In this document: positions 1 to 64,000 of the stretch, in pieces | How positions within the stretch are numbered: the first letter of the stretch is position 1 | Layout of the letters: every line of letters begins with the position of its first letter | Origin: Parapedobacter tibetensis | GTDB lineage: Bacteria; Bacteroidota; Bacteroidia; Sphingobacteriales; Sphingobacteriaceae | DNA: 64,000 nucleotides | Direction of reading: 5' to 3' | Assembly (NCBI RefSeq): GCF_024704835.1 | Contig: NZ_JAMXBE010000001.1 | Location: 310,001-374,000, forward strand | Notes under the pieces: model-generated | What the model saw: only the letters and a program-made list of their open reading frames with translations | The model's database searches: none | What the model was told of the DNA's origin: nothing | Position numbers and translations under genes: made by a program

Positions 1-232
1 TCGTGTGGATGGCATCTATACCGCTGACCCACTCAAGGATCCTACGGCCACCCGTTTCGATGAGATTTCTTTTCAGGACGTGTATAACCGTGGGCTAAAT
101 GTGATGGACATGACCGCCTTCACCTTGTGCCAGGAAAACAAATTGCCTATCATCGTGTTTGACATGAATAAACCCGGCAACCTCATCCGCTTGGCCAATG
201 GAGAACGCGTTGGGACTTTAGTGCGAGAATGA
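1..232 (+). CDS. pyrH: Uridylate kinase (UMP kinase), C-terminal part
   Basis: This is the 3' end of a gene that starts before the window; the frame is open from base 2. UMP kinase phosphorylates UMP to UDP in the cytoplasm, for pyrimidine nucleotide synthesis. The visible 76 residues match the family C-terminus: VDGIYTADPLKDPTATRF, then a stretch containing VMDMTAFTLC and the ending NKPGNLIRLANGE. The GTG at position 5 is an internal valine codon, not a start. The ribosome recycling factor gene follows 33 bases later, which is the usual pyrH-frr order in bacteria, so co-transcription is likely. Confidence 0.95.
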   Translation, partial: RVDGIYTADPLKDPTATRFDEISFQDVYNRGLNVMDMTAFTLCQENKLPIIVFDMNKPGNLIRLANGERVGTLVRE

Positions 233-265
233 CTATTTTTGACCAAACCAAAAAAATGCATAACC

Positions 266-829
266 ATGGACGAACTGATATCCTTACAACTGGACGACAG
301 TGCCGAACAAATGAACAAAGCGGTGGCACATGCCGAGACCGAACTTACTAAAATCCGCGCAGGAAAGGCTATGCCTTCCATGCTCGATGGCATTCATGTG
401 GATTACTATGGCACAAACACTCCCCTTTCACAGGTCAGTAACATCAACACGCCCGATGCACGCACGCTTGTGATACAGCCTTGGGAAAAGACACTCTTAG
501 GTGTCATTGAAAAGGCCATCCTCGATGCCAATATCGGATTGACGCCCCAAAATGACGGCACGATCATCCGCCTCAATATCCCTCCACTGACCGAAGAACG
601 CAGGCGAGACCTAGTTAAAAGGGTGAAGGAAGAGGCCGAGAAAGGACGCGTGGCAGTCCGGAATATCCGCAAAGATGCAAATGATGTGATCAAAAAGCTA
701 AAAAGCGATGGTGTTTCCGAAGATGAGATCAAGGACGGGGAAACCGAGGTGCAGAAACTGACCGACAAATACACAGCTGATATAGACAGAATCGCCGAGG
801 CCAAGGAAAAGGATATCATGACCGTATAA
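266..829 (+). CDS. frr: Ribosome recycling factor
   Basis: RRF splits the post-termination ribosome together with EF-G. The protein fits the family closely: an N-terminal helix with TELTKIRAGKAMPSML, a central beta domain with DARTLVIQPWEKTLLGVIEKAI, the motif NDGTIIRLNIPPLTEERRRD, then a long charged C-terminal coiled coil. I chose the ATG at 266 (187 codons) because it gives the usual length of about 185 residues. An upstream TTG at 239 would add nine residues (MTKPKKCIT) that the family does not have. It follows pyrH closely and is probably in the same transcript. Confidence 0.96.
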   Translation: MDELISLQLDDSAEQMNKAVAHAETELTKIRAGKAMPSMLDGIHVDYYGTNTPLSQVSNINTPDARTLVIQPWEKTLLGVIEKAILDANIGLTPQNDGTIIRLNIPPLTEERRRDLVKRVKEEAEKGRVAVRNIRKDANDVIKKLKSDGVSEDEIKDGETEVQKLTDKYTADIDRIAEAKEKDIMTV

Positions 830-856
830 GTTCCCTCACGTCAAAATCTAGCTAAA

Positions 857-919
857 GAGGGTGTCCGCTGTGTTGAAGAACAAGTTTTCAGATGAGTTTT
901 CCAACATAGCGGATACCTT
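857..919 (+). terminator. Long imperfect hairpin after frr, possible terminator
   Basis: The arms GGTGTCCGCTGTGTTG (860-875) and CAACATAGCGGATACC (902-917) pair over 16 positions, two of them G-U wobbles. A few further pairs are possible inside the 26-base loop. The sequence TTACTTTTCC follows. It lies between frr and the next gene. The stem is longer than a normal intrinsic terminator and the T-run is poor, so it may instead be the remnant of a small palindromic repeat. Confidence 0.4.
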
Positions 920-1008
920 ACTTTTCCCACAGTAATTATCGGATGAACACTTTTTCTAAATGGGCTTTGCAGGCTGCCATATCCAATAGATAATAAAAGT
1001 AGTCCAAT

Positions 1009-1863
1009 ATGGAAATTCTGGATAAAATACAGCAAATCTTCCAATTCACCTTAGTCAAAACGGAAGACATTAACTTTACGGTGGGCGCTTTGCTCACATT
1101 GGTAGCTTCTTTTATCATCACGGCCTTTCTTCTTCGCATTATTCGAAAGGCGATAACCAAAAAGATTTCCCTGCAAGATAGAGGCAAGTTCATCAGCATC
1201 TTCCAATTTATCCAATACTTAGTCTACTTATTTGTAACCATGTTTACGTTGAATGCAATAGGCGTAAACATCAGTGTATTGCTTACCGCATCTGCCGCCA
1301 TTTTCCTGGGCTTGGGCTTTGCTTTGCAGCAACTCTTTCAGGATCTCATATCCGGTGTGCTGATTATCTTGGACCAATCACTTCGTGTCGGAGATATTAT
1401 TGAAATTGAAGGCTATGTCTGCAAAGTGGAGAAAGTAAGCCTTCGTTCCACCAAAGCGATCACTCCTGATGAACGGATGGTGATCATCCCCAACCACAAA
1501 TTCATGAGCGATATCATCTTCAACTGGACACAGAACAACCAAATCGTACGTTCAACGGTGAGTGTAGGCGTAGCCTACGGTTCGGATGTGGAGCTGGTGA
1601 AAAAAATCCTGCTCGATAGCGTACATGAAAACCCCGCTATATTGAAGCAACCCGAGCCATTTGTACTTTTCGAGGACTTTGGCGACTCTTCCCTCGATTT
1701 CAAGGTGTATTTTTATATCGACAATGGCTTCAGGGAACCGCGCGTCAGGAGCGCCATTCGCTTTGACATCGACAAACAGTTCCGTCAACACAATGTTTCC
1801 ATACCATTCCCACAACGTGATGTTCACCTGTTCCAGCAGAACAAGGAGCTGGGAGGTAATTAG
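1009..1863 (+). CDS. Small-conductance mechanosensitive channel, MscS family
   Basis: Inner-membrane channel that opens under membrane tension to release solutes on osmotic downshock. At 284 residues it has the size of a minimal MscS. Hydrophobic segments lie at about 20-42, 62-84 and 88-115; the last carries the glycine/alanine-rich pore helix (TASAAIFLGLGFALQQLF). The cytoplasmic beta domain follows, with the family signature VGDIIEIEGYVCKVEKVSLR and IPNHKFMSDIIFNW. A mixed alpha/beta C-terminal domain contains FEDFGDSSLDFKVYFYI. The gene converges on the bestrophin-like gene with only two bases between the stop codons, so no separate terminator fits there. Confidence 0.93.
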   Translation: MEILDKIQQIFQFTLVKTEDINFTVGALLTLVASFIITAFLLRIIRKAITKKISLQDRGKFISIFQFIQYLVYLFVTMFTLNAIGVNISVLLTASAAIFLGLGFALQQLFQDLISGVLIILDQSLRVGDIIEIEGYVCKVEKVSLRSTKAITPDERMVIIPNHKFMSDIIFNWTQNNQIVRSTVSVGVAYGSDVELVKKILLDSVHENPAILKQPEPFVLFEDFGDSSLDFKVYFYIDNGFREPRVRSAIRFDIDKQFRQHNVSIPFPQRDVHLFQQNKELGGN

Positions 1864-1865
1864 CT

Positions 1866-2870
1866 CTACATCAGAATATTATTAATCGGCTGTACCGGCT
1901 CAGGCAAGTTCGTCTCATCAAGCATATCCCGTAGGTCGATCTCTATGGTTCGGCTCAGTGAGGCCATCGGGATATCATTGGGCCCACCTTCAAACGGATT
2001 TTCAGTTGACTCACCCACCTGTTCTAAGGAGGTGAACACCCAACCCACAATGACACTGAACGGTACGGTAAGCCATACCCAATGAGGGCCTATACTGGCA
2101 AACTCATTCAGCATACCGAAGGGTAATAAGTATACCAAGAGCCTGATAAAATATAGGTTGATACTGGCAAACTGGCGCGGGTAAGGGACGTTTTTAATCC
2201 GTTCACTCTGGCCTTGGAAAATGTAAAAATCATGGAGCACCTTCTCCAGCTCTACATAACGAAGCGTCTCTAGCTCCCCGCTCCTGTTCAGCGCTTTAAG
2301 TTGTTTTGACTGCAACGCGATAATCTGGGTGGCACGGTTTTTTTTATCCAATACATACTGTTTGTCAGTATTAGCTAAAAAAGCCTTCAATTCCTCCTCA
2401 AGGTCTCCTTCCCATTCCGGCACCTTATACAACTTTGCGTACTCACGGTTATAGGATTTGCGCTGGATGTTTTCCCAGCTTTTAGGTTGCCTGAGCTGGA
2501 ATCGCAATGCAGTAAGCCAAGCCATATGGCGATAGATCAGGGACCGGTGCAGTTCATCTTCGGTTTCTTGATGATCATGCCGTACATAATCCTTCACCAT
2601 GATTCCCCAGATGCGGCTGCTATTCACAATACCACCCCATATCTTCCGGGCCTCCCACATTCTGTCATAGGTGGCATTGTTTCTAAAGCCAACGATGAAT
2701 GCAGCTGCCGTACCGATGAGTGCTACAGGAACCCAGGGAATACCCAGCCATCGCCACCCCATCATCTCATAGAGGAATGTAGATATAAATGCTATTGCCA
2801 ACAGCAAATAAATGTTCTTCCTTGTCCACAGCAAAAATTCCTTAATCTTATAATGGCTTCCTATATGCAT
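1866..2870 (-). CDS. Bestrophin-family anion channel (YneE-like)
   Basis: The protein (334 residues) matches bacterial bestrophins (RFP-TM / UPF0187), pentameric chloride-type or cation channels of the inner membrane. Hydrophobic segments are seen at about 18-35 and 42-62 and again near 230-275. The conserved region FRNNATYDRMWEARKIWGG follows the second segment, as in the family. Near the C-terminus, EQVGESTENPFEGGPNDIP is the characteristic loop after the last helix. The start codon at 2870 lies five bases beyond the stop of the upstream potassium channel gene, which suggests a two-gene ion-channel operon. Confidence 0.88.
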   Translation of the reverse strand: MHIGSHYKIKEFLLWTRKNIYLLLAIAFISTFLYEMMGWRWLGIPWVPVALIGTAAAFIVGFRNNATYDRMWEARKIWGGIVNSSRIWGIMVKDYVRHDHQETEDELHRSLIYRHMAWLTALRFQLRQPKSWENIQRKSYNREYAKLYKVPEWEGDLEEELKAFLANTDKQYVLDKKNRATQIIALQSKQLKALNRSGELETLRYVELEKVLHDFYIFQGQSERIKNVPYPRQFASINLYFIRLLVYLLPFGMLNEFASIGPHWVWLTVPFSVIVGWVFTSLEQVGESTENPFEGGPNDIPMASLSRTIEIDLRDMLDETNLPEPVQPINNILM

Positions 2871-2875
2871 AAGCG

Positions 2876-3547
2876 CTATTTTTTTTCTTGATTTGCGGCA
2901 AATTTACTAATGAGAATACCAATCAGCACCACTGAATAAAATTGCCCAATAACTCCAAACAACGAAGCAGCCAATTTTGTGTGGTGTGTACTGGGGGTTA
3001 TGTCGCCATATCCGATTGTGGTGAAGGTAATCGTACTATAATAAACGAAATCAATGTAAGTAGATGCAGTGCTTGCTGTGCTTACATTGGTGAATGAGGT
3101 GGAGTTATGGTAAAACAAAAATTGCATTAGAAAAGCGCACATCTCTATGAGCAAAAAATATCCACATGCTGATGCCGAAATGATATCGAGATTGACATAT
3201 CCAGGTTTAATCAAAAACCGGATGATTTCCCAAAATATAAAGACAAAGAACACCACGTATATGATGCTGGCAATCTCCATAAACAATGTGGCGTTTGCCA
3301 CGAAGGGCAGACCCAAAGGCAGGGCAAAAACCAAAATGAACAACAAATTTCTAGCGGTGTTTTTCCATTTCCCCTTTTTAAGGAAAACCCCAATGCTGGC
3401 TACCCCCAAGACCAACATGTTAATCGGCCAGATTACCTTGGTATAAAACGGCAAATCAGTAAGCACGATAGCAATGTATAAATGCTGAATTAAAGCAAAA
3501 AGCAATAATTCGTACTTGCGTTTATGTAAAAATGCACGTATTGCCAT
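2876..3547 (-). CDS. Two-TM potassium channel protein
   Basis: Integral membrane protein of 223 residues with several hydrophobic segments. Near its C-terminus it carries the K+ selectivity-filter sequence TITFTTIGYGDITP, followed by a hydrophobic inner helix (ASLFGVIGQFYSVVLIGIL). The filter and pore-helix arrangement is diagnostic for ion-channel domain proteins (Ion_trans_2 type). There is no cytoplasmic RCK/TrkA-N domain, so gating by a nucleotide-binding ring is unlikely. It is immediately upstream of the bestrophin-like gene on the same strand. Confidence 0.85.
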   Translation of the reverse strand: MAIRAFLHKRKYELLLFALIQHLYIAIVLTDLPFYTKVIWPINMLVLGVASIGVFLKKGKWKNTARNLLFILVFALPLGLPFVANATLFMEIASIIYVVFFVFIFWEIIRFLIKPGYVNLDIISASACGYFLLIEMCAFLMQFLFYHNSTSFTNVSTASTASTYIDFVYYSTITFTTIGYGDITPSTHHTKLAASLFGVIGQFYSVVLIGILISKFAANQEKK

Positions 3548-3589
3548 TAATAATTCACCTATCTGGCTTCCAGACCCGGCATGAATGCA

Positions 3590-4129
3590 TTATTGATTCT
3601 CCAGAATTCGCTTCAGGCTGGCCAACCCCGAGCTCAGGTCATCTCCGATCATGTCGTCCATATCCATGAACACCAGCATGATGTTCATTGGGTAGTCCAT
3701 GCGTCCGCTAAATCCCCATTTTACTTTGGTTTGGTTTTCGGATACACGTTCAGTAGCCATGTAGGACGGAGAAATGGACTCCCAGGGTTCAATAAAATGA
3801 AGCTCGTAATCAATTCGTTCCCCTTCCGCGATTTTCTTGATTTCCTGTTCCCCTTTACCGACATCCTTGTTGCCTTCCCAGGCCGACACAAACCCTACGG
3901 TTCCGTCGGTTCCACGGTACGACTTTTTCATGTTAGGATCCATCGAGGCCCATTTGCTGTAATTGTCTTGGTTCTTGAGGTACTTCACGTAGTCAAACAC
4001 CTCCTGTTTGGGCTTGTTGATGGTCACTTCACGTTCTACGGCATAGTCCTTTTTTATAAACAAGGCTACGATTAATGGAATCGCAACAAGTATCACGATC
4101 ACAGTCAGAATAATTTTTAAGGCTTTCAT
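3590..4129 (-). CDS. Membrane-anchored SRPBCC (polyketide cyclase-like) protein
   Basis: The 179-residue protein has one N-terminal transmembrane helix (about residues 4-27) followed by a START/SRPBCC-fold domain. Typical features are the opening VEREVTINKPKQEVFDYVK, a central strand region TDGTVGFVSAWEG and the closing long helix. This family binds hydrophobic ligands, but the ligand cannot be read from sequence. It lies 42 bases upstream of the potassium channel gene and may share its transcript. Its promoter must lie in the spacer that now contains the palindromic element at 4215-4376. Confidence 0.75.
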   Translation of the reverse strand: MKALKIILTVIVILVAIPLIVALFIKKDYAVEREVTINKPKQEVFDYVKYLKNQDNYSKWASMDPNMKKSYRGTDGTVGFVSAWEGNKDVGKGEQEIKKIAEGERIDYELHFIEPWESISPSYMATERVSENQTKVKWGFSGRMDYPMNIMLVFMDMDDMIGDDLSSGLASLKRILENQ

Positions 4130-4214
4130 TAGATTAATTTGATTAGTGATTTTAGTTAATTCAAATATATTGCATTTTTTATGAACAATAGAAAAAAAAT
4201 TACTTAAAAACTTA

Positions 4215-4376
4215 GAGCCTGTTTAAATTTATGTTGTAAAATTTTTTATAGGCTATTTTTGAGCGAATCGAGGCAAATTTCGAAGGGATAGCCGGAAGCC
4301 TATCGCGAGAAAATTTAACGAAGATGCAGCCAAAAAGAGGCATAAAAAAATTATTAGATGAATTTTAAACAGGCTC
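4215..4376. mobile_element. MITE-like palindromic element, copy 1
   Basis: A 162-base element without coding capacity, bounded by inverted ends GAGCCTGTTTAAA (left) and TTTAAACAGGCTC (right). It is flanked by a TTA on each side (4212-4214 and 4377-4379), which fits a 3-bp target duplication. The whole element is an imperfect palindrome that can fold into one long hairpin centred near 4295. A second copy, about 90% identical by eye and in opposite orientation, is at 42800-42959. It sits between the divergent SRPBCC and yugP-like genes. The TNA-type duplication and the ends resemble IS5-group (IS1031-like) elements as I recall them; that link is inference. Confidence 0.8.
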
Positions 4377-4565
4377 TTATAGCCATAAATATTTTTAAGC
4401 CTTTTTGTTGCACTGGCACCTATGGCACCTCTCTCGCGGTCAATCCCTTGTCAATGTTAAAAATGCAATATTACGCTTTTCACCAATTTGCTCGTATGCA
4501 AATTTGTCGCGACGCCGTTGCGTGCCATGCAACTTTGTCACGCATTCTTGAAAAAAGAAGTTTGA

Positions 4566-4597
4566 TTTGTAAAGGATTTCGGCATTTCCTACCTTCG
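4566..4597 (+). promoter_or_regulatory. Bacteroidota-type promoter for the YugP-like gene
   Basis: A TTTG at 4566-4569 is followed after 20 bases by TACCTTCG (4590-4597), one mismatch from the -7 consensus TAnnTTTG. The spacing fits the known Bacteroidota promoter. It would give a leader of about 100 nucleotides before the ATG at 4707. The rest of the spacer (4377-4565 and 4598-4706) shows nothing else recognisable. Confidence 0.5.
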
Positions 4598-4706
4598 TAG
4601 GGCATTATGTATATACAGCATGCTGTCGTATCCAACCACGGTATGTTTTTTGTATTAGGTGTAAGAAGAGAATTAACGAATAACGACTAAAGCAAAATAA
4701 AAGACA

Positions 4707-5399
4707 ATGATAGGATATTGGATAATTTTTGGTGGCATCATGCTGGTGAGCATGATTGTCCAGTGGCGTTTCAAGAGCAAATTCAAGAAATACTCGGAGA
4801 TGCCTTTGAGCAGCGGAATGACCGGCAAGGACATTGCCCAAAAAATGCTGAATGATAACGGCATCTATGATGTGGACATCATTTCGGCGGAAGGTCGGCT
4901 TAGTGACCATTACAACCCAGCCAATCGCACAGTGAATCTCAGCCCGGAAGTTTATAACGGGAGGAGCATTGCCGCCGCTGCGGTTGCCGCACACGAATGC
5001 GGACACGCCGTACAGCATGCTAAGGCTTATTCTTGGCTGCAGCTCCGTTCGTCCATGGTGCCCGCGGTTAGCGTAGCTTCTAAATTAGTTACTTGGGTAT
5101 TGCTAATTGGTGTAATCATCGCGGCGATGTCTACCAATATTTGGGTATTGGCTATCGGTGTGGCTGCATTGGCCATTACCACACTTTTCGCCTTTGTGAC
5201 CTTGCCGGTGGAATTCGACGCCTCCAACCGTGCATTGGCCTGGCTCAATACCAACAGAGGCATCATGGCTAGCAGTGTAGAGCACAATGGTGCCAAAGAT
5301 GCCTTGTGGTGGGCTGCAATGACTTATGTGGTGGCGGCACTGTCCTCATTGGTTGCCCTACTCTATTATGCCAGCATGTTGCTGGGTAGAAGGGATTAA
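4707..5399 (+). CDS. YugP-like zinc metallopeptidase, membrane protein
   Basis: The protein (230 residues) matches the putative neutral zinc metallopeptidase family of YugP (Zn_peptidase_2). An N-terminal membrane helix is followed by the conserved stretch SSGMTGKDIAQKMLNDNGI, then the zinc-binding HExxH motif in AHECGHAVQHA at about residue 97. Two hydrophobic segments follow at about 120-165 and one near the C-terminus (about 205-225). The sequence LPVEFDASNRAL is the family's third conserved block. It is a membrane protease of unknown physiological substrate. A strong terminator lies just downstream. Confidence 0.88.
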   Translation: MIGYWIIFGGIMLVSMIVQWRFKSKFKKYSEMPLSSGMTGKDIAQKMLNDNGIYDVDIISAEGRLSDHYNPANRTVNLSPEVYNGRSIAAAAVAAHECGHAVQHAKAYSWLQLRSSMVPAVSVASKLVTWVLLIGVIIAAMSTNIWVLAIGVAALAITTLFAFVTLPVEFDASNRALAWLNTNRGIMASSVEHNGAKDALWWAAMTYVVAALSSLVALLYYASMLLGRRD

Positions 5400-5427
5400 G
5401 ACTTTTTTCTTTTTCATAATTTAAGTT

Positions 5428-5456
5428 AGCCCGTCTTGCAAAAGGCGGGCTTTTTT
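5428..5456 (+). terminator. Rho-independent terminator after the YugP-like gene
   Basis: AGCCCGTC and GGCGGGCT form an 8-bp stem (one G-U pair) around an 8-base A-rich loop, followed by a run of six T. It lies 28 bases after the stop at 5399. Confidence 0.9.
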
Positions 5457-5506
5457 GTTGCCCTACCATCTTATTAAACCACAACCCACTTTTCCAACAG
5501 ATTTTG

Positions 5507-5514
5507 TACCTTTG
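5507..5514 (+). promoter_or_regulatory. -7 box upstream of ffh
   Basis: TACCTTTG is a perfect match to the Bacteroidota -7 element TAnnTTTG, 33 bases before the ffh start. No good -33 TTTG is found at the expected distance. Confidence 0.5.
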
Positions 5515-5547
5515 CACTTCGTTCAATTTTACAACAAGTAACTGACT

Positions 5548-6885
5548 ATGTTTCAGAATTTACAGGATAAGCTGGATAGGGCTTTCAAGGTATTAAAAGG
5601 CCAAGGGAACATCACCGAAATCAACGTGGCGGAGACCATGAAGGAAATTCGCAAGGCCCTGCTCGATGCCGACGTGAACTATAAAACCGCCAAGACATTT
5701 ACCGATGAGGTGAAGCAAAAAGCATTGGGCGAGAACGTGCTCACCAGCATCTCCCCTGGCCAATTGCTCACCAAAATCATGAACGATGAGCTCACGGAGC
5801 TAATGGGAGGTACCACTACCGAACTCGATATATCCAAGAACCCTACTGTCATCCTCATCGCCGGACTCAACGGTGCCGGTAAAACCACCTTCTCCGGTAA
5901 ACTCGCTAAGTACCTAAAAGAGACCAAAGGTAAAAACCCATTGTTGGTTGCAGGCGACGTATACCGTCCGGCAGCCATTGATCAATTGCAGGTGTTGGGG
6001 CAACAGATTAATGTACCTGTATATGCAGATACCGAATCCAAAGACCCCATCGGCATTGCTGAAGCCGGTGTAGCCGAAGCCAAGCGCAACGGATACAACG
6101 TGGTCATCGTGGATACCGCTGGCCGCTTGGCCATCGACGAGGCGCTGATGAATGAGATATCGGCGGTGAAAGATGCCACCCAGCCGCATGAAATCCTCTT
6201 TGTGGTGGATGCCATGACCGGACAGGATGCAGTGAACACAGCAAAAACGTTCAACGACAGGCTCGATTTCACTGGTGCGGTGCTCACCAAACTGGACGGT
6301 GATACCCGTGGTGGCGCTGCCTTGTCTATCAAGTCCGTCGTAAACAAGCCCATCAAATTCATCGGTACGGGCGAAAAAATGGAGGCCTTAGATGTATTCC
6401 ATCCCGACCGGATGGCTTCGCGTATCCTGGGCATGGGTGATGTGGTGTCGTTGGTCGAACGCGCTCAGCAGCAATTCGATGAGAAGGACGCCGCCGAGTT
6501 GCAACGTAAAATCCGGAAGAACAAATTCGACTTCAACGATTTCAAAAGTCAAATCCAGCAAATCAAGAAGATGGGGAATATGAAGGACCTTATGGGCATG
6601 ATACCCGGTGTAGGCAAAGCCATGAAAGATGTGGATATTGACGATGACGCCTTCAAACCCATCGAGGCCATCATCAACTCCATGACTCCTTATGAAAGGG
6701 AAAACCCAGATACCATCGACCAAAAACGCCGTACACGGATTGCCAAAGGCTCAGGCACTGATTTGGTGGAGGTGAATAAGCTAATGAAACAATTCGGCGA
6801 CATGCGCAAGGTGATGAAACAGATGTCAAACCCTGCTTCAATGGCCAAAATGATGCGCGGTATGCCGAAAACGCCGATGGGGTGA
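5548..6885 (+). CDS. ffh: Signal recognition particle protein Ffh
   Basis: SRP GTPase that binds signal sequences on nascent chains and delivers ribosomes to FtsY at the membrane. The 445-residue protein has the full architecture: N domain (1-90), G domain with P-loop GLNGAGKTTFSGKLA near 105-120, GDVYRPAA, the DTAGR motif and TKLDGDTRGGAALS. The methionine-rich M domain follows from about residue 300, including MGMIPGVGKAMKDV and a C-terminal run rich in Met (MKQMSNPASMAKMMRGMP). The start follows a -7 box and is the first ATG of the frame. Confidence 0.97.
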   Translation: MFQNLQDKLDRAFKVLKGQGNITEINVAETMKEIRKALLDADVNYKTAKTFTDEVKQKALGENVLTSISPGQLLTKIMNDELTELMGGTTTELDISKNPTVILIAGLNGAGKTTFSGKLAKYLKETKGKNPLLVAGDVYRPAAIDQLQVLGQQINVPVYADTESKDPIGIAEAGVAEAKRNGYNVVIVDTAGRLAIDEALMNEISAVKDATQPHEILFVVDAMTGQDAVNTAKTFNDRLDFTGAVLTKLDGDTRGGAALSIKSVVNKPIKFIGTGEKMEALDVFHPDRMASRILGMGDVVSLVERAQQQFDEKDAAELQRKIRKNKFDFNDFKSQIQQIKKMGNMKDLMGMIPGVGKAMKDVDIDDDAFKPIEAIINSMTPYERENPDTIDQKRRTRIAKGSGTDLVEVNKLMKQFGDMRKVMKQMSNPASMAKMMRGMPKTPMG

Positions 6886-6897
6886 TGAATAATGGAT

Positions 6898-6958
6898 AGA
6901 TTTACGATTTTAGATTTACGATTTTAGATTTACAATTTTAGATTTAGGATTTTAGATT
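6898..6958. repeat. Tandem 14-bp repeat AGATTTACGATTTT
   Basis: Four consecutive 14-base units (AGATTTACGATTTT twice, then AGATTTACAATTTT and AGATTTAGGATTTT) end in a partial unit AGATT. The repeat starts 13 bases after the ffh stop and is wholly non-coding. It is AT-rich with no dyad symmetry, so a terminator role is unlikely. Confidence 0.9.
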
Positions 6959-7018
6959 GCTGCACTTCCAGTAGCTGATGGCCTATAGTCGAACGCCGAC
7001 ACCTAACAAAAAAAACAC

Positions 7019-7026
7019 TATCTTTG
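7019..7026 (+). promoter_or_regulatory. -7 box directly in front of nuoA
   Basis: TATCTTTG matches TAnnTTTG exactly but lies only four bases before the nuoA ATG, so the transcript would be leaderless or nearly so. No -33 TTTG is visible 19-21 bases upstream. Confidence 0.35.
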
Positions 7027-7030
7027 AAAT

Positions 7031-7618
7031 ATGGACGACCCGGTGCAACTAACCGAATTTGGCAAAATACTCCTCATTGGGGTGGTGGGTATGTTGTTGG
7101 TACTGTTTACCTTACTATTGGGCAAAGTCATTTCACCCAAAAAACCAACTCTTGAAAAACTGAGCACCTACGAATGTGGCGAGGAAGCCATGGGAAGTTC
7201 TTGGATACAATTCAATTCACGCTTTTACGTTATTGCACTGGTATTTTTGCTGTTTGATGTCGAATTGATTTTCATCTTTCCTTGGGCCACCATCTTTGGT
7301 CGCTCCGAGTTGATCGCAGCAGACCCACGTTGGGGATGGTTCACCTTAGTGGAAATGGCCGTATTCGTTGGAATATTGATTGTAGGATTAGTGTATGTGT
7401 GGAGAAAAGGCGACCTCGAATGGGTGAAACCGCAAGTGGTGATCCCGCATGTAGATGTAAATATTCCTAAATCGATGTACGACAGGCTGAATCAAGAGCG
7501 TTATGCTGTTAGAAGGTTTGAATTGGTATCCGAATCAACGAATCCCCCCAGTACAGCGGGTGAGACAAAAAAACCCACATTCAAACCGAAGTTCAGAAAA
7601 CCAGGAACAACATCATGA
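7031..7618 (+). CDS. nuoA: NADH-quinone oxidoreductase subunit A
   Basis: Membrane subunit of respiratory complex I. Residues 1-130 contain the family signature: a first TM helix (about 10-32), the loop [20 protein letters not shown], then [22 protein letters not shown] and a third TM helix (about 98-120). The protein is 195 residues long, whereas NuoA is usually 120-150. The extra C-terminal tail of about 60 residues is rich in Lys, Pro and Thr and looks disordered ([13 protein letters not shown]). Its stop overlaps the nuoB start (ATGA), so translation is probably coupled. The other nuo genes are not next to this pair. Confidence 0.95.
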
Positions 7619-8118
7619 GTATAGACAAGCAATTGGATAGTAATGGGGTGGTCGTCGCCAAACTTGACGATCTGCTCAATTGGGCTAGGCTATCGTCCAT
7701 GTGGCCGATGAGCTTCGGCATTGCCTGTTGTGCGATAGAAATGATGGGTGCCATGGCAGCAACCTACGATTTGGACCGATTCGGGGTGTTTCCCCGTCCT
7801 TCACCACGGCAATCGGACGTCATCATTATTGCTGGCACCGTCACCTTTAAGATGGCCGACCGTATACGGCGGCTGTATGAGCAAATGCCCGAACCCAAAT
7901 ATGTGATTTCCATGGGCTCATGCGCCAATTGCGGAGGTCCGTATTGGCAACATGGTTACCATGTGGTCAAGGGGGTGGATCGGATTATTCCTGTGGATAT
8001 CTATGTACAGGGCTGTCCTCCGAGACCTGAAGCACTTATTGGTTCATTCTTGGAATTACAGAAAAAAATAGAGACGGAGCATATCGTAGCCGACAAACTG
8101 CAATCAACACGCACTTAA
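7615..8118 (+). CDS. nuoB: NADH-quinone oxidoreductase subunit B
   Basis: Peripheral arm subunit of complex I that holds the terminal iron-sulfur cluster N2. Length 167 residues, normal for the family. The cluster ligands are visible: the tandem cysteines in [11 protein letters not shown], the cysteine in [14 protein letters not shown] and that in [12 protein letters not shown]. The conserved RASPRQSDV-type loop appears as [16 protein letters not shown]. It starts inside the nuoA stop codon. Instead of nuoC, purK follows 25 bases later, so the operon appears to end here or to have been rearranged. Confidence 0.97.
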
Positions 8119-8143
8119 CCTCAAAAAACATTCATCTCCGCAT

Positions 8144-9286
8144 ATGGCAAAAGATTTTTATGGCGAATTACAGTTGGGTATCCTCGGTGGTGGGCAACTG
8201 GGCCGGATGCTTATCCAAGAAGCAATAAATTTCAATGTAAACATCCATGTTCTCGACCCCGACAAAAACGCCCCATGCCGTAACCTATGCAACCGTTTTG
8301 TATGTGGGCCATTGGATGATTTCGATACCGTATATGCGTTTGGCAAAGGATTGGATATGGTGACCATCGAAATCGAGAAAGTCAATGTGGATGCACTCGA
8401 AAAGCTGGAAGAGGACGGTGTATTGGTATACCCGCAGTCTCGAATCATTCGCTTGATACAGGACAAGGGGCTTCAAAAACAATTTTTCAAACAAAACAAC
8501 ATCCCAACGGCCCCATTCCAGTTAATTTCGTCAAAGGAAAACCTAACGAATGCATCCATACCATTACCGTACATCCAAAAGCTCCGCAAAGATGGCTATG
8601 ATGGCAGGGGGGTAAAAAAAATCATCCATGAATCCGATATCCAAACGGCATTCGAAGCACCCAGCCTTATTGAGCAATGGATTGATTTTGAAAAGGAACT
8701 TGCCATCATCGTTTCGCGAAACGATGATGGGGAAGTCGCTACTTTCCCTTGCGTGGAAATGGAGTTCAATCCGGAGGCCAATTTAGTTGAATTCCTGATA
8801 TCACCTTCTACCCTACCCTTTGAAATCCAACAACGTGCTGAGCTGCTCGCCAAGAAAATAGCTGAAGACCTGCAAATCGTAGGGCTGCTGGCCGTGGAGC
8901 TATTTCTAACCAAAGATGGTCAATTATTAGTCAACGAGCTTGCCCCACGCCCACACAATAGTGGGCACCAAAGCATAGAAGGTAATTTCACTTCACAGTT
9001 TGCGCAGCATCTTCGGGCTATTTTCAACCTACCTCCCGGCAATACCGCTACGCGCAGCAATGCCGTGATGGTCAACCTACTTGGTGAGGCGGGCCATGAT
9101 GGGATGGCCCGTTATGAAGGGCTGGAAGAAATCTTAGCGATGGAAGGTGTATATTTGCACTTATACGGAAAAAAATATACGAAGCCCTTCCGTAAAATGG
9201 GTCATGTATGCATCATTAATGAAGACCGTGAAATGGCCATTAGTACGGCAAGGAAAGTACAACAGATAATCAAGGTAATCACGTAA
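8144..9286 (+). CDS. purK: 5-(carboxyamino)imidazole ribonucleotide synthase
   Basis: ATP-grasp enzyme that converts AIR, bicarbonate and ATP to N5-CAIR in purine synthesis. The 380-residue protein has the N-terminal nucleotide-fold signature LGILGGGQLGRMLIQEA, the ATP-grasp region with LRKDGYDGRGVKKI, and the catalytic C-terminal part with LLVNELAPRPHNSGHQSIEG, which is diagnostic for PurK. It is followed 14 bases later by purE, which carries out the next step, so the two form a functional pair. Confidence 0.97.
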   Translation: MAKDFYGELQLGILGGGQLGRMLIQEAINFNVNIHVLDPDKNAPCRNLCNRFVCGPLDDFDTVYAFGKGLDMVTIEIEKVNVDALEKLEEDGVLVYPQSRIIRLIQDKGLQKQFFKQNNIPTAPFQLISSKENLTNASIPLPYIQKLRKDGYDGRGVKKIIHESDIQTAFEAPSLIEQWIDFEKELAIIVSRNDDGEVATFPCVEMEFNPEANLVEFLISPSTLPFEIQQRAELLAKKIAEDLQIVGLLAVELFLTKDGQLLVNELAPRPHNSGHQSIEGNFTSQFAQHLRAIFNLPPGNTATRSNAVMVNLLGEAGHDGMARYEGLEEILAMEGVYLHLYGKKYTKPFRKMGHVCIINEDREMAISTARKVQQIIKVIT

Positions 9287-9300
9287 AATAAACAATAGCG

Positions 9301-9810
9301 ATGACAACGCATAACTTGCCCGAAGTGGGCATCATCATGGGTAGCAAATCTGATTTGCCCGTGATGCAGGACGCCGTGGAAATATTGAAACTGCTGGGCG
9401 CACGAGTGGAGGTGACCATCGTATCGGCCCACCGCACACCCGACCGGATGTTTGAGTATGCGAAGCGCGCCGCTTCTCGTGGTCTTAAGGTAATCATTGC
9501 TGGCGCAGGTGGTGCCGCTCACCTACCGGGCATGGTGGCCTCCATCACCCATCTTCCGGTTATCGGCGTGCCGGTAAAATCTTCCAATTCCATTGATGGG
9601 TGGGATTCTGTGCTTTCCATTTTGCAGATGCCCAACGGTATTCCTGTAGCTACCGTCGCCCTCAATGCAGCTAAGAATGCTGGTATCTTGGCAGCCCAAA
9701 TCCTTGCCGTATCCAATGAGCAAATTACACAAAACCTGCTTAATTATAAGGCCGAGCTCGCCAAAAAAGTGGAGGAGAGCGCCAAAGAAGTGGAAGACGG
9801 CATGAGTTAA
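9301..9810 (+). CDS. purE: N5-carboxyaminoimidazole ribonucleotide mutase
   Basis: Converts N5-CAIR to CAIR, the step after PurK. The 169-residue protein shows the class I PurE motifs: [17 protein letters not shown] at the start, the histidine-containing [14 protein letters not shown], the glycine-rich [16 protein letters not shown] and [10 protein letters not shown]. The C-terminal helix has the common QILAVSNEQ region. It is the last gene of the plus-strand group; the glycoside hydrolase operon converges on it 39 bases later. Confidence 0.97.
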
Positions 9811-9849
9811 TCATGGAACACAGCTGACGCTGATCCGTATCGTCCGCGT

Positions 9850-10776
9850 TCAATCAAGCAATCTTTCCAGTTCCGTCTTGCTAATCTTAAAGATAGAGCC
9901 ATGGCGGATGCCGGGGGGCATCGCCAGTTTTTCAGAAACTTCATGCCAATTGGTCAAATCCTTCGACGCCACTGCACCGTATTGGTGCTCGGTGTACTTA
10001 TCGAAATAGACCACCCATTCTTCATCGATTTTCATGGCGGTAGGCCCTTCCGCCCAATAGTTGCCAATAATCGGTTCGCTTGCCGCCGTATAGGGACCTT
10101 CGAGCTGACTGGCGAAAGCGACTTTTAAATTCTTTTGGGCAGGTTCCCGGGTTTCATCTTTGATAAACATCACCCACTGTTTGCCATGCTGCACAATGCT
10201 GGCATCGATAACATTGAATCCCGGTTCATAAAGCAATTTAGTTTCACTGAACGTCTGGAAATCCTTGGTGGTCACATAATACATACGGTGATTATAACCA
10301 TCATCGGCGTCTACTTGTGTCTCAGGGAAACGGCCTCGGATCGTTGTTGCCCAGTAAATGAGATATGTCCCAGTTCCAGGATCATAAGTAACCTCCGGTG
10401 CCCAACAATTCCTGGCCCCCGGCTCATGTGCCATCACAGGGATATAGTGTTGTTCGGACCAATGCAACAAATCATCAGAAGCTGCATAGCCGATTCCCTG
10501 ATCAGTCCAGCTCACCGTCCACACCATGTGGAAACGGCCGTCGCCTCCCCGAATGATGCACGGGTCGCGCATCAGTTTATCCTTGCTCAATTCCGGAGTG
10601 AGGAAAGACTGGTCGTTATTCAATGCGATCCAAATAAACCCATCTCCACTATAAGCCAAGTGAAGACCGTCTTCCCCATTGCCTTTGAAATAGGAGAAAG
10701 CGTATACACTATCTTGGGCCTTCAACACCGTTATGGATATAATGAATGTAAATAGGACAATTAATCGTTTCCTCAT
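9850..10776 (-). CDS. Secreted GH43-like glycoside hydrolase
   Basis: The protein has a signal peptide (MRKRLIVLFTFIISITVLKA, cleaved near AQ) and a five-bladed beta-propeller pattern like GH43/GH32 enzymes. Blade motifs include LMRDPCIIRGGDGRFHMVW (with the RDP aspartate), NCWAPEVTYDPGTGTYLIYW, VIDASIVQHGKQWVMFIKDE and YWAEGPTAMKIDEEWVVYFD. These are the usual places of the catalytic acids, but the exact residues are assigned only by analogy. GH43 enzymes act on arabinose- or xylose-containing side chains. I start at 10776, since the longer form from 10800 adds eight residues before the signal peptide. It is the last gene of the 16418-9850 operon. Confidence 0.75.
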   Translation of the reverse strand: MRKRLIVLFTFIISITVLKAQDSVYAFSYFKGNGEDGLHLAYSGDGFIWIALNNDQSFLTPELSKDKLMRDPCIIRGGDGRFHMVWTVSWTDQGIGYAASDDLLHWSEQHYIPVMAHEPGARNCWAPEVTYDPGTGTYLIYWATTIRGRFPETQVDADDGYNHRMYYVTTKDFQTFSETKLLYEPGFNVIDASIVQHGKQWVMFIKDETREPAQKNLKVAFASQLEGPYTAASEPIIGNYWAEGPTAMKIDEEWVVYFDKYTEHQYGAVASKDLTNWHEVSEKLAMPPGIRHGSIFKISKTELERLLD

Positions 10777-10856
10777 CGGTATGCTCAACATCATTATCAT
10801 AGATCAATATTAGTCGACAATAGCTAAAACAATCGCAATATACTGAACTTCACCCT

Positions 10857-11993
10857 TCATTCTACCTCTTTTGCATCCAAATACTGCGTTAGCGCTGACG
10901 CCGCCAGCAGGAATGCCCCTACACCAAAATTGGAGGTAGAATTGGTGTCCACCACTTGTCCCGGAATGGCCCGTTCGCCTATGGGTTGCACATAACCCAA
11001 CCTTCCATTCTCCTGAAGAGCAAAGGTGGATAAGTATTTCCAGCCCTTTAATGCTGCGGGCAAGTAAGTACGCTCTTTTAAGTATCCGTGGTTAATGCCC
11101 CAAAGTAATCCATAGGTAAAGAATGCCGTACCGCTGGTTTCCGGCCCGGGTGCATGCGCCGGGTCGAGCATGCTTCGTGTCCAATAGCCTTCGGCTTGTT
11201 GCGCCTTTACAATAGCCTTGGCCATGCGTTTATAGATGGCGACGTATGCTGCGTTATGTGGGTCGGTCTTCGGCAGGTCTTGCAATACTTTAGCCAAGCC
11301 CGCAAATACCCAGCCGTCTCCCCTAGCCCAGAAATCTTTCTTGCCATTAGCTGATTTATGCTTGGGATACACATATTTGGCATCCCTATAGTATAGCTTT
11401 TCATGCTTATCATACATAATGCCATGAGCATAAGAAAAATATTCGTGCAATTTTTCGAGGTATAACCGATTACCTGTCACATGGTAGAGCTTGGTCATCA
11501 CGGGCATGACCATATATAAACCATCCGCCCACCACCAATAGTCGTTGTTGGGGGTACTCATCTGATATTCCATCACCTCCATAGCCCGAGCGATTTTATT
11601 GCTGTCTGGCTCGATATGGAAAAGATCGATATAGGTTTGAAAGCAAATCTGCCAATCTCCGAAAAGCACATGCTCATCCGTTTCACCATAATTGTATTTC
11701 CATTTGGCAGGATTATCGGATTTGGCTCCTTTCCATTGATTATGGTTGGCCCAAGCCTCCGAATAGCGGAGATATTGCGGTTCCTTGGTGATTCGATAGG
11801 CTTCCATGTTACCCGTATGGTAAGCGGCGACGTCCCAAAATGCCCATTGTTGGGGAGGGTGATTGGTCTGCCAATACCGGTTGGCCAGGTGAAGCGATTG
11901 CAGCACTTGTTCTTTGTCAGGGAGATCCTGTGATCTAGTCGCACCGGTAAAAACAATCAGCAATGCAACGATCAGTATATTTCGAATAAGCAT
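10857..11993 (-). CDS. GH105-type unsaturated rhamnogalacturonyl hydrolase, secreted
   Basis: The protein of about 378 residues has a signal peptide and an (alpha/alpha)6-barrel pattern of the GH88/GH105 (YteR/YesR) superfamily. These enzymes remove the 4,5-unsaturated uronic acid left by polysaccharide lyases. Signature regions are WWWADGLYMVMPVMTKLYHVTG, DAKYVYPKHKSANGKKDFWARGDGWVFAGLAKVL, and DPAHAPGPETSGTAFFTYGLLWGI. The aspartate in WARGDGW and the one in WWADGLY correspond to conserved family positions. I chose the ATG at 11993, just before the signal peptide; the longer frame from 12047 would overlap the upstream stop by 44 bases. Confidence 0.88.
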   Translation of the reverse strand: MLIRNILIVALLIVFTGATRSQDLPDKEQVLQSLHLANRYWQTNHPPQQWAFWDVAAYHTGNMEAYRITKEPQYLRYSEAWANHNQWKGAKSDNPAKWKYNYGETDEHVLFGDWQICFQTYIDLFHIEPDSNKIARAMEVMEYQMSTPNNDYWWWADGLYMVMPVMTKLYHVTGNRLYLEKLHEYFSYAHGIMYDKHEKLYYRDAKYVYPKHKSANGKKDFWARGDGWVFAGLAKVLQDLPKTDPHNAAYVAIYKRMAKAIVKAQQAEGYWTRSMLDPAHAPGPETSGTAFFTYGLLWGINHGYLKERTYLPAALKGWKYLSTFALQENGRLGYVQPIGERAIPGQVVDTNSTSNFGVGAFLLAASALTQYLDAKEVE

Positions 11994-12003
11994 ATCAACT
12001 ACC

Positions 12004-13257
12004 TCATTTAATATCCAACGCATGGTCGGCTCCGACATTTTCCCCACTCCATATTTTTACAGCTGTCCAGGGTTTGTAACCCCCTTGCCAGAATTCATCC
12101 GTTTCCGGCAGACCAAGCGGCAACAGTATTGCGGAGCAGAGGTATAAGCTTCCTGTAGTAATATAGAAATCACTCAAAGCGGGTTGGGTTCCATACAAGC
12201 CGATGGTGAGCCATCCCTCAGCATTAAACGTACTTGAGGACTCGCTGGTTTTACGGATGACCGCGGTAAGCGCACTTCTTACCTGTGCAGGATGCAACGA
12301 ATCCGGCAGTTTCTTCCGTAAGGCCATATCAGCCAAATGCTGGAAAGCCCCTCCCCGGTACACAATAGAGCGCCCAACTACGGGAAATGAGCCGTCAATG
12401 TGGATGAAACGTTCCTGCAATTCAGCATACCGCCTGCTGATCTTGGCAAAATCATTTGACACCCATTCATATTTTTTGCCCTTACCCTGCAATACAGCTA
12501 GAATGGCCTGCATATAGGGTTGAATCACATAGCTATTGTAGTAATCCATACGGAAATCCATACCATCGGCATACATACCGTCACCGGTGTACCATTGTGC
12601 GTCAAATGTGCGGAGCGCATATTCTATCCTCACGGGATCATATGGAAGGTCATACCGACAAAAAAAAGCTTCGACCATTGCCGAAAATAAGATCCAGTTG
12701 CTATATACTGGCATTACATCCCGTGTAGTTAACAAAACTGACACCACCCGTTCACGTGTGGTGTCGTCCAAATTTTCCCAAATCCATGGGGCACGTACCA
12801 AGCCTAATGCAAAAAAAGAAGCATCCACCAATGGCTGTCCGCCTTTCCATAGCAGGTAATCCTTGGCTTCCGGGTTTACTGCATTGGCGATGGCCTTCAA
12901 TGTCCACGCACGGAATTGGGCGCGCAAAGCCACTTCACTTGGCTGCCCGCCTTCGAGCTGGAGCCAAGGGGCAATGCCGCTCAATGTACGCCCAAATGCC
13001 TCCAGGTATGCTACCTGTGTACGATGTGCCTTATTATCAATACCGGGGGCCAATTCCACGGGCATATATTCCTTCAGCCGGTCTTCAGCCAAGTTTTTGA
13101 GTACGGGGCGCGCCAGCTGATCGAGGTATTGCAGCCAGCGTTCCCGGTCTGCCTGTCCGTCTTGTTGTGCCACTAGCCCATTGCCGCATAGCAATAGGGT
13201 CAACAATAGCAAGCTGCCTTTCAAGGATAGGGCCGATAGGGATTGTTCAATTTTCAT
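12004..13257 (-). CDS. DUF2264 domain-containing secreted protein
   Basis: The 417-residue protein begins with a signal peptide (hydrophobic core about residues 12-27, cleavage near VAQQ). It matches the DUF2264 family: RQVAYLEAFGRT-type region (TQVAYLEAFGRTLSGIAPWLQ), DMVFRMDYYNSYVI-type region (GMDFRMDYYNSYVIQPYM) and GRSIVYRGGAFQHLADMALRKKLP. An all-alpha toroid fold is likely. Family members are found next to glycan-degrading genes, and a lyase or hydrolase role is suspected but not shown here. It lies between the GH2 and GH105 genes with short gaps, in the same operon. Confidence 0.8.
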   Translation of the reverse strand: MKIEQSLSALSLKGSLLLLTLLLCGNGLVAQQDGQADRERWLQYLDQLARPVLKNLAEDRLKEYMPVELAPGIDNKAHRTQVAYLEAFGRTLSGIAPWLQLEGGQPSEVALRAQFRAWTLKAIANAVNPEAKDYLLWKGGQPLVDASFFALGLVRAPWIWENLDDTTRERVVSVLLTTRDVMPVYSNWILFSAMVEAFFCRYDLPYDPVRIEYALRTFDAQWYTGDGMYADGMDFRMDYYNSYVIQPYMQAILAVLQGKGKKYEWVSNDFAKISRRYAELQERFIHIDGSFPVVGRSIVYRGGAFQHLADMALRKKLPDSLHPAQVRSALTAVIRKTSESSSTFNAEGWLTIGLYGTQPALSDFYITTGSLYLCSAILLPLGLPETDEFWQGGYKPWTAVKIWSGENVGADHALDIK

Positions 13258-13268
13258 CTTTCCGTCTA

Positions 13269-16484
<3,216 letters not shown>

Positions 16485-16523
16485 TTAAGCTTTGTGAAAT
16501 TAAACCGCTTAAAAAACGGGGGC

Positions 16524-17432
16524 TCAATGTCCGAAACCCTCCCGGATCTTAAAGGCATGTAAGATGGTTGGAAACATGGCATCCATTGTTTCCTCCACCC
16601 CTTTTGGCGATCCTGGCAGGGTGATGATCAGCATTTTACCCTTGAAACCTGCCAAGCCCCTTGAAAACATGGCCATGGGTGTGCGTTGTTGCCCATAATT
16701 TCTTGCAGCTTCCATGATACCCGGCGCCTCAACGTCGAGTAAGGGTCGCAAGGCGTCAGGTGTCACATCCCGTGGTGATAGCCCCGTACCTCCAGTGTAC
16801 AGTAATAAGTCATAGCCTTCTTCATATAGGTGCAAAGCCTTATCACGGATAAGGGATTTCTCATCGGGAATAATTTCATAGGTGCTCGTATCGATTCCCA
16901 GTTTTTCCAGTTTTTCGATAATGCGTTTTCCTGAGCTGTCGGTTCTCGTGCCTGCCGCCACACGGTCAGAACATACGATGACCGCACATTTGAATCCGTC
17001 TTTTACTGTTTCAGAAAAAGATGATTTGCCCCCCTCTTTGCTGTTGAGCTTTACGGTGGTGATTACCAATTCCTTGTCAATGGGTTTGAGCATGTCATAT
17101 ATGGTCAGCGCTACATGCATCGCTCCGTGCATCGCCTCTACTTCTACCCCGGTTTTATAGATGGTGTGCACTTCCACTTCAATACAGATATCCAATCCAT
17201 CGGTATCGTAACGTACTGCTGCGTATTCAATGGGTAATGGATGGCAATCAGGGATGAGGTCGCTGGTCTTTTTTATCGCCAGTAAGCCTGCCGCACGTGC
17301 AAATTCAAACACATTCCCCTTGGGTACGTTGTTTTCCAAGACGGCTTGTATCGTTTCCACTTTGGATGTTCGTACAATGGCCGAAGCCACAGCCTTGCGG
17401 AGTGTATAAGGTTTATGTGTGATGTTTACCAT
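16524..17432 (-). CDS. Bifunctional molybdenum cofactor protein MoaC-MoaB/MogA
   Basis: A fusion of two cofactor enzymes in 302 residues. Residues 1 to about 145 are MoaC (cyclic pyranopterin monophosphate synthase), with SDLIPDCHPLPIEYAAV, the block VEAMHGAMHVALTIYDMLK and the lysine of DMLKPIDK. Residues from about 148 on are a MoaB/MogA molybdopterin adenylyltransferase, with AVIVCSDRVAAGTRTDSSG, LLYTGGTGLSPRDVTPDAL and ITLPGSPKGVEE. The start overlaps the 3' end of moaE by 20 bases, so translation is probably coupled. It is the last gene of the cofactor operon. Similar moaCB fusions are known in Bacteroidota. Confidence 0.93.
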   Translation of the reverse strand: MVNITHKPYTLRKAVASAIVRTSKVETIQAVLENNVPKGNVFEFARAAGLLAIKKTSDLIPDCHPLPIEYAAVRYDTDGLDICIEVEVHTIYKTGVEVEAMHGAMHVALTIYDMLKPIDKELVITTVKLNSKEGGKSSFSETVKDGFKCAVIVCSDRVAAGTRTDSSGKRIIEKLEKLGIDTSTYEIIPDEKSLIRDKALHLYEEGYDLLLYTGGTGLSPRDVTPDALRPLLDVEAPGIMEAARNYGQQRTPMAMFSRGLAGFKGKMLIITLPGSPKGVEETMDAMFPTILHAFKIREGFGH

Positions 17433-17889
17433 TTGTTGTGTTTATTTTCCATTGATGGCCTTCCTTGGTGAGGTGCTCTTTTCCCCAGATTGGTAGTTCG
17501 CTTTTGATGAGTTCTACGGTTTCACTGCAGGCATCCATGGCAGCCTTCCGGTGAGCAGCGGTGAGGACCACACAAAGGCATATTTCACCCGTAGCTACCT
17601 CCCCAAGGCTATGGATGACTTCCATTCCTGTGATAGCGTATTTTTCAAAAATCGCATCGCCTATCGCTTCCATTTTTTCCAGTGCCATGTCCTCATAAGC
17701 GGTGTACGAAATGGCCGAAACCTGGTCATTGCCCGCAAGATCGGCCCGCACTTGCCCCAAAAAAATACTATAAGCACCTATACTTATGTCACTGCCATGG
17801 TGTTGGATGATGTCCGCTATGCGCGTTGCAGGTATCGCCCCCTGGTTGAAAAAAATCAGTTTATTTAGCCGTTTCATTACTTTCTGCAT
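17413..17889 (-). CDS. moaE: Molybdopterin synthase catalytic (large) subunit
   Basis: Transfers sulfur from MoaD thiocarboxylate to precursor Z to make molybdopterin. The protein (158 residues) has GAYSIFLGQVRAD in the N-terminal region, SYTAYEDMALEKMEAIGD, HSLGEVATGEICLCVVLTAAHR and the lysine-containing active-site region IKSELPIWGKEHL. It is preceded by moaD with an 18-base gap and overlapped by moaCB at its end, which is the expected order for the two synthase subunits. Confidence 0.95.
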   Translation of the reverse strand: MQKVMKRLNKLIFFNQGAIPATRIADIIQHHGSDISIGAYSIFLGQVRADLAGNDQVSAISYTAYEDMALEKMEAIGDAIFEKYAITGMEVIHSLGEVATGEICLCVVLTAAHRKAAMDACSETVELIKSELPIWGKEHLTKEGHQWKINTTNGKHHT

Positions 17890-17907
17890 ATACCTGAATA
17901 GCGTGTT

Positions 17908-18141
17908 TTACCCTCCGGAAAATGGAGGTAAAAGGGCTACTTCAGCGTTTGACGTAAGGTCCATCTTTTCCCGGATGATTTTACGGTTTACAGCAATCAC
18001 ATACTTGCTCTGTCGGAGCATGGGATAGCGCGCCTTAAGCGTATTTTCCAGCGCATCCGTATCCGAAACATCCGATAGCCTTACTTGTCGACTTCCTATG
18101 ATATCTGTTAACTGTCCGAAAAAAAACACGGAGATTTCCAT
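17908..18141 (-). CDS. moaD: Molybdopterin synthase sulfur carrier subunit
   Basis: Small ubiquitin-fold protein (77 residues) that carries the sulfur as a C-terminal thiocarboxylate. It ends in the diagnostic Gly-Gly (ALLPPFSGG). The start region EISVFFFGQLTDIIG and the middle NRKIIREKMDL fit MoaD. It lies between the TauE/SafE gene (six-base gap) and moaE. No adenylyltransferase gene for its activation (moeB/thiF type) is found in this window. Confidence 0.93.
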   Translation of the reverse strand: MEISVFFFGQLTDIIGSRQVRLSDVSDTDALENTLKARYPMLRQSKYVIAVNRKIIREKMDLTSNAEVALLPPFSGG

Positions 18142-18147
18142 ATGTTA

Positions 18148-18888
18148 TTATAAAAGATAAGGTAAAAATAACTTAAATGAGGCGACCAACAATACCATGG
18201 CCAGTAAAAGTTTGATGGTGCGCTGTTGGAACTTCTTGGCACCGAAATAAGATCCAGCGAGTCCACCTGCAAAGGCTATGGTGACGTAAGCAATCATATC
18301 CGGGTAAAATGTGGCACCTTGCATAAGCTGCCCGGATAATCCTGCCAATGAATTGACAAAAATAAACAGGGCGCTTATTGCTGCAGCCTGCTTTTGGTCT
18401 GTCCAAGCCAGCAGCAATAAAATGGGCGATAGGATCACTCCCCCACCAATCCCAAGCAAGCCGGATAATAAACCGATCGCTCCGCCAATAAGGATGAGCC
18501 AACTTGTTTTTGGTGATACACCAGCACGGGGTTTGATATCCTTGAAAAACAGGAAGCGCGCCACAGGAACCAACAGGAATACCCCCAGCAATAACTTATA
18601 TACCGCAGCATCCACCGCTATATTTCCCCCCAAAAAGGCTAAAGGTACGGAAGCCAAGGCTAGCGGCAGGAATAGCTTTCCCACGAAATAATGGGCCCGA
18701 TAATAATAGATAAAGGCGACCATGGATACAAAGAGATTCAACAGTAATGCGGTCGGCTTCATAACCGCTGGACTCATGCCATACAACGCCATCAAGGCCA
18801 GGTAACCGCTTGCGCCTCCGTGACCTACAGATGCATATAGGAAGGCGATGCTAAATAAAAGTAAGTAGAAGAGTATGATGCTATCCAT
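18148..18888 (-). CDS. TauE/SafE-family membrane permease within the cofactor operon
   Basis: Polytopic membrane protein of about 246 residues with roughly eight hydrophobic segments, in two similar halves. It matches the TSUP (TauE/SafE) family: the N-terminal AFLYASVGHGGASGYLALMAL and the second-half GLLSGLLGIGGGVILSPILLL are the repeated glycine-rich motifs. Family members move sulfite, sulfoacetate or other organosulfur anions. The ATG at 18888 overlaps the moeA stop by eight bases, so it is firmly part of this operon. A role in sulfur or oxyanion handling for the cofactor is a guess; the substrate is unknown. Confidence 0.85.
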   Translation of the reverse strand: MDSIILFYLLLFSIAFLYASVGHGGASGYLALMALYGMSPAVMKPTALLLNLFVSMVAFIYYYRAHYFVGKLFLPLALASVPLAFLGGNIAVDAAVYKLLLGVFLLVPVARFLFFKDIKPRAGVSPKTSWLILIGGAIGLLSGLLGIGGGVILSPILLLLAWTDQKQAAAISALFIFVNSLAGLSGQLMQGATFYPDMIAYVTIAFAGGLAGSYFGAKKFQQRTIKLLLAMVLLVASFKLFLPYLL

Positions 18889-20071
18889 GGGTAGGCAATA
18901 AATGAATTTCAACAAGTTCGCCGGGCTGATAGGTCTTTACCGTCTCATCGAGTTTTACCAAGCAGTTTGCTGTAGCAAAGGATCGGAGGCGAAATGATTC
19001 CTGAGCTGACAAAATATCCACTTTGCCATCCTGAAATTGAGCCTTCAGGAAATGGGTCAGCGCATGCGTTTTTGTGTGCTGATGTTCCAGGGGCACGGAT
19101 AGCGCAACCAGTTGCTCTTCCTTGCCGCTCAATTTACGGAGCAGTGGCCATACATACTCATAAAAACAAGTCAATACCGAAGACGGGTTACCGGGCAGTC
19201 CAAACACCGGCTGATTGCCTTTCCTGCCAAAGAATAATGGCTTGCCCGGACGTTGTTGCACCCGATGGAATAGCTGTTCCACACCACAGCGTCTGGTTGC
19301 GGGCACCACAAAATCATAGTCACCCACACTTACGCCCCCTGTAAGCAGCACGACCTCATAACTATCCAATGCCATGGTCAATGCCCGCTCAATGGCTTCT
19401 GGTGAATCGGGCACCTCCACATGTTGGATATCCCGTATACCTATCTGATTCATGGCGGCATGTAGCATAGCAGATGATGCTTCATAGACTTGTCCATGCA
19501 AGAGTGTTTCTCCTGCATGACGGAGTTCATCGCCCGTGACGATGAGGGCTACCTTAGGAGGAAGAAACACGGACACAGTTGGCATGCCCATGCAAGCAAG
19601 GAAACCAATGGCTGCGGGGGATAGATGCGTGCCTCGCATGATAGCCAGCTCTCCTTGCTTTATTTCGGTTCCCTTTAGTCGCACATGGTTGCCCTTGGCA
19701 AGCGCTTGATCCTGCATGTGCAGGGAACCTGCATCCACTTCCGTCCGTTCCTGCATGACCACCGTATCTGCCCCATCAGGTAGTGCCGCACCTGTAAAAA
19801 TACGCACCGCCTCGCCCGGAGCTATGGAAAGCTGCTCGTTTTTACCTGCTGGCACTTCATTCACCACGCGCAATACCTGGTGTTCATACCAATCCGCAAA
19901 GGAAAAGGCATAACCATCCATGGAAGATTGGTCAAAAGCAGGAATATCGAGCGGGGCATATATATCTTCGGCAAGCACCATCCCTGCCGCTTCGCGCAGC
20001 GGAAGGCCCCCTGTCTTCAAGGTGAATTTTTGCTGCTTGAGCAACGTTTTCGCTTCGGTTACTGAAATCAT
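18881..20071 (-). CDS. moeA: Molybdopterin molybdotransferase
   Basis: Inserts molybdate into adenylylated molybdopterin. The 396-residue protein has the MoeA N-terminal block GMVLAEDIYAPLDIPAFDQS followed by SMDGYAFSF, the VRIFTGAALPDGADTVVMQE region, and the central MogA-like domain with VALIVTGDELRHAGE, LLTGGVSVGDYDFV and VFGLPGNPSSVLTCFYEYV. The C-terminal beta domain follows. It starts six bases after the end of mobA and its stop is overlapped by the TauE/SafE start. Confidence 0.96.
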   Translation of the reverse strand: MISVTEAKTLLKQQKFTLKTGGLPLREAAGMVLAEDIYAPLDIPAFDQSSMDGYAFSFADWYEHQVLRVVNEVPAGKNEQLSIAPGEAVRIFTGAALPDGADTVVMQERTEVDAGSLHMQDQALAKGNHVRLKGTEIKQGELAIMRGTHLSPAAIGFLACMGMPTVSVFLPPKVALIVTGDELRHAGETLLHGQVYEASSAMLHAAMNQIGIRDIQHVEVPDSPEAIERALTMALDSYEVVLLTGGVSVGDYDFVVPATRRCGVEQLFHRVQQRPGKPLFFGRKGNQPVFGLPGNPSSVLTCFYEYVWPLLRKLSGKEEQLVALSVPLEHQHTKTHALTHFLKAQFQDGKVDILSAQESFRLRSFATANCLVKLDETVKTYQPGELVEIHLLPTHG

Positions 20072-20077
20072 CGCTTG

Positions 20078-20719
20078 CTATATTACGCCTCTACTGTATA
20101 AAATTTTAGCTTCTTCATAGTCTTCAGGGGAATTGGCGTTGAACAGTTCCAGATCATTTTCCGGACTTACTAGCTTGGTATCTGCATTTATCAAAAAATT
20201 TCTCGGGCTCCTGTTCGTTGTTTCCAATATGGATTCCGCTAATAAGGCCAACCCATGCGGTTCCCATATACCGACCAATGGTTCCGGCAGGTTTGACCCA
20301 TGTCCGGCGTATACCGTGGCAACTTTTTTGGGATCCCTATTTTCAACCAACGATTGGATGGATTGTGCGCTGAGGAAGGGCAAATCAACAGCCACCACTA
20401 ACCAAGCCCTATTCGGATGGGCGCGGTGGGCTGTTAGCATCCCATTCAATGGCCCCCCATACACGTTTTTATCTACGATGTGGGGCAAGCCAGAATCCAT
20501 GATATGCTGCTGGTCACTGCGACAACTGATATAGGTTTCAGCACAAAACTGATCTAGCATCCGATACAAGTACGTTCGCTGATTGGTTTGATGATATTGA
20601 AGAGCGCCTTTGTCTCTGCCCATCCGGATACTTTTTCCCCCGGCCAAAACCAAGCCATATAGTCTACTTGTTGCATGCATACTAACCCCCGTTTTGGCCT
20701 TGTATCTCATTTTCTCCAT
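20078..20719 (-). CDS. mobA: Molybdenum cofactor guanylyltransferase
   Basis: Adds GMP to the cofactor to form the bis-MGD type used by nitrate reductases of the NasA class, which fits the island. The nucleotidyltransferase signature is LYGLVLAGGKSIRMGRDKGA, followed by WLVVAVDLPFLSAQSIQSL with the metal-binding aspartate, and EPLVGIWEP near residue 160. The protein is up to 213 residues. Alternative starts at 20710 and 20680 (MHATSRLYG) would shorten a non-conserved leader. It lies five bases after the moaA stop. Confidence 0.92.
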   Translation of the reverse strand: MEKMRYKAKTGVSMHATSRLYGLVLAGGKSIRMGRDKGALQYHQTNQRTYLYRMLDQFCAETYISCRSDQQHIMDSGLPHIVDKNVYGGPLNGMLTAHRAHPNRAWLVVAVDLPFLSAQSIQSLVENRDPKKVATVYAGHGSNLPEPLVGIWEPHGLALLAESILETTNRSPRNFLINADTKLVSPENDLELFNANSPEDYEEAKILYSRGVI

Positions 20720-20724
20720 CCTGC

Positions 20725-21702
20725 CTACCCTCCGATGAGTGTCATTGATTGTATGTTTGTCAGTCGTTTTTCCGCTTCGAAGCCATCCTTATACCGGGAT
20801 TGGATTGCAGCATAGATACTGGACTCCAATCCCTCAGGATCTAGTATCCCTCTCACCATGGGTTTCAGGTCGACGGTCTCTGCTGCATAGAGGCAAGTCT
20901 GTAGATGCCCCTTGGCTGATACCCGTATTCGATTGCATGTTCCGCAAAACGTCCTGGAAAATGAGGGGATAACCCCAAAGGAACCCATGCCTCCCGGCAC
21001 TTTATAGTTTACGGAAGTGGAAGATTGGGACGTGGGCAGTTTCTCGATCCTTGGAAAATGTGATTTGATAAGCGCCAGAATCCGCACATGGTCCCATTCC
21101 AATACCTTCCCGCCGATAGATTGGCCATTGAAAGGCATTTCTTCCAAAAAACGTACATTGATAGGGTTTTGATTGGCAAAGTGGACAAAGGGAATAATGT
21201 CATCGATATTTATGCCAGCCATCACCACACAGTTCAACTTAACATCGAAACCATGGTCGACCAGTTGATGGACATTGGCGATTACAGTATCAAAACTATC
21301 CCTTCTCGTGATGGCGTGTACACGCTGCCTGTCCAGGCTGTCGAGGCTAACATTGATGCTGCTGATATGGAGTTTTTTCAATGCCTGGATATGAGGGCCT
21401 ATTAAAGTCGCATTGGTTGTAATGGAGATATCGTCCAATCCGGGAAGGTAAGCCAATTTTTCCAGAAAAGACATCAGCCCTTTCCGGACGAACGGTTCTC
21501 CACCCGTTATCCGGATTTTATTGACCCCCATGCCCACAAAAACCTTGGCTAAGGTAAACAGCTCATCCCAGCTCAACAACTCGCTCCGCTTGGCAAAGGA
21601 CACCCCTTCCTCCGGCATGCAATATTGGCAGCGCAGGTTACAGCTATCCGTTACCGATAGCCGCAGGTAGTTCGTCACTCTCCCATGGTTGTCTATAAGC
21701 AT
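20725..21702 (-). CDS. moaA: GTP 3',8-cyclase, radical SAM
   Basis: First enzyme of molybdenum cofactor synthesis. The radical SAM cluster motif is CNLRCQYC (near residues 21-28), followed by the ITGGEPFVRKGL block. The second cluster is bound by cysteines in FCGTCNRIRVSAKGHLQTC. The protein is 325 residues and ends in the expected Gly-Gly (TLIGG). It is the first of seven cofactor-operon genes and starts 12 bases downstream of the response regulator stop, so regulator and enzymes may be on one transcript. Confidence 0.97.
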   Translation of the reverse strand: MLIDNHGRVTNYLRLSVTDSCNLRCQYCMPEEGVSFAKRSELLSWDELFTLAKVFVGMGVNKIRITGGEPFVRKGLMSFLEKLAYLPGLDDISITTNATLIGPHIQALKKLHISSINVSLDSLDRQRVHAITRRDSFDTVIANVHQLVDHGFDVKLNCVVMAGINIDDIIPFVHFANQNPINVRFLEEMPFNGQSIGGKVLEWDHVRILALIKSHFPRIEKLPTSQSSTSVNYKVPGGMGSFGVIPSFSRTFCGTCNRIRVSAKGHLQTCLYAAETVDLKPMVRGILDPEGLESSIYAAIQSRYKDGFEAEKRLTNIQSMTLIGG

Positions 21703-21714
21703 TGGAGCAAAAAT

Positions 21715-22377
21715 TTAAATCGTGAGGTCTGCATGCTCTTCAATTTTCTTCAAAAGTTCCACCACGTTGTTCACCTTCAATTTTTTCATGATGTTGAAGC
21801 GGTGGGTTTCGATGGTTCGGACACTTTTTCCCAATTGCTCGGCAATTTCCTTGTTTCCGATTCCATTGGCAATCATTTTGAGGATTTGTTTCTCCCGTTT
21901 GGTGATGTCATGGCTACCGGATAGGGTTGTATTATTGCCGATTTTCCCCTGTTTTACATCCAAATAACGGTTGACCAATACGTTGCTGATGTCGCCACTG
22001 AAATACTTCCCGCCTTGTTGTACGGTCTTGATGGCCTTCATAAATTCTTCCCTGCTGGTATCTTTGAGCAGATATCCCTTAGCACCGCTTTCAATGGATT
22101 GGAGGATATAATCCTCATCATCATGCATCGAAAGGATAAGTACCTTCGTATTGGTGGATGATTCAGTCAATTTTTTGGTCGCCTCCAGCCCATTCATGAC
22201 AGGCATCCGGATATCAATGATCAATAAGTCCGGCTGCAATTCTTGTACAGCATGAATCGCTTCTTCACCGTTAGAAGCCAACCCAATGACTTGGATCCCT
22301 TCTTCTTCCAAGAGGCTTTTGATACCGCTCCTGACTACCAAATGGTCATCCGCTAATACGACTTTTATACGTTCCAT
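21715..22377 (-). CDS. NarL-family response regulator
   Basis: The 220-residue protein has an N-terminal receiver domain with the acidic pair D10-D11, the phospho-acceptor D55 (LLIIDIRMPVMNG) and the lysine in GYLLKDTSREE. A LuxR/NarL-type helix-turn-helix follows in the C-terminal 65 residues (ITKREKQILKMIANGIGNKEIAEQLGKSVRTIETHRFNIMKKL region). It lies 21 bases downstream of the histidine kinase gene, its likely partner. Its position between nitrite reductase and cofactor genes suggests nitrate or nitrite control of the island; this is inference. Confidence 0.93.
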   Translation of the reverse strand: MERIKVVLADDHLVVRSGIKSLLEEEGIQVIGLASNGEEAIHAVQELQPDLLIIDIRMPVMNGLEATKKLTESSTNTKVLILSMHDDEDYILQSIESGAKGYLLKDTSREEFMKAIKTVQQGGKYFSGDISNVLVNRYLDVKQGKIGNNTTLSGSHDITKREKQILKMIANGIGNKEIAEQLGKSVRTIETHRFNIMKKLKVNNVVELLKKIEEHADLTI

Positions 22378-22398
22378 CCGTTTATTGAATTTATTGAT

Positions 22399-24207
22399 CT
22401 ATTCCAAAGGAATGTTGATGCTTATGGTAGTTCCTTGCCCCGCTACAGAAAAAATCCGACAATCGCCATTGATAAAATTAGCCCGCTCCCGTATATTGAA
22501 GATACCGTGGCCTGTAGCGGAAAAATGACCTTTTTCCTCCAATTTTTTGATATCAAATCCTTTCCCATCATCTTTAATTTCCAAGCTAAGATACTGAGAA
22601 TTATGCGAAATAATAACCTTTACTTCCGTGGCCTCCGCATATTTTATGGCATTATTTACCGCTTCCTGCACAATACGGTAGATATTGTTTTCTACTTTTC
22701 CTTCCAACCTGGAGAGAAACCCTGTCTTATTTTCAAACGTTACCTTGAGGCCGGATATTTTTGTGATTTCCCGACAAAATTTACTCAATACGCGGACGAT
22801 ACCATAATCAGACAGTGCACTAGGTGTAAGGTTGAAGGAAATCCTGCGTACTTCCTTAATCACATTTTTCAACAATTCCCGGGATGCTTTCAACTTTTCA
22901 CGTTCTTTCCCAGCGTTAATCGATTGGATACCCTCCAGGTTGAACTTCATGGCCGAAAGCAATTGCCCCACTCCATCGTGCATGTCCCTGGATATCCGCT
23001 TGCGTTCTTCCTCCTGCCCCTCTAGGATCAATGCCGACCTAAATTGCTGTTCCTTGACACTTTTTGCAATCCGCTCCCTGTTAATCTCCCGTGAAATGGC
23101 CATGGCTTCCTTTTTTTCCGTCTCATCGCTACCAATCACCATCAATGTTTCCACCTTGCCCTGTTCATCCATGGTGGGAACAATATTGAGTTTGAGCCAT
23201 ACGAAATCGCCGGCTGTATTGGTAACTTTTATTCCTCCATTCCATGATTCCCCCACCAACACCATGTCCTTGATACGCTGTAGGTGTTCTTCGCTATGCC
23301 CCTGCTCTTGGAGCCAATCGAACAAGTTTGCGGGTTTATCCATATCAAATTCCATGGAAGCTGTAAAGCGATCATAAAAATGACTGAAGTCCCCGTTTCC
23401 GTCACACTTGGCATACAACATGAAATCCTCCTCGCCCCGCACATCTGCTTCCAACAAATCTTGATAAGCCTGCTCCAAGGAGTTGTATAGCGCACTTACC
23501 TCCAATGCCATCTTCTTTGCTTTCTCCCGTGCTTCGGAAAGGTTGTCGATTGTCTTGCGGATAGACCGTGCTAAGGGGAAGAAAATAAAAAACAACTCCA
23601 TCACGATTACCCCAAGTGAAAAAATCATGATGAATATTTCCACCTTCTTGAGATCCATGACTTTGGTCTTGGCTTCATCATCGTATTGAAACACCACCTC
23701 ATCCATACCCCGAAGAAACGCTCCTTCATGTTTGATTATGGTATTGATATCGGCCCGTAAACTATCCGCGGGTATATTGATATCATGGGTAAGGTTGTTG
23801 ATCAAGCGCTGGGCGGCACTTGCCATTTGTTGGTGGTCCGCATTGATTTGGGTAAAGAGCTCATCGATCGCCCTGCTGTTATGGCCTTTCACGCCCAATG
23901 CGTCATCGCCATGTTGCAGGCCATCATGGGCTTTGCGCCACTCGTCGAGCGCGGTTTCCAGCTCGTTTCGGCGTTCTGCTCGGTCAGCAGGGTTTGCTGA
24001 TGTTCCAAGGAGAAGCGCACATTTACTAATCCGCTGGCTCAACATCCGTTGCCTGCCAGAAAGGTTGACCACCCGGGAGTCATTTTTCTGTTCACTAATG
24101 TATTGTTGTACCAATGCTTGGCTGATGATGATGCTGGCAGCAATGGCACACAACGCAATCAGGTAATACCTTCCTAGATTTTCGAATTTCGGCTTTTCCG
24201 TTAGCAC
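22399..24207 (-). CDS. NarX-like sensor histidine kinase with PilJ-type nitrate-sensing domain
   Basis: The 602-residue membrane kinase has TM1 at about 14-33, a periplasmic helical PilJ/NarX-like domain (about 34-185), TM2 at about 188-212, a PAS-like region (about 260-365), a HisKA_3 domain with phospho-acceptor H410 (ISRDMHDGVGQLLSAMKF) and a HATPase region with QEAVNNAIKYAEA, DDGKGFD and GHGIFNIRER. Just after TM1 is LSGRQRMLSQRI (49-60), resembling the nitrate-binding P-box of NarX and the PilJ-domain consensus. Together with the NarL-like regulator next to it, this predicts nitrate/nitrite sensing. A tandem 7-bp repeat lies upstream of its start. Confidence 0.9.
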   Translation of the reverse strand: MLTEKPKFENLGRYYLIALCAIAASIIISQALVQQYISEQKNDSRVVNLSGRQRMLSQRISKCALLLGTSANPADRAERRNELETALDEWRKAHDGLQHGDDALGVKGHNSRAIDELFTQINADHQQMASAAQRLINNLTHDINIPADSLRADINTIIKHEGAFLRGMDEVVFQYDDEAKTKVMDLKKVEIFIMIFSLGVIVMELFFIFFPLARSIRKTIDNLSEAREKAKKMALEVSALYNSLEQAYQDLLEADVRGEEDFMLYAKCDGNGDFSHFYDRFTASMEFDMDKPANLFDWLQEQGHSEEHLQRIKDMVLVGESWNGGIKVTNTAGDFVWLKLNIVPTMDEQGKVETLMVIGSDETEKKEAMAISREINRERIAKSVKEQQFRSALILEGQEEERKRISRDMHDGVGQLLSAMKFNLEGIQSINAGKEREKLKASRELLKNVIKEVRRISFNLTPSALSDYGIVRVLSKFCREITKISGLKVTFENKTGFLSRLEGKVENNIYRIVQEAVNNAIKYAEATEVKVIISHNSQYLSLEIKDDGKGFDIKKLEEKGHFSATGHGIFNIRERANFINGDCRIFSVAGQGTTISINIPLE

Positions 24208-24263
24208 CTGATTTCCTCGTTAAATAAAAAGTAAAATGTAAAAACCCCGAAGGGCTCATTCAA

Positions 24264-24275
24264 ACCTTTAAAGGT
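24264..24275. promoter_or_regulatory. 12-bp palindrome upstream of the histidine kinase
   Basis: ACCTTTAAAGGT is a perfect 12-bp palindrome in the kinase leader region. The overlapping TACCTTTA (minus strand, 24269-24276) is one mismatch from the -7 consensus, so this could be the kinase promoter with an embedded operator. Confidence 0.3.
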
Positions 24276-24311
24276 AAGCAATGAATCAATAATTCAAAAT
24301 CTAAATCATCA

Positions 24312-24388
24312 ATCTCATATCTCATATCTCATGTCTCAAATCTCATGTCTCATGTCTCAAATCTCAAATCTCATGTCTCACATCTCAC
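24312..24388. repeat. Eleven tandem heptamers, consensus ATCTCAT
   Basis: Exactly 77 bases made of eleven 7-base units of form RTCTCAN (ATCTCAT, GTCTCAA, GTCTCAC and so on). The array ends nine bases before the nirD stop codon and lies about 105 bases upstream of the kinase gene. It is non-coding; array length could vary by slippage. Confidence 0.92.
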
Positions 24389-24397
24389 ACCCCCTAC

Positions 24398-24775
24398 TTA
24401 CTCTTCAAAGCCCACAAAAACGTATCCGTCTTCAATCTTGATGGGGTATGTCGCGATGTCGCAGGTCTCACCATTAAGGTTTTTACCCGACTTGAGGGAG
24501 AATGTTTTCTTATGGAAAGGGCAAGCAACCTTGGGTTCATCCGCATCCGAACCGATCATGCCCCGTGACAGGGCCATTTGCATTTTGTGGGGACATAGGT
24601 TTTGGCAAGCATACCACTCCTTTCTTCTTGCAAAATTGAAGATTGCGATTTGGAGGTCTTTATATTTGATACAAGCCCCGCCATTTTCCGGGAAGGCATC
24701 TACCGGAGCCGCCCTATACCAAGTAGACACTTTGGTTACTTCCGTTGTTTTGTATTTTTCCAATTCAAAAATCAT
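24398..24775 (-). CDS. nirD: Nitrite reductase small subunit, Rieske-type
   Basis: Small partner of NirB in NADH-dependent assimilatory nitrite reductase. The 125-residue protein has a Rieske fold, and all four [2Fe-2S] ligands appear present: C61 and H63 (NLCPHKMQ) and C85 and H88 (ACPFHKKTFSL). Many NirD proteins have lost these ligands, so this one may carry a cluster. It is preceded by nirB after a 120-base spacer, larger than usual, that contains a palindrome. Confidence 0.93.
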   Translation of the reverse strand: MIFELEKYKTTEVTKVSTWYRAAPVDAFPENGGACIKYKDLQIAIFNFARRKEWYACQNLCPHKMQMALSRGMIGSDADEPKVACPFHKKTFSLKSGKNLNGETCDIATYPIKIEDGYVFVGFEE

Positions 24776-24878
24776 TGTTGCTTATTATTAAAGTTTGTTC
24801 ATAAATCAGTGGCCGGGTTAGCATAAACTAAAAATAGAACGCAGATGACGCCGATATTACGGATTTACACAGGGATTT

Positions 24879-24892
24879 ACCCTAATTAGGGT
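24879..24892. repeat. 14-bp palindrome in the nirB-nirD spacer
   Basis: ACCCTAATTAGGGT is a perfect palindrome located just after the nirB stop. A second AGGG upstream (24871-24874) could pair with the CCCT, giving an alternative fold. It may be a processing or weak attenuation signal, or part of a common intergenic repeat; the spacer shows no T-run. Confidence 0.35.
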
Positions 24893-24895
24893 TAA

Positions 24896-27391
24896 TTAAC
24901 TCCATGATGCTGGAATCTTTTGCCCCCGCATTTCCTGAAACTCCAATGAGGGATCCGATTCATCCGAATTCACAAAAGACTTGAATTTGGCACGCAATTC
25001 GGGATTATTCACCACCTCTTTCCATTCACAGGAATACGTCTGGACCATGAACGCCATATCGTTTTCCAGCTCTTCCCCGATACCCAAGGAATCATTGACC
25101 ACCACATCCCGCAGGTAGTCCAGCCCCCCCTCCAATTTATTGAGCCAAGTGGCTGTACGAGTGAGGGGTTCGGCCGTCCTGATGTAAAACATCAGGAACC
25201 TGTCGATGTACTTGAGACAGGTTTCACTATCCACATCCGTGACCAGCAATTTGGCATGTTGTGGCTTCGATCCGCCATTGCCACAAACGTAGAGATTCCA
25301 GCCTTTTTCCGTGGCTATGATACCAAAGTCTTTGCTTTGGGCTTCCGCGCATTCACGGATACATCCGGAAACCGCCCCTTTGAGTTTATGCGGCGATCGG
25401 AGTCCCCGGTATCGTTCCTCCACGCGTATGGCAAAAGACACAGCGTCCTGTACACCATAGCGGCACCATGTAGTTCCCACACAACTTTTAACGGTTCTCA
25501 ACGATTTGCCGTAAGCATGGCCGCTCTCAAACCCGGCATTGATGAGCTCTTCCCAAATATCCGGCAACTGGTCTACCCTGGCACCGAACATATCTATCCG
25601 TTGACCACCTGTTATTTTTGTATAAAGCCCATACCTCTTGGCGATCTCGCCGATGACAATCAGCTTATCCGGCGTGATTTCACCCCCGGGGATTCTTGGC
25701 ACCACAGAATAAGAACCTCCTTTCTGGATATTCGCCAGAAAACGGTCATTGGTATCCTGGATGGTATCTTGTTTGACAATCAATTCGTTCCACGTACTGG
25801 CAAGAATGGAGGCGACCGCAGGTTTGCATATCTCGCAGCCGTCTCCTTTGCCATATTGGTCTATTAATTGGTTAAATGTTCTGATTTTTTTGATTTTCAC
25901 CAAATCCAGCAATTCTTGCCGGGAATAGTCAAAATGCTCGCAAAGTACATTTTTGACCTGCTTGCCCATCACCTTCAATTGATGTTTGAGCAGGTCATTG
26001 ACCATAGGAAGGCAGCCACCACATCCTGTACCGGCTTTTGTGCAGGCTTTGATATCGGCGATTTGTGTCAGCCCATCTTTTTCAATGGCCATGCAGATTG
26101 CCCCTTTACTGACGTTTTCACAGGAACACAGCTGTGCTTCGTCCGGCAAACTCTCCACCCCGGCGCCGACCATTTCCCCACCGCCCCTGTTTCCTAGAAT
26201 CAAAGCCTCCGGCTCCGGTGGCAGGGCCATGTTATTTTGTACCATCTGCAGGAGCATGCCATAGGCAGAAGCATCGCCAACCAGAATACCACCCAAAAGC
26301 TTTTTTCCATTGGCAGCGATGTTAATCCTTTTGTAAATTCCCTTTACCTTATCTTCAAAAACAATCGGCTTGGAAGGCTCCGCATCGCCAAAAGGGTCTC
26401 CAAAACTTCCTACATCCACACCGATTAGCTTGAGTTTGGTAGACATATCATAGCCAAAAAATGGTTTGACCTCCGCCTCCGTCAATTGGTTTACCACTTG
26501 GGCAGCCATTTCATACCCCGGGGCTACCAATCCATAAATCATGTTTTTGTAAGATGCAACCTCCCCTATCGCGTAGATGGATTCATCGGTGGTCTGCAAA
26601 AACTCATTGACAACCACCCCACCCCGCGCAGCGACTTCCAGTCCACATGCCTTGGCAAGCTCGTCACGGGGCTTGATTCCTGCCGAGACCACTAGCATAT
26701 CGACGGCCAATGCTGAGCCATCTGCAAATTGTAAACCCGTTAGCTGCTCTTCTCCATTGATTTGTTGCGTACTTTTACTTAGATGAATTGAAATACCTAG
26801 GCTTTCTAGTTTTGATTGGAGGATGGATGACCCTGCGGCATCAAGCTGACGGGGCATTAGCCTGGGGGCGAATTCGATGACATGGGCTTCTAGTCCCATA
26901 TCCATGACCGCCTTGGCTGCTTCCAGACCCAATAGTCCGCCACCCATCACGGCTGCGGATTTCGCTTTTCTGCCATACGTCATGATTGCATCCAAATCCT
27001 CCAAGGTACGGTAAACAAACACCCCAGTCTTCTCCACTCCTGGGATCGGTGGCACAAATGCCGCAGAGCCGGTGGCAAGAATAAGTTTATCATAAAAAAC
27101 TTCCACACCACTGTGGCTTACCACTTTCTTATGCTCACGGTCTATATGCACCACCAGTTCGTTGGTAAGCAGTTCAATCTGATTTTCCTGATACCAGCCT
27201 TTCGAAGCCATGATCAGATCATCGGCTGTGGATCCCGAAAAATAAGCACTTAGGTGTACCCGATCATAAGCTGGCCAGGTTTCCTCCCCAAATACGGTAA
27301 TTTGGAAATCTTTTCTATTGGAGGTAGCGCATAGTTTTTCGCAAAACTTATAGCCTACCATTCCATTTCCGATTACTGCTATCCTTGTCAT
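24896..27391 (-). CDS. nirB: Nitrite reductase [NAD(P)H] large subunit
   Basis: Reduces nitrite to ammonium in the cytoplasm. The 831-residue protein has an FAD/NAD(P) part (IAVIGNGMVGYKFCEKL at the start; AVMGGGLLGLEAAK near 150), a BFD-like [2Fe-2S] domain with C422, C424, C457 and C460, a second BFD-like segment near 485-530, and the sulfite/nitrite reductase half domain (about 555-620, GGEITPDKLIVIGEIAKRYG). The siroheme-[4Fe-4S] ligands are C637, C643 (KSCVGTTWC), C677 and C681 (SGCIRECAEA). It is divergent from cobA, which makes the siroheme precursor, and shares a 118-base regulatory region with it. Confidence 0.97.
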   Translation of the reverse strand: MTRIAVIGNGMVGYKFCEKLCATSNRKDFQITVFGEETWPAYDRVHLSAYFSGSTADDLIMASKGWYQENQIELLTNELVVHIDREHKKVVSHSGVEVFYDKLILATGSAAFVPPIPGVEKTGVFVYRTLEDLDAIMTYGRKAKSAAVMGGGLLGLEAAKAVMDMGLEAHVIEFAPRLMPRQLDAAGSSILQSKLESLGISIHLSKSTQQINGEEQLTGLQFADGSALAVDMLVVSAGIKPRDELAKACGLEVAARGGVVVNEFLQTTDESIYAIGEVASYKNMIYGLVAPGYEMAAQVVNQLTEAEVKPFFGYDMSTKLKLIGVDVGSFGDPFGDAEPSKPIVFEDKVKGIYKRINIAANGKKLLGGILVGDASAYGMLLQMVQNNMALPPEPEALILGNRGGGEMVGAGVESLPDEAQLCSCENVSKGAICMAIEKDGLTQIADIKACTKAGTGCGGCLPMVNDLLKHQLKVMGKQVKNVLCEHFDYSRQELLDLVKIKKIRTFNQLIDQYGKGDGCEICKPAVASILASTWNELIVKQDTIQDTNDRFLANIQKGGSYSVVPRIPGGEITPDKLIVIGEIAKRYGLYTKITGGQRIDMFGARVDQLPDIWEELINAGFESGHAYGKSLRTVKSCVGTTWCRYGVQDAVSFAIRVEERYRGLRSPHKLKGAVSGCIRECAEAQSKDFGIIATEKGWNLYVCGNGGSKPQHAKLLVTDVDSETCLKYIDRFLMFYIRTAEPLTRTATWLNKLEGGLDYLRDVVVNDSLGIGEELENDMAFMVQTYSCEWKEVVNNPELRAKFKSFVNSDESDPSLEFQEMRGQKIPASWS

Positions 27392-27419
27392 ACGATGGTT
27401 GTTATACTGAAATCAAGTG

Positions 27420-27427
27420 CTAAGGTA
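27420..27427 (-). promoter_or_regulatory. -7 box of the nirB promoter
   Basis: On the minus strand this reads TACCTTAG, one mismatch from TAnnTTTG. The same octamer precedes the porin gene at 36343-36350. The place of a -33 box is taken by the 18-bp palindrome, which suggests an activator-dependent promoter. Confidence 0.45.
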
Positions 27428-27439
27428 AAAGTTTTATTT

Positions 27440-27457
27440 TAATATTACGTAATATTA
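27440..27457. promoter_or_regulatory. 18-bp perfect palindrome between nirB and cobA, likely operator
   Basis: TAATATTACGTAATATTA is fully symmetric. Its centre is about 21 bases from the nirB -7 box and about 22 from the cobA -7 box, so it covers the -33 zone of both divergent promoters. TTACGTAA recurs 10 bases further (27455-27462) and again at 27488-27495, inside a 12-bp palindrome near the cobA start. The bound regulator is unknown; the NarL-like protein of this island or a CRP/FNR-type protein are candidates. Confidence 0.6.
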
Positions 27458-27470
27458 CGTAAAAAATACT

Positions 27471-27478
27471 TATATTTG
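27471..27478 (+). promoter_or_regulatory. -7 box of the cobA promoter
   Basis: TATATTTG is an exact match to TAnnTTTG, 31 bases before the cobA ATG. TTACGTAA at 27455-27462 lies eight bases upstream and another copy lies downstream at 27488-27495. Confidence 0.5.
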
Positions 27479-27509
27479 TTTTATAAATTACGTAATTAAT
27501 AAGACGGAG

Positions 27510-28304
27510 ATGACACACGAGCCAAAACTCACCCTACTTGGAGCTGGGCCGGGAGACCCGGATTTAATGACCCTGAAGGGCGTTAACGCGCTGAATACGG
27601 CTGATGTGGTGTTATATGATACCCTTGCCAATGAGGCGTTGTTGGCACATGCCCCGGCAAAAGCCTTGAAACTATTCGTTGGGAAAAGATCAGGCAAGCA
27701 CTGCGTACCGCAGGAAGAGATCAATCAGCTTATTGTCCACTATGCTTATACCCATGGTCATGTCGTCCGTCTTAAAGGCGGGGATCCATACGTATTTGGG
27801 CGAGGTCATGAAGAATTAGCCTATGCCGATAGGCATGGGATTCCAGTAGCGTACATTCCTGGTATAAGCAGTGCGGTGTCGGTGCCGGGTCTTAACGGTA
27901 TTCCATTGACCAAAAGAGGCGTGAATGAAAGCTTTTGGGTAGTGACGGGCACATTGACGGATGGGAGTATAGCGAAGGACCTGTATTTAGCGGCGCAATC
28001 GTCTGCTACCGTGGTGATTTTGATGGGGGTAAAGAAGTTGCCGGAAATTGTCGCAATCTTCAAGAAATACAGGGGAACGGACGAATGCATTGCAGTGATC
28101 CAAAATGGAAGCAAAGACACTGAAAGACGCATTTTTGGGGAAATGGGAAATATCTTGAATATTCAAGAGGAAGCTCAGATAGGTGCCCCGGCCATTATCG
28201 TTATTGGGAAGGTGGCTGGGGAGCCTTTGGGTTCGGATAATTATCGCTTTCGTCCTCATCAGGTCTTTTGTGCAGACATTGAAAATCCTTTTCCACCAGA
28301 ATAA
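27510..28304 (+). CDS. cobA: Uroporphyrinogen-III C-methyltransferase (siroheme branch)
   Basis: Methylates uroporphyrinogen III to precorrin-2, the precursor of the siroheme needed by NirB. The 264-residue protein has the SUMT motifs: LLGAGPGDPDLMTLKG at the start, VVLYDTLAN, VRLKGGDPYVFGRGHEE, YIPGISSAVSVPGLNGIPLTHR-type block (here with TKRG) and the C-terminal GAPAIIVIGKV. About 29 residues beyond that point are not typical and are encoded antisense to the end of the DUF7009 gene; the two genes overlap tail to tail by 104 bases. Dehydrogenase and ferrochelatase steps are not encoded in the window. Confidence 0.95.
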   Translation: MTHEPKLTLLGAGPGDPDLMTLKGVNALNTADVVLYDTLANEALLAHAPAKALKLFVGKRSGKHCVPQEEINQLIVHYAYTHGHVVRLKGGDPYVFGRGHEELAYADRHGIPVAYIPGISSAVSVPGLNGIPLTKRGVNESFWVVTGTLTDGSIAKDLYLAAQSSATVVILMGVKKLPEIVAIFKKYRGTDECIAVIQNGSKDTERRIFGEMGNILNIQEEAQIGAPAIIVIGKVAGEPLGSDNYRFRPHQVFCADIENPFPPE

Positions 28305-28587
28305 GTATTTCATGATCCGTGTTTTCTCCTTGAACATGCCGAAGCGACACCAAGTCCGTATCGGTCCAAGTCTTAGCGAGGGTCGAAGGGACGAAGACGA
28401 CCAAGTCGTTGGGTGTGTAACGCGCACTTATTGATAAAGAATCCGCCGCCGTGGCCAAGCTATATCCAAAATTAACATCCTCATTCATCGTCAAGGTTTG
28501 CCGTACAGGCTCCCCCCTTCCTATTTGCTCCACTTCGGCTTGAGTAAGCCGAAGCCGAATTGTATTTCCACTGATTCTTAGTTTCAT
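28201..28587 (-). CDS. DUF7009 family protein, nitrate-locus associated
   Basis: Small soluble protein (128 residues) starting MKLRISGNTIRLRLTQAEVE. A conserved-looking C-terminal segment ends in ILVEKDFQCLHKRPDEDESD, which I recall from the DUF7009 family. No enzymatic motif is recognised. It starts six bases after the rubredoxin-tailed gene and so belongs to the nitrate reductase operon; an accessory role in assembly or regulation is possible but unproven. Its last 104 bases lie antisense over the end of cobA. The conserved tail argues that this gene, rather than the cobA extension, is selected there. Confidence 0.7.
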   Translation of the reverse strand: MKLRISGNTIRLRLTQAEVEQIGRGEPVRQTLTMNEDVNFGYSLATAADSLSISARYTPNDLVVFVPSTLAKTWTDTDLVSLRHVQGENTDHEILILVEKDFQCLHKRPDEDESDNYPNPKAPQPPSQ

Positions 28588-28593
28588 TCGTTT

Positions 28594-30024
28594 CTAGCTC
28601 ATGATTAACTTAAAGGCAGATTTCGGACTATCGCAGACCGGACAACAATAGGCATCGGACAACTTCATGAAGGAGGTTCCTGATGGGATATCGGCTTCCG
28701 CGTCTCCGAATTTTTCATCATAGACCGTAAGGCAATTAGCACATTGGTATTTACGGTGCTGTTTCACGACCGTTTCTACACCACTTTCTGTGGCTTCGGA
28801 TGGCTTTCGGGCTTCCAATTGGTCATAGTACTTATAGCTCAGTTCAATTAATAGCGGAGGCAAGGTTTCCTTGGGCACCTTCTTCGCGTAGTAGAAATAC
28901 TCCGAAAGATTGGGATTGAAGTCTTTGGAATAAAGTATATTGAAGGTGTCCGCATCGCTTTCTTTTTCCTTCTTAGCCTTTTCGATGGCCACGGAAGTAA
29001 ACAGCGACATATGCTGGGTCTTGATGGAGAAACTCAGGCCATAGGTGCTGATGTCCTGCTTATCCAGTGCCCTTACCAGGTAATTTTTTATCTCCAGCGC
29101 TTCCTCATCCAAAACCGGCAAATGCCAATTGAGTTCCAACGAGCTATGGCGGATATTGATACCAAACTTCCCGAGAAGCTTTTCCCAACTGAGCCGGTCT
29201 TTTTCAGCAATGCCCTTCACGATAATGGATTTCCAAGGTGTAAGGCTGATTTTACCAATATTGGTTTCGATGCACAGTTGGCATAGCGCCTTTAGGAAAT
29301 TAATATTGAACTCATTGTTTCTCCAATACAATCCCAACCAATATTTCCCGCCCACAATGCGGTTCATCCCCTCATAATAAGGGGATGTAGCTTCAGGATA
29401 TACCAATTCCTGTTCCACGGCATGGGTATCGGGAGCAACCGCCGATTTGACCTTTTGATAGATTTCGGGATAGCTCAAATGACCTGTCAATGGATCAAGG
29501 TCTTCAATGGCTTTGGATATTTTGGCCAAGTCATACCCATAAATCAGATCTGGCGCACACCATGGCTTGGAATCCAAATCGGCGAACCTCAGGTAGAGAT
29601 ACCAGTAGTTGTCTTCGGAAGAGGCAACAAAATTGATATTACCGGTAAAAAGCGGGACCAGCGTTTGGACGGGATCCGTAATGTTGATTTTGAGTTTGGG
29701 TTTATAGTCAAACGTGTCGAGGATATAATGGTAGGTATGAGATGCCAACCAGTGGGTGGTAGGCATCACGTCCAGCGCCACATAGGAAGTCATGATATTC
29801 TGAAATTCCTCGCCACCGGTGTCATAGTCTGTATTGATGGCACTGAAGGTTGTATCCAAGGTTTCCGAATTCTTATTCTTCGAAGGGAAAAGTATATCCT
29901 GCCGGGAACCTAAATGCACGTAACTGGCGCCCAGTTCGTTGGCCGTCTGGATGGTTCTTTGAAAATCCCCTGGAGAAATAATCCCGCCTTTGACAAACAC
30001 CCTGACTAAATCTACTTTCTTCAT
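28594..30024 (-). CDS. Rubredoxin-tailed protein with nitrite/sulfite-reductase-like half domains
   Basis: The 476-residue protein has no exact functional name. Residues 2-47 (VRVFVKGGIISPGDFQRTIQ, then VHLGSRQDILF) resemble the ferredoxin-like half domain of NirB in this window (GGEITPDKL and KITGGQRIDMF). A second copy is seen near 225-275 (GKISLTPWKSIIVKGI). The Cys-x5-Cys and Cys-x3-Cys ligands of the siroheme-[4Fe-4S] centre are not found. The C-terminus is a complete rubredoxin: C428-x2-C431 and C461-x2-C464, with the canonical 33-residue spacing. It lies 8 bases after the nitrate reductase gene. I infer an electron carrier or docking partner for nitrate reductase. Confidence 0.72.
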   Translation of the reverse strand: MKKVDLVRVFVKGGIISPGDFQRTIQTANELGASYVHLGSRQDILFPSKNKNSETLDTTFSAINTDYDTGGEEFQNIMTSYVALDVMPTTHWLASHTYHYILDTFDYKPKLKINITDPVQTLVPLFTGNINFVASSEDNYWYLYLRFADLDSKPWCAPDLIYGYDLAKISKAIEDLDPLTGHLSYPEIYQKVKSAVAPDTHAVEQELVYPEATSPYYEGMNRIVGGKYWLGLYWRNNEFNINFLKALCQLCIETNIGKISLTPWKSIIVKGIAEKDRLSWEKLLGKFGINIRHSSLELNWHLPVLDEEALEIKNYLVRALDKQDISTYGLSFSIKTQHMSLFTSVAIEKAKKEKESDADTFNILYSKDFNPNLSEYFYYAKKVPKETLPPLLIELSYKYYDQLEARKPSEATESGVETVVKQHRKYQCANCLTVYDEKFGDAEADIPSGTSFMKLSDAYCCPVCDSPKSAFKLIMS

Positions 30025-30032
30025 GTTTTATG

Positions 30033-33000
30033 CTAAGATAGGCATGATTTTTCAAAAATAAACTCATCGAGCATGTGTTTCACTTCGGGTTTGCAACTTC
30101 CGCACCCTATCCCGGCGCCGGTTTGTTGACACAATTGCCTGAATTCTTGGCAACCGGACTGCATGGCCTTGACAATGTTTCCCCTACCTACATTGCCACA
30201 AGAGCAGACCAGCTCTCCGATTATTTCCACTTTGGCAACGTTGCCCCTGAGCAGCTCCTGCCGCTTTTTGGAAAGTTCGGTCCTTTCTTCAATCAGACTT
30301 TTGAACTCCGCAAATTCGGATTTATCCCCCATGAGGATAGCACCCACCAACCGATCTTGGTGTACAATGCATTTTTTATAGTAAGTCTGGCTGGTGTCTA
30401 TCAATAGGATTTCCTCATAACCTTCCCCATTGGCGGGGATTTCCGGGATACCCACAGAACATAGGTCGAGTTCTGCAAACTTGAGGATGTTCAGGGATAC
30501 TGACCCACGGTAAATGCTCAACAGGTCGCCAGATAGATACCTTGCGGCATGGTCTGCCTGGGCTTCCGCAGCGGCGGTGATGCCATTGAGCTTACCGTTG
30601 TGCTCAGCGATTTCCCCCATTGCAAAAATAGCTGGATCCTCGGTCTGTAGGTAATCGTTGACTTTGATTCCTCTACCACAGGCAAGGCCTGCAGACTTCG
30701 CCAATTCGATATTGGGTCTTGTGCCTATGGCATAAACCACTGCATTACATTGGATGGTTTTCCCGCTTTTAAGGTAAACTGAATTTTTCTTTTCCTCCGG
30801 ATGGGGAACAATACGGTCCACTTGGTTGTTCATGAAGAGCTGCACCCCCATTTCTTCAATTTTTTCCCTGAGCAGGGAACTGGCCATGGGATCCAATTGC
30901 CGTTCCATCAGCCTCGACCCAAGTTGTACAATGGTCACTTCCACATCGATTTCTCGGAGCGCGGCGGCCAATTCCAATCCCAATAGACCACCACCCACGA
31001 TTAACACGTGGCCTTGATAGCCCAAGTATGCTTTCAGTTCATCTGCATTTTGGCGGTTGCGCATGGTGAAAACCCCGGGTAGGTGCATCGGTACATCGCC
31101 GGGCACGAAAGCCCGACTGCCTGTGGCTAGAATCAATGTATCATAATGGTGTACTCTCCCCTTTTCATCTGTAACCGTTTTATTGGACCGGTCGATGGAC
31201 TCAACACCATTCTCAATGAATAAGCTGAAATTCAGCATATCCATTTCATTGTTTGATTTAAACTTCTGCAAATCCGCCCATGTCCGGTGCTGGTTGACAT
31301 AGTCTGGCAGCAACACCCGGTTATAGAAAGGGTGTTTTTCCTTAGAAAACACCAATATTTCATCTTCCTGGTTAAATTCCCGATACGTATTGATGAAACG
31401 GTAAGCAGCTGCCCCCGCTCCCACAATGACGATTTTCTGCTTGGGATTCTTGTAGCGGGCCACCTGCACTGCGGTATACTTGAAATCGGGTTGTTTTGAC
31501 ACCGGATCTATGGCATTACCTGTCAGGTTATTCGCCCGGGCAAAGTCATTATGCAATATTTTACCCCAATGCATGGGTAAGAAAACCACACCCCTTTTAA
31601 TCTTATCGGTAACCCGGGCATGCACGCGCACTTCCCCCCGGTTTCCTTCAACCAGTACGGTGTCTCCCTCACTAATACCTCTTCCTGACGCATCATCCGG
31701 ATGGATTTCCAAGAAAGGATCGGGTATATGTTTGGTGAGTCTGCTGACTTTTCCGGTACGGGTCATGGTATGCCATTGATCCCGAATCCGTCCCGTGGTT
31801 AGAATGAGTGGGAAGTCTTCGCTCGTTTTTTCGCATTCGTTCTTCGGACCAGGGGTCAATATTTGGGCTCTACCATTTGGTGTATAGAATTTCTTATCGG
31901 TAAAAAGCCGTTTAACGGTTTCTTTTTCATGGCCTACAAAAGGCCATTGCACAGCCCCCTTGGTCTGGAGGTAATCGTAGTCAAGGCCGGAGATATCCAT
32001 GTTGGTCCCTTTTGTCAATTGCACGTACTCGGCACATACTTCCGACATGTTTTGGAACTCAAAGCCATGGAAGCCCATCTTCCGGGCAAATCGAATCAAG
32101 ATTTCCGCATCGGGAAGCGCTTCCCCTGGAGGCTGATTGAATTTGCTGAGGTAGCTGATTCGCCGTTCGGAGTTGGTCATTGTCCCCTCCTTTTCGCCCC
32201 ATCCTGCTGCCGGGAGTACCAAGTCAGCATAGGGAATGGTTTCCACTTTGTTGGAAATATCTTGTACGACCACAAATTTGGCCTTTTTCAATGCTGCTTC
32301 TACTTTCCGGGCATCGGGGAGGCTTACCAAGGGATTGGTACAGATGACCCAAACGGCCTTGATGCTCCCTTCCTCCAACGCTTCAATGAGTTGCGTGGCC
32401 GTCTTTCCGGGTTTATCGGGCAGGCTTTCCACGCCCCAAAACTTAGCTACTTCATCCCTATGGGCAGGATCAGCCAAGTTTCTGTGGGCAGCCAACAACG
32501 TGGCCATGCCCCCCACCTCACGACCACCCATGGCGTTCGGCTGCCCGGTAAGGGAAAAAGGACCTGAACCTGGTTTACCGATGTGTCCTGTGATTAGGTT
32601 AAGGTCGATCAACGCCAAGTTTTTATTGACCCCTTCGGCACTTTGGTTCAGCCCCATTGACCAAAGGGTCATGAAACCTTTGGCATCACCGATGAAGGAG
32701 GCGGCTTTTTTGATGTCTGCTACGGTGAGCCCACAAACGGCCGCGGCTTTTTCCAGGGAAGTTTGCATAACCACCTCCTTATAAGCCTCAAAGCCATCCG
32801 TATGGCCCTCGATAAAGCCGATGTCTATATCCCCTTGTTCGATTAAGCACCTGCCGATGGCATGGAACAGAGTTTCATCCATACCAGGATTGAGCTGCAG
32901 GTGCAGGTTTGCCAAGGCGCAGCTCTGTGTTACCCTCGGATCGGCCACGATGATTTTGACTCCCGGATTTTGCTCCTTGTGTTGCTCAATCCTCCTCCAT

Positions 33001-33557
33001 AAAATAGGATGGCACCAGGCCGGATTGGCTCCAGCCACAAAGAAGCAATCCGCCAGTTCAATATCTTCATAAGCAATGGGCACGCTATCTTCTCCCAAGG
33101 TTTTGATATAGCCCATAACGGCCGAACTCATACACAGCCTGGAATTGGTATCCAGGTTATTGGTTTTCAAGAAGCCCTTGGCCAACTTGTTGACCAAATA
33201 ATATTCTTCTGTAAGGCATTGGCCCGAGACATAAAAGGCGACTGCATCTGGCCCGTATTTCTCGATGATGGACTTGAACACGGCGCTGGCCCTATCCAGG
33301 GCAGTATCCCAGCTCACCTTTTCCAGCGGATGCGACTTGCCCCAGCGCATCTGGGGATATAGCAGCCTGTCGGACTTGTCAGCAATCACATAGTGGAGGT
33401 TCATCCCTTTAGAACATAACATCCCTTTATTGACGGGATGGTGGGGATCTCCTTCTACGGTGACCTTGCCTTTTTTGTCCTTACGCACAATGATGCCACA
33501 ACCAACACCGCAGTAGGAACAAGTACTTTTAAAGCTTTCTGCCTCTTTTGTTGACAT
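30033..33557 (-). CDS. Assimilatory nitrate reductase fused to NirB-like flavoprotein and BFD domain
   Basis: Cytoplasmic reductase of 1174 residues that joins catalytic and electron-input parts. Residues 1-700 are a NasA-type molybdopterin oxidoreductase: [4Fe-4S] ligands C13, C16, C20 and C48, and likely Mo ligand C142 (TNSRLCMSSAV). Residues 705-1090 are an FAD/NAD(P) oxidoreductase with IVIVGAGAAAYRF near 709-721 and VLIVGGGLLGLELAAAL near 851, closely similar to NirB of this window. Residues 1115-1165 are a BFD-like [2Fe-2S] domain (C1118, C1120, C1152, C1155). The fusion should let NAD(P)H electrons reach the molybdenum site in one chain. It is preceded by the nitrate transporter gene (17-base gap). 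Confidence 0.93.
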   Translation of the reverse strand: MSTKEAESFKSTCSYCGVGCGIIVRKDKKGKVTVEGDPHHPVNKGMLCSKGMNLHYVIADKSDRLLYPQMRWGKSHPLEKVSWDTALDRASAVFKSIIEKYGPDAVAFYVSGQCLTEEYYLVNKLAKGFLKTNNLDTNSRLCMSSAVMGYIKTLGEDSVPIAYEDIELADCFFVAGANPAWCHPILWRRIEQHKEQNPGVKIIVADPRVTQSCALANLHLQLNPGMDETLFHAIGRCLIEQGDIDIGFIEGHTDGFEAYKEVVMQTSLEKAAAVCGLTVADIKKAASFIGDAKGFMTLWSMGLNQSAEGVNKNLALIDLNLITGHIGKPGSGPFSLTGQPNAMGGREVGGMATLLAAHRNLADPAHRDEVAKFWGVESLPDKPGKTATQLIEALEEGSIKAVWVICTNPLVSLPDARKVEAALKKAKFVVVQDISNKVETIPYADLVLPAAGWGEKEGTMTNSERRISYLSKFNQPPGEALPDAEILIRFARKMGFHGFEFQNMSEVCAEYVQLTKGTNMDISGLDYDYLQTKGAVQWPFVGHEKETVKRLFTDKKFYTPNGRAQILTPGPKNECEKTSEDFPLILTTGRIRDQWHTMTRTGKVSRLTKHIPDPFLEIHPDDASGRGISEGDTVLVEGNRGEVRVHARVTDKIKRGVVFLPMHWGKILHNDFARANNLTGNAIDPVSKQPDFKYTAVQVARYKNPKQKIVIVGAGAAAYRFINTYREFNQEDEILVFSKEKHPFYNRVLLPDYVNQHRTWADLQKFKSNNEMDMLNFSLFIENGVESIDRSNKTVTDEKGRVHHYDTLILATGSRAFVPGDVPMHLPGVFTMRNRQNADELKAYLGYQGHVLIVGGGLLGLELAAALREIDVEVTIVQLGSRLMERQLDPMASSLLREKIEEMGVQLFMNNQVDRIVPHPEEKKNSVYLKSGKTIQCNAVVYAIGTRPNIELAKSAGLACGRGIKVNDYLQTEDPAIFAMGEIAEHNGKLNGITAAAEAQADHAARYLSGDLLSIYRGSVSLNILKFAELDLCSVGIPEIPANGEGYEEILLIDTSQTYYKKCIVHQDRLVGAILMGDKSEFAEFKSLIEERTELSKKRQELLRGNVAKVEIIGELVCSCGNVGRGNIVKAMQSGCQEFRQLCQQTGAGIGCGSCKPEVKHMLDEFIFEKSCLS

Positions 33558-33574
33558 GCCTGGGTTATACGAAA

Positions 33575-34927
33575 TTAACTGTTTGCAAATTCGGGCTGCA
33601 ATTCTTTTTCAGCCAAGAGCTCGTCCATCTCCACTTTCGTAACTTGTTCGTCCGCTTTGGAGAATTGGATCAGCAAGGCGGCTGAACTGATGATCGCCAC
33701 GGCAATACCTAAAATGGCTAAGGCCCCGCTATATGAAAGGGACTCGATTTTAAGAAGGAATCCGGCCAGTACTGCACCCACATTGCCTCCTGCCCCTACA
33801 ATACCGGAAACTACACCGAGGGCTTTTTTATTGATGAATGGTACCACTGAGTAGGTAGCACCTTCTGCCATTTGGACAAAGAGGCTGAACAAGATCATGG
33901 TACCGATGGCCAAGGGTAAAAAGGTCATCTGAGAAAACAGTATCAATGACAACCCCTCTACAAAAACCACACCTCCCAAAAACAATACCCTGCCTTTCAG
34001 CCCCCATTTGATCCCGATCTTGTCGCCATAAATTCCACCCAGCGATCGCGCAAAAAGATTCATCAAGCCGAAAAGACCAGCAATCAGCCCCGCTGTTTTC
34101 AGGTCAAGCTTGAAAAAGTCATGGTAATAGATGGCGGCAATGTTATTGATGGTCAGTTCGATGCCGAAGCAGGCCCCATAGATGAGGAATAACGCCCAAA
34201 CCCGCTTATCCTTGATGGCAGTCAGGAATGCACCTTTTCCTTCCTCCTTTTTCTTTCGCTTGTAATCCAAGTCGGTCTTACTCAGGTTTGCGATATTCCC
34301 TTCCGGAAAATCTGTCGTCCATTTATAATAGGCAATTCCACAAAGTATCATGGCCACACCAGGCACGACCATGGCATATCGCCAGGCGTCCGTAGCGATA
34401 AAGCCAAGGGAAACAAACAGGGCAAAGATTATGGGCATGACCATTTGGGTGATGCCTCCCCCCAGGTTACCCCAGCCAGCAGACGTCGCATTGGCCGTTC
34501 CCACCACATTTGGGGCAAACATCACGGAGGTATGGTACTGGGTGATGACAAAGGAAGCACCGATTACCCCGATGGCTAGGCGGAAAATCAAAAAGGATTC
34601 GTAACTGGTGCTCATCCCAATGAAAATAACCGGCAGTGCACCCAACACCAACAAATACGTATAGGTAATCCGAGGGCCTATCCGGTCGACCAGCCAACCG
34701 ATAAACAACCTGGCAATTACTGTAATGGCTACGGAAGCAATGATGATGTTGCCAATTTGTGATTTGCTCAGGTCAAGTTCTTCACGGACGATGGCCATCA
34801 GCGGAGCGATCCCGAACCATCCGAAAAAACAAAGGAAGAAAGCGATCCACGACAAGTGAAACGCACGCATTTGTGGAGACTTGAAATCTAATAAGTTAAT
34901 CGTTGTTGCTTTTTTTGGGGATTTCAT
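33575..34927 (-). CDS. NarK-type nitrate/nitrite MFS transporter
   Basis: Inner-membrane carrier (450 residues from the ATG at 34927, 12 hydrophobic segments). The start of helix 1 reads MRAFHLSWIAFFLCFFGWFG with IAPLM following, typical of the nitrate/nitrite porter family. The nitrate-signature glycine-rich segments appear as GWGNLGGGITQMVMPIIF and IVGAGGNVGAVLAGFLL. The frame is open back to 35053, but that upstream stretch overlaps the porin gene and has no family match. It lies between the porin and the nitrate reductase in the same operon and should bring nitrate into the cytoplasm. Confidence 0.95.
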   Translation of the reverse strand: MKSPKKATTINLLDFKSPQMRAFHLSWIAFFLCFFGWFGIAPLMAIVREELDLSKSQIGNIIIASVAITVIARLFIGWLVDRIGPRITYTYLLVLGALPVIFIGMSTSYESFLIFRLAIGVIGASFVITQYHTSVMFAPNVVGTANATSAGWGNLGGGITQMVMPIIFALFVSLGFIATDAWRYAMVVPGVAMILCGIAYYKWTTDFPEGNIANLSKTDLDYKRKKKEEGKGAFLTAIKDKRVWALFLIYGACFGIELTINNIAAIYYHDFFKLDLKTAGLIAGLFGLMNLFARSLGGIYGDKIGIKWGLKGRVLFLGGVVFVEGLSLILFSQMTFLPLAIGTMILFSLFVQMAEGATYSVVPFINKKALGVVSGIVGAGGNVGAVLAGFLLKIESLSYSGALAILGIAVAIISSAALLIQFSKADEQVTKVEMDELLAEKELQPEFANS

Positions 34928-35001
34928 AGCGTTATTGATTATTGATGGATTATTTGTATCGATATCATTACGAGTTATATCATATGATAAAGGGTTATGC
35001 G

Positions 35002-36303
35002 TTATTTGCTGGCAAAAAGCGTGGGATTGAAACGAATCATGGTCCAAGCCCAACCTTGGTAAGCTGGCGTATCCTGTTTACCTTTCAATACCTCGGCTGA
35101 TTCCGTCCTGAACAGCTGGGAATAACCGATGTTTAGGGTGACGGTTTTAGCTAATTTCGCGGTCAACACCAGGTCTACTTCTTCCCCCAGTGACCGGCTC
35201 ATACGTTCGGCGGGTTGTGACGGGTCATGAATCGGTACTGCCGATTCAAAATGGTGGACATGCGCCAATAAGCTTGTGGTGCCGGATAGCTTGAAGTTGG
35301 TTTTCAGAAAGAAGTCTTTCAGTCCGGCAGTGGCGCCTGACTGACCGTGGTTATTTCCCACATAGAAATGATCCATAAAGCCATAGAACTTATGGTTGGT
35401 GCCATATAGTGGATTGAATGCCCTGTTGGTGTTTGAGCCGGGTTCGGAACCGGTCAGGTAATCAGCTCCCAAAACTATTGGGGTGAGCGACGTCTTGTAA
35501 GTCATGCTGGCCGACGCCAACCAAGCAGCGGTTTTCAAACCCAACGGATCCCTGCCGCCTTGGTAGTAAAGCTCCCCATCCAGGTTTATCTTATTTAGCT
35601 GCTTTTGACCCGTGAATCCAACGGTCTGCCTGAAATTCACCTTTTTGCTGGCTGCTTCAGGGTCTGGGTTTTGCCGCCCGTCATTGAACACCAATAGGGA
35701 TAGAAATGATCGTTCAAATGTCCTATGCAACCAGATAAATTGCATGGTCTTATAATTGTCCATCCCCTCGTAAAGTGTGCCCGAGAGTTTACTTGGTTCA
35801 AAGGGAACGTTTTGGTTATATCCGGCACCGACATGTATTTTTGTCCCCAAAGAATCATCGTACGTCAATAATGCTGCGTCGTGGCTCCTCCCTTGTTGGG
35901 CCCAATCCAAGTCGCCCAGAAAACGGGCATTATCGTAATCCAGGGTTTGCCTGCCCACTTTAATGGCCAAGGTTGGGGATATCGCGTATGCACCCCAAGC
36001 TTCAAACATGTTAAACAGGGAAGAATCCGTTTTATAGATTTGATTGGTGCTTCCCCATACTCGCACATCCTGTGCTGAAAGACGGAAAGTAAGTTTTTCT
36101 TCTTGGAAGTGGACATTCAACCGAGATCGTTGCTCCGTAAAAAAAGCAGGTTTCTGTTCTGTTGTGTGTAGTGTCTTAAAACCATTGCGAAACTCCACCC
36201 TTGGGCGAATCTCACCGCTGATCGTCAATTGACCGAAGGATTGGGTAGCAAAAGCCGACTGAAAGAAGGCTAGGATTAGAAAATTACGTAAAAATACGTT
36301 CAT
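35002..36303 (-). CDS. Outer-membrane porin, alginate-export (AlgE-like) family
   Basis: Signal peptide (LILAFFQSAFATQSFGQ) followed by alternating beta-strand sequence with repeated aromatic girdle residues. It matches the alginate_exp family: QLTISGEIRPRVEFRNGFK at the start, FFTEQRSRLNVHFQEEKLTF and a strand KVGRQTLDYDNARFLGDLDW. Total 433 residues, ending in a beta signal (MIRFNPTLFA-SK). Proteins of this family next to nitrate genes in Bacteroidota are likely to be general anion pores; here it is first in the nitrate operon and presumably admits nitrate across the outer membrane. No alginate genes adjoin it on this side. Confidence 0.85.
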   Translation of the reverse strand: MNVFLRNFLILAFFQSAFATQSFGQLTISGEIRPRVEFRNGFKTLHTTEQKPAFFTEQRSRLNVHFQEEKLTFRLSAQDVRVWGSTNQIYKTDSSLFNMFEAWGAYAISPTLAIKVGRQTLDYDNARFLGDLDWAQQGRSHDAALLTYDDSLGTKIHVGAGYNQNVPFEPSKLSGTLYEGMDNYKTMQFIWLHRTFERSFLSLLVFNDGRQNPDPEAASKKVNFRQTVGFTGQKQLNKINLDGELYYQGGRDPLGLKTAAWLASASMTYKTSLTPIVLGADYLTGSEPGSNTNRAFNPLYGTNHKFYGFMDHFYVGNNHGQSGATAGLKDFFLKTNFKLSGTTSLLAHVHHFESAVPIHDPSQPAERMSRSLGEEVDLVLTAKLAKTVTLNIGYSQLFRTESAEVLKGKQDTPAYQGWAWTMIRFNPTLFASK

Positions 36304-36342
36304 ACCGTAGTGAATTAATGATAAAATTCATATTCAACACGG

Positions 36343-36350
36343 CTAAGGTA
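36343..36350 (-). promoter_or_regulatory. -7 box of the nitrate operon (porin) promoter
   Basis: TACCTTAG on the minus strand, identical to the nirB -7 box, about 40 bases before the porin start. A 36-base AT-rich interval separates it from the inverted repeat at 36379-36400. Confidence 0.45.
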
Positions 36351-36378
36351 AGAAATAAATATTTATATTTAGGTATTT

Positions 36379-36400
36379 TTACTTAGTTATTTCTAAGTAA
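36379..36400. promoter_or_regulatory. Inverted repeat TTACTTAG-N6-CTAAGTAA upstream of the porin operon
   Basis: Perfect 8-bp arms with a 6-base spacer, about 39 bases (centre) upstream of the -7 box. Next to it are two ACGT-centred sites (TACGTTTTTATACGTA, 36401-36416). The TTAC half-site is shared with the palindromes between nirB and cobA, so one regulator may act on both. The rest of 36304-36488 holds no gene. Confidence 0.5.
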
Positions 36401-36431
36401 TACGTTTTTATACGTAAAAAAGTGCGATAAA

Positions 36432-36463
36432 ACAAGAAAAGGCTGACATAAAGCCAACCTTTT
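36432..36463 (-). terminator. Weak hairpin after the Gfo/Idh/MocA gene
   Basis: On the minus strand, AAGG...CT and AGCCTT can pair around TTATGTC with a four-base bulge, followed by TTTTCTTGTTTT. It lies about 30 bases after the stop at 36489 and may end the polysaccharide operon before the nitrate operon. Confidence 0.3.
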
Positions 36464-36488
36464 CATAAAGAAATACGTTTATTTTTTT

Positions 36489-37790
36489 CTACTTGGGGAT
36501 TTTATACCCATTATGGTACTGGGCAGCGAGCAGTTTATTAGCTTTTTTGTCTGTAAACTGGGCTTTGCTGTCATCCCAATAAACCTTCTTCCCTGTACGG
36601 TAGGCAATATTGCCCATTTGCGAGAAGATGGCGATATGGGCTCCGGCGGTGATAGGCGCATTTAGCAAGGTGGGATCCTTTGCCCGCACAGCCCCAATGA
36701 AATTGGTGGTATGCATATCCAAGCCATTGTCTTGGCTCTTTTGAAAGGGCACAGCCTCCATACGTTCCCCTTCAGGGATAACTTCCCATCCGCTGCGGTT
36801 GAGCACCAGCGTACCGTAGTTGCCGATAAACGCCACACCATGGTTACGGCCATACGGGCCTCCGTCAATGCCATTGGCATGTTCCCATTGTACTGTAAAA
36901 TCGTCAAATTCATACACCGTGGTTAAGGTATCCGGTGTTTCGGCGGCATCGTCTGGATAAGCGAATTTCCCGCCTGTGGCCATGATGGACTTAGGGGTGG
37001 TAGCCTTCATTCCGATGAGTGCGAAATCGAGCATATGCACACCCCAATCGGTCATCAGCCCGCCAGCATAATCCCAAAACCAGCGGAATTCGAAATGGAA
37101 GCGATTGGGATTAAATGGACGTTGCTTGGCCGGGCCTAGCCAACGGGTATAATCCACACCTTCCGGCACCGCTTCATCGGGCTTCACCGGGATACTTTTC
37201 ATCCAACCCTGATAAGCCCAAGCCTTTACCAATCGGATTTTGCCCAGCTTGCCGGAGTGTACAAAGTCCATGGCATCCCGAAAATGCTTTTGGCTACGTT
37301 GCCATTGCCCTACTTGTACTACCCGGCCGTATTGCGTTGCCGCTGCCACCATGGCATTACACTCCACGATGGAATTGCCTAGGGGTTTCTCTACGTATAC
37401 ATCTTTTCCCGCAGCACAAGCGTCTACAAGCTGCAAGCAGTGCCAATGATCGGGTGTACCTACAATAACTACATCCACATTGGGGTCGGCCAATAAGTCT
37501 TCGTGCTTGGCATATAACGTTGGTGTAATATCGCGTTGTTTCAATTCAGCGGCACGTTTATTCAATTCGCGGCTGTCCACATCGCAGAGGGCTGTGCATT
37601 GCACGCCAGATACCTTAAGCATCGAATTGAGGTTGGCCCACCCCATGCCTTTCACACCAATAAGACCTACCTTGATAGCCCCTTGGATATTCCCATCAAA
37701 TCGGAATGCACGAGGGAATGCTGATGCCGCGCCAACTGACGCTGCCAACGTTGTCATTGTACCCAAAAACTTCCTTCTGGTTGTGTTCAT
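36489..37790 (-). CDS. Gfo/Idh/MocA-family oxidoreductase with Tat-type leader
   Basis: NAD(P)-dependent sugar dehydrogenase-like protein, 433 residues. It begins with a twin-arginine-like leader (TTRRKFLGTMTTLAASVGAA), so it is probably exported. The nucleotide-binding fold reads IKVGLIGVKGMGWANLNSM, then the DVDSRELNKRA strand end, and the catalytic region CAAGKDVYVEKPLGNSIVE with the conserved EKP lysine. The second domain contains FRWFWDYAGGLMTDWGVHMLD, typical of the secreted Bacteroidota members. The sugar substrate cannot be read from sequence. It is the last gene of the polysaccharide operon, 64 bases downstream of the GH43 remnant. Confidence 0.88.
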   Translation of the reverse strand: MNTTRRKFLGTMTTLAASVGAASAFPRAFRFDGNIQGAIKVGLIGVKGMGWANLNSMLKVSGVQCTALCDVDSRELNKRAAELKQRDITPTLYAKHEDLLADPNVDVVIVGTPDHWHCLQLVDACAAGKDVYVEKPLGNSIVECNAMVAAATQYGRVVQVGQWQRSQKHFRDAMDFVHSGKLGKIRLVKAWAYQGWMKSIPVKPDEAVPEGVDYTRWLGPAKQRPFNPNRFHFEFRWFWDYAGGLMTDWGVHMLDFALIGMKATTPKSIMATGGKFAYPDDAAETPDTLTTVYEFDDFTVQWEHANGIDGGPYGRNHGVAFIGNYGTLVLNRSGWEVIPEGERMEAVPFQKSQDNGLDMHTTNFIGAVRAKDPTLLNAPITAGAHIAIFSQMGNIAYRTGKKVYWDDSKAQFTDKKANKLLAAQYHNGYKIPK

Positions 37791-37854
37791 AATTGTATTT
37801 CATTAATGGTAATTGCCCGCCAAGATAAGAAAATTCCGTATCTTTTACCAAACG

Positions 37855-38031
37855 TCATAAGTAATAATCGTCGCCAACACGGATGACATCTGGATCGGAA
37901 TAATCTGCATGCAGGATGGGATTTCTGTAGGTACCATCCCCTTGATCGGCTACCCATACATGAGATATATGTTCTTGCGCGAGAAGCGAATTCCATATCA
38001 TAACTAAAAACAGAAAAATGAGCTTCTTCAT
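37855..38031 (-). pseudogene. Truncated GH43 gene remnant (N-terminus only)
   Basis: A 58-codon frame not otherwise counted as a gene. It starts MKKLIFLFLVMIWNSLLAQE (signal peptide) and continues to YRNPILHADYSDPDVIRVGD with DYYL before a TGA stop. That segment is the characteristic first blade of a GH43 beta-propeller, including the catalytic-base aspartate of the SDPDVI motif. A complete GH43 enzyme needs at least 300 residues, and no continuation is found in any frame before the next gene. It starts 11 bases after the heparinase-like gene, in a normal operon position, so an internal deletion seems likely. Confidence 0.8.
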
Positions 38032-38042
38032 ATCCCGTTGCG

Positions 38043-40781
38043 TTAAAAATCGACTTTGTGATACCCTTCCTGTTGAAATTCTAGGCGCTTGCCTTTTTGT
38101 GTCTCGACGGTTATTGGGCCATCACTCGCGACATAATAGGTGCCATTCTTAAATTCCAGCACAGCATTGGTTAAGTTTTTTGCTTCTATCGTGAAACCAT
38201 GAGCAATTAGCCTTTTCCCATTCCCCATGAACAACGTAAAATCCTGTCCTCGCCGACTTACTACCGCATAAGTCGCCCGCAGCTCAATACCACTGTACGT
38301 TACGTCCGTTGGAGCGACGGATGAAAAAATTAGGTCCTCCCGGCCGGACTTGCTGGTGACGACCAACCCAACAAAATCCTCAGCCGCACCGGTGGGGGCA
38401 AAGGATTCGATACGGGCAATGGAACTGCCTTCGGCTTCCGTGGTCGGTTCGAAAATCGACACAAACGGATGATTCCACGCTTCGCCATGTTGACGGGCCG
38501 CCATGGTCAGGAACGGTGCTTTATCCACTTCATAGGGAATACCATGGTTCCCTCGGAACGATTTGGCCGGAGGCGCTTTTATCGAAAATACTTCCCGCCC
38601 TTCGCATCCCTTCATCCACAGGTTCATGTATATGTGGTTGCTATCCGGCATCGCCATTTTCCAGATCGCCCGGTAGTCACCATTGGCCTTTGCCGATTTC
38701 TTGTCCCATAGGTAATCCAGCGCAAAAAGGTGCCCTCCTGCAAATGCCATCTTTTCACTGGGCTGTAAATCCAAAGCCCTGCCTTGCATGTCCCGGATAA
38801 ACAGTTCCTGTCCGAGGTTGTGGTAGAAATAGTCGTGGAACTTGTCTCCCCCACGCTGCTTTTTTGAACGGAAGATATCCACATAATAACCCGATGAATC
38901 GGAAGTACCGACAATGCTCAACAAGCGATTTTGGTCGCTGCGGCTTTCGGGCTCTAAGAAATACACTTCCGAATAGGTGATATTGGGATAATAGCCGTCC
39001 TTCTGTCCGGATTGCGGGTAGTGGGCTAACAAATCGAATGGATGATTGCTCAGCATTTCCGGGTATTTGGATATACCATCCACCATCACGGTATTGTGCG
39101 CTGGGAACTGCGAATAATATTCCAGATAGGGTTTTTCGAAATAGCTAGATCCTATGCCCGACTCCGGCCCTAACACAAAACCTTTTCCGTATAGTTCCAT
39201 GGCGACACCATTGGCATGGGCGTGATTACCCAGCGAGGCGTACTGCGAAATCATCAAGCCATGTTGACGGTTGCTGTAATGGCTGCGCTGCACAAACCAA
39301 CTGACATTCGGGGCATAAAATGTAGGTGTAATAAAGTCGGTAAGTTCTCCTTTGGGTACCGACGAATCTAGCAATAACGGCTTACTGGTAAAGAATGATG
39401 CAATTTGCGGGGCGGGAGTCGAAACCGCTGTCCCTTGTCGATCGGCTTGGGGCTCAAATGTCTTGTATAACTTCGTGAAATAGGTCTCGTCTTCCCGATC
39501 GCCATATTTTTGAGCCATCCGGATCATGTCACTCATGGCTTCGGTATTGATTGAACCGTAGTAGGTGTCGCCGAATGCCGTAATTTGATCATTGGGAAAG
39601 AGGTACTGGGGCAGCATTGCCACTGCTGTCTTCATGACCGGTGCGTACGGTAAAAGGTCTTGCTTGAAGGTATTATCGTAGTCCCGGATAAAGTTGGTCA
39701 GGTCGCGGGTGACACCCTGCGCATAACCCGGGCATTCATTCCAAACGCCCGTATGCTCATCGTAACCATAATCCATGAATCTGCGAAGCGACCATTGCCG
39801 GGGTGAGTCCACGTTCAGTATCTGGTTGATATAATGCTCCCTTCCCTTGCCATCACCGTAATGGGCATTGTCTTCCAGCACCATCGCCACCTTGAGGATA
39901 AACTTGGCCTGATGGAGATTCCAATTGTTCTGGGGCACGCCGTTTTTGATGGTAATGTCGACCCATTTTTTGAACGTCTCGGCATAGATCGGCAGTTTGT
40001 CCGCGTACTTAGCTTCAATAAAGGGAAATAGGAAATCGTAGAGGTACGCTAGTTCGGCAAGTACCCGTTCTTGGATTACTTCAAAGGTAGACAATCCCAC
40101 GAGCGTCTGTGCATGGCCATTGCTGAGGTCAATGGGTTCATCGCGGTAATGCATTCCCAGCATATACGTATCAAACGGTGCGAAAGCCAATTGGGCGTAA
40201 CGTTCATCACCGGTAATCCAGTATACAAACGCGGCATCCTTGCAAATACGAATAATCCCTTCGTTGACACTTTCGATGTTCGATCCCGACACGTTGGCCT
40301 GTTCTACCCACTCCAGGGGTGAACCCGGTTTTGATGCGTTGTGAAAAAAGACGCCTTTGGTATCGTCCATATAAGGGATGATGTCTTCCAACTGGGGTCG
40401 TTTATAGGGGCTGGCCACGCCGCGTGTACTGCCGAAGCGGACTGTCGGCACAGGGGCTTCCCCCTCGGCATGGTCGTACACGCCTCCGCGGATATACACG
40501 GCCGATGCCTTGCTCTTCCAGTACATCATCAGTCGCGATAGTAGCCAATCGGGTTCTTGGGTCGTCCGTTCCAGATAAGGATCAATGCGTTGCCGTATCC
40601 CTTGTAGTACTTGCCCTGCCCATGTCTCTTTTTTGATCAGTGCTTGCAAAACAGGCTTATCCGCCGCCGTCGCCATCAGCCTCGGATGCCCTTGGGGCAG
40701 GCTATCGGGCAAGGGAATTTGTTGGCCGCGTGCACTAACCAATGCAAAAACGAGTAGGATCGTTGAGGCAAAATTCTTCAT
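38043..40781 (-). CDS. Heparinase II/III-like polysaccharide lyase, secreted
   Basis: Large secreted protein of about 912 residues. Signal peptide (ASTILLVFALVSARGQ), then HPRLMATAADKPVLQALIKK, a frequent opening in this family. An all-alpha toroid follows, with LLSRLMMYWKSKA, VGLSTFEVIQERVLAELAYLYDF and GVPQNNWNLHQAKFILKVAMVLED. The C-terminal part has the beta-sandwich of heparinase II/III proteins, with QHGLMISQYASLGNHAHANG and EYYSQFPAHNTVMVDG containing the conserved histidines. Enzymes of this type cleave uronic-acid glycans by beta-elimination; the substrate here is unknown. I chose the third Met (40781), directly before the signal peptide. It is 12 bases from the GH97 gene's stop. Confidence 0.82.
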   Translation of the reverse strand: MKNFASTILLVFALVSARGQQIPLPDSLPQGHPRLMATAADKPVLQALIKKETWAGQVLQGIRQRIDPYLERTTQEPDWLLSRLMMYWKSKASAVYIRGGVYDHAEGEAPVPTVRFGSTRGVASPYKRPQLEDIIPYMDDTKGVFFHNASKPGSPLEWVEQANVSGSNIESVNEGIIRICKDAAFVYWITGDERYAQLAFAPFDTYMLGMHYRDEPIDLSNGHAQTLVGLSTFEVIQERVLAELAYLYDFLFPFIEAKYADKLPIYAETFKKWVDITIKNGVPQNNWNLHQAKFILKVAMVLEDNAHYGDGKGREHYINQILNVDSPRQWSLRRFMDYGYDEHTGVWNECPGYAQGVTRDLTNFIRDYDNTFKQDLLPYAPVMKTAVAMLPQYLFPNDQITAFGDTYYGSINTEAMSDMIRMAQKYGDREDETYFTKLYKTFEPQADRQGTAVSTPAPQIASFFTSKPLLLDSSVPKGELTDFITPTFYAPNVSWFVQRSHYSNRQHGLMISQYASLGNHAHANGVAMELYGKGFVLGPESGIGSSYFEKPYLEYYSQFPAHNTVMVDGISKYPEMLSNHPFDLLAHYPQSGQKDGYYPNITYSEVYFLEPESRSDQNRLLSIVGTSDSSGYYVDIFRSKKQRGGDKFHDYFYHNLGQELFIRDMQGRALDLQPSEKMAFAGGHLFALDYLWDKKSAKANGDYRAIWKMAMPDSNHIYMNLWMKGCEGREVFSIKAPPAKSFRGNHGIPYEVDKAPFLTMAARQHGEAWNHPFVSIFEPTTEAEGSSIARIESFAPTGAAEDFVGLVVTSKSGREDLIFSSVAPTDVTYSGIELRATYAVVSRRGQDFTLFMGNGKRLIAHGFTIEAKNLTNAVLEFKNGTYYVASDGPITVETQKGKRLEFQQEGYHKVDF

Positions 40782-40811
40782 TCGGTTCATTGTCGCCAAT
40801 TTAACGATTAT

Positions 40812-42794
40812 TTAGTGTCCGTTCACCTTATTGTACTTGGTCAAATCATTCTCGCTTGCCGGTGTCAAGTACACCGCACAGCCTCCACTTGCTTTCAATT
40901 GAAATTCGAGTGTAGACTGCCGGTCAACCAGCATTCGCGTCACCTTCACTTGGGTTTTTGTAGGCACCTGCTCATCGTCAGTATAACTATGTGCTACATA
41001 AACTTGGCCCTCATCGAGAAACGACAACGGAGCTACAATATGTTGCACCTCGTTGTTACCGATAGCGCCCACAAACCACTCTTTTCCGCTCCGACGGGCC
41101 ATTGTCACATATTCACCGATTTCGCCATTCAATACCCTCGTATCGTCCCAAACGGTCTTCACCCGATCAAAAAATTCAATTTCAGGTTCACCTCCATAAT
41201 TTGCCGGGCTATCGTACCAGTACAAAAACTGCAATGGACTATAATAGATAACCGAAAGCGCTAACTGATGCGCGTGCGTGGTCTTGATGCGGTTGTTGTA
41301 ATAGCATATGGTGTAGTCCCCTGCCCCGGCAAGGAACCTAGTAAACGGCAGGATGGTGTTGTGTGTCGCGTCGGGCATCTCTTCATTACCATGAATACCT
41401 TCTTGCGTCATCAGGTTCGGGTAAGTCCGGCTGAAACCCGTGGGCCGGTATTCGTCATGGATATCGACCATTAACTGGTATTCAGCGGCCTTTTTGACGG
41501 CATCGTGCAACCAAGCTGACCACCGATTAGAGCCAATCTGCACAAAACCGAATTTGACGGCCTTGATGCCCCACTTTTGGTAGATCGGAAACAATTCGTC
41601 CAGGTGGCCGGCCAGTGCACGCTGGTTGACATAAACCATAATGCCAATTCCTTGGGCTGTTGCGTAATTAATGAGCTTCTGCATCGCCAAATCACGGTTT
41701 TCGGCCACCTGAGAGGCATCGGATTCGACTTTCATCTCCGGGCCGTACCATCCGGCATCCAAGTGCACATACTGCAATCCGTGCGCAGCCGCAAAATCCA
41801 CACAGGCCCTAGCCTCTGCCATGGTAAGCCCTGATCGGATGACCTTACCGGGCTTGATCCATGAGGTGTTTTCAATCTCATTCGGGTCATTGAGGTTCAA
41901 TACAATATCGTTGTTTTCAATCAACTCACCGGGCTGCTCGGCCGCCATGATGACGCGCCAGGACGTGGAAAACGGGCTGATGGCATCCACATTATCATAG
42001 ATGGAAGCCACCAGTGTATGGGGATGCTTATCGCTCAAGCGGAACTTGGTACGGGCATAATCCACCATTTGGGCTTCCAGCAATGCCACGTTCAGCCCAT
42101 TGGGCAGTTTCAAGGTTAATGGGCGTTCACTTTCGTCGGCCCACCCTTCGAGCGGTTGCAATGCATACGGCCCCTGCGCCCACCGTTCGTAATACGCCTT
42201 GGTACCTGGCGCAAACGCAAACGCCGTCTGCTCCCCAACGATGTGCAGAAACAGACCGTTGCTACTTTCCGGAAAGAAATATTTAAATGCAACGCCTTCG
42301 TCATACGCCCTGAACACCATGTGCAATTCATAGCTCCTGCGTTTATCGTAACTGGTACCATGCTGGCCCTCCGTCAGGCTATTGCCTTCGCCAAATTTGG
42401 TAAACGTCAATACCAATTCGCGGTAATGGTTTTTAACCCGACTGCGTTCGCCATAAAGCGGCCCCCAGTCTTGCCGCACCTCATCGCGTACTTCAACTTG
42501 GAAGTCCAGGTTTTCGCACCATCGTGTGCTCGGGTCGTTCTCGATACCTAGTGCCGACTCAAAAAGTTGGTTTTCCACCAAAATGCCGAGCTCAGATTCA
42601 CGAACCACCTCCTTCCCCAGGTAATCCAACCGATAGTAGAGCTGCCGTTTGCCGTCACCGACTTCGCGTTGCACGATGTTCAGGTCGTAAGCATTATCTG
42701 GCGATCGCAACTGCCAAGTTCCCAAATCTTTCGCCAGCACCGCATAGCTGACAACCGATAAGCAAGCAAAAATCAATATTTTCTTTATCATCAT
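40812..42794 (-). CDS. GH97 family glycoside hydrolase
   Basis: Secreted enzyme of 660 residues in the SusB family (alpha-glucosidase or alpha-galactosidase, retaining or inverting according to subgroup). Signal peptide (ILIFACLSVVSYAVLAK), then the N-terminal beta-super-sandwich with LRSPDNAYDLNIV and SELGILVENQLF. The TIM barrel shows YVHLDAGWYGPEMKVES, VMYVNQRALAGHLDELFP-type block (IMVYVNQRALAGHLDEL), MVDIHDEYRPTGFSRTYPNL and TQEGIHGNEEMPDATHN, where catalytic acids and calcium ligands lie in known members. The start codon is six bases from the end of the MITE-like element at 42800-42959, so that element supplies its leader. Confidence 0.92.
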   Translation of the reverse strand: MMIKKILIFACLSVVSYAVLAKDLGTWQLRSPDNAYDLNIVQREVGDGKRQLYYRLDYLGKEVVRESELGILVENQLFESALGIENDPSTRWCENLDFQVEVRDEVRQDWGPLYGERSRVKNHYRELVLTFTKFGEGNSLTEGQHGTSYDKRRSYELHMVFRAYDEGVAFKYFFPESSNGLFLHIVGEQTAFAFAPGTKAYYERWAQGPYALQPLEGWADESERPLTLKLPNGLNVALLEAQMVDYARTKFRLSDKHPHTLVASIYDNVDAISPFSTSWRVIMAAEQPGELIENNDIVLNLNDPNEIENTSWIKPGKVIRSGLTMAEARACVDFAAAHGLQYVHLDAGWYGPEMKVESDASQVAENRDLAMQKLINYATAQGIGIMVYVNQRALAGHLDELFPIYQKWGIKAVKFGFVQIGSNRWSAWLHDAVKKAAEYQLMVDIHDEYRPTGFSRTYPNLMTQEGIHGNEEMPDATHNTILPFTRFLAGAGDYTICYYNNRIKTTHAHQLALSVIYYSPLQFLYWYDSPANYGGEPEIEFFDRVKTVWDDTRVLNGEIGEYVTMARRSGKEWFVGAIGNNEVQHIVAPLSFLDEGQVYVAHSYTDDEQVPTKTQVKVTRMLVDRQSTLEFQLKASGGCAVYLTPASENDLTKYNKVNGH

Positions 42795-42799
42795 GTTCA

Positions 42800-42959
42800 G
42801 AGCCCGTTTAAAATTTATCTAATAATTTTTTTATGCCTCTTTTTGGCTGCACCTTCGTTAAATTTCTCGCGATAGCTTCCGGCTATCCCTGCGAAATTTG
42901 CCTCGGTTCGCTCAAAAATAACCTGTAAAAAATTGCACAATACAAATTTAAACAGGCTC
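42800..42959. mobile_element. MITE-like palindromic element, copy 2
   Basis: A 160-base element, inverted relative to the copy at 4215-4376 and about 90% identical to it by eye. The ends are GAGCCCGTTTAAA and TTTAAACAGGCTC, flanked on both sides by TCA (42797-42799 and 42960-42962), a 3-bp target duplication of TNA type. It separates the lacI-like regulator from GH97 and ends five bases before the GH97 start codon. It encodes no protein. Confidence 0.82.
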
Positions 42960-42971
42960 TCAATTCTTCTG

Positions 42972-44006
42972 TTAACTTTCCGATTTGATCGAAGACTTCC
43001 TGATTTGTAAGTTACTTTTAAGCACCACGGTTTGGAAGTCAACGACTTCATGAACGGCCACTGTCGTCAAGCGTTCAAGCATGAGGTTAATCACATGCTC
43101 AGCAATTTCACTGATCGGCTGTGCGATCGCTGTAATCGATGGGGTGAATAACCTGAACATATTATTGTCATCAAAGACCACTACACCCATGTCGTTCGGT
43201 ATCTGCAAGCCAAGGTTACCAATCGCTTCTAGCCCGTTTTCAGCGATATAATTCGTTGCAAAGAAAATCGCGTCGATATATGCATGTGAAGCAATAAATT
43301 CTTCGATTTCCCCTATGGCATGCGACTTATCATCGTGGTACTTTACCCGCTTGATGATATACGCTGCATTATTTTCCGAGATTGCCTGCAAATATCCCCG
43401 TTCGCGTTCGAGCATCTGCACCTGATCGGACGAAAGCGTCATAAACGCAATATGCTTATAGCCACTATTAATCAAATGCTTCATGGCTTCATAAGCGCTG
43501 TTATAATTATCGACCATCACACTATCCGTATGGATCCCCGGCAGCGTCCGATCGAAAAATACAACCGGGTAGCCTTCGGCCATCAATTCTTTCACCTCAT
43601 CTTCGATACCTGCTGGTGGTGCGATGATGTAGCCGTCCAACTTATTGTTCTTGTAGACTTCCAATAGCTCTTTGGCTTTCCGGGTTTCGTTTTCAGTACT
43701 GCTATACACGATTTTATATCCCATTTGGTATGCCCGTTCCTCAATCTGCCGAGCAATCGCCGAAAAAAACGAATCGGAAATATCCTCTACCAACATCCCG
43801 ATCGTCCGTGTCTTCCCGCTACGCAACCCTTGCGCATATTGGTTGGGGACATAGCCGATTTCTCTGATGTAATCGTGAACCCGCTTCTCCATTTCCTTAC
43901 TCAGCTGGGTCTGGCGCGCCTTACCGTTCAGCACCAAGGACACCGTCGTTTTGGAGACGCCGAGTGTCTTTGCAATATCGGCAATCGTTGTTTTTTTCTT
44001 TGCCAT
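42972..44006 (-). CDS. LacI-family transcriptional regulator
   Basis: The 344-residue protein has the LacI helix-turn-helix at residues 5-25 (TIADIAKTLGVSKTTVSLVL) with hinge NQYAQGLRSGKTRTIGML near 57-74. The periplasmic-binding-protein-like ligand domain follows (GYKIVYSSTENETRKAKEL; VVFFDRTLPGIHTDSVMVDN; DAIFFATNYIAENGLEAI). It probably senses a sugar from the locus and controls the MFS carrier and kinase genes directly upstream (19-base gap to the carrier). Its operator was not identified. A MITE-like element begins 12 bases after its stop. Confidence 0.93.
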   Translation of the reverse strand: MAKKKTTIADIAKTLGVSKTTVSLVLNGKARQTQLSKEMEKRVHDYIREIGYVPNQYAQGLRSGKTRTIGMLVEDISDSFFSAIARQIEERAYQMGYKIVYSSTENETRKAKELLEVYKNNKLDGYIIAPPAGIEDEVKELMAEGYPVVFFDRTLPGIHTDSVMVDNYNSAYEAMKHLINSGYKHIAFMTLSSDQVQMLERERGYLQAISENNAAYIIKRVKYHDDKSHAIGEIEEFIASHAYIDAIFFATNYIAENGLEAIGNLGLQIPNDMGVVVFDDNNMFRLFTPSITAIAQPISEIAEHVINLMLERLTTVAVHEVVDFQTVVLKSNLQIRKSSIKSES

Positions 44007-44025
44007 GGGCCAGTCTGAAACCTAT

Positions 44026-45351
44026 CTATTTAATGCCGAGTTCCTGTTGGATCTGCTCCAGGGTTTTCCCCTTTGTTTCAGGCATCACGCGCCAAATAAA
44101 TAAGAAGGAGATCAACATCATCACTGCATAAAACACAAATGCATAGAAACCTCCTAGCGGACTTCCTTCTACGATGATGGGAAACAACCATGAAATAACG
44201 GCCGCCATGATCCAGTGCGTGGAGCTACCCAGTGAGCTTCCCTGCGCGCGCACCGAATTGGGAAAAATTTCGGCGATAAACACCCAGATTACGGCACCTT
44301 GTGAAAATGCAAAGAACGCAATGAAACCAACCAGGTACACGATGATATAAGGATTAGCCACATCAGGCTTGCTAAACGCAATAGCCGTGAGCACCAGAAA
44401 GACCACCATTCCCAAGGCTCCTGTCAGCAATAAGCGTTTCCGGCCAAATTTGTCAATCACTGCCATCGCCAGGATGGTAAACAGAAAATTCGCCAAGCCA
44501 ATGTATACCGATTGTTGGAACGCATCCCCCCTGTCGAAGCCTGCCATCTCAAAAATACGGGGTGCATAATACAAAATCGCGTTGATGCCTGACAACTGGT
44601 TAAACATAGCCAGCAGCACGGCATAAACAATCGGTTTATTATACTTCCCATTGAACAAGCTTTCTTTCCCAGCGCCTGCACCGCTGGTGGCAACGACGTC
44701 ATTGGCCTTTTCCAATGCGTTTGTTTCACCCAACCGTATAAATACTCGGCCAGCATCGACAGCCCTTCCTTTGCTCGCCAACCAACGCGGACTTTCGGGA
44801 ATCCACCAAAGCAATCCATAAAATACCATCGCTGGTATTGCCATAATGCCCAGCATATAACGCCAAGCGTCTTCACCTCCGAATCCAGCCAACAAGAAGT
44901 TTGTTAGATAAGCAATTAAGATTCCGGCTACGATATTCAGCTGGAACATACCAGCCAAGCGCCCCCGAATAGCCGCAGGGGAAATTTCAGAAATATACAT
45001 CGGCCCTACCACGGAGGAAGCGCCTACGGCTATCCCACCGATAAACCGGAAGAAGATAAATCCTTCCCAAATCGTGGTCACCGCACACCCGATAGCGGAT
45101 AGGAAATAGAAAATGGCTATGACAAACAACATCTTTCGACGGCCATATCGTTGTGCAGGCCCACCGATGATCAGCGACCCCAATACAGTCCCAATGAGGC
45201 TTGAGGCCACGGTAAATCCGAGCCAAAACGAATCAAGTGACCACAATTGCTGAATCGTCCGCTCCGCACCCGAAATCACCGAGACTTCGAAACCAAAAAG
45301 AAATCCGCCCAACGCTGCAATGAGGGCTATACGCATAGGATAGTTGTTCAT
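44026..45351 (-). CDS. Sugar porter (MFS) transporter
   Basis: Inner-membrane proton-linked or facilitative sugar carrier, 441 residues, 12 helices. All family signatures are present: GGFLFGFEVSVISGAERTI in helix 1, the RRKMLF block after helix 2 (YGRRKML), WIPESPRWLASKGR between halves, FGRKRLLLTGALG after helix 8, and a terminal VMPETKGKTLEQIQQELG. Its start overlaps the ROK kinase stop by four bases (ATGA), so carrier and kinase are translationally coupled and probably handle the same monosaccharide. Confidence 0.93.
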   Translation of the reverse strand: MNNYPMRIALIAALGGFLFGFEVSVISGAERTIQQLWSLDSFWLGFTVASSLIGTVLGSLIIGGPAQRYGRRKMLFVIAIFYFLSAIGCAVTTIWEGFIFFRFIGGIAVGASSVVGPMYISEISPAAIRGRLAGMFQLNIVAGILIAYLTNFLLAGFGGEDAWRYMLGIMAIPAMVFYGLLWWIPESPRWLASKGRAVDAGRVFIRLGETNALEKANDVVATSGAGAGKESLFNGKYNKPIVYAVLLAMFNQLSGINAILYYAPRIFEMAGFDRGDAFQQSVYIGLANFLFTILAMAVIDKFGRKRLLLTGALGMVVFLVLTAIAFSKPDVANPYIIVYLVGFIAFFAFSQGAVIWVFIAEIFPNSVRAQGSSLGSSTHWIMAAVISWLFPIIVEGSPLGGFYAFVFYAVMMLISFLFIWRVMPETKGKTLEQIQQELGIK

Positions 45352-46274
45352 GGAATTAGTTGTTTAGGAATATCTTGCTTTATAAAAAATAGGCAAGCTG
45401 CACCGACCAGTGCAGCATGTTCGCCCAATTGCGCTAAACGAAAACGGGGCCTTATGCCGTGCGCCCGCATCACGGAGCGCATATTGGGCAAAAACAAGGC
45501 GTGAGCCTTGGCAATGTTGCCACCCAAGATCACATCAGTAGCCTCCAAATCGACGGCTTTTCTACTGATAACCGCTGTAAGGTTAAGAGAAAATTCCTCG
45601 AAAATTTGCAAGGCGTGTTCATCGCCTTCGATGGCCAGTCGACCGAGTTCAGACACGGTGAGATCACCCATGCCTCGTGCATGGCACTCCTTATGGAACC
45701 AACGTGTGGTGAGGTAATCATCCACGATGCTGTCTTTATACGACTCCAGTCCTACATGCTTATCAGACGTTTTTCCACCGTGACTGAACGCCGAACCAAA
45801 TCCAGTGCCCAATGTAAAACCGAGCACGCGGTCCGCATGTGCATGCCCCGCTGCGATAACCTCACCATGCAGAAACGCCTCTGCGTCATTCCGGAAGCGG
45901 ATATTGCCTGCAACAATCCCGAAGTGCGCTGCGAATGCTTCCCGGATATCTACGCTATACAGATTCTCGTATTTGTCCAGCCCCTTGATCAACGATACGC
46001 CTTGCGCGTAGTCGAATGGCCCGGGCATGGCAAAGGCAATCCGATATGGTCGCGTGCCAGACTTTTCGTAAACCCGCTCAAAGGCATTAAACCAGTTTGT
46101 AAAGATGACCTCTTTCAATCCCTTACTGTCAACCTTGATCCGTTCCGTATAATCATCCACCACAGTGGGATTCCCAGCTTTGACCAATCCAACAGTAATG
46201 TGGGATCCTCCAATATCGGCTGCGGCAATCATTTCCTCCTCCGCTGCAACCAGCGTGTTTTCTGAGCCTTCCAT
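45348..46274 (-). CDS. ROK-family sugar kinase without the zinc motif
   Basis: Cytoplasmic kinase or regulator of 308 residues. The ATP-binding opening is AAADIGGSHITVGLVKAG, the sugar-binding catalytic aspartate lies in IRFRNDAEAFLHGE, and GFTLGTGFGSAF is the second phosphate motif. The usual ROK zinc motif CxCGxxGCxE is not found in its place (DKHVGLESYKDSIV region), so metal binding is unlikely. There is no helix-turn-helix at the N-terminus, so it is a kinase rather than a repressor. It lies two bases after GH88 and overlaps the sugar porter. Confidence 0.85.
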   Translation of the reverse strand: MEGSENTLVAAEEEMIAAADIGGSHITVGLVKAGNPTVVDDYTERIKVDSKGLKEVIFTNWFNAFERVYEKSGTRPYRIAFAMPGPFDYAQGVSLIKGLDKYENLYSVDIREAFAAHFGIVAGNIRFRNDAEAFLHGEVIAAGHAHADRVLGFTLGTGFGSAFSHGGKTSDKHVGLESYKDSIVDDYLTTRWFHKECHARGMGDLTVSELGRLAIEGDEHALQIFEEFSLNLTAVISRKAVDLEATDVILGGNIAKAHALFLPNMRSVMRAHGIRPRFRLAQLGEHAALVGAACLFFIKQDIPKQLIP

Positions 46275-46276
46275 CG

Positions 46277-47458
46277 TTATCCTTCTAATTTTTTCAAACG
46301 AAACAAGGCCTCCAAATAATAGTAATCTCCATAATTGATGGAGGTATTTATCTCCGTTCCGTTCGGTTTATGTCCTGTCACGTGTTGCAACAGCGCAGTT
46401 TTGCCGACAGAACCCGCATGATAATGGGTCGATAATGACTTAAGCATGGCGATTGCAGTTTCGCGATAAACAGCTTTCTCTGGTTGGTCTACGAATGTGC
46501 AGAGCTCCAGTAGCGCCGAAGCAACAATCGCTGCTGCGGAGGCATCACGCGGCGCATCAGGGATGTCTGGGTCGTCAAAATCCCAAAAGGGCACACGGTC
46601 TTCCGGTAACCGATCTATGTAAGTATCTGTTACACGCTGGACAAAATCGAGAAATTTCGGGTCCTTAGTTTCGCGGTAGACCATCGTGTAACCATAGATT
46701 GCCCACGCCTGCCCCCGTGCCCACATACTTTCATCGGCATTTCCCTGGTGTGTTACCCGCTTCATACGTCGGCCATTGTCTTTATCGTAAATCACCACGT
46801 GATAACTGGTAAAATCATCTCGAAAATGGTTCGCCATGGTCGTTTCCGCATGCTTCACTGCGATGTCGTATAAGGAGTCTGCTCCTCCATTTTTGGACGC
46901 CCAAAAGAGCAATTCCAAATTAATCATATTGTCGATAATCGTGTTGTGTTGGGGCCATTCCATTCCCGGCACCGACCGAGGCCAAGAGAGGATGGTTCCC
47001 ACAGCTGGATTATAGAGCGTCGCCAACGAATCCGCTGACGCCAAGATAATCGGCTTGTATGATTCATCTTGCATTAACCGGTAGCCATTGCCGAAACTAT
47101 TGAACACCTGAAAGCCGAGGTCATGATCAATCACCGGCTCATGGGATAATGGTCTTAGCTGTAGGGTAAATCGGTCGGCCGCTTCGCGTAGCATCTCATC
47201 GCCAGTGGCTTCATACGCATACCAGAGCAGTCCCGGCCAAAAGCCGCTCGTCCAGTCTTGATACGTTACATAGCGCCACGTTTCGTTGTCCTCCGTAATA
47301 TTCCGGGGGATATTCGGCGGGTCTTCGGGTAGCACACTCAACGTTTGGCGGACTTGTGCAACCCCATAGTCTATGTCTTTTTGGTAGTCATGTTTAACAT
47401 TGTCTTTACAGGATAAAATGATCAACAGTAACGATATCAGTCTAATGGTGTGCTTCAT
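46277..47458 (-). CDS. GH88 unsaturated glucuronyl hydrolase, lipoprotein
   Basis: Enzyme of 393 residues that removes the unsaturated uronic acid from lyase products. A lipoprotein signal (LISLLLIILSC, lipid-modified Cys near residue 17) places it on a membrane. The GH88 alpha-toroid carries TYQDWTSGFWPGLLWYAYE, HDLGFQVFNSFGNGYRLM, DNMINLELLFWASKNGG, THQGNADESMWARGQAWAIYG and FWDFDDPDIPDAPRDASAAA. The aspartates in IDHDLG-type and ENMxNLE-type blocks are the positions of the catalytic pair. It follows the GH28-like gene by 27 bases. Confidence 0.93.
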   Translation of the reverse strand: MKHTIRLISLLLIILSCKDNVKHDYQKDIDYGVAQVRQTLSVLPEDPPNIPRNITEDNETWRYVTYQDWTSGFWPGLLWYAYEATGDEMLREAADRFTLQLRPLSHEPVIDHDLGFQVFNSFGNGYRLMQDESYKPIILASADSLATLYNPAVGTILSWPRSVPGMEWPQHNTIIDNMINLELLFWASKNGGADSLYDIAVKHAETTMANHFRDDFTSYHVVIYDKDNGRRMKRVTHQGNADESMWARGQAWAIYGYTMVYRETKDPKFLDFVQRVTDTYIDRLPEDRVPFWDFDDPDIPDAPRDASAAAIVASALLELCTFVDQPEKAVYRETAIAMLKSLSTHYHAGSVGKTALLQHVTGHKPNGTEINTSINYGDYYYLEALFRLKKLEG

Positions 47459-47485
47459 TTGTGCGTTTATAGTGTGTATGGATCG

Positions 47486-48928
47486 TTAATCTCGGTCATC
47501 GGTAGTTACAAAAGTGATACCCGCTACATGCTCCCCCACAAAGAAACCGGCCATATCGGCGGTTTTATACCAGGCGGGTTTCCCTTCCATCCTGTCATGG
47601 ATGGTCGTGCCATTTATCACCAGGTTCTCGAAAACGATGTTCTTTATCTTTCGCTCTTCGTTGTAGCCGGCAATGATGGATAGCTCCGCATTTTTCCCGG
47701 TATAGGAAATATTCTTGAACAATACATTTTCAATCCCCATACCGGGCGCCGTACAGTATTTGGGATTGTAGAAAATCCGAAGGTTAACCAGCTGCCCTTG
47801 CCTGAAATCTTCTATGCGGATGTCTTCAAATTTCACGTTCCGGATGAGGTTGTTATCCCCGGCATTGATGCTCAGGCAACCTTGGTAATCGATCTGTGCC
47901 TCCTGATGATCGAGGATGTCTATATCTACGTAATGAAGGTTCTCGATCACTTCGGGATTCTCGGTATTTCCATGGATACCGATGAAAATCGGATGAGCCA
48001 CATCTGCCCATAATGTCGAATGTTGCATGGTAATGTTGCGGGCTCCTCCCACAAACCCTTTCCGTGTTGCGTATACCGTGGTGCAATCATCCGAGTTCCG
48101 GCAAAATACACGGTCGAAAAGCACATTATTGCTGGCAAATACGTTCATTCCATCTCCCCATCCATAATAACTGATACTTTTTACATTTCGGATGGTTACC
48201 GAATCAGATCCTCCAGTAGCACACTGGGTGGTAAATAGTCCGTCTACCAGCACATTGCTTGAATTCGCAATTTCTATCCCCATCTTTACCGTATGTTCCA
48301 CCATTCCGCGACCGATTACTTTCACATCACGAACGTTATGAATCAGTAACCGCCCCCGCAACACCGCACTACCATCTACATAAACCGTTTTACCGGAAGG
48401 AACCTGAAATTTGCCCTGTTCAAACGTATGGATACCGGGGCCAAAATAAATCACATCCGGATTATTCCGATCCGGGATATCCGACAGAAGGGGGTTCGCA
48501 AACAGGTGGAGGTTACCAAAGATATCCCCATTCACTTCGACCGAGAGGTTGCGGGGCCCCTCCAGTACGAACGTCACCGTCTGTCCGTCGGTAGCCGGCG
48601 TAATGCCATACGACAGCGGCCTTATCCGTGCCGAATCAACCTTACCACGATTATAGGTCACCGTTACTTCCACCTTTCCTTCAACATCAAAAAAAGCCAT
48701 GGACGCATCGGTCACGTTGTGTCCCGCCCCGGCAACCCGGTCAACCTTGATCAAATATACGGGCAACGTTTGCCAGCTTTCACCCGGAACCCTTACCTTA
48801 ACGGTGTAGTCATCATTCAGCAACGCGCCTTCCGGAGCCGGATAGACAACGAGTCTTCCATCAGCGAAAACCACGTTCGCTGACAGAAGCAGTCCGAGTG
48901 CAAAACTAAAAAAACGAAAATTCCGCAT
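47486..48928 (-). CDS. Secreted right-handed beta-helix glycosidase, GH28-like
   Basis: A protein of about 480 residues with a signal peptide (FFSFALGLLLSANVVFADG), an N-terminal beta domain and repeated beta-helix coils such as GRGMVEHTVKMGIEIANSSN, NNVLFDRVFCRNSDDCTTVY, ARNITMQHSTLWADVAHPIF and NVKFEDIRIEDFRQG. The NSDDCTTVY coil is where GH28 enzymes have their catalytic Asp pair, so polygalacturonase-like activity is likely; related beta-helix families such as GH110 cannot be excluded. I start at 48928 (MRNFRFF), two bases from the upstream stop. The longer frame from 49033 would overlap the lyase gene. Confidence 0.75.
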   Translation of the reverse strand: MRNFRFFSFALGLLLSANVVFADGRLVVYPAPEGALLNDDYTVKVRVPGESWQTLPVYLIKVDRVAGAGHNVTDASMAFFDVEGKVEVTVTYNRGKVDSARIRPLSYGITPATDGQTVTFVLEGPRNLSVEVNGDIFGNLHLFANPLLSDIPDRNNPDVIYFGPGIHTFEQGKFQVPSGKTVYVDGSAVLRGRLLIHNVRDVKVIGRGMVEHTVKMGIEIANSSNVLVDGLFTTQCATGGSDSVTIRNVKSISYYGWGDGMNVFASNNVLFDRVFCRNSDDCTTVYATRKGFVGGARNITMQHSTLWADVAHPIFIGIHGNTENPEVIENLHYVDIDILDHQEAQIDYQGCLSINAGDNNLIRNVKFEDIRIEDFRQGQLVNLRIFYNPKYCTAPGMGIENVLFKNISYTGKNAELSIIAGYNEERKIKNIVFENLVINGTTIHDRMEGKPAWYKTADMAGFFVGEHVAGITFVTTDDRD

Positions 48929-48929
48929 A

Positions 48930-50231
48930 CTAATCCAAGGTAAACATGAGCGTACCAAAGCCCAATTGGTCAAATCCGCCACTATTCGGCCCATAATCGC
49001 CCCCACCGCCTTCTGGCAAGGTCGTCTGTACACCCATACCGGTATAAGTGGCCGTCTTCCCTTTGACTTTTGTGTAATGGAAATAAGGTGCAGACCACAT
49101 CGGCCGGGCAGACCCTCTTCCTTGTTCGCTGATTTGGGTATGTATTTCTACTTGTGAACAATTAGCTGCCCACAGGCGGGTATATTCATGGAATGGGACG
49201 CTCAGCCGAGCGACGTTGTATTTTGCGGTATACTCGCAGGCCTTCAGGAAACGGTTATCGTCGAAACCATAGAAATCATCCCCTTGGTTCCATGTCAATT
49301 GGCATATCGTAGCCAACAACGCGATGACCAATGTGGAGTGTCCTTGGTCGCGTCCGCTTTCCTGCAATTGCGCCAAGCCCGTGTCGGCACCGGTAAACAC
49401 ATGGTTAATGGCTTTCGTTAGATTGCCATTTCCTCGCCCCTGCTGCAGGTAATGTACGGCATAGTTGTACATCGACCGGTTATCGGTCAATATCCCGATG
49501 GCCATCACGGATGCCAGGTTACAAAGATCCCAATTGGCCCAGTAGTGGGAATCGCATGTGCCCCAATGGGTGTTCAAAAACGCCATATTCAACGTATAGA
49601 ACACGTCGACCATCCATTGCTTATAGGCTGCAAAATCTTCAGCAGTCCAGCCCTCGTAATCCCGCAATAGCTCTCCAGCCAGCGCAAACTGGTAGCCATA
49701 AATCCCGCCCGCCAGCGCAGTGTTCGAATCCCCACTGATTCGTTCACAGGTAGCAGCCCACGCATTGAGTATCTGTACCGCTTTATCGGCATAAGCATCA
49801 TCGCCGGAAATCTTCCAGCGCAAGGCAAGCTGATAAGCTGCGGCCACATCATTGAATGCCCTGGAATAGTTATCGGGATCCGGCTCTTCTCGCGAATTGC
49901 CTCCCCTGACCAGCTTCACAACAGGATTGGGCATGTAAGACAGTTGGGCGCGGGAATTGGCAGTCAACTTATTCCACCCCGACACCCAAGGCTCCGCACC
50001 GGCATTGATTTTCGTCTTGATACGTGCAAAGTCCTCCGCTGTATGGAGTCCTCCGACATGTTTAATCGGAGTGGTAGGCGACAAGGTGTCGATGTATTGC
50101 ATTACGCCCTGATTGGATGTGGTGTCTATCCCCGGGTCTATGTTGTTGACCGTGCCTTTTGAACAAGCGGCGGCATACAATAGGCAGCCCATCATGAGCG
50201 ATACTGTGGTGTGGATTGTTAAACGTTTCAT
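48930..50231 (-). CDS. Alginate-lyase-superfamily polysaccharide lyase, lipoprotein
   Basis: The 433-residue protein has a lipoprotein signal (CLLYAAACSKG) and an (alpha/alpha)-toroid of the Alginate_lyase superfamily, as found in PL5 and PL38 families. Blocks include GGLHTAEDFARIKTKINAG, NDVAAAYQLALRWKISGDDA, FLNTHWGTCDSHYWANWDLC with Asn and His residues typical for lyase active sites, and QESGRDQGHSTLVIALLA with a conserved Arg-Asp-Gln-Gly-His. Substrate could be alginate, glucuronan or a related polyuronate. The stop is one base from the start of the GH28-like gene. Confidence 0.8.
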   Translation of the reverse strand: MKRLTIHTTVSLMMGCLLYAAACSKGTVNNIDPGIDTTSNQGVMQYIDTLSPTTPIKHVGGLHTAEDFARIKTKINAGAEPWVSGWNKLTANSRAQLSYMPNPVVKLVRGGNSREEPDPDNYSRAFNDVAAAYQLALRWKISGDDAYADKAVQILNAWAATCERISGDSNTALAGGIYGYQFALAGELLRDYEGWTAEDFAAYKQWMVDVFYTLNMAFLNTHWGTCDSHYWANWDLCNLASVMAIGILTDNRSMYNYAVHYLQQGRGNGNLTKAINHVFTGADTGLAQLQESGRDQGHSTLVIALLATICQLTWNQGDDFYGFDDNRFLKACEYTAKYNVARLSVPFHEYTRLWAANCSQVEIHTQISEQGRGSARPMWSAPYFHYTKVKGKTATYTGMGVQTTLPEGGGGDYGPNSGGFDQLGFGTLMFTLD

Positions 50232-50303
50232 ACCATCGAGATTTATCAGTTGTTAATAAAGGCATCAAGAGCCTGTTTGTTTTCGAACCTATCCTACAGG
50301 CGC

Positions 50304-51335
50304 TTATTGCTCCACAATATTGCCGTAAAACTCAATCTCAGCTATATTGCCATTTCCAACTGGAGCAAAATAATAGATATACCGGTAGGCTTCTTCTGTA
50401 TCAATAGCGACCTCTGTGTACACACCTACCGGTGGCGTTTCAGTAATTTTATGCAGCACGACATAGTCACTTAACGAGGGATCATTTGAAGCCCTTATTT
50501 CCGCATCAACCATCCGAACCGGATGTGAAGCACGGGGCACATAACGAACCGACTTCAAAACGGCGGCTTTGCCATCGCCCAAATCGTAACCAACATAAGA
50601 AGGGTTACCGGGACCGTCGATAAAAGTCGTAATATCGCCGTCTACAGCTGCCGTTATTTCAGTAGCCGGATTGCCTCCCCAAGACCCAGCGTGCCCAATG
50701 AGCGTACCGGATAGTTTTTCAATGCCCACCAGTAGAAACGGCCCGGTTAGACGCTGACCATCCACCATTAAAATAATAGAGCCTGAGGGTACGTCTGATA
50801 CCGTAAACCGTACTTCCGTAGGGCTAACAGAAACTATCTGGACTTCTTCAGCACCGATAAACACCTGCACAAGCGAGGGGTCGTTTCCAAAATTCTCACC
50901 TGTGATAGTCACCTCATCACCCACTGCGGCCATTTCGGCGTCAACTGCAACAATCCTTGCCGAAGGCAAATAGACAAACGCTTGAGAAGTAGTGTCTCTT
51001 TTCCCGAAAATCTCTATGGTCAATATGCCAGACATTCCATTTTCCGGAGCTTGCACAACGATACGACTATCTTCTACCGTACGAACGGTATCGGCAAGGA
51101 CACCTCCAAAGTAAACTTTGACTGCGTTGACCGCATCGCCAAAATCGGCCCCTTCTATCGTGATATCGCTGCCAATATAGCCCTGTTTTGGATAGAAATC
51201 CTCCACGACAGGAGCAGGATACACAAACTCCCTGAAATTCGGGCCCTTTTCACACCCTGCCAAGAACAGGCACATAACCGCTACCATACCGGCTGCGATC
51301 ATGTTGTTTAATATCAGTTTTTTCATTTTTTTCAA
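50304..51335 (-). CDS. IPT/TIG-domain surface lipoprotein (SusE/F position)
   Basis: The 343-residue protein has a lipoprotein signal (MVAVMCLFLAGCEKG) and two IPT/TIG immunoglobulin-like domains: one from about 40-115 (VVEDFYPKQGYIGSDITIEG) and one from about 128-200 (ARIVAVDAEMAAVGDEVTIT). The last 120 residues resemble a carbohydrate-binding beta-sandwich (GYDLGDGKAAVLKSVRYVPR, then IRASNDPSLSDY), as in F5/8-type or discoidin-like modules. Directly downstream of susD, it is most likely a surface glycan-binding protein of the complex. Confidence 0.82.
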   Translation of the reverse strand: MKKMKKLILNNMIAAGMVAVMCLFLAGCEKGPNFREFVYPAPVVEDFYPKQGYIGSDITIEGADFGDAVNAVKVYFGGVLADTVRTVEDSRIVVQAPENGMSGILTIEIFGKRDTTSQAFVYLPSARIVAVDAEMAAVGDEVTITGENFGNDPSLVQVFIGAEEVQIVSVSPTEVRFTVSDVPSGSIILMVDGQRLTGPFLLVGIEKLSGTLIGHAGSWGGNPATEITAAVDGDITTFIDGPGNPSYVGYDLGDGKAAVLKSVRYVPRASHPVRMVDAEIRASNDPSLSDYVVLHKITETPPVGVYTEVAIDTEEAYRYIYYFAPVGNGNIAEIEFYGNIVEQ

Positions 51336-51364
51336 ATTTCTAATCGGTCTATGAATCGTGCCGC

Positions 51365-53143
51365 CTAATACCCGGGATTTTGGAGCAAGTTACCGTTCAG
51401 CTGGATCTGCTGGATGGAAATCGGATACAGATAATGCCGTTGCATCACCGAATGGTTTAAGTTGCTGGATATTATAACGCAATTCAATATGCCGTCTGCA
51501 GTCTGTACAGTCTCTTCACCCCACACATACGTATTAGGCTGGTAGGCTTCCGTCGGGCTTCCGTCTGGATTTTTGAACGGTGTGGCATACGAACCATCGC
51601 CAACAACCCTGCCCAATCGGGAGGCATTAAGGGATTCTTCCAGTATCCCCCATCGCTTCAGGTCGTCAAAGCGTTTTCCTTCGCGATAGAGCTCCATGGC
51701 TCTTTCCCTTCGGATTTCCTCCCTCATGTCCAATCCATGTGCCGTTGCCAATGCATTGGTCAAGGGGGCCACCGCACCGCGAGCCCTCAACAAATTAACG
51801 GATTCGTCCAACTGCTCATCCGTAATCGTTTCATTCAGTTCGTAGAGTGCCTCTGCATAAATCAGGTACACTTCGGCCAGGCGTATGATGGGCCAGTTGG
51901 CCGATTCGGTCAGGTCAGGCCGGCGCGAGCCATGGCCAAAAACTGCGAACTTACTGTTGCCATATCCGCCGAAGCCCAAGCCTCCGAATGACAGAGTAAT
52001 CGTGGCCGGGGCTTGCGTAGCCGCATACAGATAGTTGAGCAAACGACGGTCCCGGTTCTGAAACTCAGACGTGAAAGTATGGTAGCCCTGAAACAAGGGT
52101 GACTTATCTGCTGGCAATCCGTCTGTACAGACAGCCATGTCCACAAACTTACGGCTAGGATACAACTGCCAGGATGTCCAGGAAATATTCAGCCTCGACT
52201 GCCGGTGTGTAAAATCGTACACACTATAGAGGATAAACTCATTGTTGGTCGATTTGTCATAACCACCGGGATTTGATTCGCCGTCTTCCAGGTTGAACAG
52301 GTACCACGAACTCAGGTTTGCCATGCTCGGGTCTGCGTTTTTATTCCAAAGCTCATAGCCCCCGTTGTCCATCACATCTTTCACCTGCACGATTGCGTCT
52401 GCCAGATAGCGGTTGATGTTTGACGGATCGTATCCGGCCGTGCCCGCTCCTACGGATACACCATCGCCATCGGTTGCTTGGCCGACATATTTTTGCCATG
52501 TGGCGGCATATAACGACACCTGTGCTTTAAAGGCTTTGGCGGCCCAGTTACTGACCCGACCCTTTTCGGAGGCGGGTATGTTCTGTTCCGTGGGCAACCG
52601 ATTAATCGCCTGATCCAGATCGGATAGTATAAGCTCGATCACCTCGTATCGGCTATTGCGCTTGCCGAACAGTTCCGGAGCGTCTATATCCAGCACATCG
52701 GTAATAATGGGCACGCCACCAAACGTCTTCAGGAGGTTGAAATAGGAATACGCCCTGAAGAAATAAGCCTCGCCTACATATTGGTCGATACTTTCCGCCC
52801 CATCATATTCACCTACTTTCGAAAGCAGGATGTTGCAGCTCCTTATACCTGAATAGTTCCAATTGTTATTGCTTGGTATGATCGTACCGTGCCCCAGATC
52901 GGATCCATTACCATTGGAATTGGCGGATATGTCCGAACTGTTGTCCATATTGCCAAAGCTCCAGCCCTGCAATTGGCCATAAAAACCCGTGGCATATGCC
53001 TTAAAGTCACCAGCCTTTTTGAAATAGACCGCATCGGTATATTGTGCCGGTGGGTCTAGATCGACAAAATTTTTCTGGCAGGAGACCGTTGTTGCCAAAG
53101 CTCCAAAGGCAAACAAATAATTCAATATCTTTTTCATCGTCAT
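51365..53143 (-). CDS. SusD/RagB outer-membrane glycan-binding lipoprotein
   Basis: The 592-residue partner of the SusC transporter. A lipoprotein signal (FAFGALATTVSCQKN, Cys near 22) precedes the all-alpha TPR-like fold. The typical blocks are QYTDAVYFKKAGDFKAYATG, YVGEAYFFRAYSYFNLLKTF with GGVPII following, LPTEQNIPASEKGRVSNWAA, IRLAEVYLIYAEALYELNE, and the C-terminal RAMELYREGKRFDDLKRWG and HYLYPISIQQIQLNGNLLQN. It binds the target glycan at the cell surface. The gene begins 16 bases after susC. Confidence 0.96.
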   Translation of the reverse strand: MTMKKILNYLFAFGALATTVSCQKNFVDLDPPAQYTDAVYFKKAGDFKAYATGFYGQLQGWSFGNMDNSSDISANSNGNGSDLGHGTIIPSNNNWNYSGIRSCNILLSKVGEYDGAESIDQYVGEAYFFRAYSYFNLLKTFGGVPIITDVLDIDAPELFGKRNSRYEVIELILSDLDQAINRLPTEQNIPASEKGRVSNWAAKAFKAQVSLYAATWQKYVGQATDGDGVSVGAGTAGYDPSNINRYLADAIVQVKDVMDNGGYELWNKNADPSMANLSSWYLFNLEDGESNPGGYDKSTNNEFILYSVYDFTHRQSRLNISWTSWQLYPSRKFVDMAVCTDGLPADKSPLFQGYHTFTSEFQNRDRRLLNYLYAATQAPATITLSFGGLGFGGYGNSKFAVFGHGSRRPDLTESANWPIIRLAEVYLIYAEALYELNETITDEQLDESVNLLRARGAVAPLTNALATAHGLDMREEIRRERAMELYREGKRFDDLKRWGILEESLNASRLGRVVGDGSYATPFKNPDGSPTEAYQPNTYVWGEETVQTADGILNCVIISSNLNHSVMQRHYLYPISIQQIQLNGNLLQNPGY

Positions 53144-53159
53144 GTACTTTGTATCGTTG

Positions 53160-56100
53160 TTAAAAGCCTACATTTAATCCGAAAGACCATGTTCTGGCAA
53201 AGGGATAACCACTGTTGATGGACGCCTCGCCCATTTCCGGATCGAACCCATCTTTAATGGATGTCTTTTCCCAAAGGTCATTGCCTGAGAAATAAAGCCT
53301 TACACGGCCCAATTTCGCCCTATCGGTCAGGTATTTAGGCAACGTATACCCAACAATCAGCGTTTTCAGCCGGATATAGCGGCTGTTTTGCAACATGAAG
53401 TCATTGTTGGCATAATTCCAGTTCGCGCGTGTATTGTTGATCGTCAGACGTGGGTAGGGGGCGCCCGGGTTATCCGCTGTCCAGGTTTGCCCCAGGAAGT
53501 TGGGATTCTGGTTGGTCCAAATCGCTCCGAACGGGTAGGCCATGTATCCGCTGCGCATGATGTTCTGCTGCAGGTGCCCCTGGAAAAACGCATTCAGATC
53601 AAACCCTTTCCATGATCCGCCAAGGTTAATGCCATAAACGAAATGTGGCACGCCGTCACCTGCGTAGACGAGGGAGCTTTCCTCGTTTCCTATTGCTGTG
53701 ATATTGCCCGTACCTACTACATCGACCTTTTTGGTATCACCGGGCCTCAACGCGACGGCTTGGTTGTTTTGGGGGAAGCCTTGCAGTGCATCACTACCTC
53801 CATAAGTTGCATAATAGGCATCCACCTCGGCTTGATCCCTAAAGTATCCATTGGTCTTCCAAACGAACCAAGGCTGCCATGGATAACCATTAACGATACC
53901 ATTACCACCCGCCCCATAATTGTCTGCACCTTCCACGCCGGTCACCAATGTCCTCGTATCGCCAATATTGACATTCAGGTTATAGCTAAAGTCGCCTTTG
54001 GTATCCTTCCACCCCATGATAACCTCCCATCCTTTTGTATTGAAATTACCACTATTGGTTTGGGGTGCATTTCCACCCAATACAGCGGGATAGGTCACAT
54101 TGATGAGCATTCCTATATTGTCTTTGACAAAATAATCAAAGGAAGTGGTCAGGCGACTATTGAAAAAGCCAAGGTCGATACCGATATTCTGCTGCTTGAC
54201 CCGTTCCCATGAACGCGTCAGACTGATCAACCCGTTATTGTTCAACCCGCTTGATGACACGGGGGCAGACGGGTATCCCAAAACTGCGGAACCTATACTG
54301 ACGGTCGATAGGTAGTCGAAAGCACCTAGGCCCGAAGCTTCGTTGCCCGTCATGCCGTATGTCGCACGGATTTTACCGAAATCCAATACGGATGTCATTC
54401 CATCCAGAAACGATTCTTTGGAAAAAAGCCAGGCTACCTGTGCTGATCCAAAGTTTTTGAACTTAAATCCGGGAGCGAACCGGGAGTTACCGTCTCTCCT
54501 TCCCACGAGCTCAACGATATATTTCTCGTCATAGTCATAATTCAACCTACTGATGTAGGAATACCGGCCAATCAGGGTCTTTCCCCCGGTGTTTGTTTGT
54601 GTTTCCAAATCTGCCAAGCTGATATCATAGACTCCGAGGTCTTCAAACCCCACGCGGTTTCCACTAAGCCACTGGGTACTGTTTTTTTCGGCATTGATAC
54701 CCGCTATGGCCGAAAAATTGTGCAATCCGCTGAATGTTTTGTTATAACGCACCATACCCTCATAAAACTGGTAGTACCCCTGCCACGCATTGGTAAAATA
54801 TACATTATTGGAGCCACTTGTATTAAGACCGATACCCGTCTGGACACCGTACCAGTTATACAAGGGAACTTCCAAGACGTATCGCTCTTCATTAAAGCGT
54901 TCGTTTTGGATAGATGCCAGCCCTTCAATGGATAGCCCGTCTATTATTTCATAGCTAGCTTTTATATCCGCGCGACCAGTGAGCGAGTTCCTGCTACGGC
55001 GGCCACCGTCCGCTGTCATGGCAGCCGCATTTCTGATTGCTCCGCCATCAATCCCGTTGAACGTGGCAAACCATTGCCCATGCGGATTTTTCGCCGGATA
55101 GAACGGCATGTCATAAGCATATAAGGTGTTATCCAGCCCTACCGAGGGCTCAGCAATCGTAGAGTTGATTAAACTGATTGTTGTTTCCAGCTTCAGTTTT
55201 TCGGTTAGCTGATAATCATGGTTCAGGCGGGCGTTTAGCTGCTTCTGACCGTCATAGGCCGTCGCGAGGTTTCCTTTGTTGTCAGCATACCCAACCGAAA
55301 GGCGATATGAAGATTTATCCCCACCCTGCGACAAGCTTAGGTTATGCTGATAGGAGTAACGTGTTGCAAACATTTCGTCCAGCCTGTTTGAATTGAAGAT
55401 GTAAAAATCTGTCCCGAAAAGGTCATACCTGCCCTCGTGCCCCTGTTGCATGAGACGTACATTATCTTCGCCCCAAACCCACCAGTTGGGTGTGGTCTCT
55501 TCTTTATTGGCTTCAATCCACAACGTCGCATATTCGGACATGTTCGGGGAATAGCTGGTAATCCCATTGGTATTGAAGCGGAAATTGCCGTTGTAGTCTA
55601 TCTTCAATTGTCCCTTTCCTCGCTTAGTAGTTACCAAGATGACCCCGTTGGATGCCCTTGACCCATAGATCGCCGCTGCACCATCTTTAAGTACCGATAT
55701 ACTTTCGATGTCATCGGGGTTCAAGTTCTGGAACGAATAATTGTTCAAAACCGGTACCCCATCGACGATGATCAACGGGTTGCTTCCGTTCACCGAGGAT
55801 GCCCCACGGATCCTGAAATTAAGCCCTTCGTTCCCCGGCCGAGGCGAATTACGTGTCACCACCAAGCCCGGTGTCTGCCCTTGAAGCGCCAAACCGATAT
55901 TGGTTACCGCTCGGTTTTCGAACACTTCTGAACTAATCGTTTCGACAGCACCGGTAACCGTTGCCTTCTTCTGCGTCCCATAACCTACCACGATTACTTC
56001 GTCGAGTTCATCCGTACGCGGCATCAGGTTTATGGTGATGTTTGTTTGCGAACCGATGTAGAATTCTCGCGCATCGTAGCCGATATAACTGACCACGATC

Positions 56101-56330
56101 ACCGCATTTGCCTGTGGAAGCGTAAGTTGGAATGCTCCGTTTTCCCCTGAGGACGTCCCGATTTGGGTATCTTTAATTTTAATGGCTGCACCCCTTATCG
56201 GCTCTCGGGTTTCAGCGTCTATGACGCTGCCCGAAATCACCTTGGTTTGAGCAAAGGATTGTATAAAAGCCAAAAGAAATAAAGGCAATAACCAGACACC
56301 TCTACTTCGAAAAGCACATTTTAGATTCAT
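53160..56330 (-). CDS. SusC/RagA TonB-linked outer-membrane transporter
   Basis: The 1056-residue receptor imports oligosaccharides. A signal peptide (LLPLFLLAFIQSFAQ) is followed by a carboxypeptidase-D-like plug-proximal domain (about 30-115; GSVIDAETREPIRGAAIKIK and VVSYIGYDAREFYIG). The SusC hallmark DELDEVIVVGYGTQKKATVT comes next, then the plug (LIIVDGVPVLNNYSFQNLN; GAAAIYGSRASNGVILVTT) and the 22-strand barrel ending in SFGLNVGF. No sigma-regulator (STN/FecR) domain is seen. It is the first gene of the operon and is probably controlled by the adjacent hybrid regulator. Confidence 0.97.
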   Translation of the reverse strand: MNLKCAFRSRGVWLLPLFLLAFIQSFAQTKVISGSVIDAETREPIRGAAIKIKDTQIGTSSGENGAFQLTLPQANAVIVVSYIGYDAREFYIGSQTNITINLMPRTDELDEVIVVGYGTQKKATVTGAVETISSEVFENRAVTNIGLALQGQTPGLVVTRNSPRPGNEGLNFRIRGASSVNGSNPLIIVDGVPVLNNYSFQNLNPDDIESISVLKDGAAAIYGSRASNGVILVTTKRGKGQLKIDYNGNFRFNTNGITSYSPNMSEYATLWIEANKEETTPNWWVWGEDNVRLMQQGHEGRYDLFGTDFYIFNSNRLDEMFATRYSYQHNLSLSQGGDKSSYRLSVGYADNKGNLATAYDGQKQLNARLNHDYQLTEKLKLETTISLINSTIAEPSVGLDNTLYAYDMPFYPAKNPHGQWFATFNGIDGGAIRNAAAMTADGGRRSRNSLTGRADIKASYEIIDGLSIEGLASIQNERFNEERYVLEVPLYNWYGVQTGIGLNTSGSNNVYFTNAWQGYYQFYEGMVRYNKTFSGLHNFSAIAGINAEKNSTQWLSGNRVGFEDLGVYDISLADLETQTNTGGKTLIGRYSYISRLNYDYDEKYIVELVGRRDGNSRFAPGFKFKNFGSAQVAWLFSKESFLDGMTSVLDFGKIRATYGMTGNEASGLGAFDYLSTVSIGSAVLGYPSAPVSSSGLNNNGLISLTRSWERVKQQNIGIDLGFFNSRLTTSFDYFVKDNIGMLINVTYPAVLGGNAPQTNSGNFNTKGWEVIMGWKDTKGDFSYNLNVNIGDTRTLVTGVEGADNYGAGGNGIVNGYPWQPWFVWKTNGYFRDQAEVDAYYATYGGSDALQGFPQNNQAVALRPGDTKKVDVVGTGNITAIGNEESSLVYAGDGVPHFVYGINLGGSWKGFDLNAFFQGHLQQNIMRSGYMAYPFGAIWTNQNPNFLGQTWTADNPGAPYPRLTINNTRANWNYANNDFMLQNSRYIRLKTLIVGYTLPKYLTDRAKLGRVRLYFSGNDLWEKTSIKDGFDPEMGEASINSGYPFARTWSFGLNVGF

Positions 56331-56542
56331 AATTCATTTTTTAAGGTTTAATAATCTATTTCACAGACTTGGATTCCCTCCTCCAATTGTCTGGTAATTC
56401 AAAAAAAGCTATCTGCACTAGTTTAAATCGGTTTAATCACTTGGGTTTATTTTTACGCATAGAAATCATAATTAAATAGGTGAACAAAAGAGTTAATTGG
56501 TATTCTTAGTTATTAGTGTCCTTCAGACATAGAAGGATGAGA

Positions 56543-56550
56543 CAAAGGTA
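56543..56550 (-). promoter_or_regulatory. -7 box of the susC promoter
   Basis: On the minus strand this reads TACCTTTG, an exact match to TAnnTTTG. It would give a leader of about 205 bases before susC. No clear -33 box is seen, which fits an activated promoter. The rest of the 56331-56653 spacer contains no gene; no operator was recognised. Confidence 0.5.
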
Positions 56551-56653
56551 TAGCCGGTACCCTATTTAGGATAGGTCAATTCGTCTCAAATGATAGGTTA
56601 TTTTGTTAGAATCGATGAAAAACCCTCGATTTATAGCGACTAAACCGGTTCAA

Positions 56654-59600
56654 TTAGATTTTTTCCTCGTCGCGATATTGGGTAGGCGTCATTCCGAAGG
56701 TTTCCTTAAAATGCTTGTTGAAATACTTGAGGGTATTGAAGCCGACCATATCGGCGATTTCGGTCACGTGGAGTTGGCTATCCCGCAGCAGTTGGGCAGC
56801 CCGCTTCAAGCGGATAGACCGAATAAAATCGGCTGGGTTTTGCCCAGTGATGGATTGGAGTTTCCGGTAAAGGTGGCCCCGGCTCAGCCCGATGTCTTTC
56901 CCCAGATCCTCGACACCGTATTGCGGATTATCCATGTTATTTTCAACACTCAGCAAGGCTTTCTGCACCAGCGCCTCGTCGAGCGAGTTGATGGTAATGC
57001 TGCTCGGTGTTACCTCGATGGTGGTGTGGAAAAGCGCTTTCCGTATTTCCTGCTGCTCGATCAGTTTTTCGATACGGGTCAGCAGCATCTCGTAAACGAC
57101 AGGTTTGGATAAATACGAATCGGCACCCGCTGAATACACGGACATCCGCGCATCATCCGACATCCGCGCCGTTAAGAGAATAATGGGAATATGGCTCGTC
57201 TGGATGTTACTTTTCAGCCGATGGCAAAGCGTGATGCCATCTATCTTGGGCATCATCATATCCGATAGGATTAAATCAGGCTCATCGGCCAGCGCCCGCT
57301 TTTCGCCTTCTTCTCCATCTGGAGCTTCGATAACCACATATCGCTTAGCAAGCTGTGATTTCAGAAAATGCCGGAACTCGGCGTTGTCTTCGACAATCAA
57401 GATCTTTTTGCCCATTGAAGTCGGCGATGGTTCCGTTGTGCTTTGTACATCATCCGCCAACAATGCATGATCAATCGGCTCTGCTTCCAAGTCTGTAGGC
57501 AATCGTACCGTAAATGTAGCGCCTTCACCTACACTACTTTCCACCTCTACTTTCCCTTCGTGCAGGGCAACATATTCGTTGACCAAGTATAACCCGATGC
57601 CGCTGCCGGTTTGATTGGCCAATTGGTTGTTCGCTTGCCGGAACCGATCAAATATATAGGGCAAATCTGTTTCAGCAATACCATACCCTGTGTCGGCCAC
57701 TGTGATTCGTACGTATTTCCTTGCGTATACCGTTTCGGTGGTGACGCGCAAAGCTACCGTTCCGCCATCATCGGTAAATTTGAACGCATTAGACAATAGG
57801 TTATTCATCACCTTGAGCACTTTGTCTTTGTCAAAAAACATATAAATGGGCGTGTCCGGGCCATCGAACGTAAAATCCAGTTGCTTACTGTTGGCAACAG
57901 GTTTAAAGGACGCATGCATGCCCGCTAGAAACTCGACGATATCACCATGGCCCAAGCGCAATTCTTCACCTTTGACCTCCAGTTTGCGGAAATCCAACAA
58001 TTGATTGACCATAGTGAGCAAATCATTGGAATGACCGTAAATGGATGTCAGCTTTTCTTTCAATTGGGAGTCATCCACCTCATTGCGCAACAACTCCAAC
58101 GGGGTCATGATCAGTGATAAGGGCGTACGGAACTCGTGGCTGATGTTCGTGAAGAAACTCATCTTCATTTGGTCTAGTTCTTCCCGTTGTCGCTGTGCCT
58201 CCGCCGCTTGTTGGCGCACCAGCTTGCGGTGATTCAGTCTATTGAAGTACTGGATAATGCTTACCAAAGCTATCACAAACAAGACCGAATACAATAGCTT
58301 CGCCCAAGTTGTCGCCCAAAAAGGCGGAGAGATCACTATGGCCAATTCAACATATTCATCACCCCAAAACTTGTCATTATTGGCGGAATATACCTTAAAT
58401 GTGTATTTACCGGGTGGTAAACCGGTATAGTTGACCCGTCCAACTCCATCGGCCTGTATCTCCGTCCAGCCCTGGTCATAGTTTTCCAGTTGGTACCGGT
58501 AGTAGGTCTTGGATGGATTGACGTAATTCAAGCCCGCAAACTCGAGTGTGATGAAATTCTCATGATACCTCAAATGGATTTCGTTTGCTTGGCTGATAGG
58601 CTGCTCAAGCAATATCCGTCCGTTGTGCAATGCACGCTCTTTAATGGGCGTATTGAAGAGCCGGAATCCGGTAAAAATGGGTTTGTGCTTGCTGGTATTA
58701 TACATCATCCGCTCGGGGTGGAAAACATTCATGCCATGCACCCCGCCAAAATACATGCTGCTATCGCTTGCCCGCATAGCAGCACCGGTATTGAAGCGGC
58801 CAGCTTGTACACCCGCTCCATCCATCCTACCGAAATTGGTGACGGTAAAATCGTATCCTTCCTCACCCCTTTTCACCTCGACCTTACTAATGCCATTCAT
58901 GGTAGATACCCAGAGGTTGCCCATGCTGTCTTCCAGAATAGCCGAAACCGTCTGATTAGGGCGATCTTCGTTGATGGGAACCTCATATAGATGCCCGCCT
59001 CCATTGTCCCAGACCTTCAGTCCATCGACACTTAACCAATGGAGAGACCTGCTGTCTGGAAAAATGAAATTGAACTCCGCGCCATAGGTCTGAATTTGAT
59101 CCCTATAAGCGGGAAACCATAAACTGTCGGTCTTGGTGTTGTAGAAAAATAGTTCCTCGGCGGCCACCGCGAGTGTATGACCATCCATGCGGGTAAACGT
59201 CAGCCCTAGTTTGAGGTGTTTGATCTCAGGATGCGTCTTGTACAGGAAGTCTATATTCCCTGTAGCGGGATCGAATCGGCCAACGCCACCGTATACACTC
59301 ACCCAAAGCTGGCCAGAAGCATCCTCAATCATCGTTCGGCCATTGTTGGGATTAGGGTCTGCATAAATGGAAACGCCAGGACGCTCATACTGGCGGATCT
59401 TTCCGTTTTCGATACAGAATATGCCATTGAGAAACGTCGGCACCCAAATGCGGCCTTGGCTGTCGCGATAGAGTCCCATGCAGAGCTTCCCGTTTAATTC
59501 GGGGTAGACGCCTTCCACCCGACGGGCCTGCGGGAAGTAACGAGACAGCCCATTGACAGTACCGACCAGTATGGTGCCATCCGCCTCTTCGAGGAAACAA

Positions 59601-60697
59601 CGAACATTCTCATTGGTCATGTGGCTTTCGTGTGGAACGGTATGCACGAGATTGATCTTAAGCATACTTGCATGGTAGTAACAGATCCCTTGGAACAACG
59701 TGCCGATCCACACGCCATTATCATCGTCGACATAAATCGAACTAATGTCGTTTACCAAGATACCGCCGGTTGTCAGCGGCATGCCCACGAAAGACTGTAC
59801 ATCGAAGTCCGCTCCGTCGATAACCCGGATTTCCGATTGTGATGTACCGACCCAAGCATTACCATCATGGTCGACATCCATGCAGGTAAAAAAATTAGAT
59901 AATCCGGAAATGTGGCTTGCCCTCGTCCACACATCGGATGATGGGTGGTAAAACATCACATCGGTTTGGTGCATCAACCAAAGCCCTTCGGTTGGGGACG
60001 CCCGTAATACCAAGTTGTGCGAGGCTTCATCAATTACACCCAATAACCGCGTGTCTTGACGGATAATTTCTTTCGTACTATACCTCCATAATTGAATAAG
60101 GCCTTTGGAATAAACAATCCAACAGGTGTCGCCCACTTGTTGGATTTCACGGGGAATGCCAAATTTGTTTATTTCGGCCACGCTGTTTCCGGGCAGTGTT
60201 ATCAAATCCTGACGCGCGACATCATAATAGGATAGCCCGTGGTCTTCTGTAAGAAACCACAAGTTCTTTGCATCATCAATAAAAAAGTCTTCAAGCTTTT
60301 TTTGCACCCCAAACGACGCCAGTAACCCTCCCACATCGGCAATGAATTGATTTGTTTTTAGGTCAAAAACCTGCAAGCGAGATTCTTGCTTGAGCCAAAT
60401 CCTGTTTTGAAGATCGATATACTCTTGTTCATCACCAGTACATTCCCACGCATAGCGGGTGCCACTACCCTGCCTGAAGTTATCAAACGTGCCCCCGTTA
60501 TATAGATTGAGCAAAGACTGTGTCCGGATGCTGATACGGCCATCCGGTGTGCTTCCAATGCCCTTAATGAGGTTGTCGGACAGTCCCGTATTGGCATCGA
60601 TATGCCGAAAGACATAGGGATGCTGGGCAAGCAGCCTACAGCTAAAACAGCTAAATAAGCAAAATAAAACTACGGCACCTAGTTTACCATACCACAT
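56654..60697 (-). CDS. Hybrid two-component sensor/regulator (HTCS) for the polysaccharide locus
   Basis: One-protein signalling system of 1347 residues spanning the inner membrane. A signal peptide (VVLFCLFSCFSCRLLAQ) precedes a periplasmic sensor of two-bladed beta-propeller repeats (about 30-690, e.g. DDNGVWIGTLFQGICYY) and a Y_Y_Y domain (about 720-790). TM at about 797-818 is followed by HisKA with H854 (FFTNISHEFRTPLSLIM), the ATPase (NNLLSNAFKFTDDGGTV; GSGIGLYLVNEY), a receiver with D1146 (LILSDMMMPKIDG) and a C-terminal AraC-type DNA-binding domain (ADMVGFNTLKYFNKHFKETF). HTCS proteins bind a specific oligosaccharide in the periplasm and activate their own PUL. It lies between two such loci here. 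Confidence 0.96.
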   Translation of the reverse strand: MWYGKLGAVVLFCLFSCFSCRLLAQHPYVFRHIDANTGLSDNLIKGIGSTPDGRISIRTQSLLNLYNGGTFDNFRQGSGTRYAWECTGDEQEYIDLQNRIWLKQESRLQVFDLKTNQFIADVGGLLASFGVQKKLEDFFIDDAKNLWFLTEDHGLSYYDVARQDLITLPGNSVAEINKFGIPREIQQVGDTCWIVYSKGLIQLWRYSTKEIIRQDTRLLGVIDEASHNLVLRASPTEGLWLMHQTDVMFYHPSSDVWTRASHISGLSNFFTCMDVDHDGNAWVGTSQSEIRVIDGADFDVQSFVGMPLTTGGILVNDISSIYVDDDNGVWIGTLFQGICYYHASMLKINLVHTVPHESHMTNENVRCFLEEADGTILVGTVNGLSRYFPQARRVEGVYPELNGKLCMGLYRDSQGRIWVPTFLNGIFCIENGKIRQYERPGVSIYADPNPNNGRTMIEDASGQLWVSVYGGVGRFDPATGNIDFLYKTHPEIKHLKLGLTFTRMDGHTLAVAAEELFFYNTKTDSLWFPAYRDQIQTYGAEFNFIFPDSRSLHWLSVDGLKVWDNGGGHLYEVPINEDRPNQTVSAILEDSMGNLWVSTMNGISKVEVKRGEEGYDFTVTNFGRMDGAGVQAGRFNTGAAMRASDSSMYFGGVHGMNVFHPERMMYNTSKHKPIFTGFRLFNTPIKERALHNGRILLEQPISQANEIHLRYHENFITLEFAGLNYVNPSKTYYRYQLENYDQGWTEIQADGVGRVNYTGLPPGKYTFKVYSANNDKFWGDEYVELAIVISPPFWATTWAKLLYSVLFVIALVSIIQYFNRLNHRKLVRQQAAEAQRQREELDQMKMSFFTNISHEFRTPLSLIMTPLELLRNEVDDSQLKEKLTSIYGHSNDLLTMVNQLLDFRKLEVKGEELRLGHGDIVEFLAGMHASFKPVANSKQLDFTFDGPDTPIYMFFDKDKVLKVMNNLLSNAFKFTDDGGTVALRVTTETVYARKYVRITVADTGYGIAETDLPYIFDRFRQANNQLANQTGSGIGLYLVNEYVALHEGKVEVESSVGEGATFTVRLPTDLEAEPIDHALLADDVQSTTEPSPTSMGKKILIVEDNAEFRHFLKSQLAKRYVVIEAPDGEEGEKRALADEPDLILSDMMMPKIDGITLCHRLKSNIQTSHIPIILLTARMSDDARMSVYSAGADSYLSKPVVYEMLLTRIEKLIEQQEIRKALFHTTIEVTPSSITINSLDEALVQKALLSVENNMDNPQYGVEDLGKDIGLSRGHLYRKLQSITGQNPADFIRSIRLKRAAQLLRDSQLHVTEIADMVGFNTLKYFNKHFKETFGMTPTQYRDEEKI

Positions 60698-60734
60698 CTC
60701 TGTTGTTAGGCTTATTCATTGGTCTTGTTAGGTG

Positions 60735-60742
60735 CAAAGGTA
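60735..60742 (-). promoter_or_regulatory. -7 box of the HTCS promoter
   Basis: TACCTTTG on the minus strand, exact -7 consensus, 38 bases upstream of the HTCS start and within the 58-base gap after the GH127-type gene. It suggests the regulator has its own promoter. Confidence 0.5.
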
Positions 60743-60755
60743 ATAAAATCGCTGG

Positions 60756-63134
60756 TCATTCACCGAAAGCAGCACTCAACAATCGGACTTCCACCACTTT
60801 CGCCGTGATGGATTGCGGACGCGCCTTGAATTGTATGGTCATTAGTTCATCGTTGGAGATCGCTGCCGGCAGCGGGTATGATGCTGTCACAAAACCGGTT
60901 CCCGAAGCCTTGCCCTCTAAGCGGACGCTGGCCACCAGCTGCCCATTGACCAATATATCAAAGTCGCTAGGCCGATCTATGTCACAATACCGCACGAAAA
61001 GGTGTTTCGCGGTCTTCTTGGGGTTTCGGAGTTGGTAGCTGAACCATCCTTTGGCTTCGCGCCACTGCTCGCCCTCGTATTGGCCTGTACTCGATTGCTC
61101 GAATTGGATGGCGTGGTCGGACTCCGGCTGTTGCTGGCCACCATTCACCCTATCTACGGTAATCTCTTCGAGCCTAGCACTTTCCTGCTCTTCCACTTCC
61201 ATTTGTTTCTGTAGCACGACAACCTCATTTGGCGTAGCCTGTGGCCAATAGAGGATGTACCGCGATCCATGCAACTGATAAAAAGGCTGTAGTTCCATGG
61301 TTGTCCTTGCGTTAGTGGAGTAAAGGTTATCCAATGCGAAACGCAGCTTCTCGCCCGCCACCTGGCGGGGCAAGGCAGCTAAGGTCTCCTGTTGGCCGAC
61401 TACAATGGGAATATCGCGTAGCGGCACTTGTGGACCATGAGCAATATGTCCACCACGGCTGTCGTCGGCAAACATGCCCTCCATGGCCGTGGTATCCGTC
61501 TTGGCTGCCAACACGATAGGGCCATACAGAAAGGAATAATAGTTCGAAGAATCGGGCAGTTGTTCCACGGCAGTATGCATCACAAAGTCCATGTGTACAC
61601 GGTCACCTGCTTTCCATTCCCGGGTGATGGACACAAAGGAACCCGGCTGTTCCGTAATGGGATAGGTCTCTCCGTTTACCGAAACCACCAGTTCATTTTC
61701 CCTTACCCAAGCCGGATAGCGGAGCTTCAGTGTAAATGTGCCGGGTTTCGCGGGGTTGATGAGCAGCGTGGTGCCTGCCTCTTCCGGGAAGCGGGTATGT
61801 TGCACGATTTCAACTCCCCTGTTTGCCCAATTTAACTGTGAAGCAATGAATAAATTGACATATAATTCGTCGTCGCGATGTGCATAAATGAATTCACCGT
61901 ACTTGGAATGATTTTCCAACCCCGATCCCACACAGCACCAAAAACTGGTGTGCGGTTGTGAATATACCCGGTAGTGTCCGGGACGCATGGGGGTAAAGTA
62001 AACGAAGCCTCCTTGTTTTGGATGTTGGGTAGACAAGATGTGGTTAAACAATGCCCGCTCATAGAAATCGGCATACCGAACATCCGGCTCCGTTTGGAAG
62101 AGTTGTTCGGTAAGTTTCAGCATGTTATAGGTATTGCACGTTTCCGGCCCTTCCACACTTCGGATCATACGGGAGAAATCATTCGTCGGATGAAAATGTT
62201 CGTGTGCGCTGTTACCGCCGATGGATACGGACCGATGGAAGACCACCGCTTCCCAGAAAGAGCGTGCAGCATCACTCCATTCAGTGATACCCCCCACATC
62301 CGCAACGCGCTTATAGCCGATGACCTTCGGTATCTGCGTATTGGCGTGCAGCCCCGTAAGCCTATCCTCATTAACCAACAACGGTTCCAATATCGTCTGG
62401 TGTGAAAATCGCTTCGCCAACTGGAGATACCGATCATCGCCTGTGATGGCCGCTACGTCGGCAAACACCTCATTGAGGCCGCCATGTTCGCTGCGCAGCA
62501 TATCCTGTATTTGCGCATCCGATAGCTTACTGACCAAGTGTAATGCCCAGTCGCTCATCTTGATCAGCATGTCCTTGGCGTCCGGGATACCTGCGATGAG
62601 GTAGGCATCACGCAGTCCCGCATAGGTCTTATGAATGTTATAGAGGGGTACCCATTTTTTGTTCAGATCAAACCCGCCTGCTTGGATGTGGCCATTATGG
62701 ATATCGGCCCATAGGGCAGCACCACCCGGCACGCCACCGATATATCCATTCCCCAACTTATCCTGACAACGCTTGAGTTCGGAAATCATGTAGTCCAGCC
62801 GGGCCTTTACCTGTGTATCTCCGGTAGCGGCATACATTAGGGAGAGTGCGGTGAGGTAATGCCCACCGATGTGGCCGTCGAGGCCGGAATTCTCCCAATT
62901 GCCGTAACTTTCGACCTTGGGTTGCAGGCCAGCCTCTCGAAGGAAAGGTGCTAGCAGCCGGTCTGCATCCAGTTCAAGCAAGTATCTTTTATTGAGCTCC
63001 TCGGCATGTTTGAATGGTCCTTCGAGTATGCGTACGTCATGGAGTGCAAAGGACTGTACCGCTGTCTGGGCATGGGCCGCTATCCTTACCGTAGTCAACA
63101 GTGCCGCTACTACAACCACAATTTTTATCTTCAT
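60756..63134 (-). CDS. GH127/GH146-type beta-L-arabinofuranosidase, secreted
   Basis: The 792-residue protein has a signal peptide (VVVVAALLTTVRIAAHAQ) and matches the DUF1680 (beta-L-arabinofuranosidase) family: EELNKRYLLELDADRLLAPF, GHIGGHYLTALSLMYAATGD, the all-alpha catalytic barrel with GPETCNTYNMLKLTEQLFQ, and SFWCCVGSGLENHSKYGEFI, whose cysteines include the catalytic nucleophile and zinc ligands in known members. A beta-sandwich C-terminal domain follows and ends in a jelly-roll. The enzymes act on beta-L-arabinofuranosyl residues in plant glycans. It is near the end of a second locus, downstream of a second SusD. Confidence 0.92.
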   Translation of the reverse strand: MKIKIVVVVAALLTTVRIAAHAQTAVQSFALHDVRILEGPFKHAEELNKRYLLELDADRLLAPFLREAGLQPKVESYGNWENSGLDGHIGGHYLTALSLMYAATGDTQVKARLDYMISELKRCQDKLGNGYIGGVPGGAALWADIHNGHIQAGGFDLNKKWVPLYNIHKTYAGLRDAYLIAGIPDAKDMLIKMSDWALHLVSKLSDAQIQDMLRSEHGGLNEVFADVAAITGDDRYLQLAKRFSHQTILEPLLVNEDRLTGLHANTQIPKVIGYKRVADVGGITEWSDAARSFWEAVVFHRSVSIGGNSAHEHFHPTNDFSRMIRSVEGPETCNTYNMLKLTEQLFQTEPDVRYADFYERALFNHILSTQHPKQGGFVYFTPMRPGHYRVYSQPHTSFWCCVGSGLENHSKYGEFIYAHRDDELYVNLFIASQLNWANRGVEIVQHTRFPEEAGTTLLINPAKPGTFTLKLRYPAWVRENELVVSVNGETYPITEQPGSFVSITREWKAGDRVHMDFVMHTAVEQLPDSSNYYSFLYGPIVLAAKTDTTAMEGMFADDSRGGHIAHGPQVPLRDIPIVVGQQETLAALPRQVAGEKLRFALDNLYSTNARTTMELQPFYQLHGSRYILYWPQATPNEVVVLQKQMEVEEQESARLEEITVDRVNGGQQQPESDHAIQFEQSSTGQYEGEQWREAKGWFSYQLRNPKKTAKHLFVRYCDIDRPSDFDILVNGQLVASVRLEGKASGTGFVTASYPLPAAISNDELMTIQFKARPQSITAKVVEVRLLSAAFGE

Positions 63135-63183
63135 ATCTATTTTTACTCACAGGTAGGCGTTCAATAATTAATTACTCACGCCC

Positions 63184-64000
63184 TCAATATCCTGTGTTTT
63201 GTGTTAAATTGGAATTTTTGTTAAGCTCAATTTGGGGAATGGGAAATAAAGTTCGGTAAGCACTGCTAGGATTGTGGGAAAACCATGACTTCGTGGTAAA
63301 TACCCCAAAACGTATCAAATCCTGGCGTCGGCGCGCTTCTTCAAAAAATTCATATCCTAATTCATCGAGAAGTCGTCCGTAGGCAATATCAGCACCGCCC
63401 TCATTGGAGATTTGATGCACATCCCTACGGCCGTAGTCATATAAACTGCCTTGCATTAAATCGGCTCCGCTTACGGCAGCTTTTTCCGGGTTTTCCCTAA
63501 AACTACGCTCCCTCACCATCGTAACAAGTGTAGCAGCTTCATCTGCACGGCCTGTGCGAAGCAGGCACTCGGCTTTCATCATCAGTATATCCGCATAGCG
63601 GAAAAAGGGGAAATCATTATTCAGTATGGAAGCCGCTCCCATCTCGTATTCAAACTTTCCGAGACGCAATCCGTGGTTGGCTTCTGTGGTGTCTACCGCA
63701 GGCAATTCATTGACCAAGTTTAGCACCTGTCCTTTCTGAGTACCATTCTGCACAATTAATGTATCCCCATTGGAAGCCAGCTGCACCCCCTTAATCCAAT
63801 TTTCTGTAAAGCGTTCATCATCGATGTCGAACGTATTGATGAACTGCGGAATGGCACAGATTCCACCCCAAGGTGAGTTTTGCAGGTTATAGGTAGCCTG
63901 CATTTCCTGAGGCAGGGTCTGCATGTGGTGGTCAAAAGCATTCCAATCGTCCCAGTATTGAACAAGGTATTTATCATCATAGCCAAAAGCCCAGATAATT
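63184..64000 (-). CDS. SusD/RagB protein, partial (start beyond window)
   Basis: The C-terminal 271 residues of a second SusD protein; the frame runs open through the window end, and the Met codon at 63924 is internal. Blocks are FPFFRYADILMMKAECLLRT, MVRERSFRENPEKAAVSGAD, LDELGYEFFEEARRRQDLIR, FGVFTTKSWFSHNP and the terminal TLFPIPQIELNKNSNLTQNT with GY. The sequence is clearly different from the SusD at 51365-53143. Its SusC partner should lie just beyond the window. It is 49 bases upstream of GH127 on the same strand. Confidence 0.93.
   Translation of the reverse strand, partial: IIWAFGYDDKYLVQYWDDWNAFDHHMQTLPQEMQATYNLQNSPWGGICAIPQFINTFDIDDERFTENWIKGVQLASNGDTLIVQNGTQKGQVLNLVNELPAVDTTEANHGLRLGKFEYEMGAASILNNDFPFFRYADILMMKAECLLRTGRADEAATLVTMVRERSFRENPEKAAVSGADLMQGSLYDYGRRDVHQISNEGGADIAYGRLLDELGYEFFEEARRRQDLIRFGVFTTKSWFSHNPSSAYRTLFPIPQIELNKNSNLTQNTGY

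Follow-up and report, generated by a model that had tools for sequence, protein, structure and literature searches.

A periplasmic sensor kinase of the Bacteroidetes narHK class that probably controls nitrate assimilation in Parapedobacter tibetensis, with a predicted operator and a urea-linked sister clade

The stretch of Parapedobacter tibetensis DNA analysed here (64,000 nucleotides, hereafter the window) encodes a sensor histidine kinase at 22399..24207 (- strand). We regard it, with a probability of roughly three in four, as a nitrate sensor that faces the periplasm, belongs to the narHK class of Bacteroidetes and serves to control the assimilation of nitrate. A type of sensor best known from nitrate respiration would then very probably control nitrate assimilation in Bacteroidota. 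The analysis provides a testable operator and a small regulon, and one family of genomes offers natural controls, namely nirB genes with the kinase and nirB genes without it, the latter often with another dyad in their promoters.

The kinase gene, defined by its open reading frame, Pfam matches and a structural model, has a GTG start and encodes 602 amino acids in the order TM1, periplasmic PilJ four-helix sensor, TM2, helix, weak PAS, HisKA_3 and HATPase_c. The PilJ domain (PF13675) was matched at residues 38-137 with 63.2 bits (cut-off 26.6) and the kinase core with 53 bits (HisKA_3) and 59.5 bits (HATPase_c). Since this is the single PF13675 match in the 5.98-Mb genome (E 8.7e-18), chance is no issue. 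PAS_9 was matched at residues 297-364 with 17.1 bits, under its cut-off of 27; in the Echinicola relative (L036) the PAS domain is over the cut-off with 32.3 bits. No HAMP or GAF domain was matched in the window kinase by Pfam profiles at E<=0.01. After a gap of 21 nt the kinase gene is followed by that of a NarL/FixJ-type response regulator (21715..22377, - strand; Response_reg 107.7 bits, GerE 65.8 bits, by Pfam). A sequence-only reading of this DNA had described an arginine-containing, P-box-like motif right after TM1 in a PilJ-type domain (residues 49-60) and a NarL-type partner in a nitrate locus, and all of this was borne out by the searches and by the genes around the kinase. Its term "NarX-like" was too loose, as the protein has no HAMP domain and belongs to another class.

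The window kinase is a member of the narHK class of Bacteroidetes (Gushchin et al. 2021, PMC8199190; Indibacter alkaliphilus type). According to the accessible part of that paper, the nitrate/nitrite-sensing kinases narHK/narRR of Bacteroidetes are HAMP-less, GAF-less and partly PAS-bearing, and have nitrate genes nearby. They share with the window the PilJ/NarX-like sensor, the G-x-x-R motif, the NarL-type partner, the missing HAMP and GAF matches, and the nitrate and molybdopterin genes nearby. Membership of NarX or NarQ was rejected, because there is no HAMP domain after TM2 and the scores against the NCBIfam equivalogs (NarX, 75.8 bits, cut-off 578; NarQ, 70.9 bits, cut-off 553) are far below the cut-offs and come mostly from the kinase core. 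The E. coli systems NarX-NarL and NarQ-NarP resemble the window pair in sensor fold, G-x-x-R motif, HisKA_3 core and NarL-type regulator; unlike NarX and NarQ, the window kinase is without HAMP and its proposed target is assimilation, not respiration.

The genes around the pair form a nitrate locus. Upstream of the kinase gene lie nirD (24398..24775, - strand; Rieske-type small subunit, Pfam Rieske_2) and nirB (24896..27391, - strand; large subunit of NAD(P)H nitrite reductase, by Pfam). Divergent from nirB is a gene of the uroporphyrinogen methyltransferase (SUMT) type with a TP_methylase domain (27510..28304, + strand), which, from knowledge of the family, we take to supply siroheme for NirB. 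An operon on the - strand is headed by an outer-membrane porin-like gene (35002..36303; a putative name, the same gene being matched in related loci), followed by narK, an MFS transporter matched by Pfam and, from its context, probably for nitrate/nitrite (33575..35053), the assimilatory nitrate reductase gene nasC, with molybdopterin, NirB-like FAD and BFD domains in one chain (30033..33557), and a ferredoxin-like nitrite/sulfite reductase (SIR) gene with a C-terminal rubredoxin, by Pfam (28594..30024). A DUF7009 gene is also among the genes upstream of the kinase. On the other side, moaA (20725..21702, - strand) begins 12 nt after the regulator, and downstream of it are mobA (20078-20719), moeA (18881-20071), a TauE-like exporter gene, moaE and moaC/mogA, to position 16524; the names of these genes, moaA included, are presumed from sequence resemblance. 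The gap between nirD and the kinase contains a 7-bp/21-bp tandem repeat (TCTCAAATCTCATATCTCATG) of 3.6 copies at 24312-24387.

Profile searches found NarG over the cut-off in 0/23 genomes and NapA over the cut-off in 0/23. These genomes were 22 with a class A (see below) or nitrate-linked f10 kinase, the window's genome included, and G737, which has a distant PilJ protein. In G576 a NapA-like match split in two pieces was just under the NapA cut-off, and this genome probably carries NapA. In the window's genome the sole strong NapA-like match was NasC itself, with a weak trace elsewhere (E 8.6e-4). As neither enzyme was over its cut-off there, the nitrate pathway found is assimilatory, and a respiratory role was set aside, on a dissimilatory search that covered NarG and NapA only.

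In the order, 18 of 400 genomes had a PF13675 match, and in the phylum a profile of the sensor found a match in 42 of 395. A tree was built from 66 sensors; 33 of these form one clade (support 100/97), made up of 27 kinases here called class A and six called class B. Of the class A kinases, 26 of 27 are accompanied by nirBD, nasC or the rubredoxin/SIR gene within a stretch of up to about 20 kb, and in most class A loci the kinase gene adjoins nirBD; the 27th (L037) lies at the start of a contig, with moa genes after it. The nitrate-linked kinases of the distant family f10 (L161, L166 and L212) fall outside the clade of 33, as does L184, the one locus that also had a respiratory NarH-like neighbour (40% identical to NarH). 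The window kinase is joined in the tree by that of Echinicola arenosa (100/97); L029, L028 and L024, the kinases from its own genus and family, branch elsewhere. Identities to Echinicola are 66% (kinase), 77% (regulator) and 81% (nirB), far above those within its own family (nirB, 69% at best) and genus (kinase, 36-37%); thus the block at 20725-27391 was likely gained by horizontal transfer. In L024, the kinase (8975-10758) and nasC (12848-16356) each appear split over two frames in a one-contig genome, and these splits are perhaps sequencing indels.

The motif LSGRQRMLSQRI (24028..24063, - strand), N-L-S-G-R-Q-R-M-L-S-Q-R, is just past TM1, and G51-x-x-R54 within it would be the nitrate site. 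G51 and R54 align with G58 and R61 of McpN and with the G-x-x-R motif of NarX and NarQ; P. aeruginosa PilJ also retains G-x-x-R, within a changed N-box. In the accessible text of the McpN study, nitrate receives two hydrogen bonds from R61, the R61A protein is non-binding (PMC6381276), and the NarQ counterparts are given as Gly47 and Arg50 in PMC8199190. In the strict N-box pattern of McpN, [IVL]-[ND]-x-A-G-x-Q-R-M-L-[ST]-Q, the window agrees at 11 of 12 positions, with Ser for Ala at position 4, so the strict form is absent from the window kinase; it was found in 9/27 class A kinases, a relaxed form ([AS] at position 4, [STGC] at 11) in 26/27, and G-x-x-R (G51-R-Q-R54 in the window) in 27/27. 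Judged by these residues, the motif is nearer to the N-box of McpN than to the P-box of NarX.

An AlphaFold monomer model of the sensor, built from six relatives (mean pLDDT 84.8), has four long helices, with the motif on one long helix (5-69) that continues TM1; the dimer pocket is beyond a monomer. A Foldseek search ranked NarQ best (6xyn, E 2e-3) and McpN third (6gcv, E 5e-3), with no match reaching E 0.001, and four-helix bundles match widely. By VIA, the model superposed on McpN with Z 15.0 (2.4 A over 124 residues), and the top match was PilJ of P. aeruginosa (Z 17.4). The sensor domain of this PilJ bound neither nitrate nor nitrite (PMC6381276, accessible text). Since PilJ has G-x-x-R and yet does not bind nitrate, the fold and G-x-x-R alone are not proof; the intact N...QRM core of the class A clade is the better argument for nitrate, which we infer to be the ligand of the window sensor. 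The proposal in the sequence-only reading of external nitrate sensing in an assimilatory system is partly supported, by the predicted periplasmic nitrate-type pocket, the NarL-type partner and the absence of NarG and NapA over their cut-offs; the P-box by itself does not prove it.

The example of PilJ, together with the PAS-like segment, could also mean that the P-box is structural, that the real signal is cytoplasmic (redox or oxygen through PAS) or is ammonium or 2-oxoglutarate, and that nitrate sensing is incidental. We consider this the least probable of the alternatives, as in the class A alignment (26 kinases, L185 not included) G51, Q53 and R54 are kept in 26/26 and M55 in 25/26, just these neighbours differ in the sister clade, which is no longer at nitrate loci, and the window protein has only a weak match to PAS. 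A different alternative is a sensor whose main signal is nitrite, or which responds to both oxyanions, and which works as a switch for nitrite detoxification or uptake. The adjoining nirBD in most class A loci would suit such a role, and NarX and NarQ respond to both nitrate and nitrite (accessible parts of PMC8199190 and PMC6381276). However, the motif has more in common with the one in McpN, a protein that bound nitrate but no nitrite (PMC6381276, accessible text), and the predicted operator sites are found also before the porin-narK-nasC operon. A sensor mainly for nitrite or for both is unlikely, at about one chance in five by our estimate, and nitrate control of assimilation is the reading that we prefer.

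The regulator of the preferred reading has a candidate binding site. The exact sequence TACGTA-N4-TACGTA occurs once in the 5.98-Mb genome (reversed control, 0), as TACGTAATATTACGTA at 27446..27461. It lies in the divergent nirB/SUMT promoter, 55-70 nt upstream of where nirB starts, and this promoter also has an extra single TACGTA at 27489..27494. Two predicted sites with one mismatch each are TACGTTTTTATACGTA (36401..36416), 98-113 nt before the porin-narK-nasC operon, and TACGTAAAAATACGTT (36285..36300), over the porin start. In all, the window has 6 matches at up to 2 mismatches, where 0.72 was expected. In the 260 nt before nirB of 24 class A loci we found 70 copies of TACGTA, where dinucleotide shuffles gave an expectation of 3.98, and every locus had two or more (24/24). 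TACGTA was also found upstream of nasC in 8/14 class A loci, nasC being mid-operon in several, and upstream of the porin in 4/6. A looser form, TAMGTA-N4-TACKTA, had 158 occurrences across 24 genomes and its reversed control 56; in the window's genome it had one and the control 2, and thus only the strict form is specific there. The arrangement TACGTAA-TA-TTACGTA has the geometry of inverted heptamers in a 7-2-7 spacing. NarL and NarP sites have a 7-2-7 half-site arrangement, with TACYYMT as the NarL half-site consensus; the spacing recalls these sites, and the window half-site TACGTAA differs from that consensus. We predict that the TACGTA pair is the operator of the NarL-type regulator, and this predicted operator would connect nirB as well as the porin-narK-nasC operon with the regulator.

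Presence and absence of the kinase were compared in the window's family, where 76 of 201 genomes have NirB. TACGTA was found in the nirB promoters of 5/5 kinase-positive genomes (G1416 among them) and of 2/71 kinase-negative genomes, the latter with a single copy each (Fisher p 1e-6); the paired motif was found in 4/5 and 0/71 (Fisher p 4e-6). As the promoters are related by descent, the Fisher p values are only a guide. The kinase-negative status of the 71 comes from the PilJ search, and G149, G337 and G363 carry another PilJ protein. The kinase-less promoters (upstream of nirB in L218-L246 and L283-L328) contain another dyad, [AT]TGAT-N4-ATCA[AT], in 32/71 cases (0.49 expected by mononucleotide shuffling) against 0/5 with the kinase (Fisher p 0.07) and 0/24 class A promoters, so these species may use another, perhaps Crp/Fnr-type, regulator for nirB. 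In the genus of G548, the paired motif was present in 30/30 of the nirB promoters obtained (43 NirB genomes among 144). Among ten short loci of this genus, six have the kinase farther downstream, two end at contig ends, and the other two (L275 and L280) are from the kinase-bearing genomes G423 and G615; this genus yielded no negatives, and the kinase-negative promoter control is from one family only. No TACGTA was found in 3/3 nirB promoters of f10, and the recognition helix of the f10 regulators differs.

Kinase, regulator and promoters appear to be co-inherited, and motif and kinase may be linked by descent and not by function; TACGTA might then belong to another regulator that travels with the locus, with the kinase pair controlling something else. 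This is improbable in our view, if slightly less so than a purely structural P-box. TACGTA is missing from 69/71 kinase-less nirB promoters of the family and from the 3/3 loci with the divergent regulator, and urea-linked regulators go with a related TAC..GTA palindrome upstream of their own operon (4/4 genomes, one genus).

On the reading that we prefer, nitrate from outside would enter the periplasm through the porin and nitrate, perhaps also nitrite, would be bound where two G51-x-x-R54 motifs meet on the dimer axis. The signal would pass via TM2, the HAMP-less helix and the PAS-like segment to the HisKA_3 core, which would phosphorylate the NarL-type regulator. The regulator may then bind TACGTA-type sites, with two half-sites 10 bp apart, and most likely activate nirBD/SUMT and the porin-narK-nasC-rubredoxin/SIR operon. 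The joining of the kinase-regulator genes to molybdopterin-cofactor genes would fit into this scheme, and ammonium control on top is possible.

The six class B kinases come from three genera of Bacteroidota and branch as a single clade within the kinases of nitrate assimilation (L031, 9839-11641; L032, 8062-9864; L033, 9703-11505; L034, 9112-10950; L026, 9119-11107; L148, 9657-11471). In L031-L034, from one genus, the kinase-regulator pair comes directly after UrtABCDE and urease genes; UrtA-E and urease alpha of L031 are over the NCBIfam cut-offs, and the neighbours in L032-L034 were assigned by similarity. In L026 the pair follows UrtA. In L148 the genes of UAAP1, UAAP2 and allophanate hydrolase run divergently from the pair, with a UrtA-like protein (250 bits, under the cut-off of 492.75) and a urea-ABC binding protein (TIGR03427) encoded nearby; the genome of L148 also has a class A pair beside nirBD (L162). 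Class B is rare, as it was found in 1/395 genomes of the class sample, 1/299 in the genus of G548 and 4/93 in the genus of G149, in addition to L026 from the search of the order. Two further genomes from the class B searches, G1259 and G960, proved to be class A.

In class B, Q53 is changed to Leu (6/6), M55 to Thr (6/6) and G51 to Ala (5/6), and R54 is kept; in class A, G51 is kept in 26/26. Seven sensor positions separated the two classes by our rule, and two of them flank R54. A predicted palindrome, TAC-YTAR-GTA, stands before the urea operon in 5/6 class B loci: as TACTTAAGTA before the urt operon in 4/4 genomes of the genus of L031-L034, where it runs into a -7-like box, TATATTTG, in the three upstream sequences examined, and in L148 at three sites near its two operons, with one elsewhere in 20 kb. 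No such palindrome was found before UrtA in L026. The urea-gene neighbourhood together with the change of the flanking residues suggests that the ligand has changed, urea being the simplest candidate. Both molecules, nitrate and urea, are flat and three-armed, so a small change in the pocket could swap them. Even so, we put forward the switch from nitrate to urea in this lineage only tentatively, at somewhat less than even odds. Guanidine was considered as the ligand for L148, and the urease-linked class B loci favour urea. Guanidine pathways likewise involve allophanate hydrolase and UAAP1/2, and no guanidine riboswitch was found in L148 at gathering scores. If real, the urea-linked clade would be a compact natural experiment in ligand change of a sensor pocket, and annotation as a "nitrate sensor" by domain only may mislead on the ligand.

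Open-access searches returned nothing directly relevant on a urea sensor kinase of the PilJ type; on assimilation control by such sensors in Bacteroidetes or Flavobacterium, only PMC8199190 was directly relevant, with PMC6381276 for the pocket. The accessible part of PMC8199190 does not treat an assimilatory role and names no operator and no urea-linked relatives. Two findings appear to be new, namely the predicted operator, for which presence and absence of the kinase served as control, and the sister clade linked to urea genes. McpN of P. aeruginosa (PMC6381276, 6gcv) shares with the window the PilJ domain, the QRMLSQ core and the arginine (R61, here R54), whereas it is a chemoreceptor in its output with Ala at N-box position 4, and the window protein is a kinase with Ser. 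Nitrate-responsive control of assimilation is common to the window and to NasS-NasT and NasR, whereas the window has a membrane sensor and a DNA-binding regulator. NasS-NasT and NasR sense in the cytoplasm and act on RNA. For NasS-NasT, the accessible text of PMC3795266 describes a nitrate-responsive complex that releases an RNA-binding protein.

Some minor observations were made in the surveyed loci. In f10, a second PilJ kinase-regulator pair without a P-box was found (L173, 9389-10966; L179, 8723-10216; L213, 8741-10342), near a gene that resembles peroxiredoxin genes and away from nitrate genes; in the neighbours of L173, the P-box is replaced by the SALQRHQSQQIVK type. A changed P-box was found in L172 (9481-10911) and L177 (9442-10881), as SARQRTLSQSI and SARQRALNQTI, and the nitrate and urea query genes gave no match near either. 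Rfam RF02514 (5' ureB sRNA) was matched antisense inside urease alpha in two class B loci, L031 (8175-8470, - strand) and L032 (11234-11518, + strand).

Follow-up and report, generated by a model that had tools for sequence, protein, structure and literature searches.

Bacterial assimilatory nitrate reductases draw on several kinds of electron partner, namely the NasB diaphorase, the NasG Rieske protein and flavodoxin or ferredoxin donors. Nitrate is used on a large scale by marine and soil Bacteroidota, and we found no paper that describes the make-up of their NADH-linked nitrate reductase. The fold of the siroheme sulfite and nitrite reductases (SiR/NiR) and the rubredoxin are each known singly. 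Their combination in one protein, the loss of the catalytic ligands and a strict linkage to one class of nitrate reductase are undescribed in searchable papers, and literature searches returned no description of this architecture. The nas operon of A. mediterranei was considered as a precedent for a rubredoxin component, which is unsupported, as NasE in that operon is described as a homologue of NnaR (PMC10704036).

Here we describe such a protein, a rubredoxin-tailed pseudo-nitrite/sulfite reductase (RUBSIR), from Parapedobacter tibetensis. Its gene lies in a 64,000-nucleotide stretch of contig NZ_JAMXBE010000001.1 (the window), to whose first letter the following positions refer:

28594..30024, minus strand: RUBSIR gene; open reading frame with its ATG at 30024, encoding 476 amino acids, with relatives across Bacteroidota and Balneolota
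28804..30009, minus strand: RUBSIR residues 6–407, predicted complete two-repeat SiR/NiR fold without the cluster cysteines (AlphaFold2, VIA-align)
29884..30009, minus strand: first ferredoxin-like half domain of RUBSIR, residues 6–47, with R8 and the invariant R41 (Pfam NIR_SIR_ferr, 5.6e-9; alignment with CysI)
29200..29376, minus strand: second ferredoxin-like half domain of RUBSIR, residues 217–275 (second NIR_SIR_ferr stretch; CobG and NirA profile matches at 207–296)
28603..28755, minus strand: rubredoxin tail of RUBSIR, residues 424–474, with Cys 428, 431, 461 and 464 (Pfam, 5.2e-14; structural Z 9.9)
30033..33557, minus strand: NasA-type molybdopterin nitrate reductase fused to a NirB-like NADH diaphorase with FAD and a BFD [2Fe-2S] domain (Pfam)
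28201..28587, minus strand: DUF7009 gene, 6 bp downstream of the RUBSIR gene (Pfam, 9.1e-35)
24896..27391, minus strand: nirB, large subunit of siroheme nitrite reductase (NCBIfam TIGR02374)
24398..24775, minus strand: nirD (TIGR02378)
27510..28304, plus strand: cobA, uroporphyrinogen-III methyltransferase of siroheme synthesis (Pfam TP_methylase; PGAP name of relatives)
33575..34927, minus strand: narK-type nitrate/nitrite MFS transporter, start inferred (open reading frame; same position and name in relatives)

The surroundings of the gene form a nitrate assimilation cluster, with narK, nirB, nirD, cobA, a PilJ-type sensor kinase, a LuxR regulator and molybdenum cofactor genes. The nasA fusion gene, which encodes the proposed partner, lies 8 bp upstream. 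Public annotation names proteins of this type 'rubredoxin' only. Recurrence of the DUF7009 gene beside RUBSIR is limited to some of the Cytophagales clusters (Cyclobacterium/Echinicola-type loci), and a DUF7009 gene also occurs near the nitrate cluster of genome G066. On a Hymenobacter plasmid (L180:8974-11828), cobA and a DUF4202 gene come next after a nitrate cluster bearing RUBSIR.

An earlier note, made from the sequence alone, had read the open reading frame as two NirB-like half domains joined to a C-terminal four-cysteine rubredoxin. The coordinates and the rubredoxin were right, and NIR_SIR_ferr indeed matches in two stretches (5.6e-9, the better at residues 7–47), next to the rubredoxin match at 425–471 (5.2e-14). 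The siroheme/4Fe-4S domain PF01077 gave no Pfam match in RUBSIR. Across 45 relatives searched with Pfam, NIR_SIR_ferr was found in all 45 and rubredoxin in 40, with PF01077 in none.

The half-domain reading understated the extent of the fold. An AlphaFold2 model built from a 45-sequence alignment had a pLDDT of 88.8, and its sole poorly defined region was the linker before the rubredoxin (residues 407–420), which is predicted to be disordered. Foldseek placed Mycobacterium tuberculosis NirA first (E 1.1e-19), ahead of SiRHP and plant nitrite reductases. With VIA-align, residues 6–407 superposed onto residues 81–546 of E. coli SiRHP (Z 29.8; 381 residues; r.m.s.d. 3.3 Å) and onto residues 90–540 of M. 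tuberculosis NirA (Z 25.2), while the tail matched Desulfovibrio gigas rubredoxin (Z 9.9; 0.9 Å). The structure prediction that the note had proposed as a check thus gives an NIR/SIR-like fold over residues 6–407, and in the model the body of RUBSIR is a complete two-repeat sulfite/nitrite reductase fold. Because the match to SiRHP runs over the full length, two free-standing or isolated half domains are ruled out. Profile matches fall equally on CobG, NirA and larger SiR-like proteins, and so do not single out NirA as the ancestor of the body.

Compared with the siroheme nitrite and sulfite reductases (NirA, CysI/SiRHP and plant NiR; PF03460, PF01077), RUBSIR shares the fold over its whole length and both PF03460 half domains, at 11–15% identity. 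In contrast to them, it lacks the cysteines of the cluster and siroheme and the PF01077 domain, has lost the residue at the R153 position, and carries the added rubredoxin tail. As the note had stated, the siroheme-[4Fe-4S] ligands are absent: aligned with E. coli CysI and NirA, RUBSIR has a gap in place of the loop that holds cluster cysteines one and two, and other residues stand at the positions of the remaining pair. Not one of the four occurs in the 125 relatives that were used for all conservation counts of the body. Only two well-conserved cysteine columns occur in the body, C248 (118/125) and C251 (125/125), neither at a ligand site. A C248-x2-C251 metal knuckle is doubtful, because C248 is replaced by M or S in 7 of the 125.

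Other positions of the body are strongly conserved. R41, N76, S80, W92, N114, Q120, E218, W229, C251 and K313 are invariant, and H293 is kept in 124/125; the second half domain alone (217–275) holds the invariant E218, W229 and C251 and the near-invariant C248. The basic residues that bind substrate and anions in SiRHP are R83, R153, K215 and K217. RUBSIR has R or K at the R83 position in 122/125 relatives and at the K217 position (K112) in 123/125. At the R153 position the arginine is lost to Q, P or E, and the K215 position is variable, with an uncertain exact register on that strand. The invariant residues point to strong selection and not to a decaying relic, and a decaying pseudogene is also at odds with the open reading frames kept in hundreds of relatives. 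From sequence conservation, this argues for a maintained function other than siroheme catalysis. RUBSIR clearly exemplifies a metalloenzyme fold that has lost its metal centre and is still under strong selection.

The tail shares the fold and the four cysteine ligands of rubredoxins (PF00301), and C428, C431, C461 and C464 are invariant in all 122 tail-bearing relatives, on which the counts for the tail are based. It differs from rubredoxins in being a domain of a larger protein and in its signature: after the first C-x2-C most members have L, M or F where a glycine is usual, and Tyr replaces Trp before the second C-x2-C (117/122). In two genomes (G481 and G285; loci L073 and L076) the stretch that joins the two C-x2-C knuckles of the rubredoxin is drastically shorter, with the four cysteines kept.

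The retained fold and pocket residues raise the question of whether siroheme or another tetrapyrrole is still bound in the body, with no iron–sulfur cluster, for a role as siroheme carrier or as redox or NO sensor. The invariant C251 and the conserved H293 (124/125) are possible ligands, and cobA lies nearby. However, with the first cluster-cysteine loop a gap and the second pair replaced, the usual proximal thiolate is gone, and genomes that have NirB without NasA lack RUBSIR. We consider this role very unlikely.

The distribution of RUBSIR follows that of the NasA fusion. In a sample of 101 genomes from the host family, RUBSIR occurs in 33, exactly those 33 with the full-length NasA fusion, and 68 have neither; in a phylum sample of 395 genomes, 28 of 29 RUBSIR carriers have the fusion, these and the following occurrence counts being uncorrected for shared ancestry. 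The exception (G222) has RUBSIR at a contig edge, without the rubredoxin tail and without NirB. A further six host-family genomes have NirB without the NasA fusion and without RUBSIR. Where the fusion and NirB occur together, RUBSIR is present in 26/26 genomes tested and NirA in none. Conversely, RUBSIR is missing from all five genomes whose NasA fusion is more distant (0/5), with NirA above the family cut-off in 5/5 and NirB in 0/5. The presence and absence of RUBSIR here follow deep clades and may so amount to few events.

Gene order is equally strict. In 80/80 named loci the RUBSIR gene adjoins nasA, on its downstream side and always with the four-cysteine tail, and the gap is often 0–60 bp or −4 (overlapping stop and start). 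The co-occurrence that the note had named as a check is thus borne out, and RUBSIR is not broadly found without the nitrate reductase. The named loci come from Bacteroidota and Balneolota, plus one metagenome-assembled genome (MAG) labelled Rickettsiales; occurrence outside the two phyla was judged from a GTDB scan, from the best 80 of 540 relatives. The MAG locus (L119, titled 'Rickettsiales bacterium isolate NP5') has a Cytophagales-type cluster and is probably mislabelled. Virus-borne RUBSIR copies were searched for and not found.

Pairwise identities among 25 loci that hold RUBSIR, NasA and NirB were used as a test of coevolution. RUBSIR and NasA distances correlated with r 0.90, and with 0.65 given NirB, whereas the RUBSIR–NirB correlation given NasA was 0.13. 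By this measure NasA, not NirB, is the protein with which RUBSIR coevolves. A role as NirB partner is unsupported on this ground and because genomes with NirB but without NasA lack RUBSIR. The suggestion in the note that RUBSIR acts between reductases is weakened accordingly; its position next to nasA stands. Taken together, RUBSIR is very likely a dedicated partner of NasA, and its sequence and genomic context make it a probable accessory subunit of the nitrate reductase that has gone unrecognised.

One way to explain the association with NirBD would be that RUBSIR couples the two enzymes, its old anion pocket binding nitrite and passing it from NasA to NirBD to avoid leakage. RUBSIR occurs only where the NasA fusion and NirBD are both present, and not with NirA or with NirB alone; the basic pocket is also partly kept (R83 position 122/125, K112 123/125, N114 invariant). 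Such a hand-over would account for the NirBD association but not for the weak coevolution with NirB, almost none of which remains once NasA is allowed for. It would also leave the rubredoxin tail without a role, and the SiR R153 position is lost. We therefore regard nitrite hand-over as improbable.

Instead, we tentatively propose, with somewhat less than even confidence, that RUBSIR serves the NADH-linked assimilatory NasA fusion in Bacteroidota and Balneolota as an accessory subunit that docks on it and relays electrons. The pseudo-reductase body would dock on NasA, probably on its NirB-like FAD/[2Fe-2S] diaphorase module and much in the manner of a genuine siroheme domain. The rubredoxin, a one-electron centre on a flexible tether, would take up or buffer diaphorase electrons for nitrate reduction. 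The body would then serve as the anchor and the rubredoxin as the mobile redox group. This proposal draws on the strict linkage to NasA (33/33, 80/80 and 26/26) together with the coevolution, and on a body that has the fold (Z 29.8) and no cluster cysteines yet keeps invariant residues, joined to a rubredoxin with all its ligands (122/122). The diaphorase of NasA is moreover of the NirB/NADH:rubredoxin-reductase type, including PF18267 (Pfam), and the disordered prediction for linker 407–420 is the basis for the tether. Like NasB, NasG and the flavodoxin and ferredoxin donors, RUBSIR would be a redox protein dedicated to the reductase, with its gene next to that of the catalytic subunit; its fold and predicted cofactor differ from theirs, and it would be additional, since a diaphorase is already fused to NasA.

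Several observations speak against this docking and relay role. The NasA relatives that are paired with NirA work without RUBSIR. The full complement of cluster and Mo cysteines is present in NasA whether or not the genome has RUBSIR, which rules out that RUBSIR supplies a redox centre lost from NasA and leaves no missing relay for it to fill. Finally, three rubredoxin-less paralogues persist alongside normal copies. These proteins of about 415 amino acids (L031:2236-3483, L032:17320-18567 and L033:1959-3212) form a clade inside the second of the two subfamilies in the RUBSIR tree. Their genes lie beside a porin gene and a sensor kinase, in two of the three with kinase, LuxR and nirBD genes directly next, and the same genomes hold a normal nasA-linked copy. 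No rubredoxin-like stretch that could represent a split rubredoxin gene was found near them. The electron shuttle or dock suggested in the note fits the data, but given the complete redox cysteines of NasA and the natural tail-less copies, a pure shuttle or simple wire is doubtful.

That NasA needs no extra redox centre would also suit a maturation or stability factor, similar to the NarJ chaperone or cyanobacterial NarM, in which the rubredoxin-like site holds iron or zinc structurally. Strict one-to-one adjacency to nasA and coevolution are in keeping with this, as are the members with shortened rubredoxin loops and all four cysteines. On the other hand, the rubredoxin fold is canonical, the likeness of the body is to a redox enzyme rather than to any known chaperone of molybdoenzymes, and the NirA-type NasA relatives manage without RUBSIR. 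No Pfam or NCBIfam match to a NarJ- or NarM-type chaperone was found in RUBSIR, although a chaperone role would not need homology. We judge a maturation role unlikely; together with nitrite hand-over it is the main rival to the docking and relay subunit.

More broadly, a cofactor-stripped nitrite-reductase fold with a rubredoxin could be an obligatory subunit that lets NADH-linked NasA work with NirBD, as redox anchor or in nitrite hand-over. Nitrate assimilation throughout Bacteroidota and Balneolota would then include a new class of component; we put this forward as a possibility, short of an even chance. A conserved, misnamed putative subunit beside every main-clade NasA enzyme is a concrete and testable missing part, and the natural split between NasA with NirBD (RUBSIR present) and NasA with NirA (RUBSIR absent) offers a direct comparison.

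The P. tibetensis RUBSIR cluster groups with Cyclobacteriaceae (Echinicola, Cyclobacterium; 85% identity in the body). In the family to which the host is assigned, most of the other members have the other subfamily, and horizontal transfer is therefore possible. In one of the clusters that combine NasA with NirA, an open reading frame of about 204 amino acids beside nirA (L079:11984-12598) encodes a flavodoxin of the CysJ type. Its N-terminus resembles that of NirA and is possibly a tether, and similar-sized open reading frames lie beside nirA in three further NasA and NirA clusters (L080, L081 and L082).
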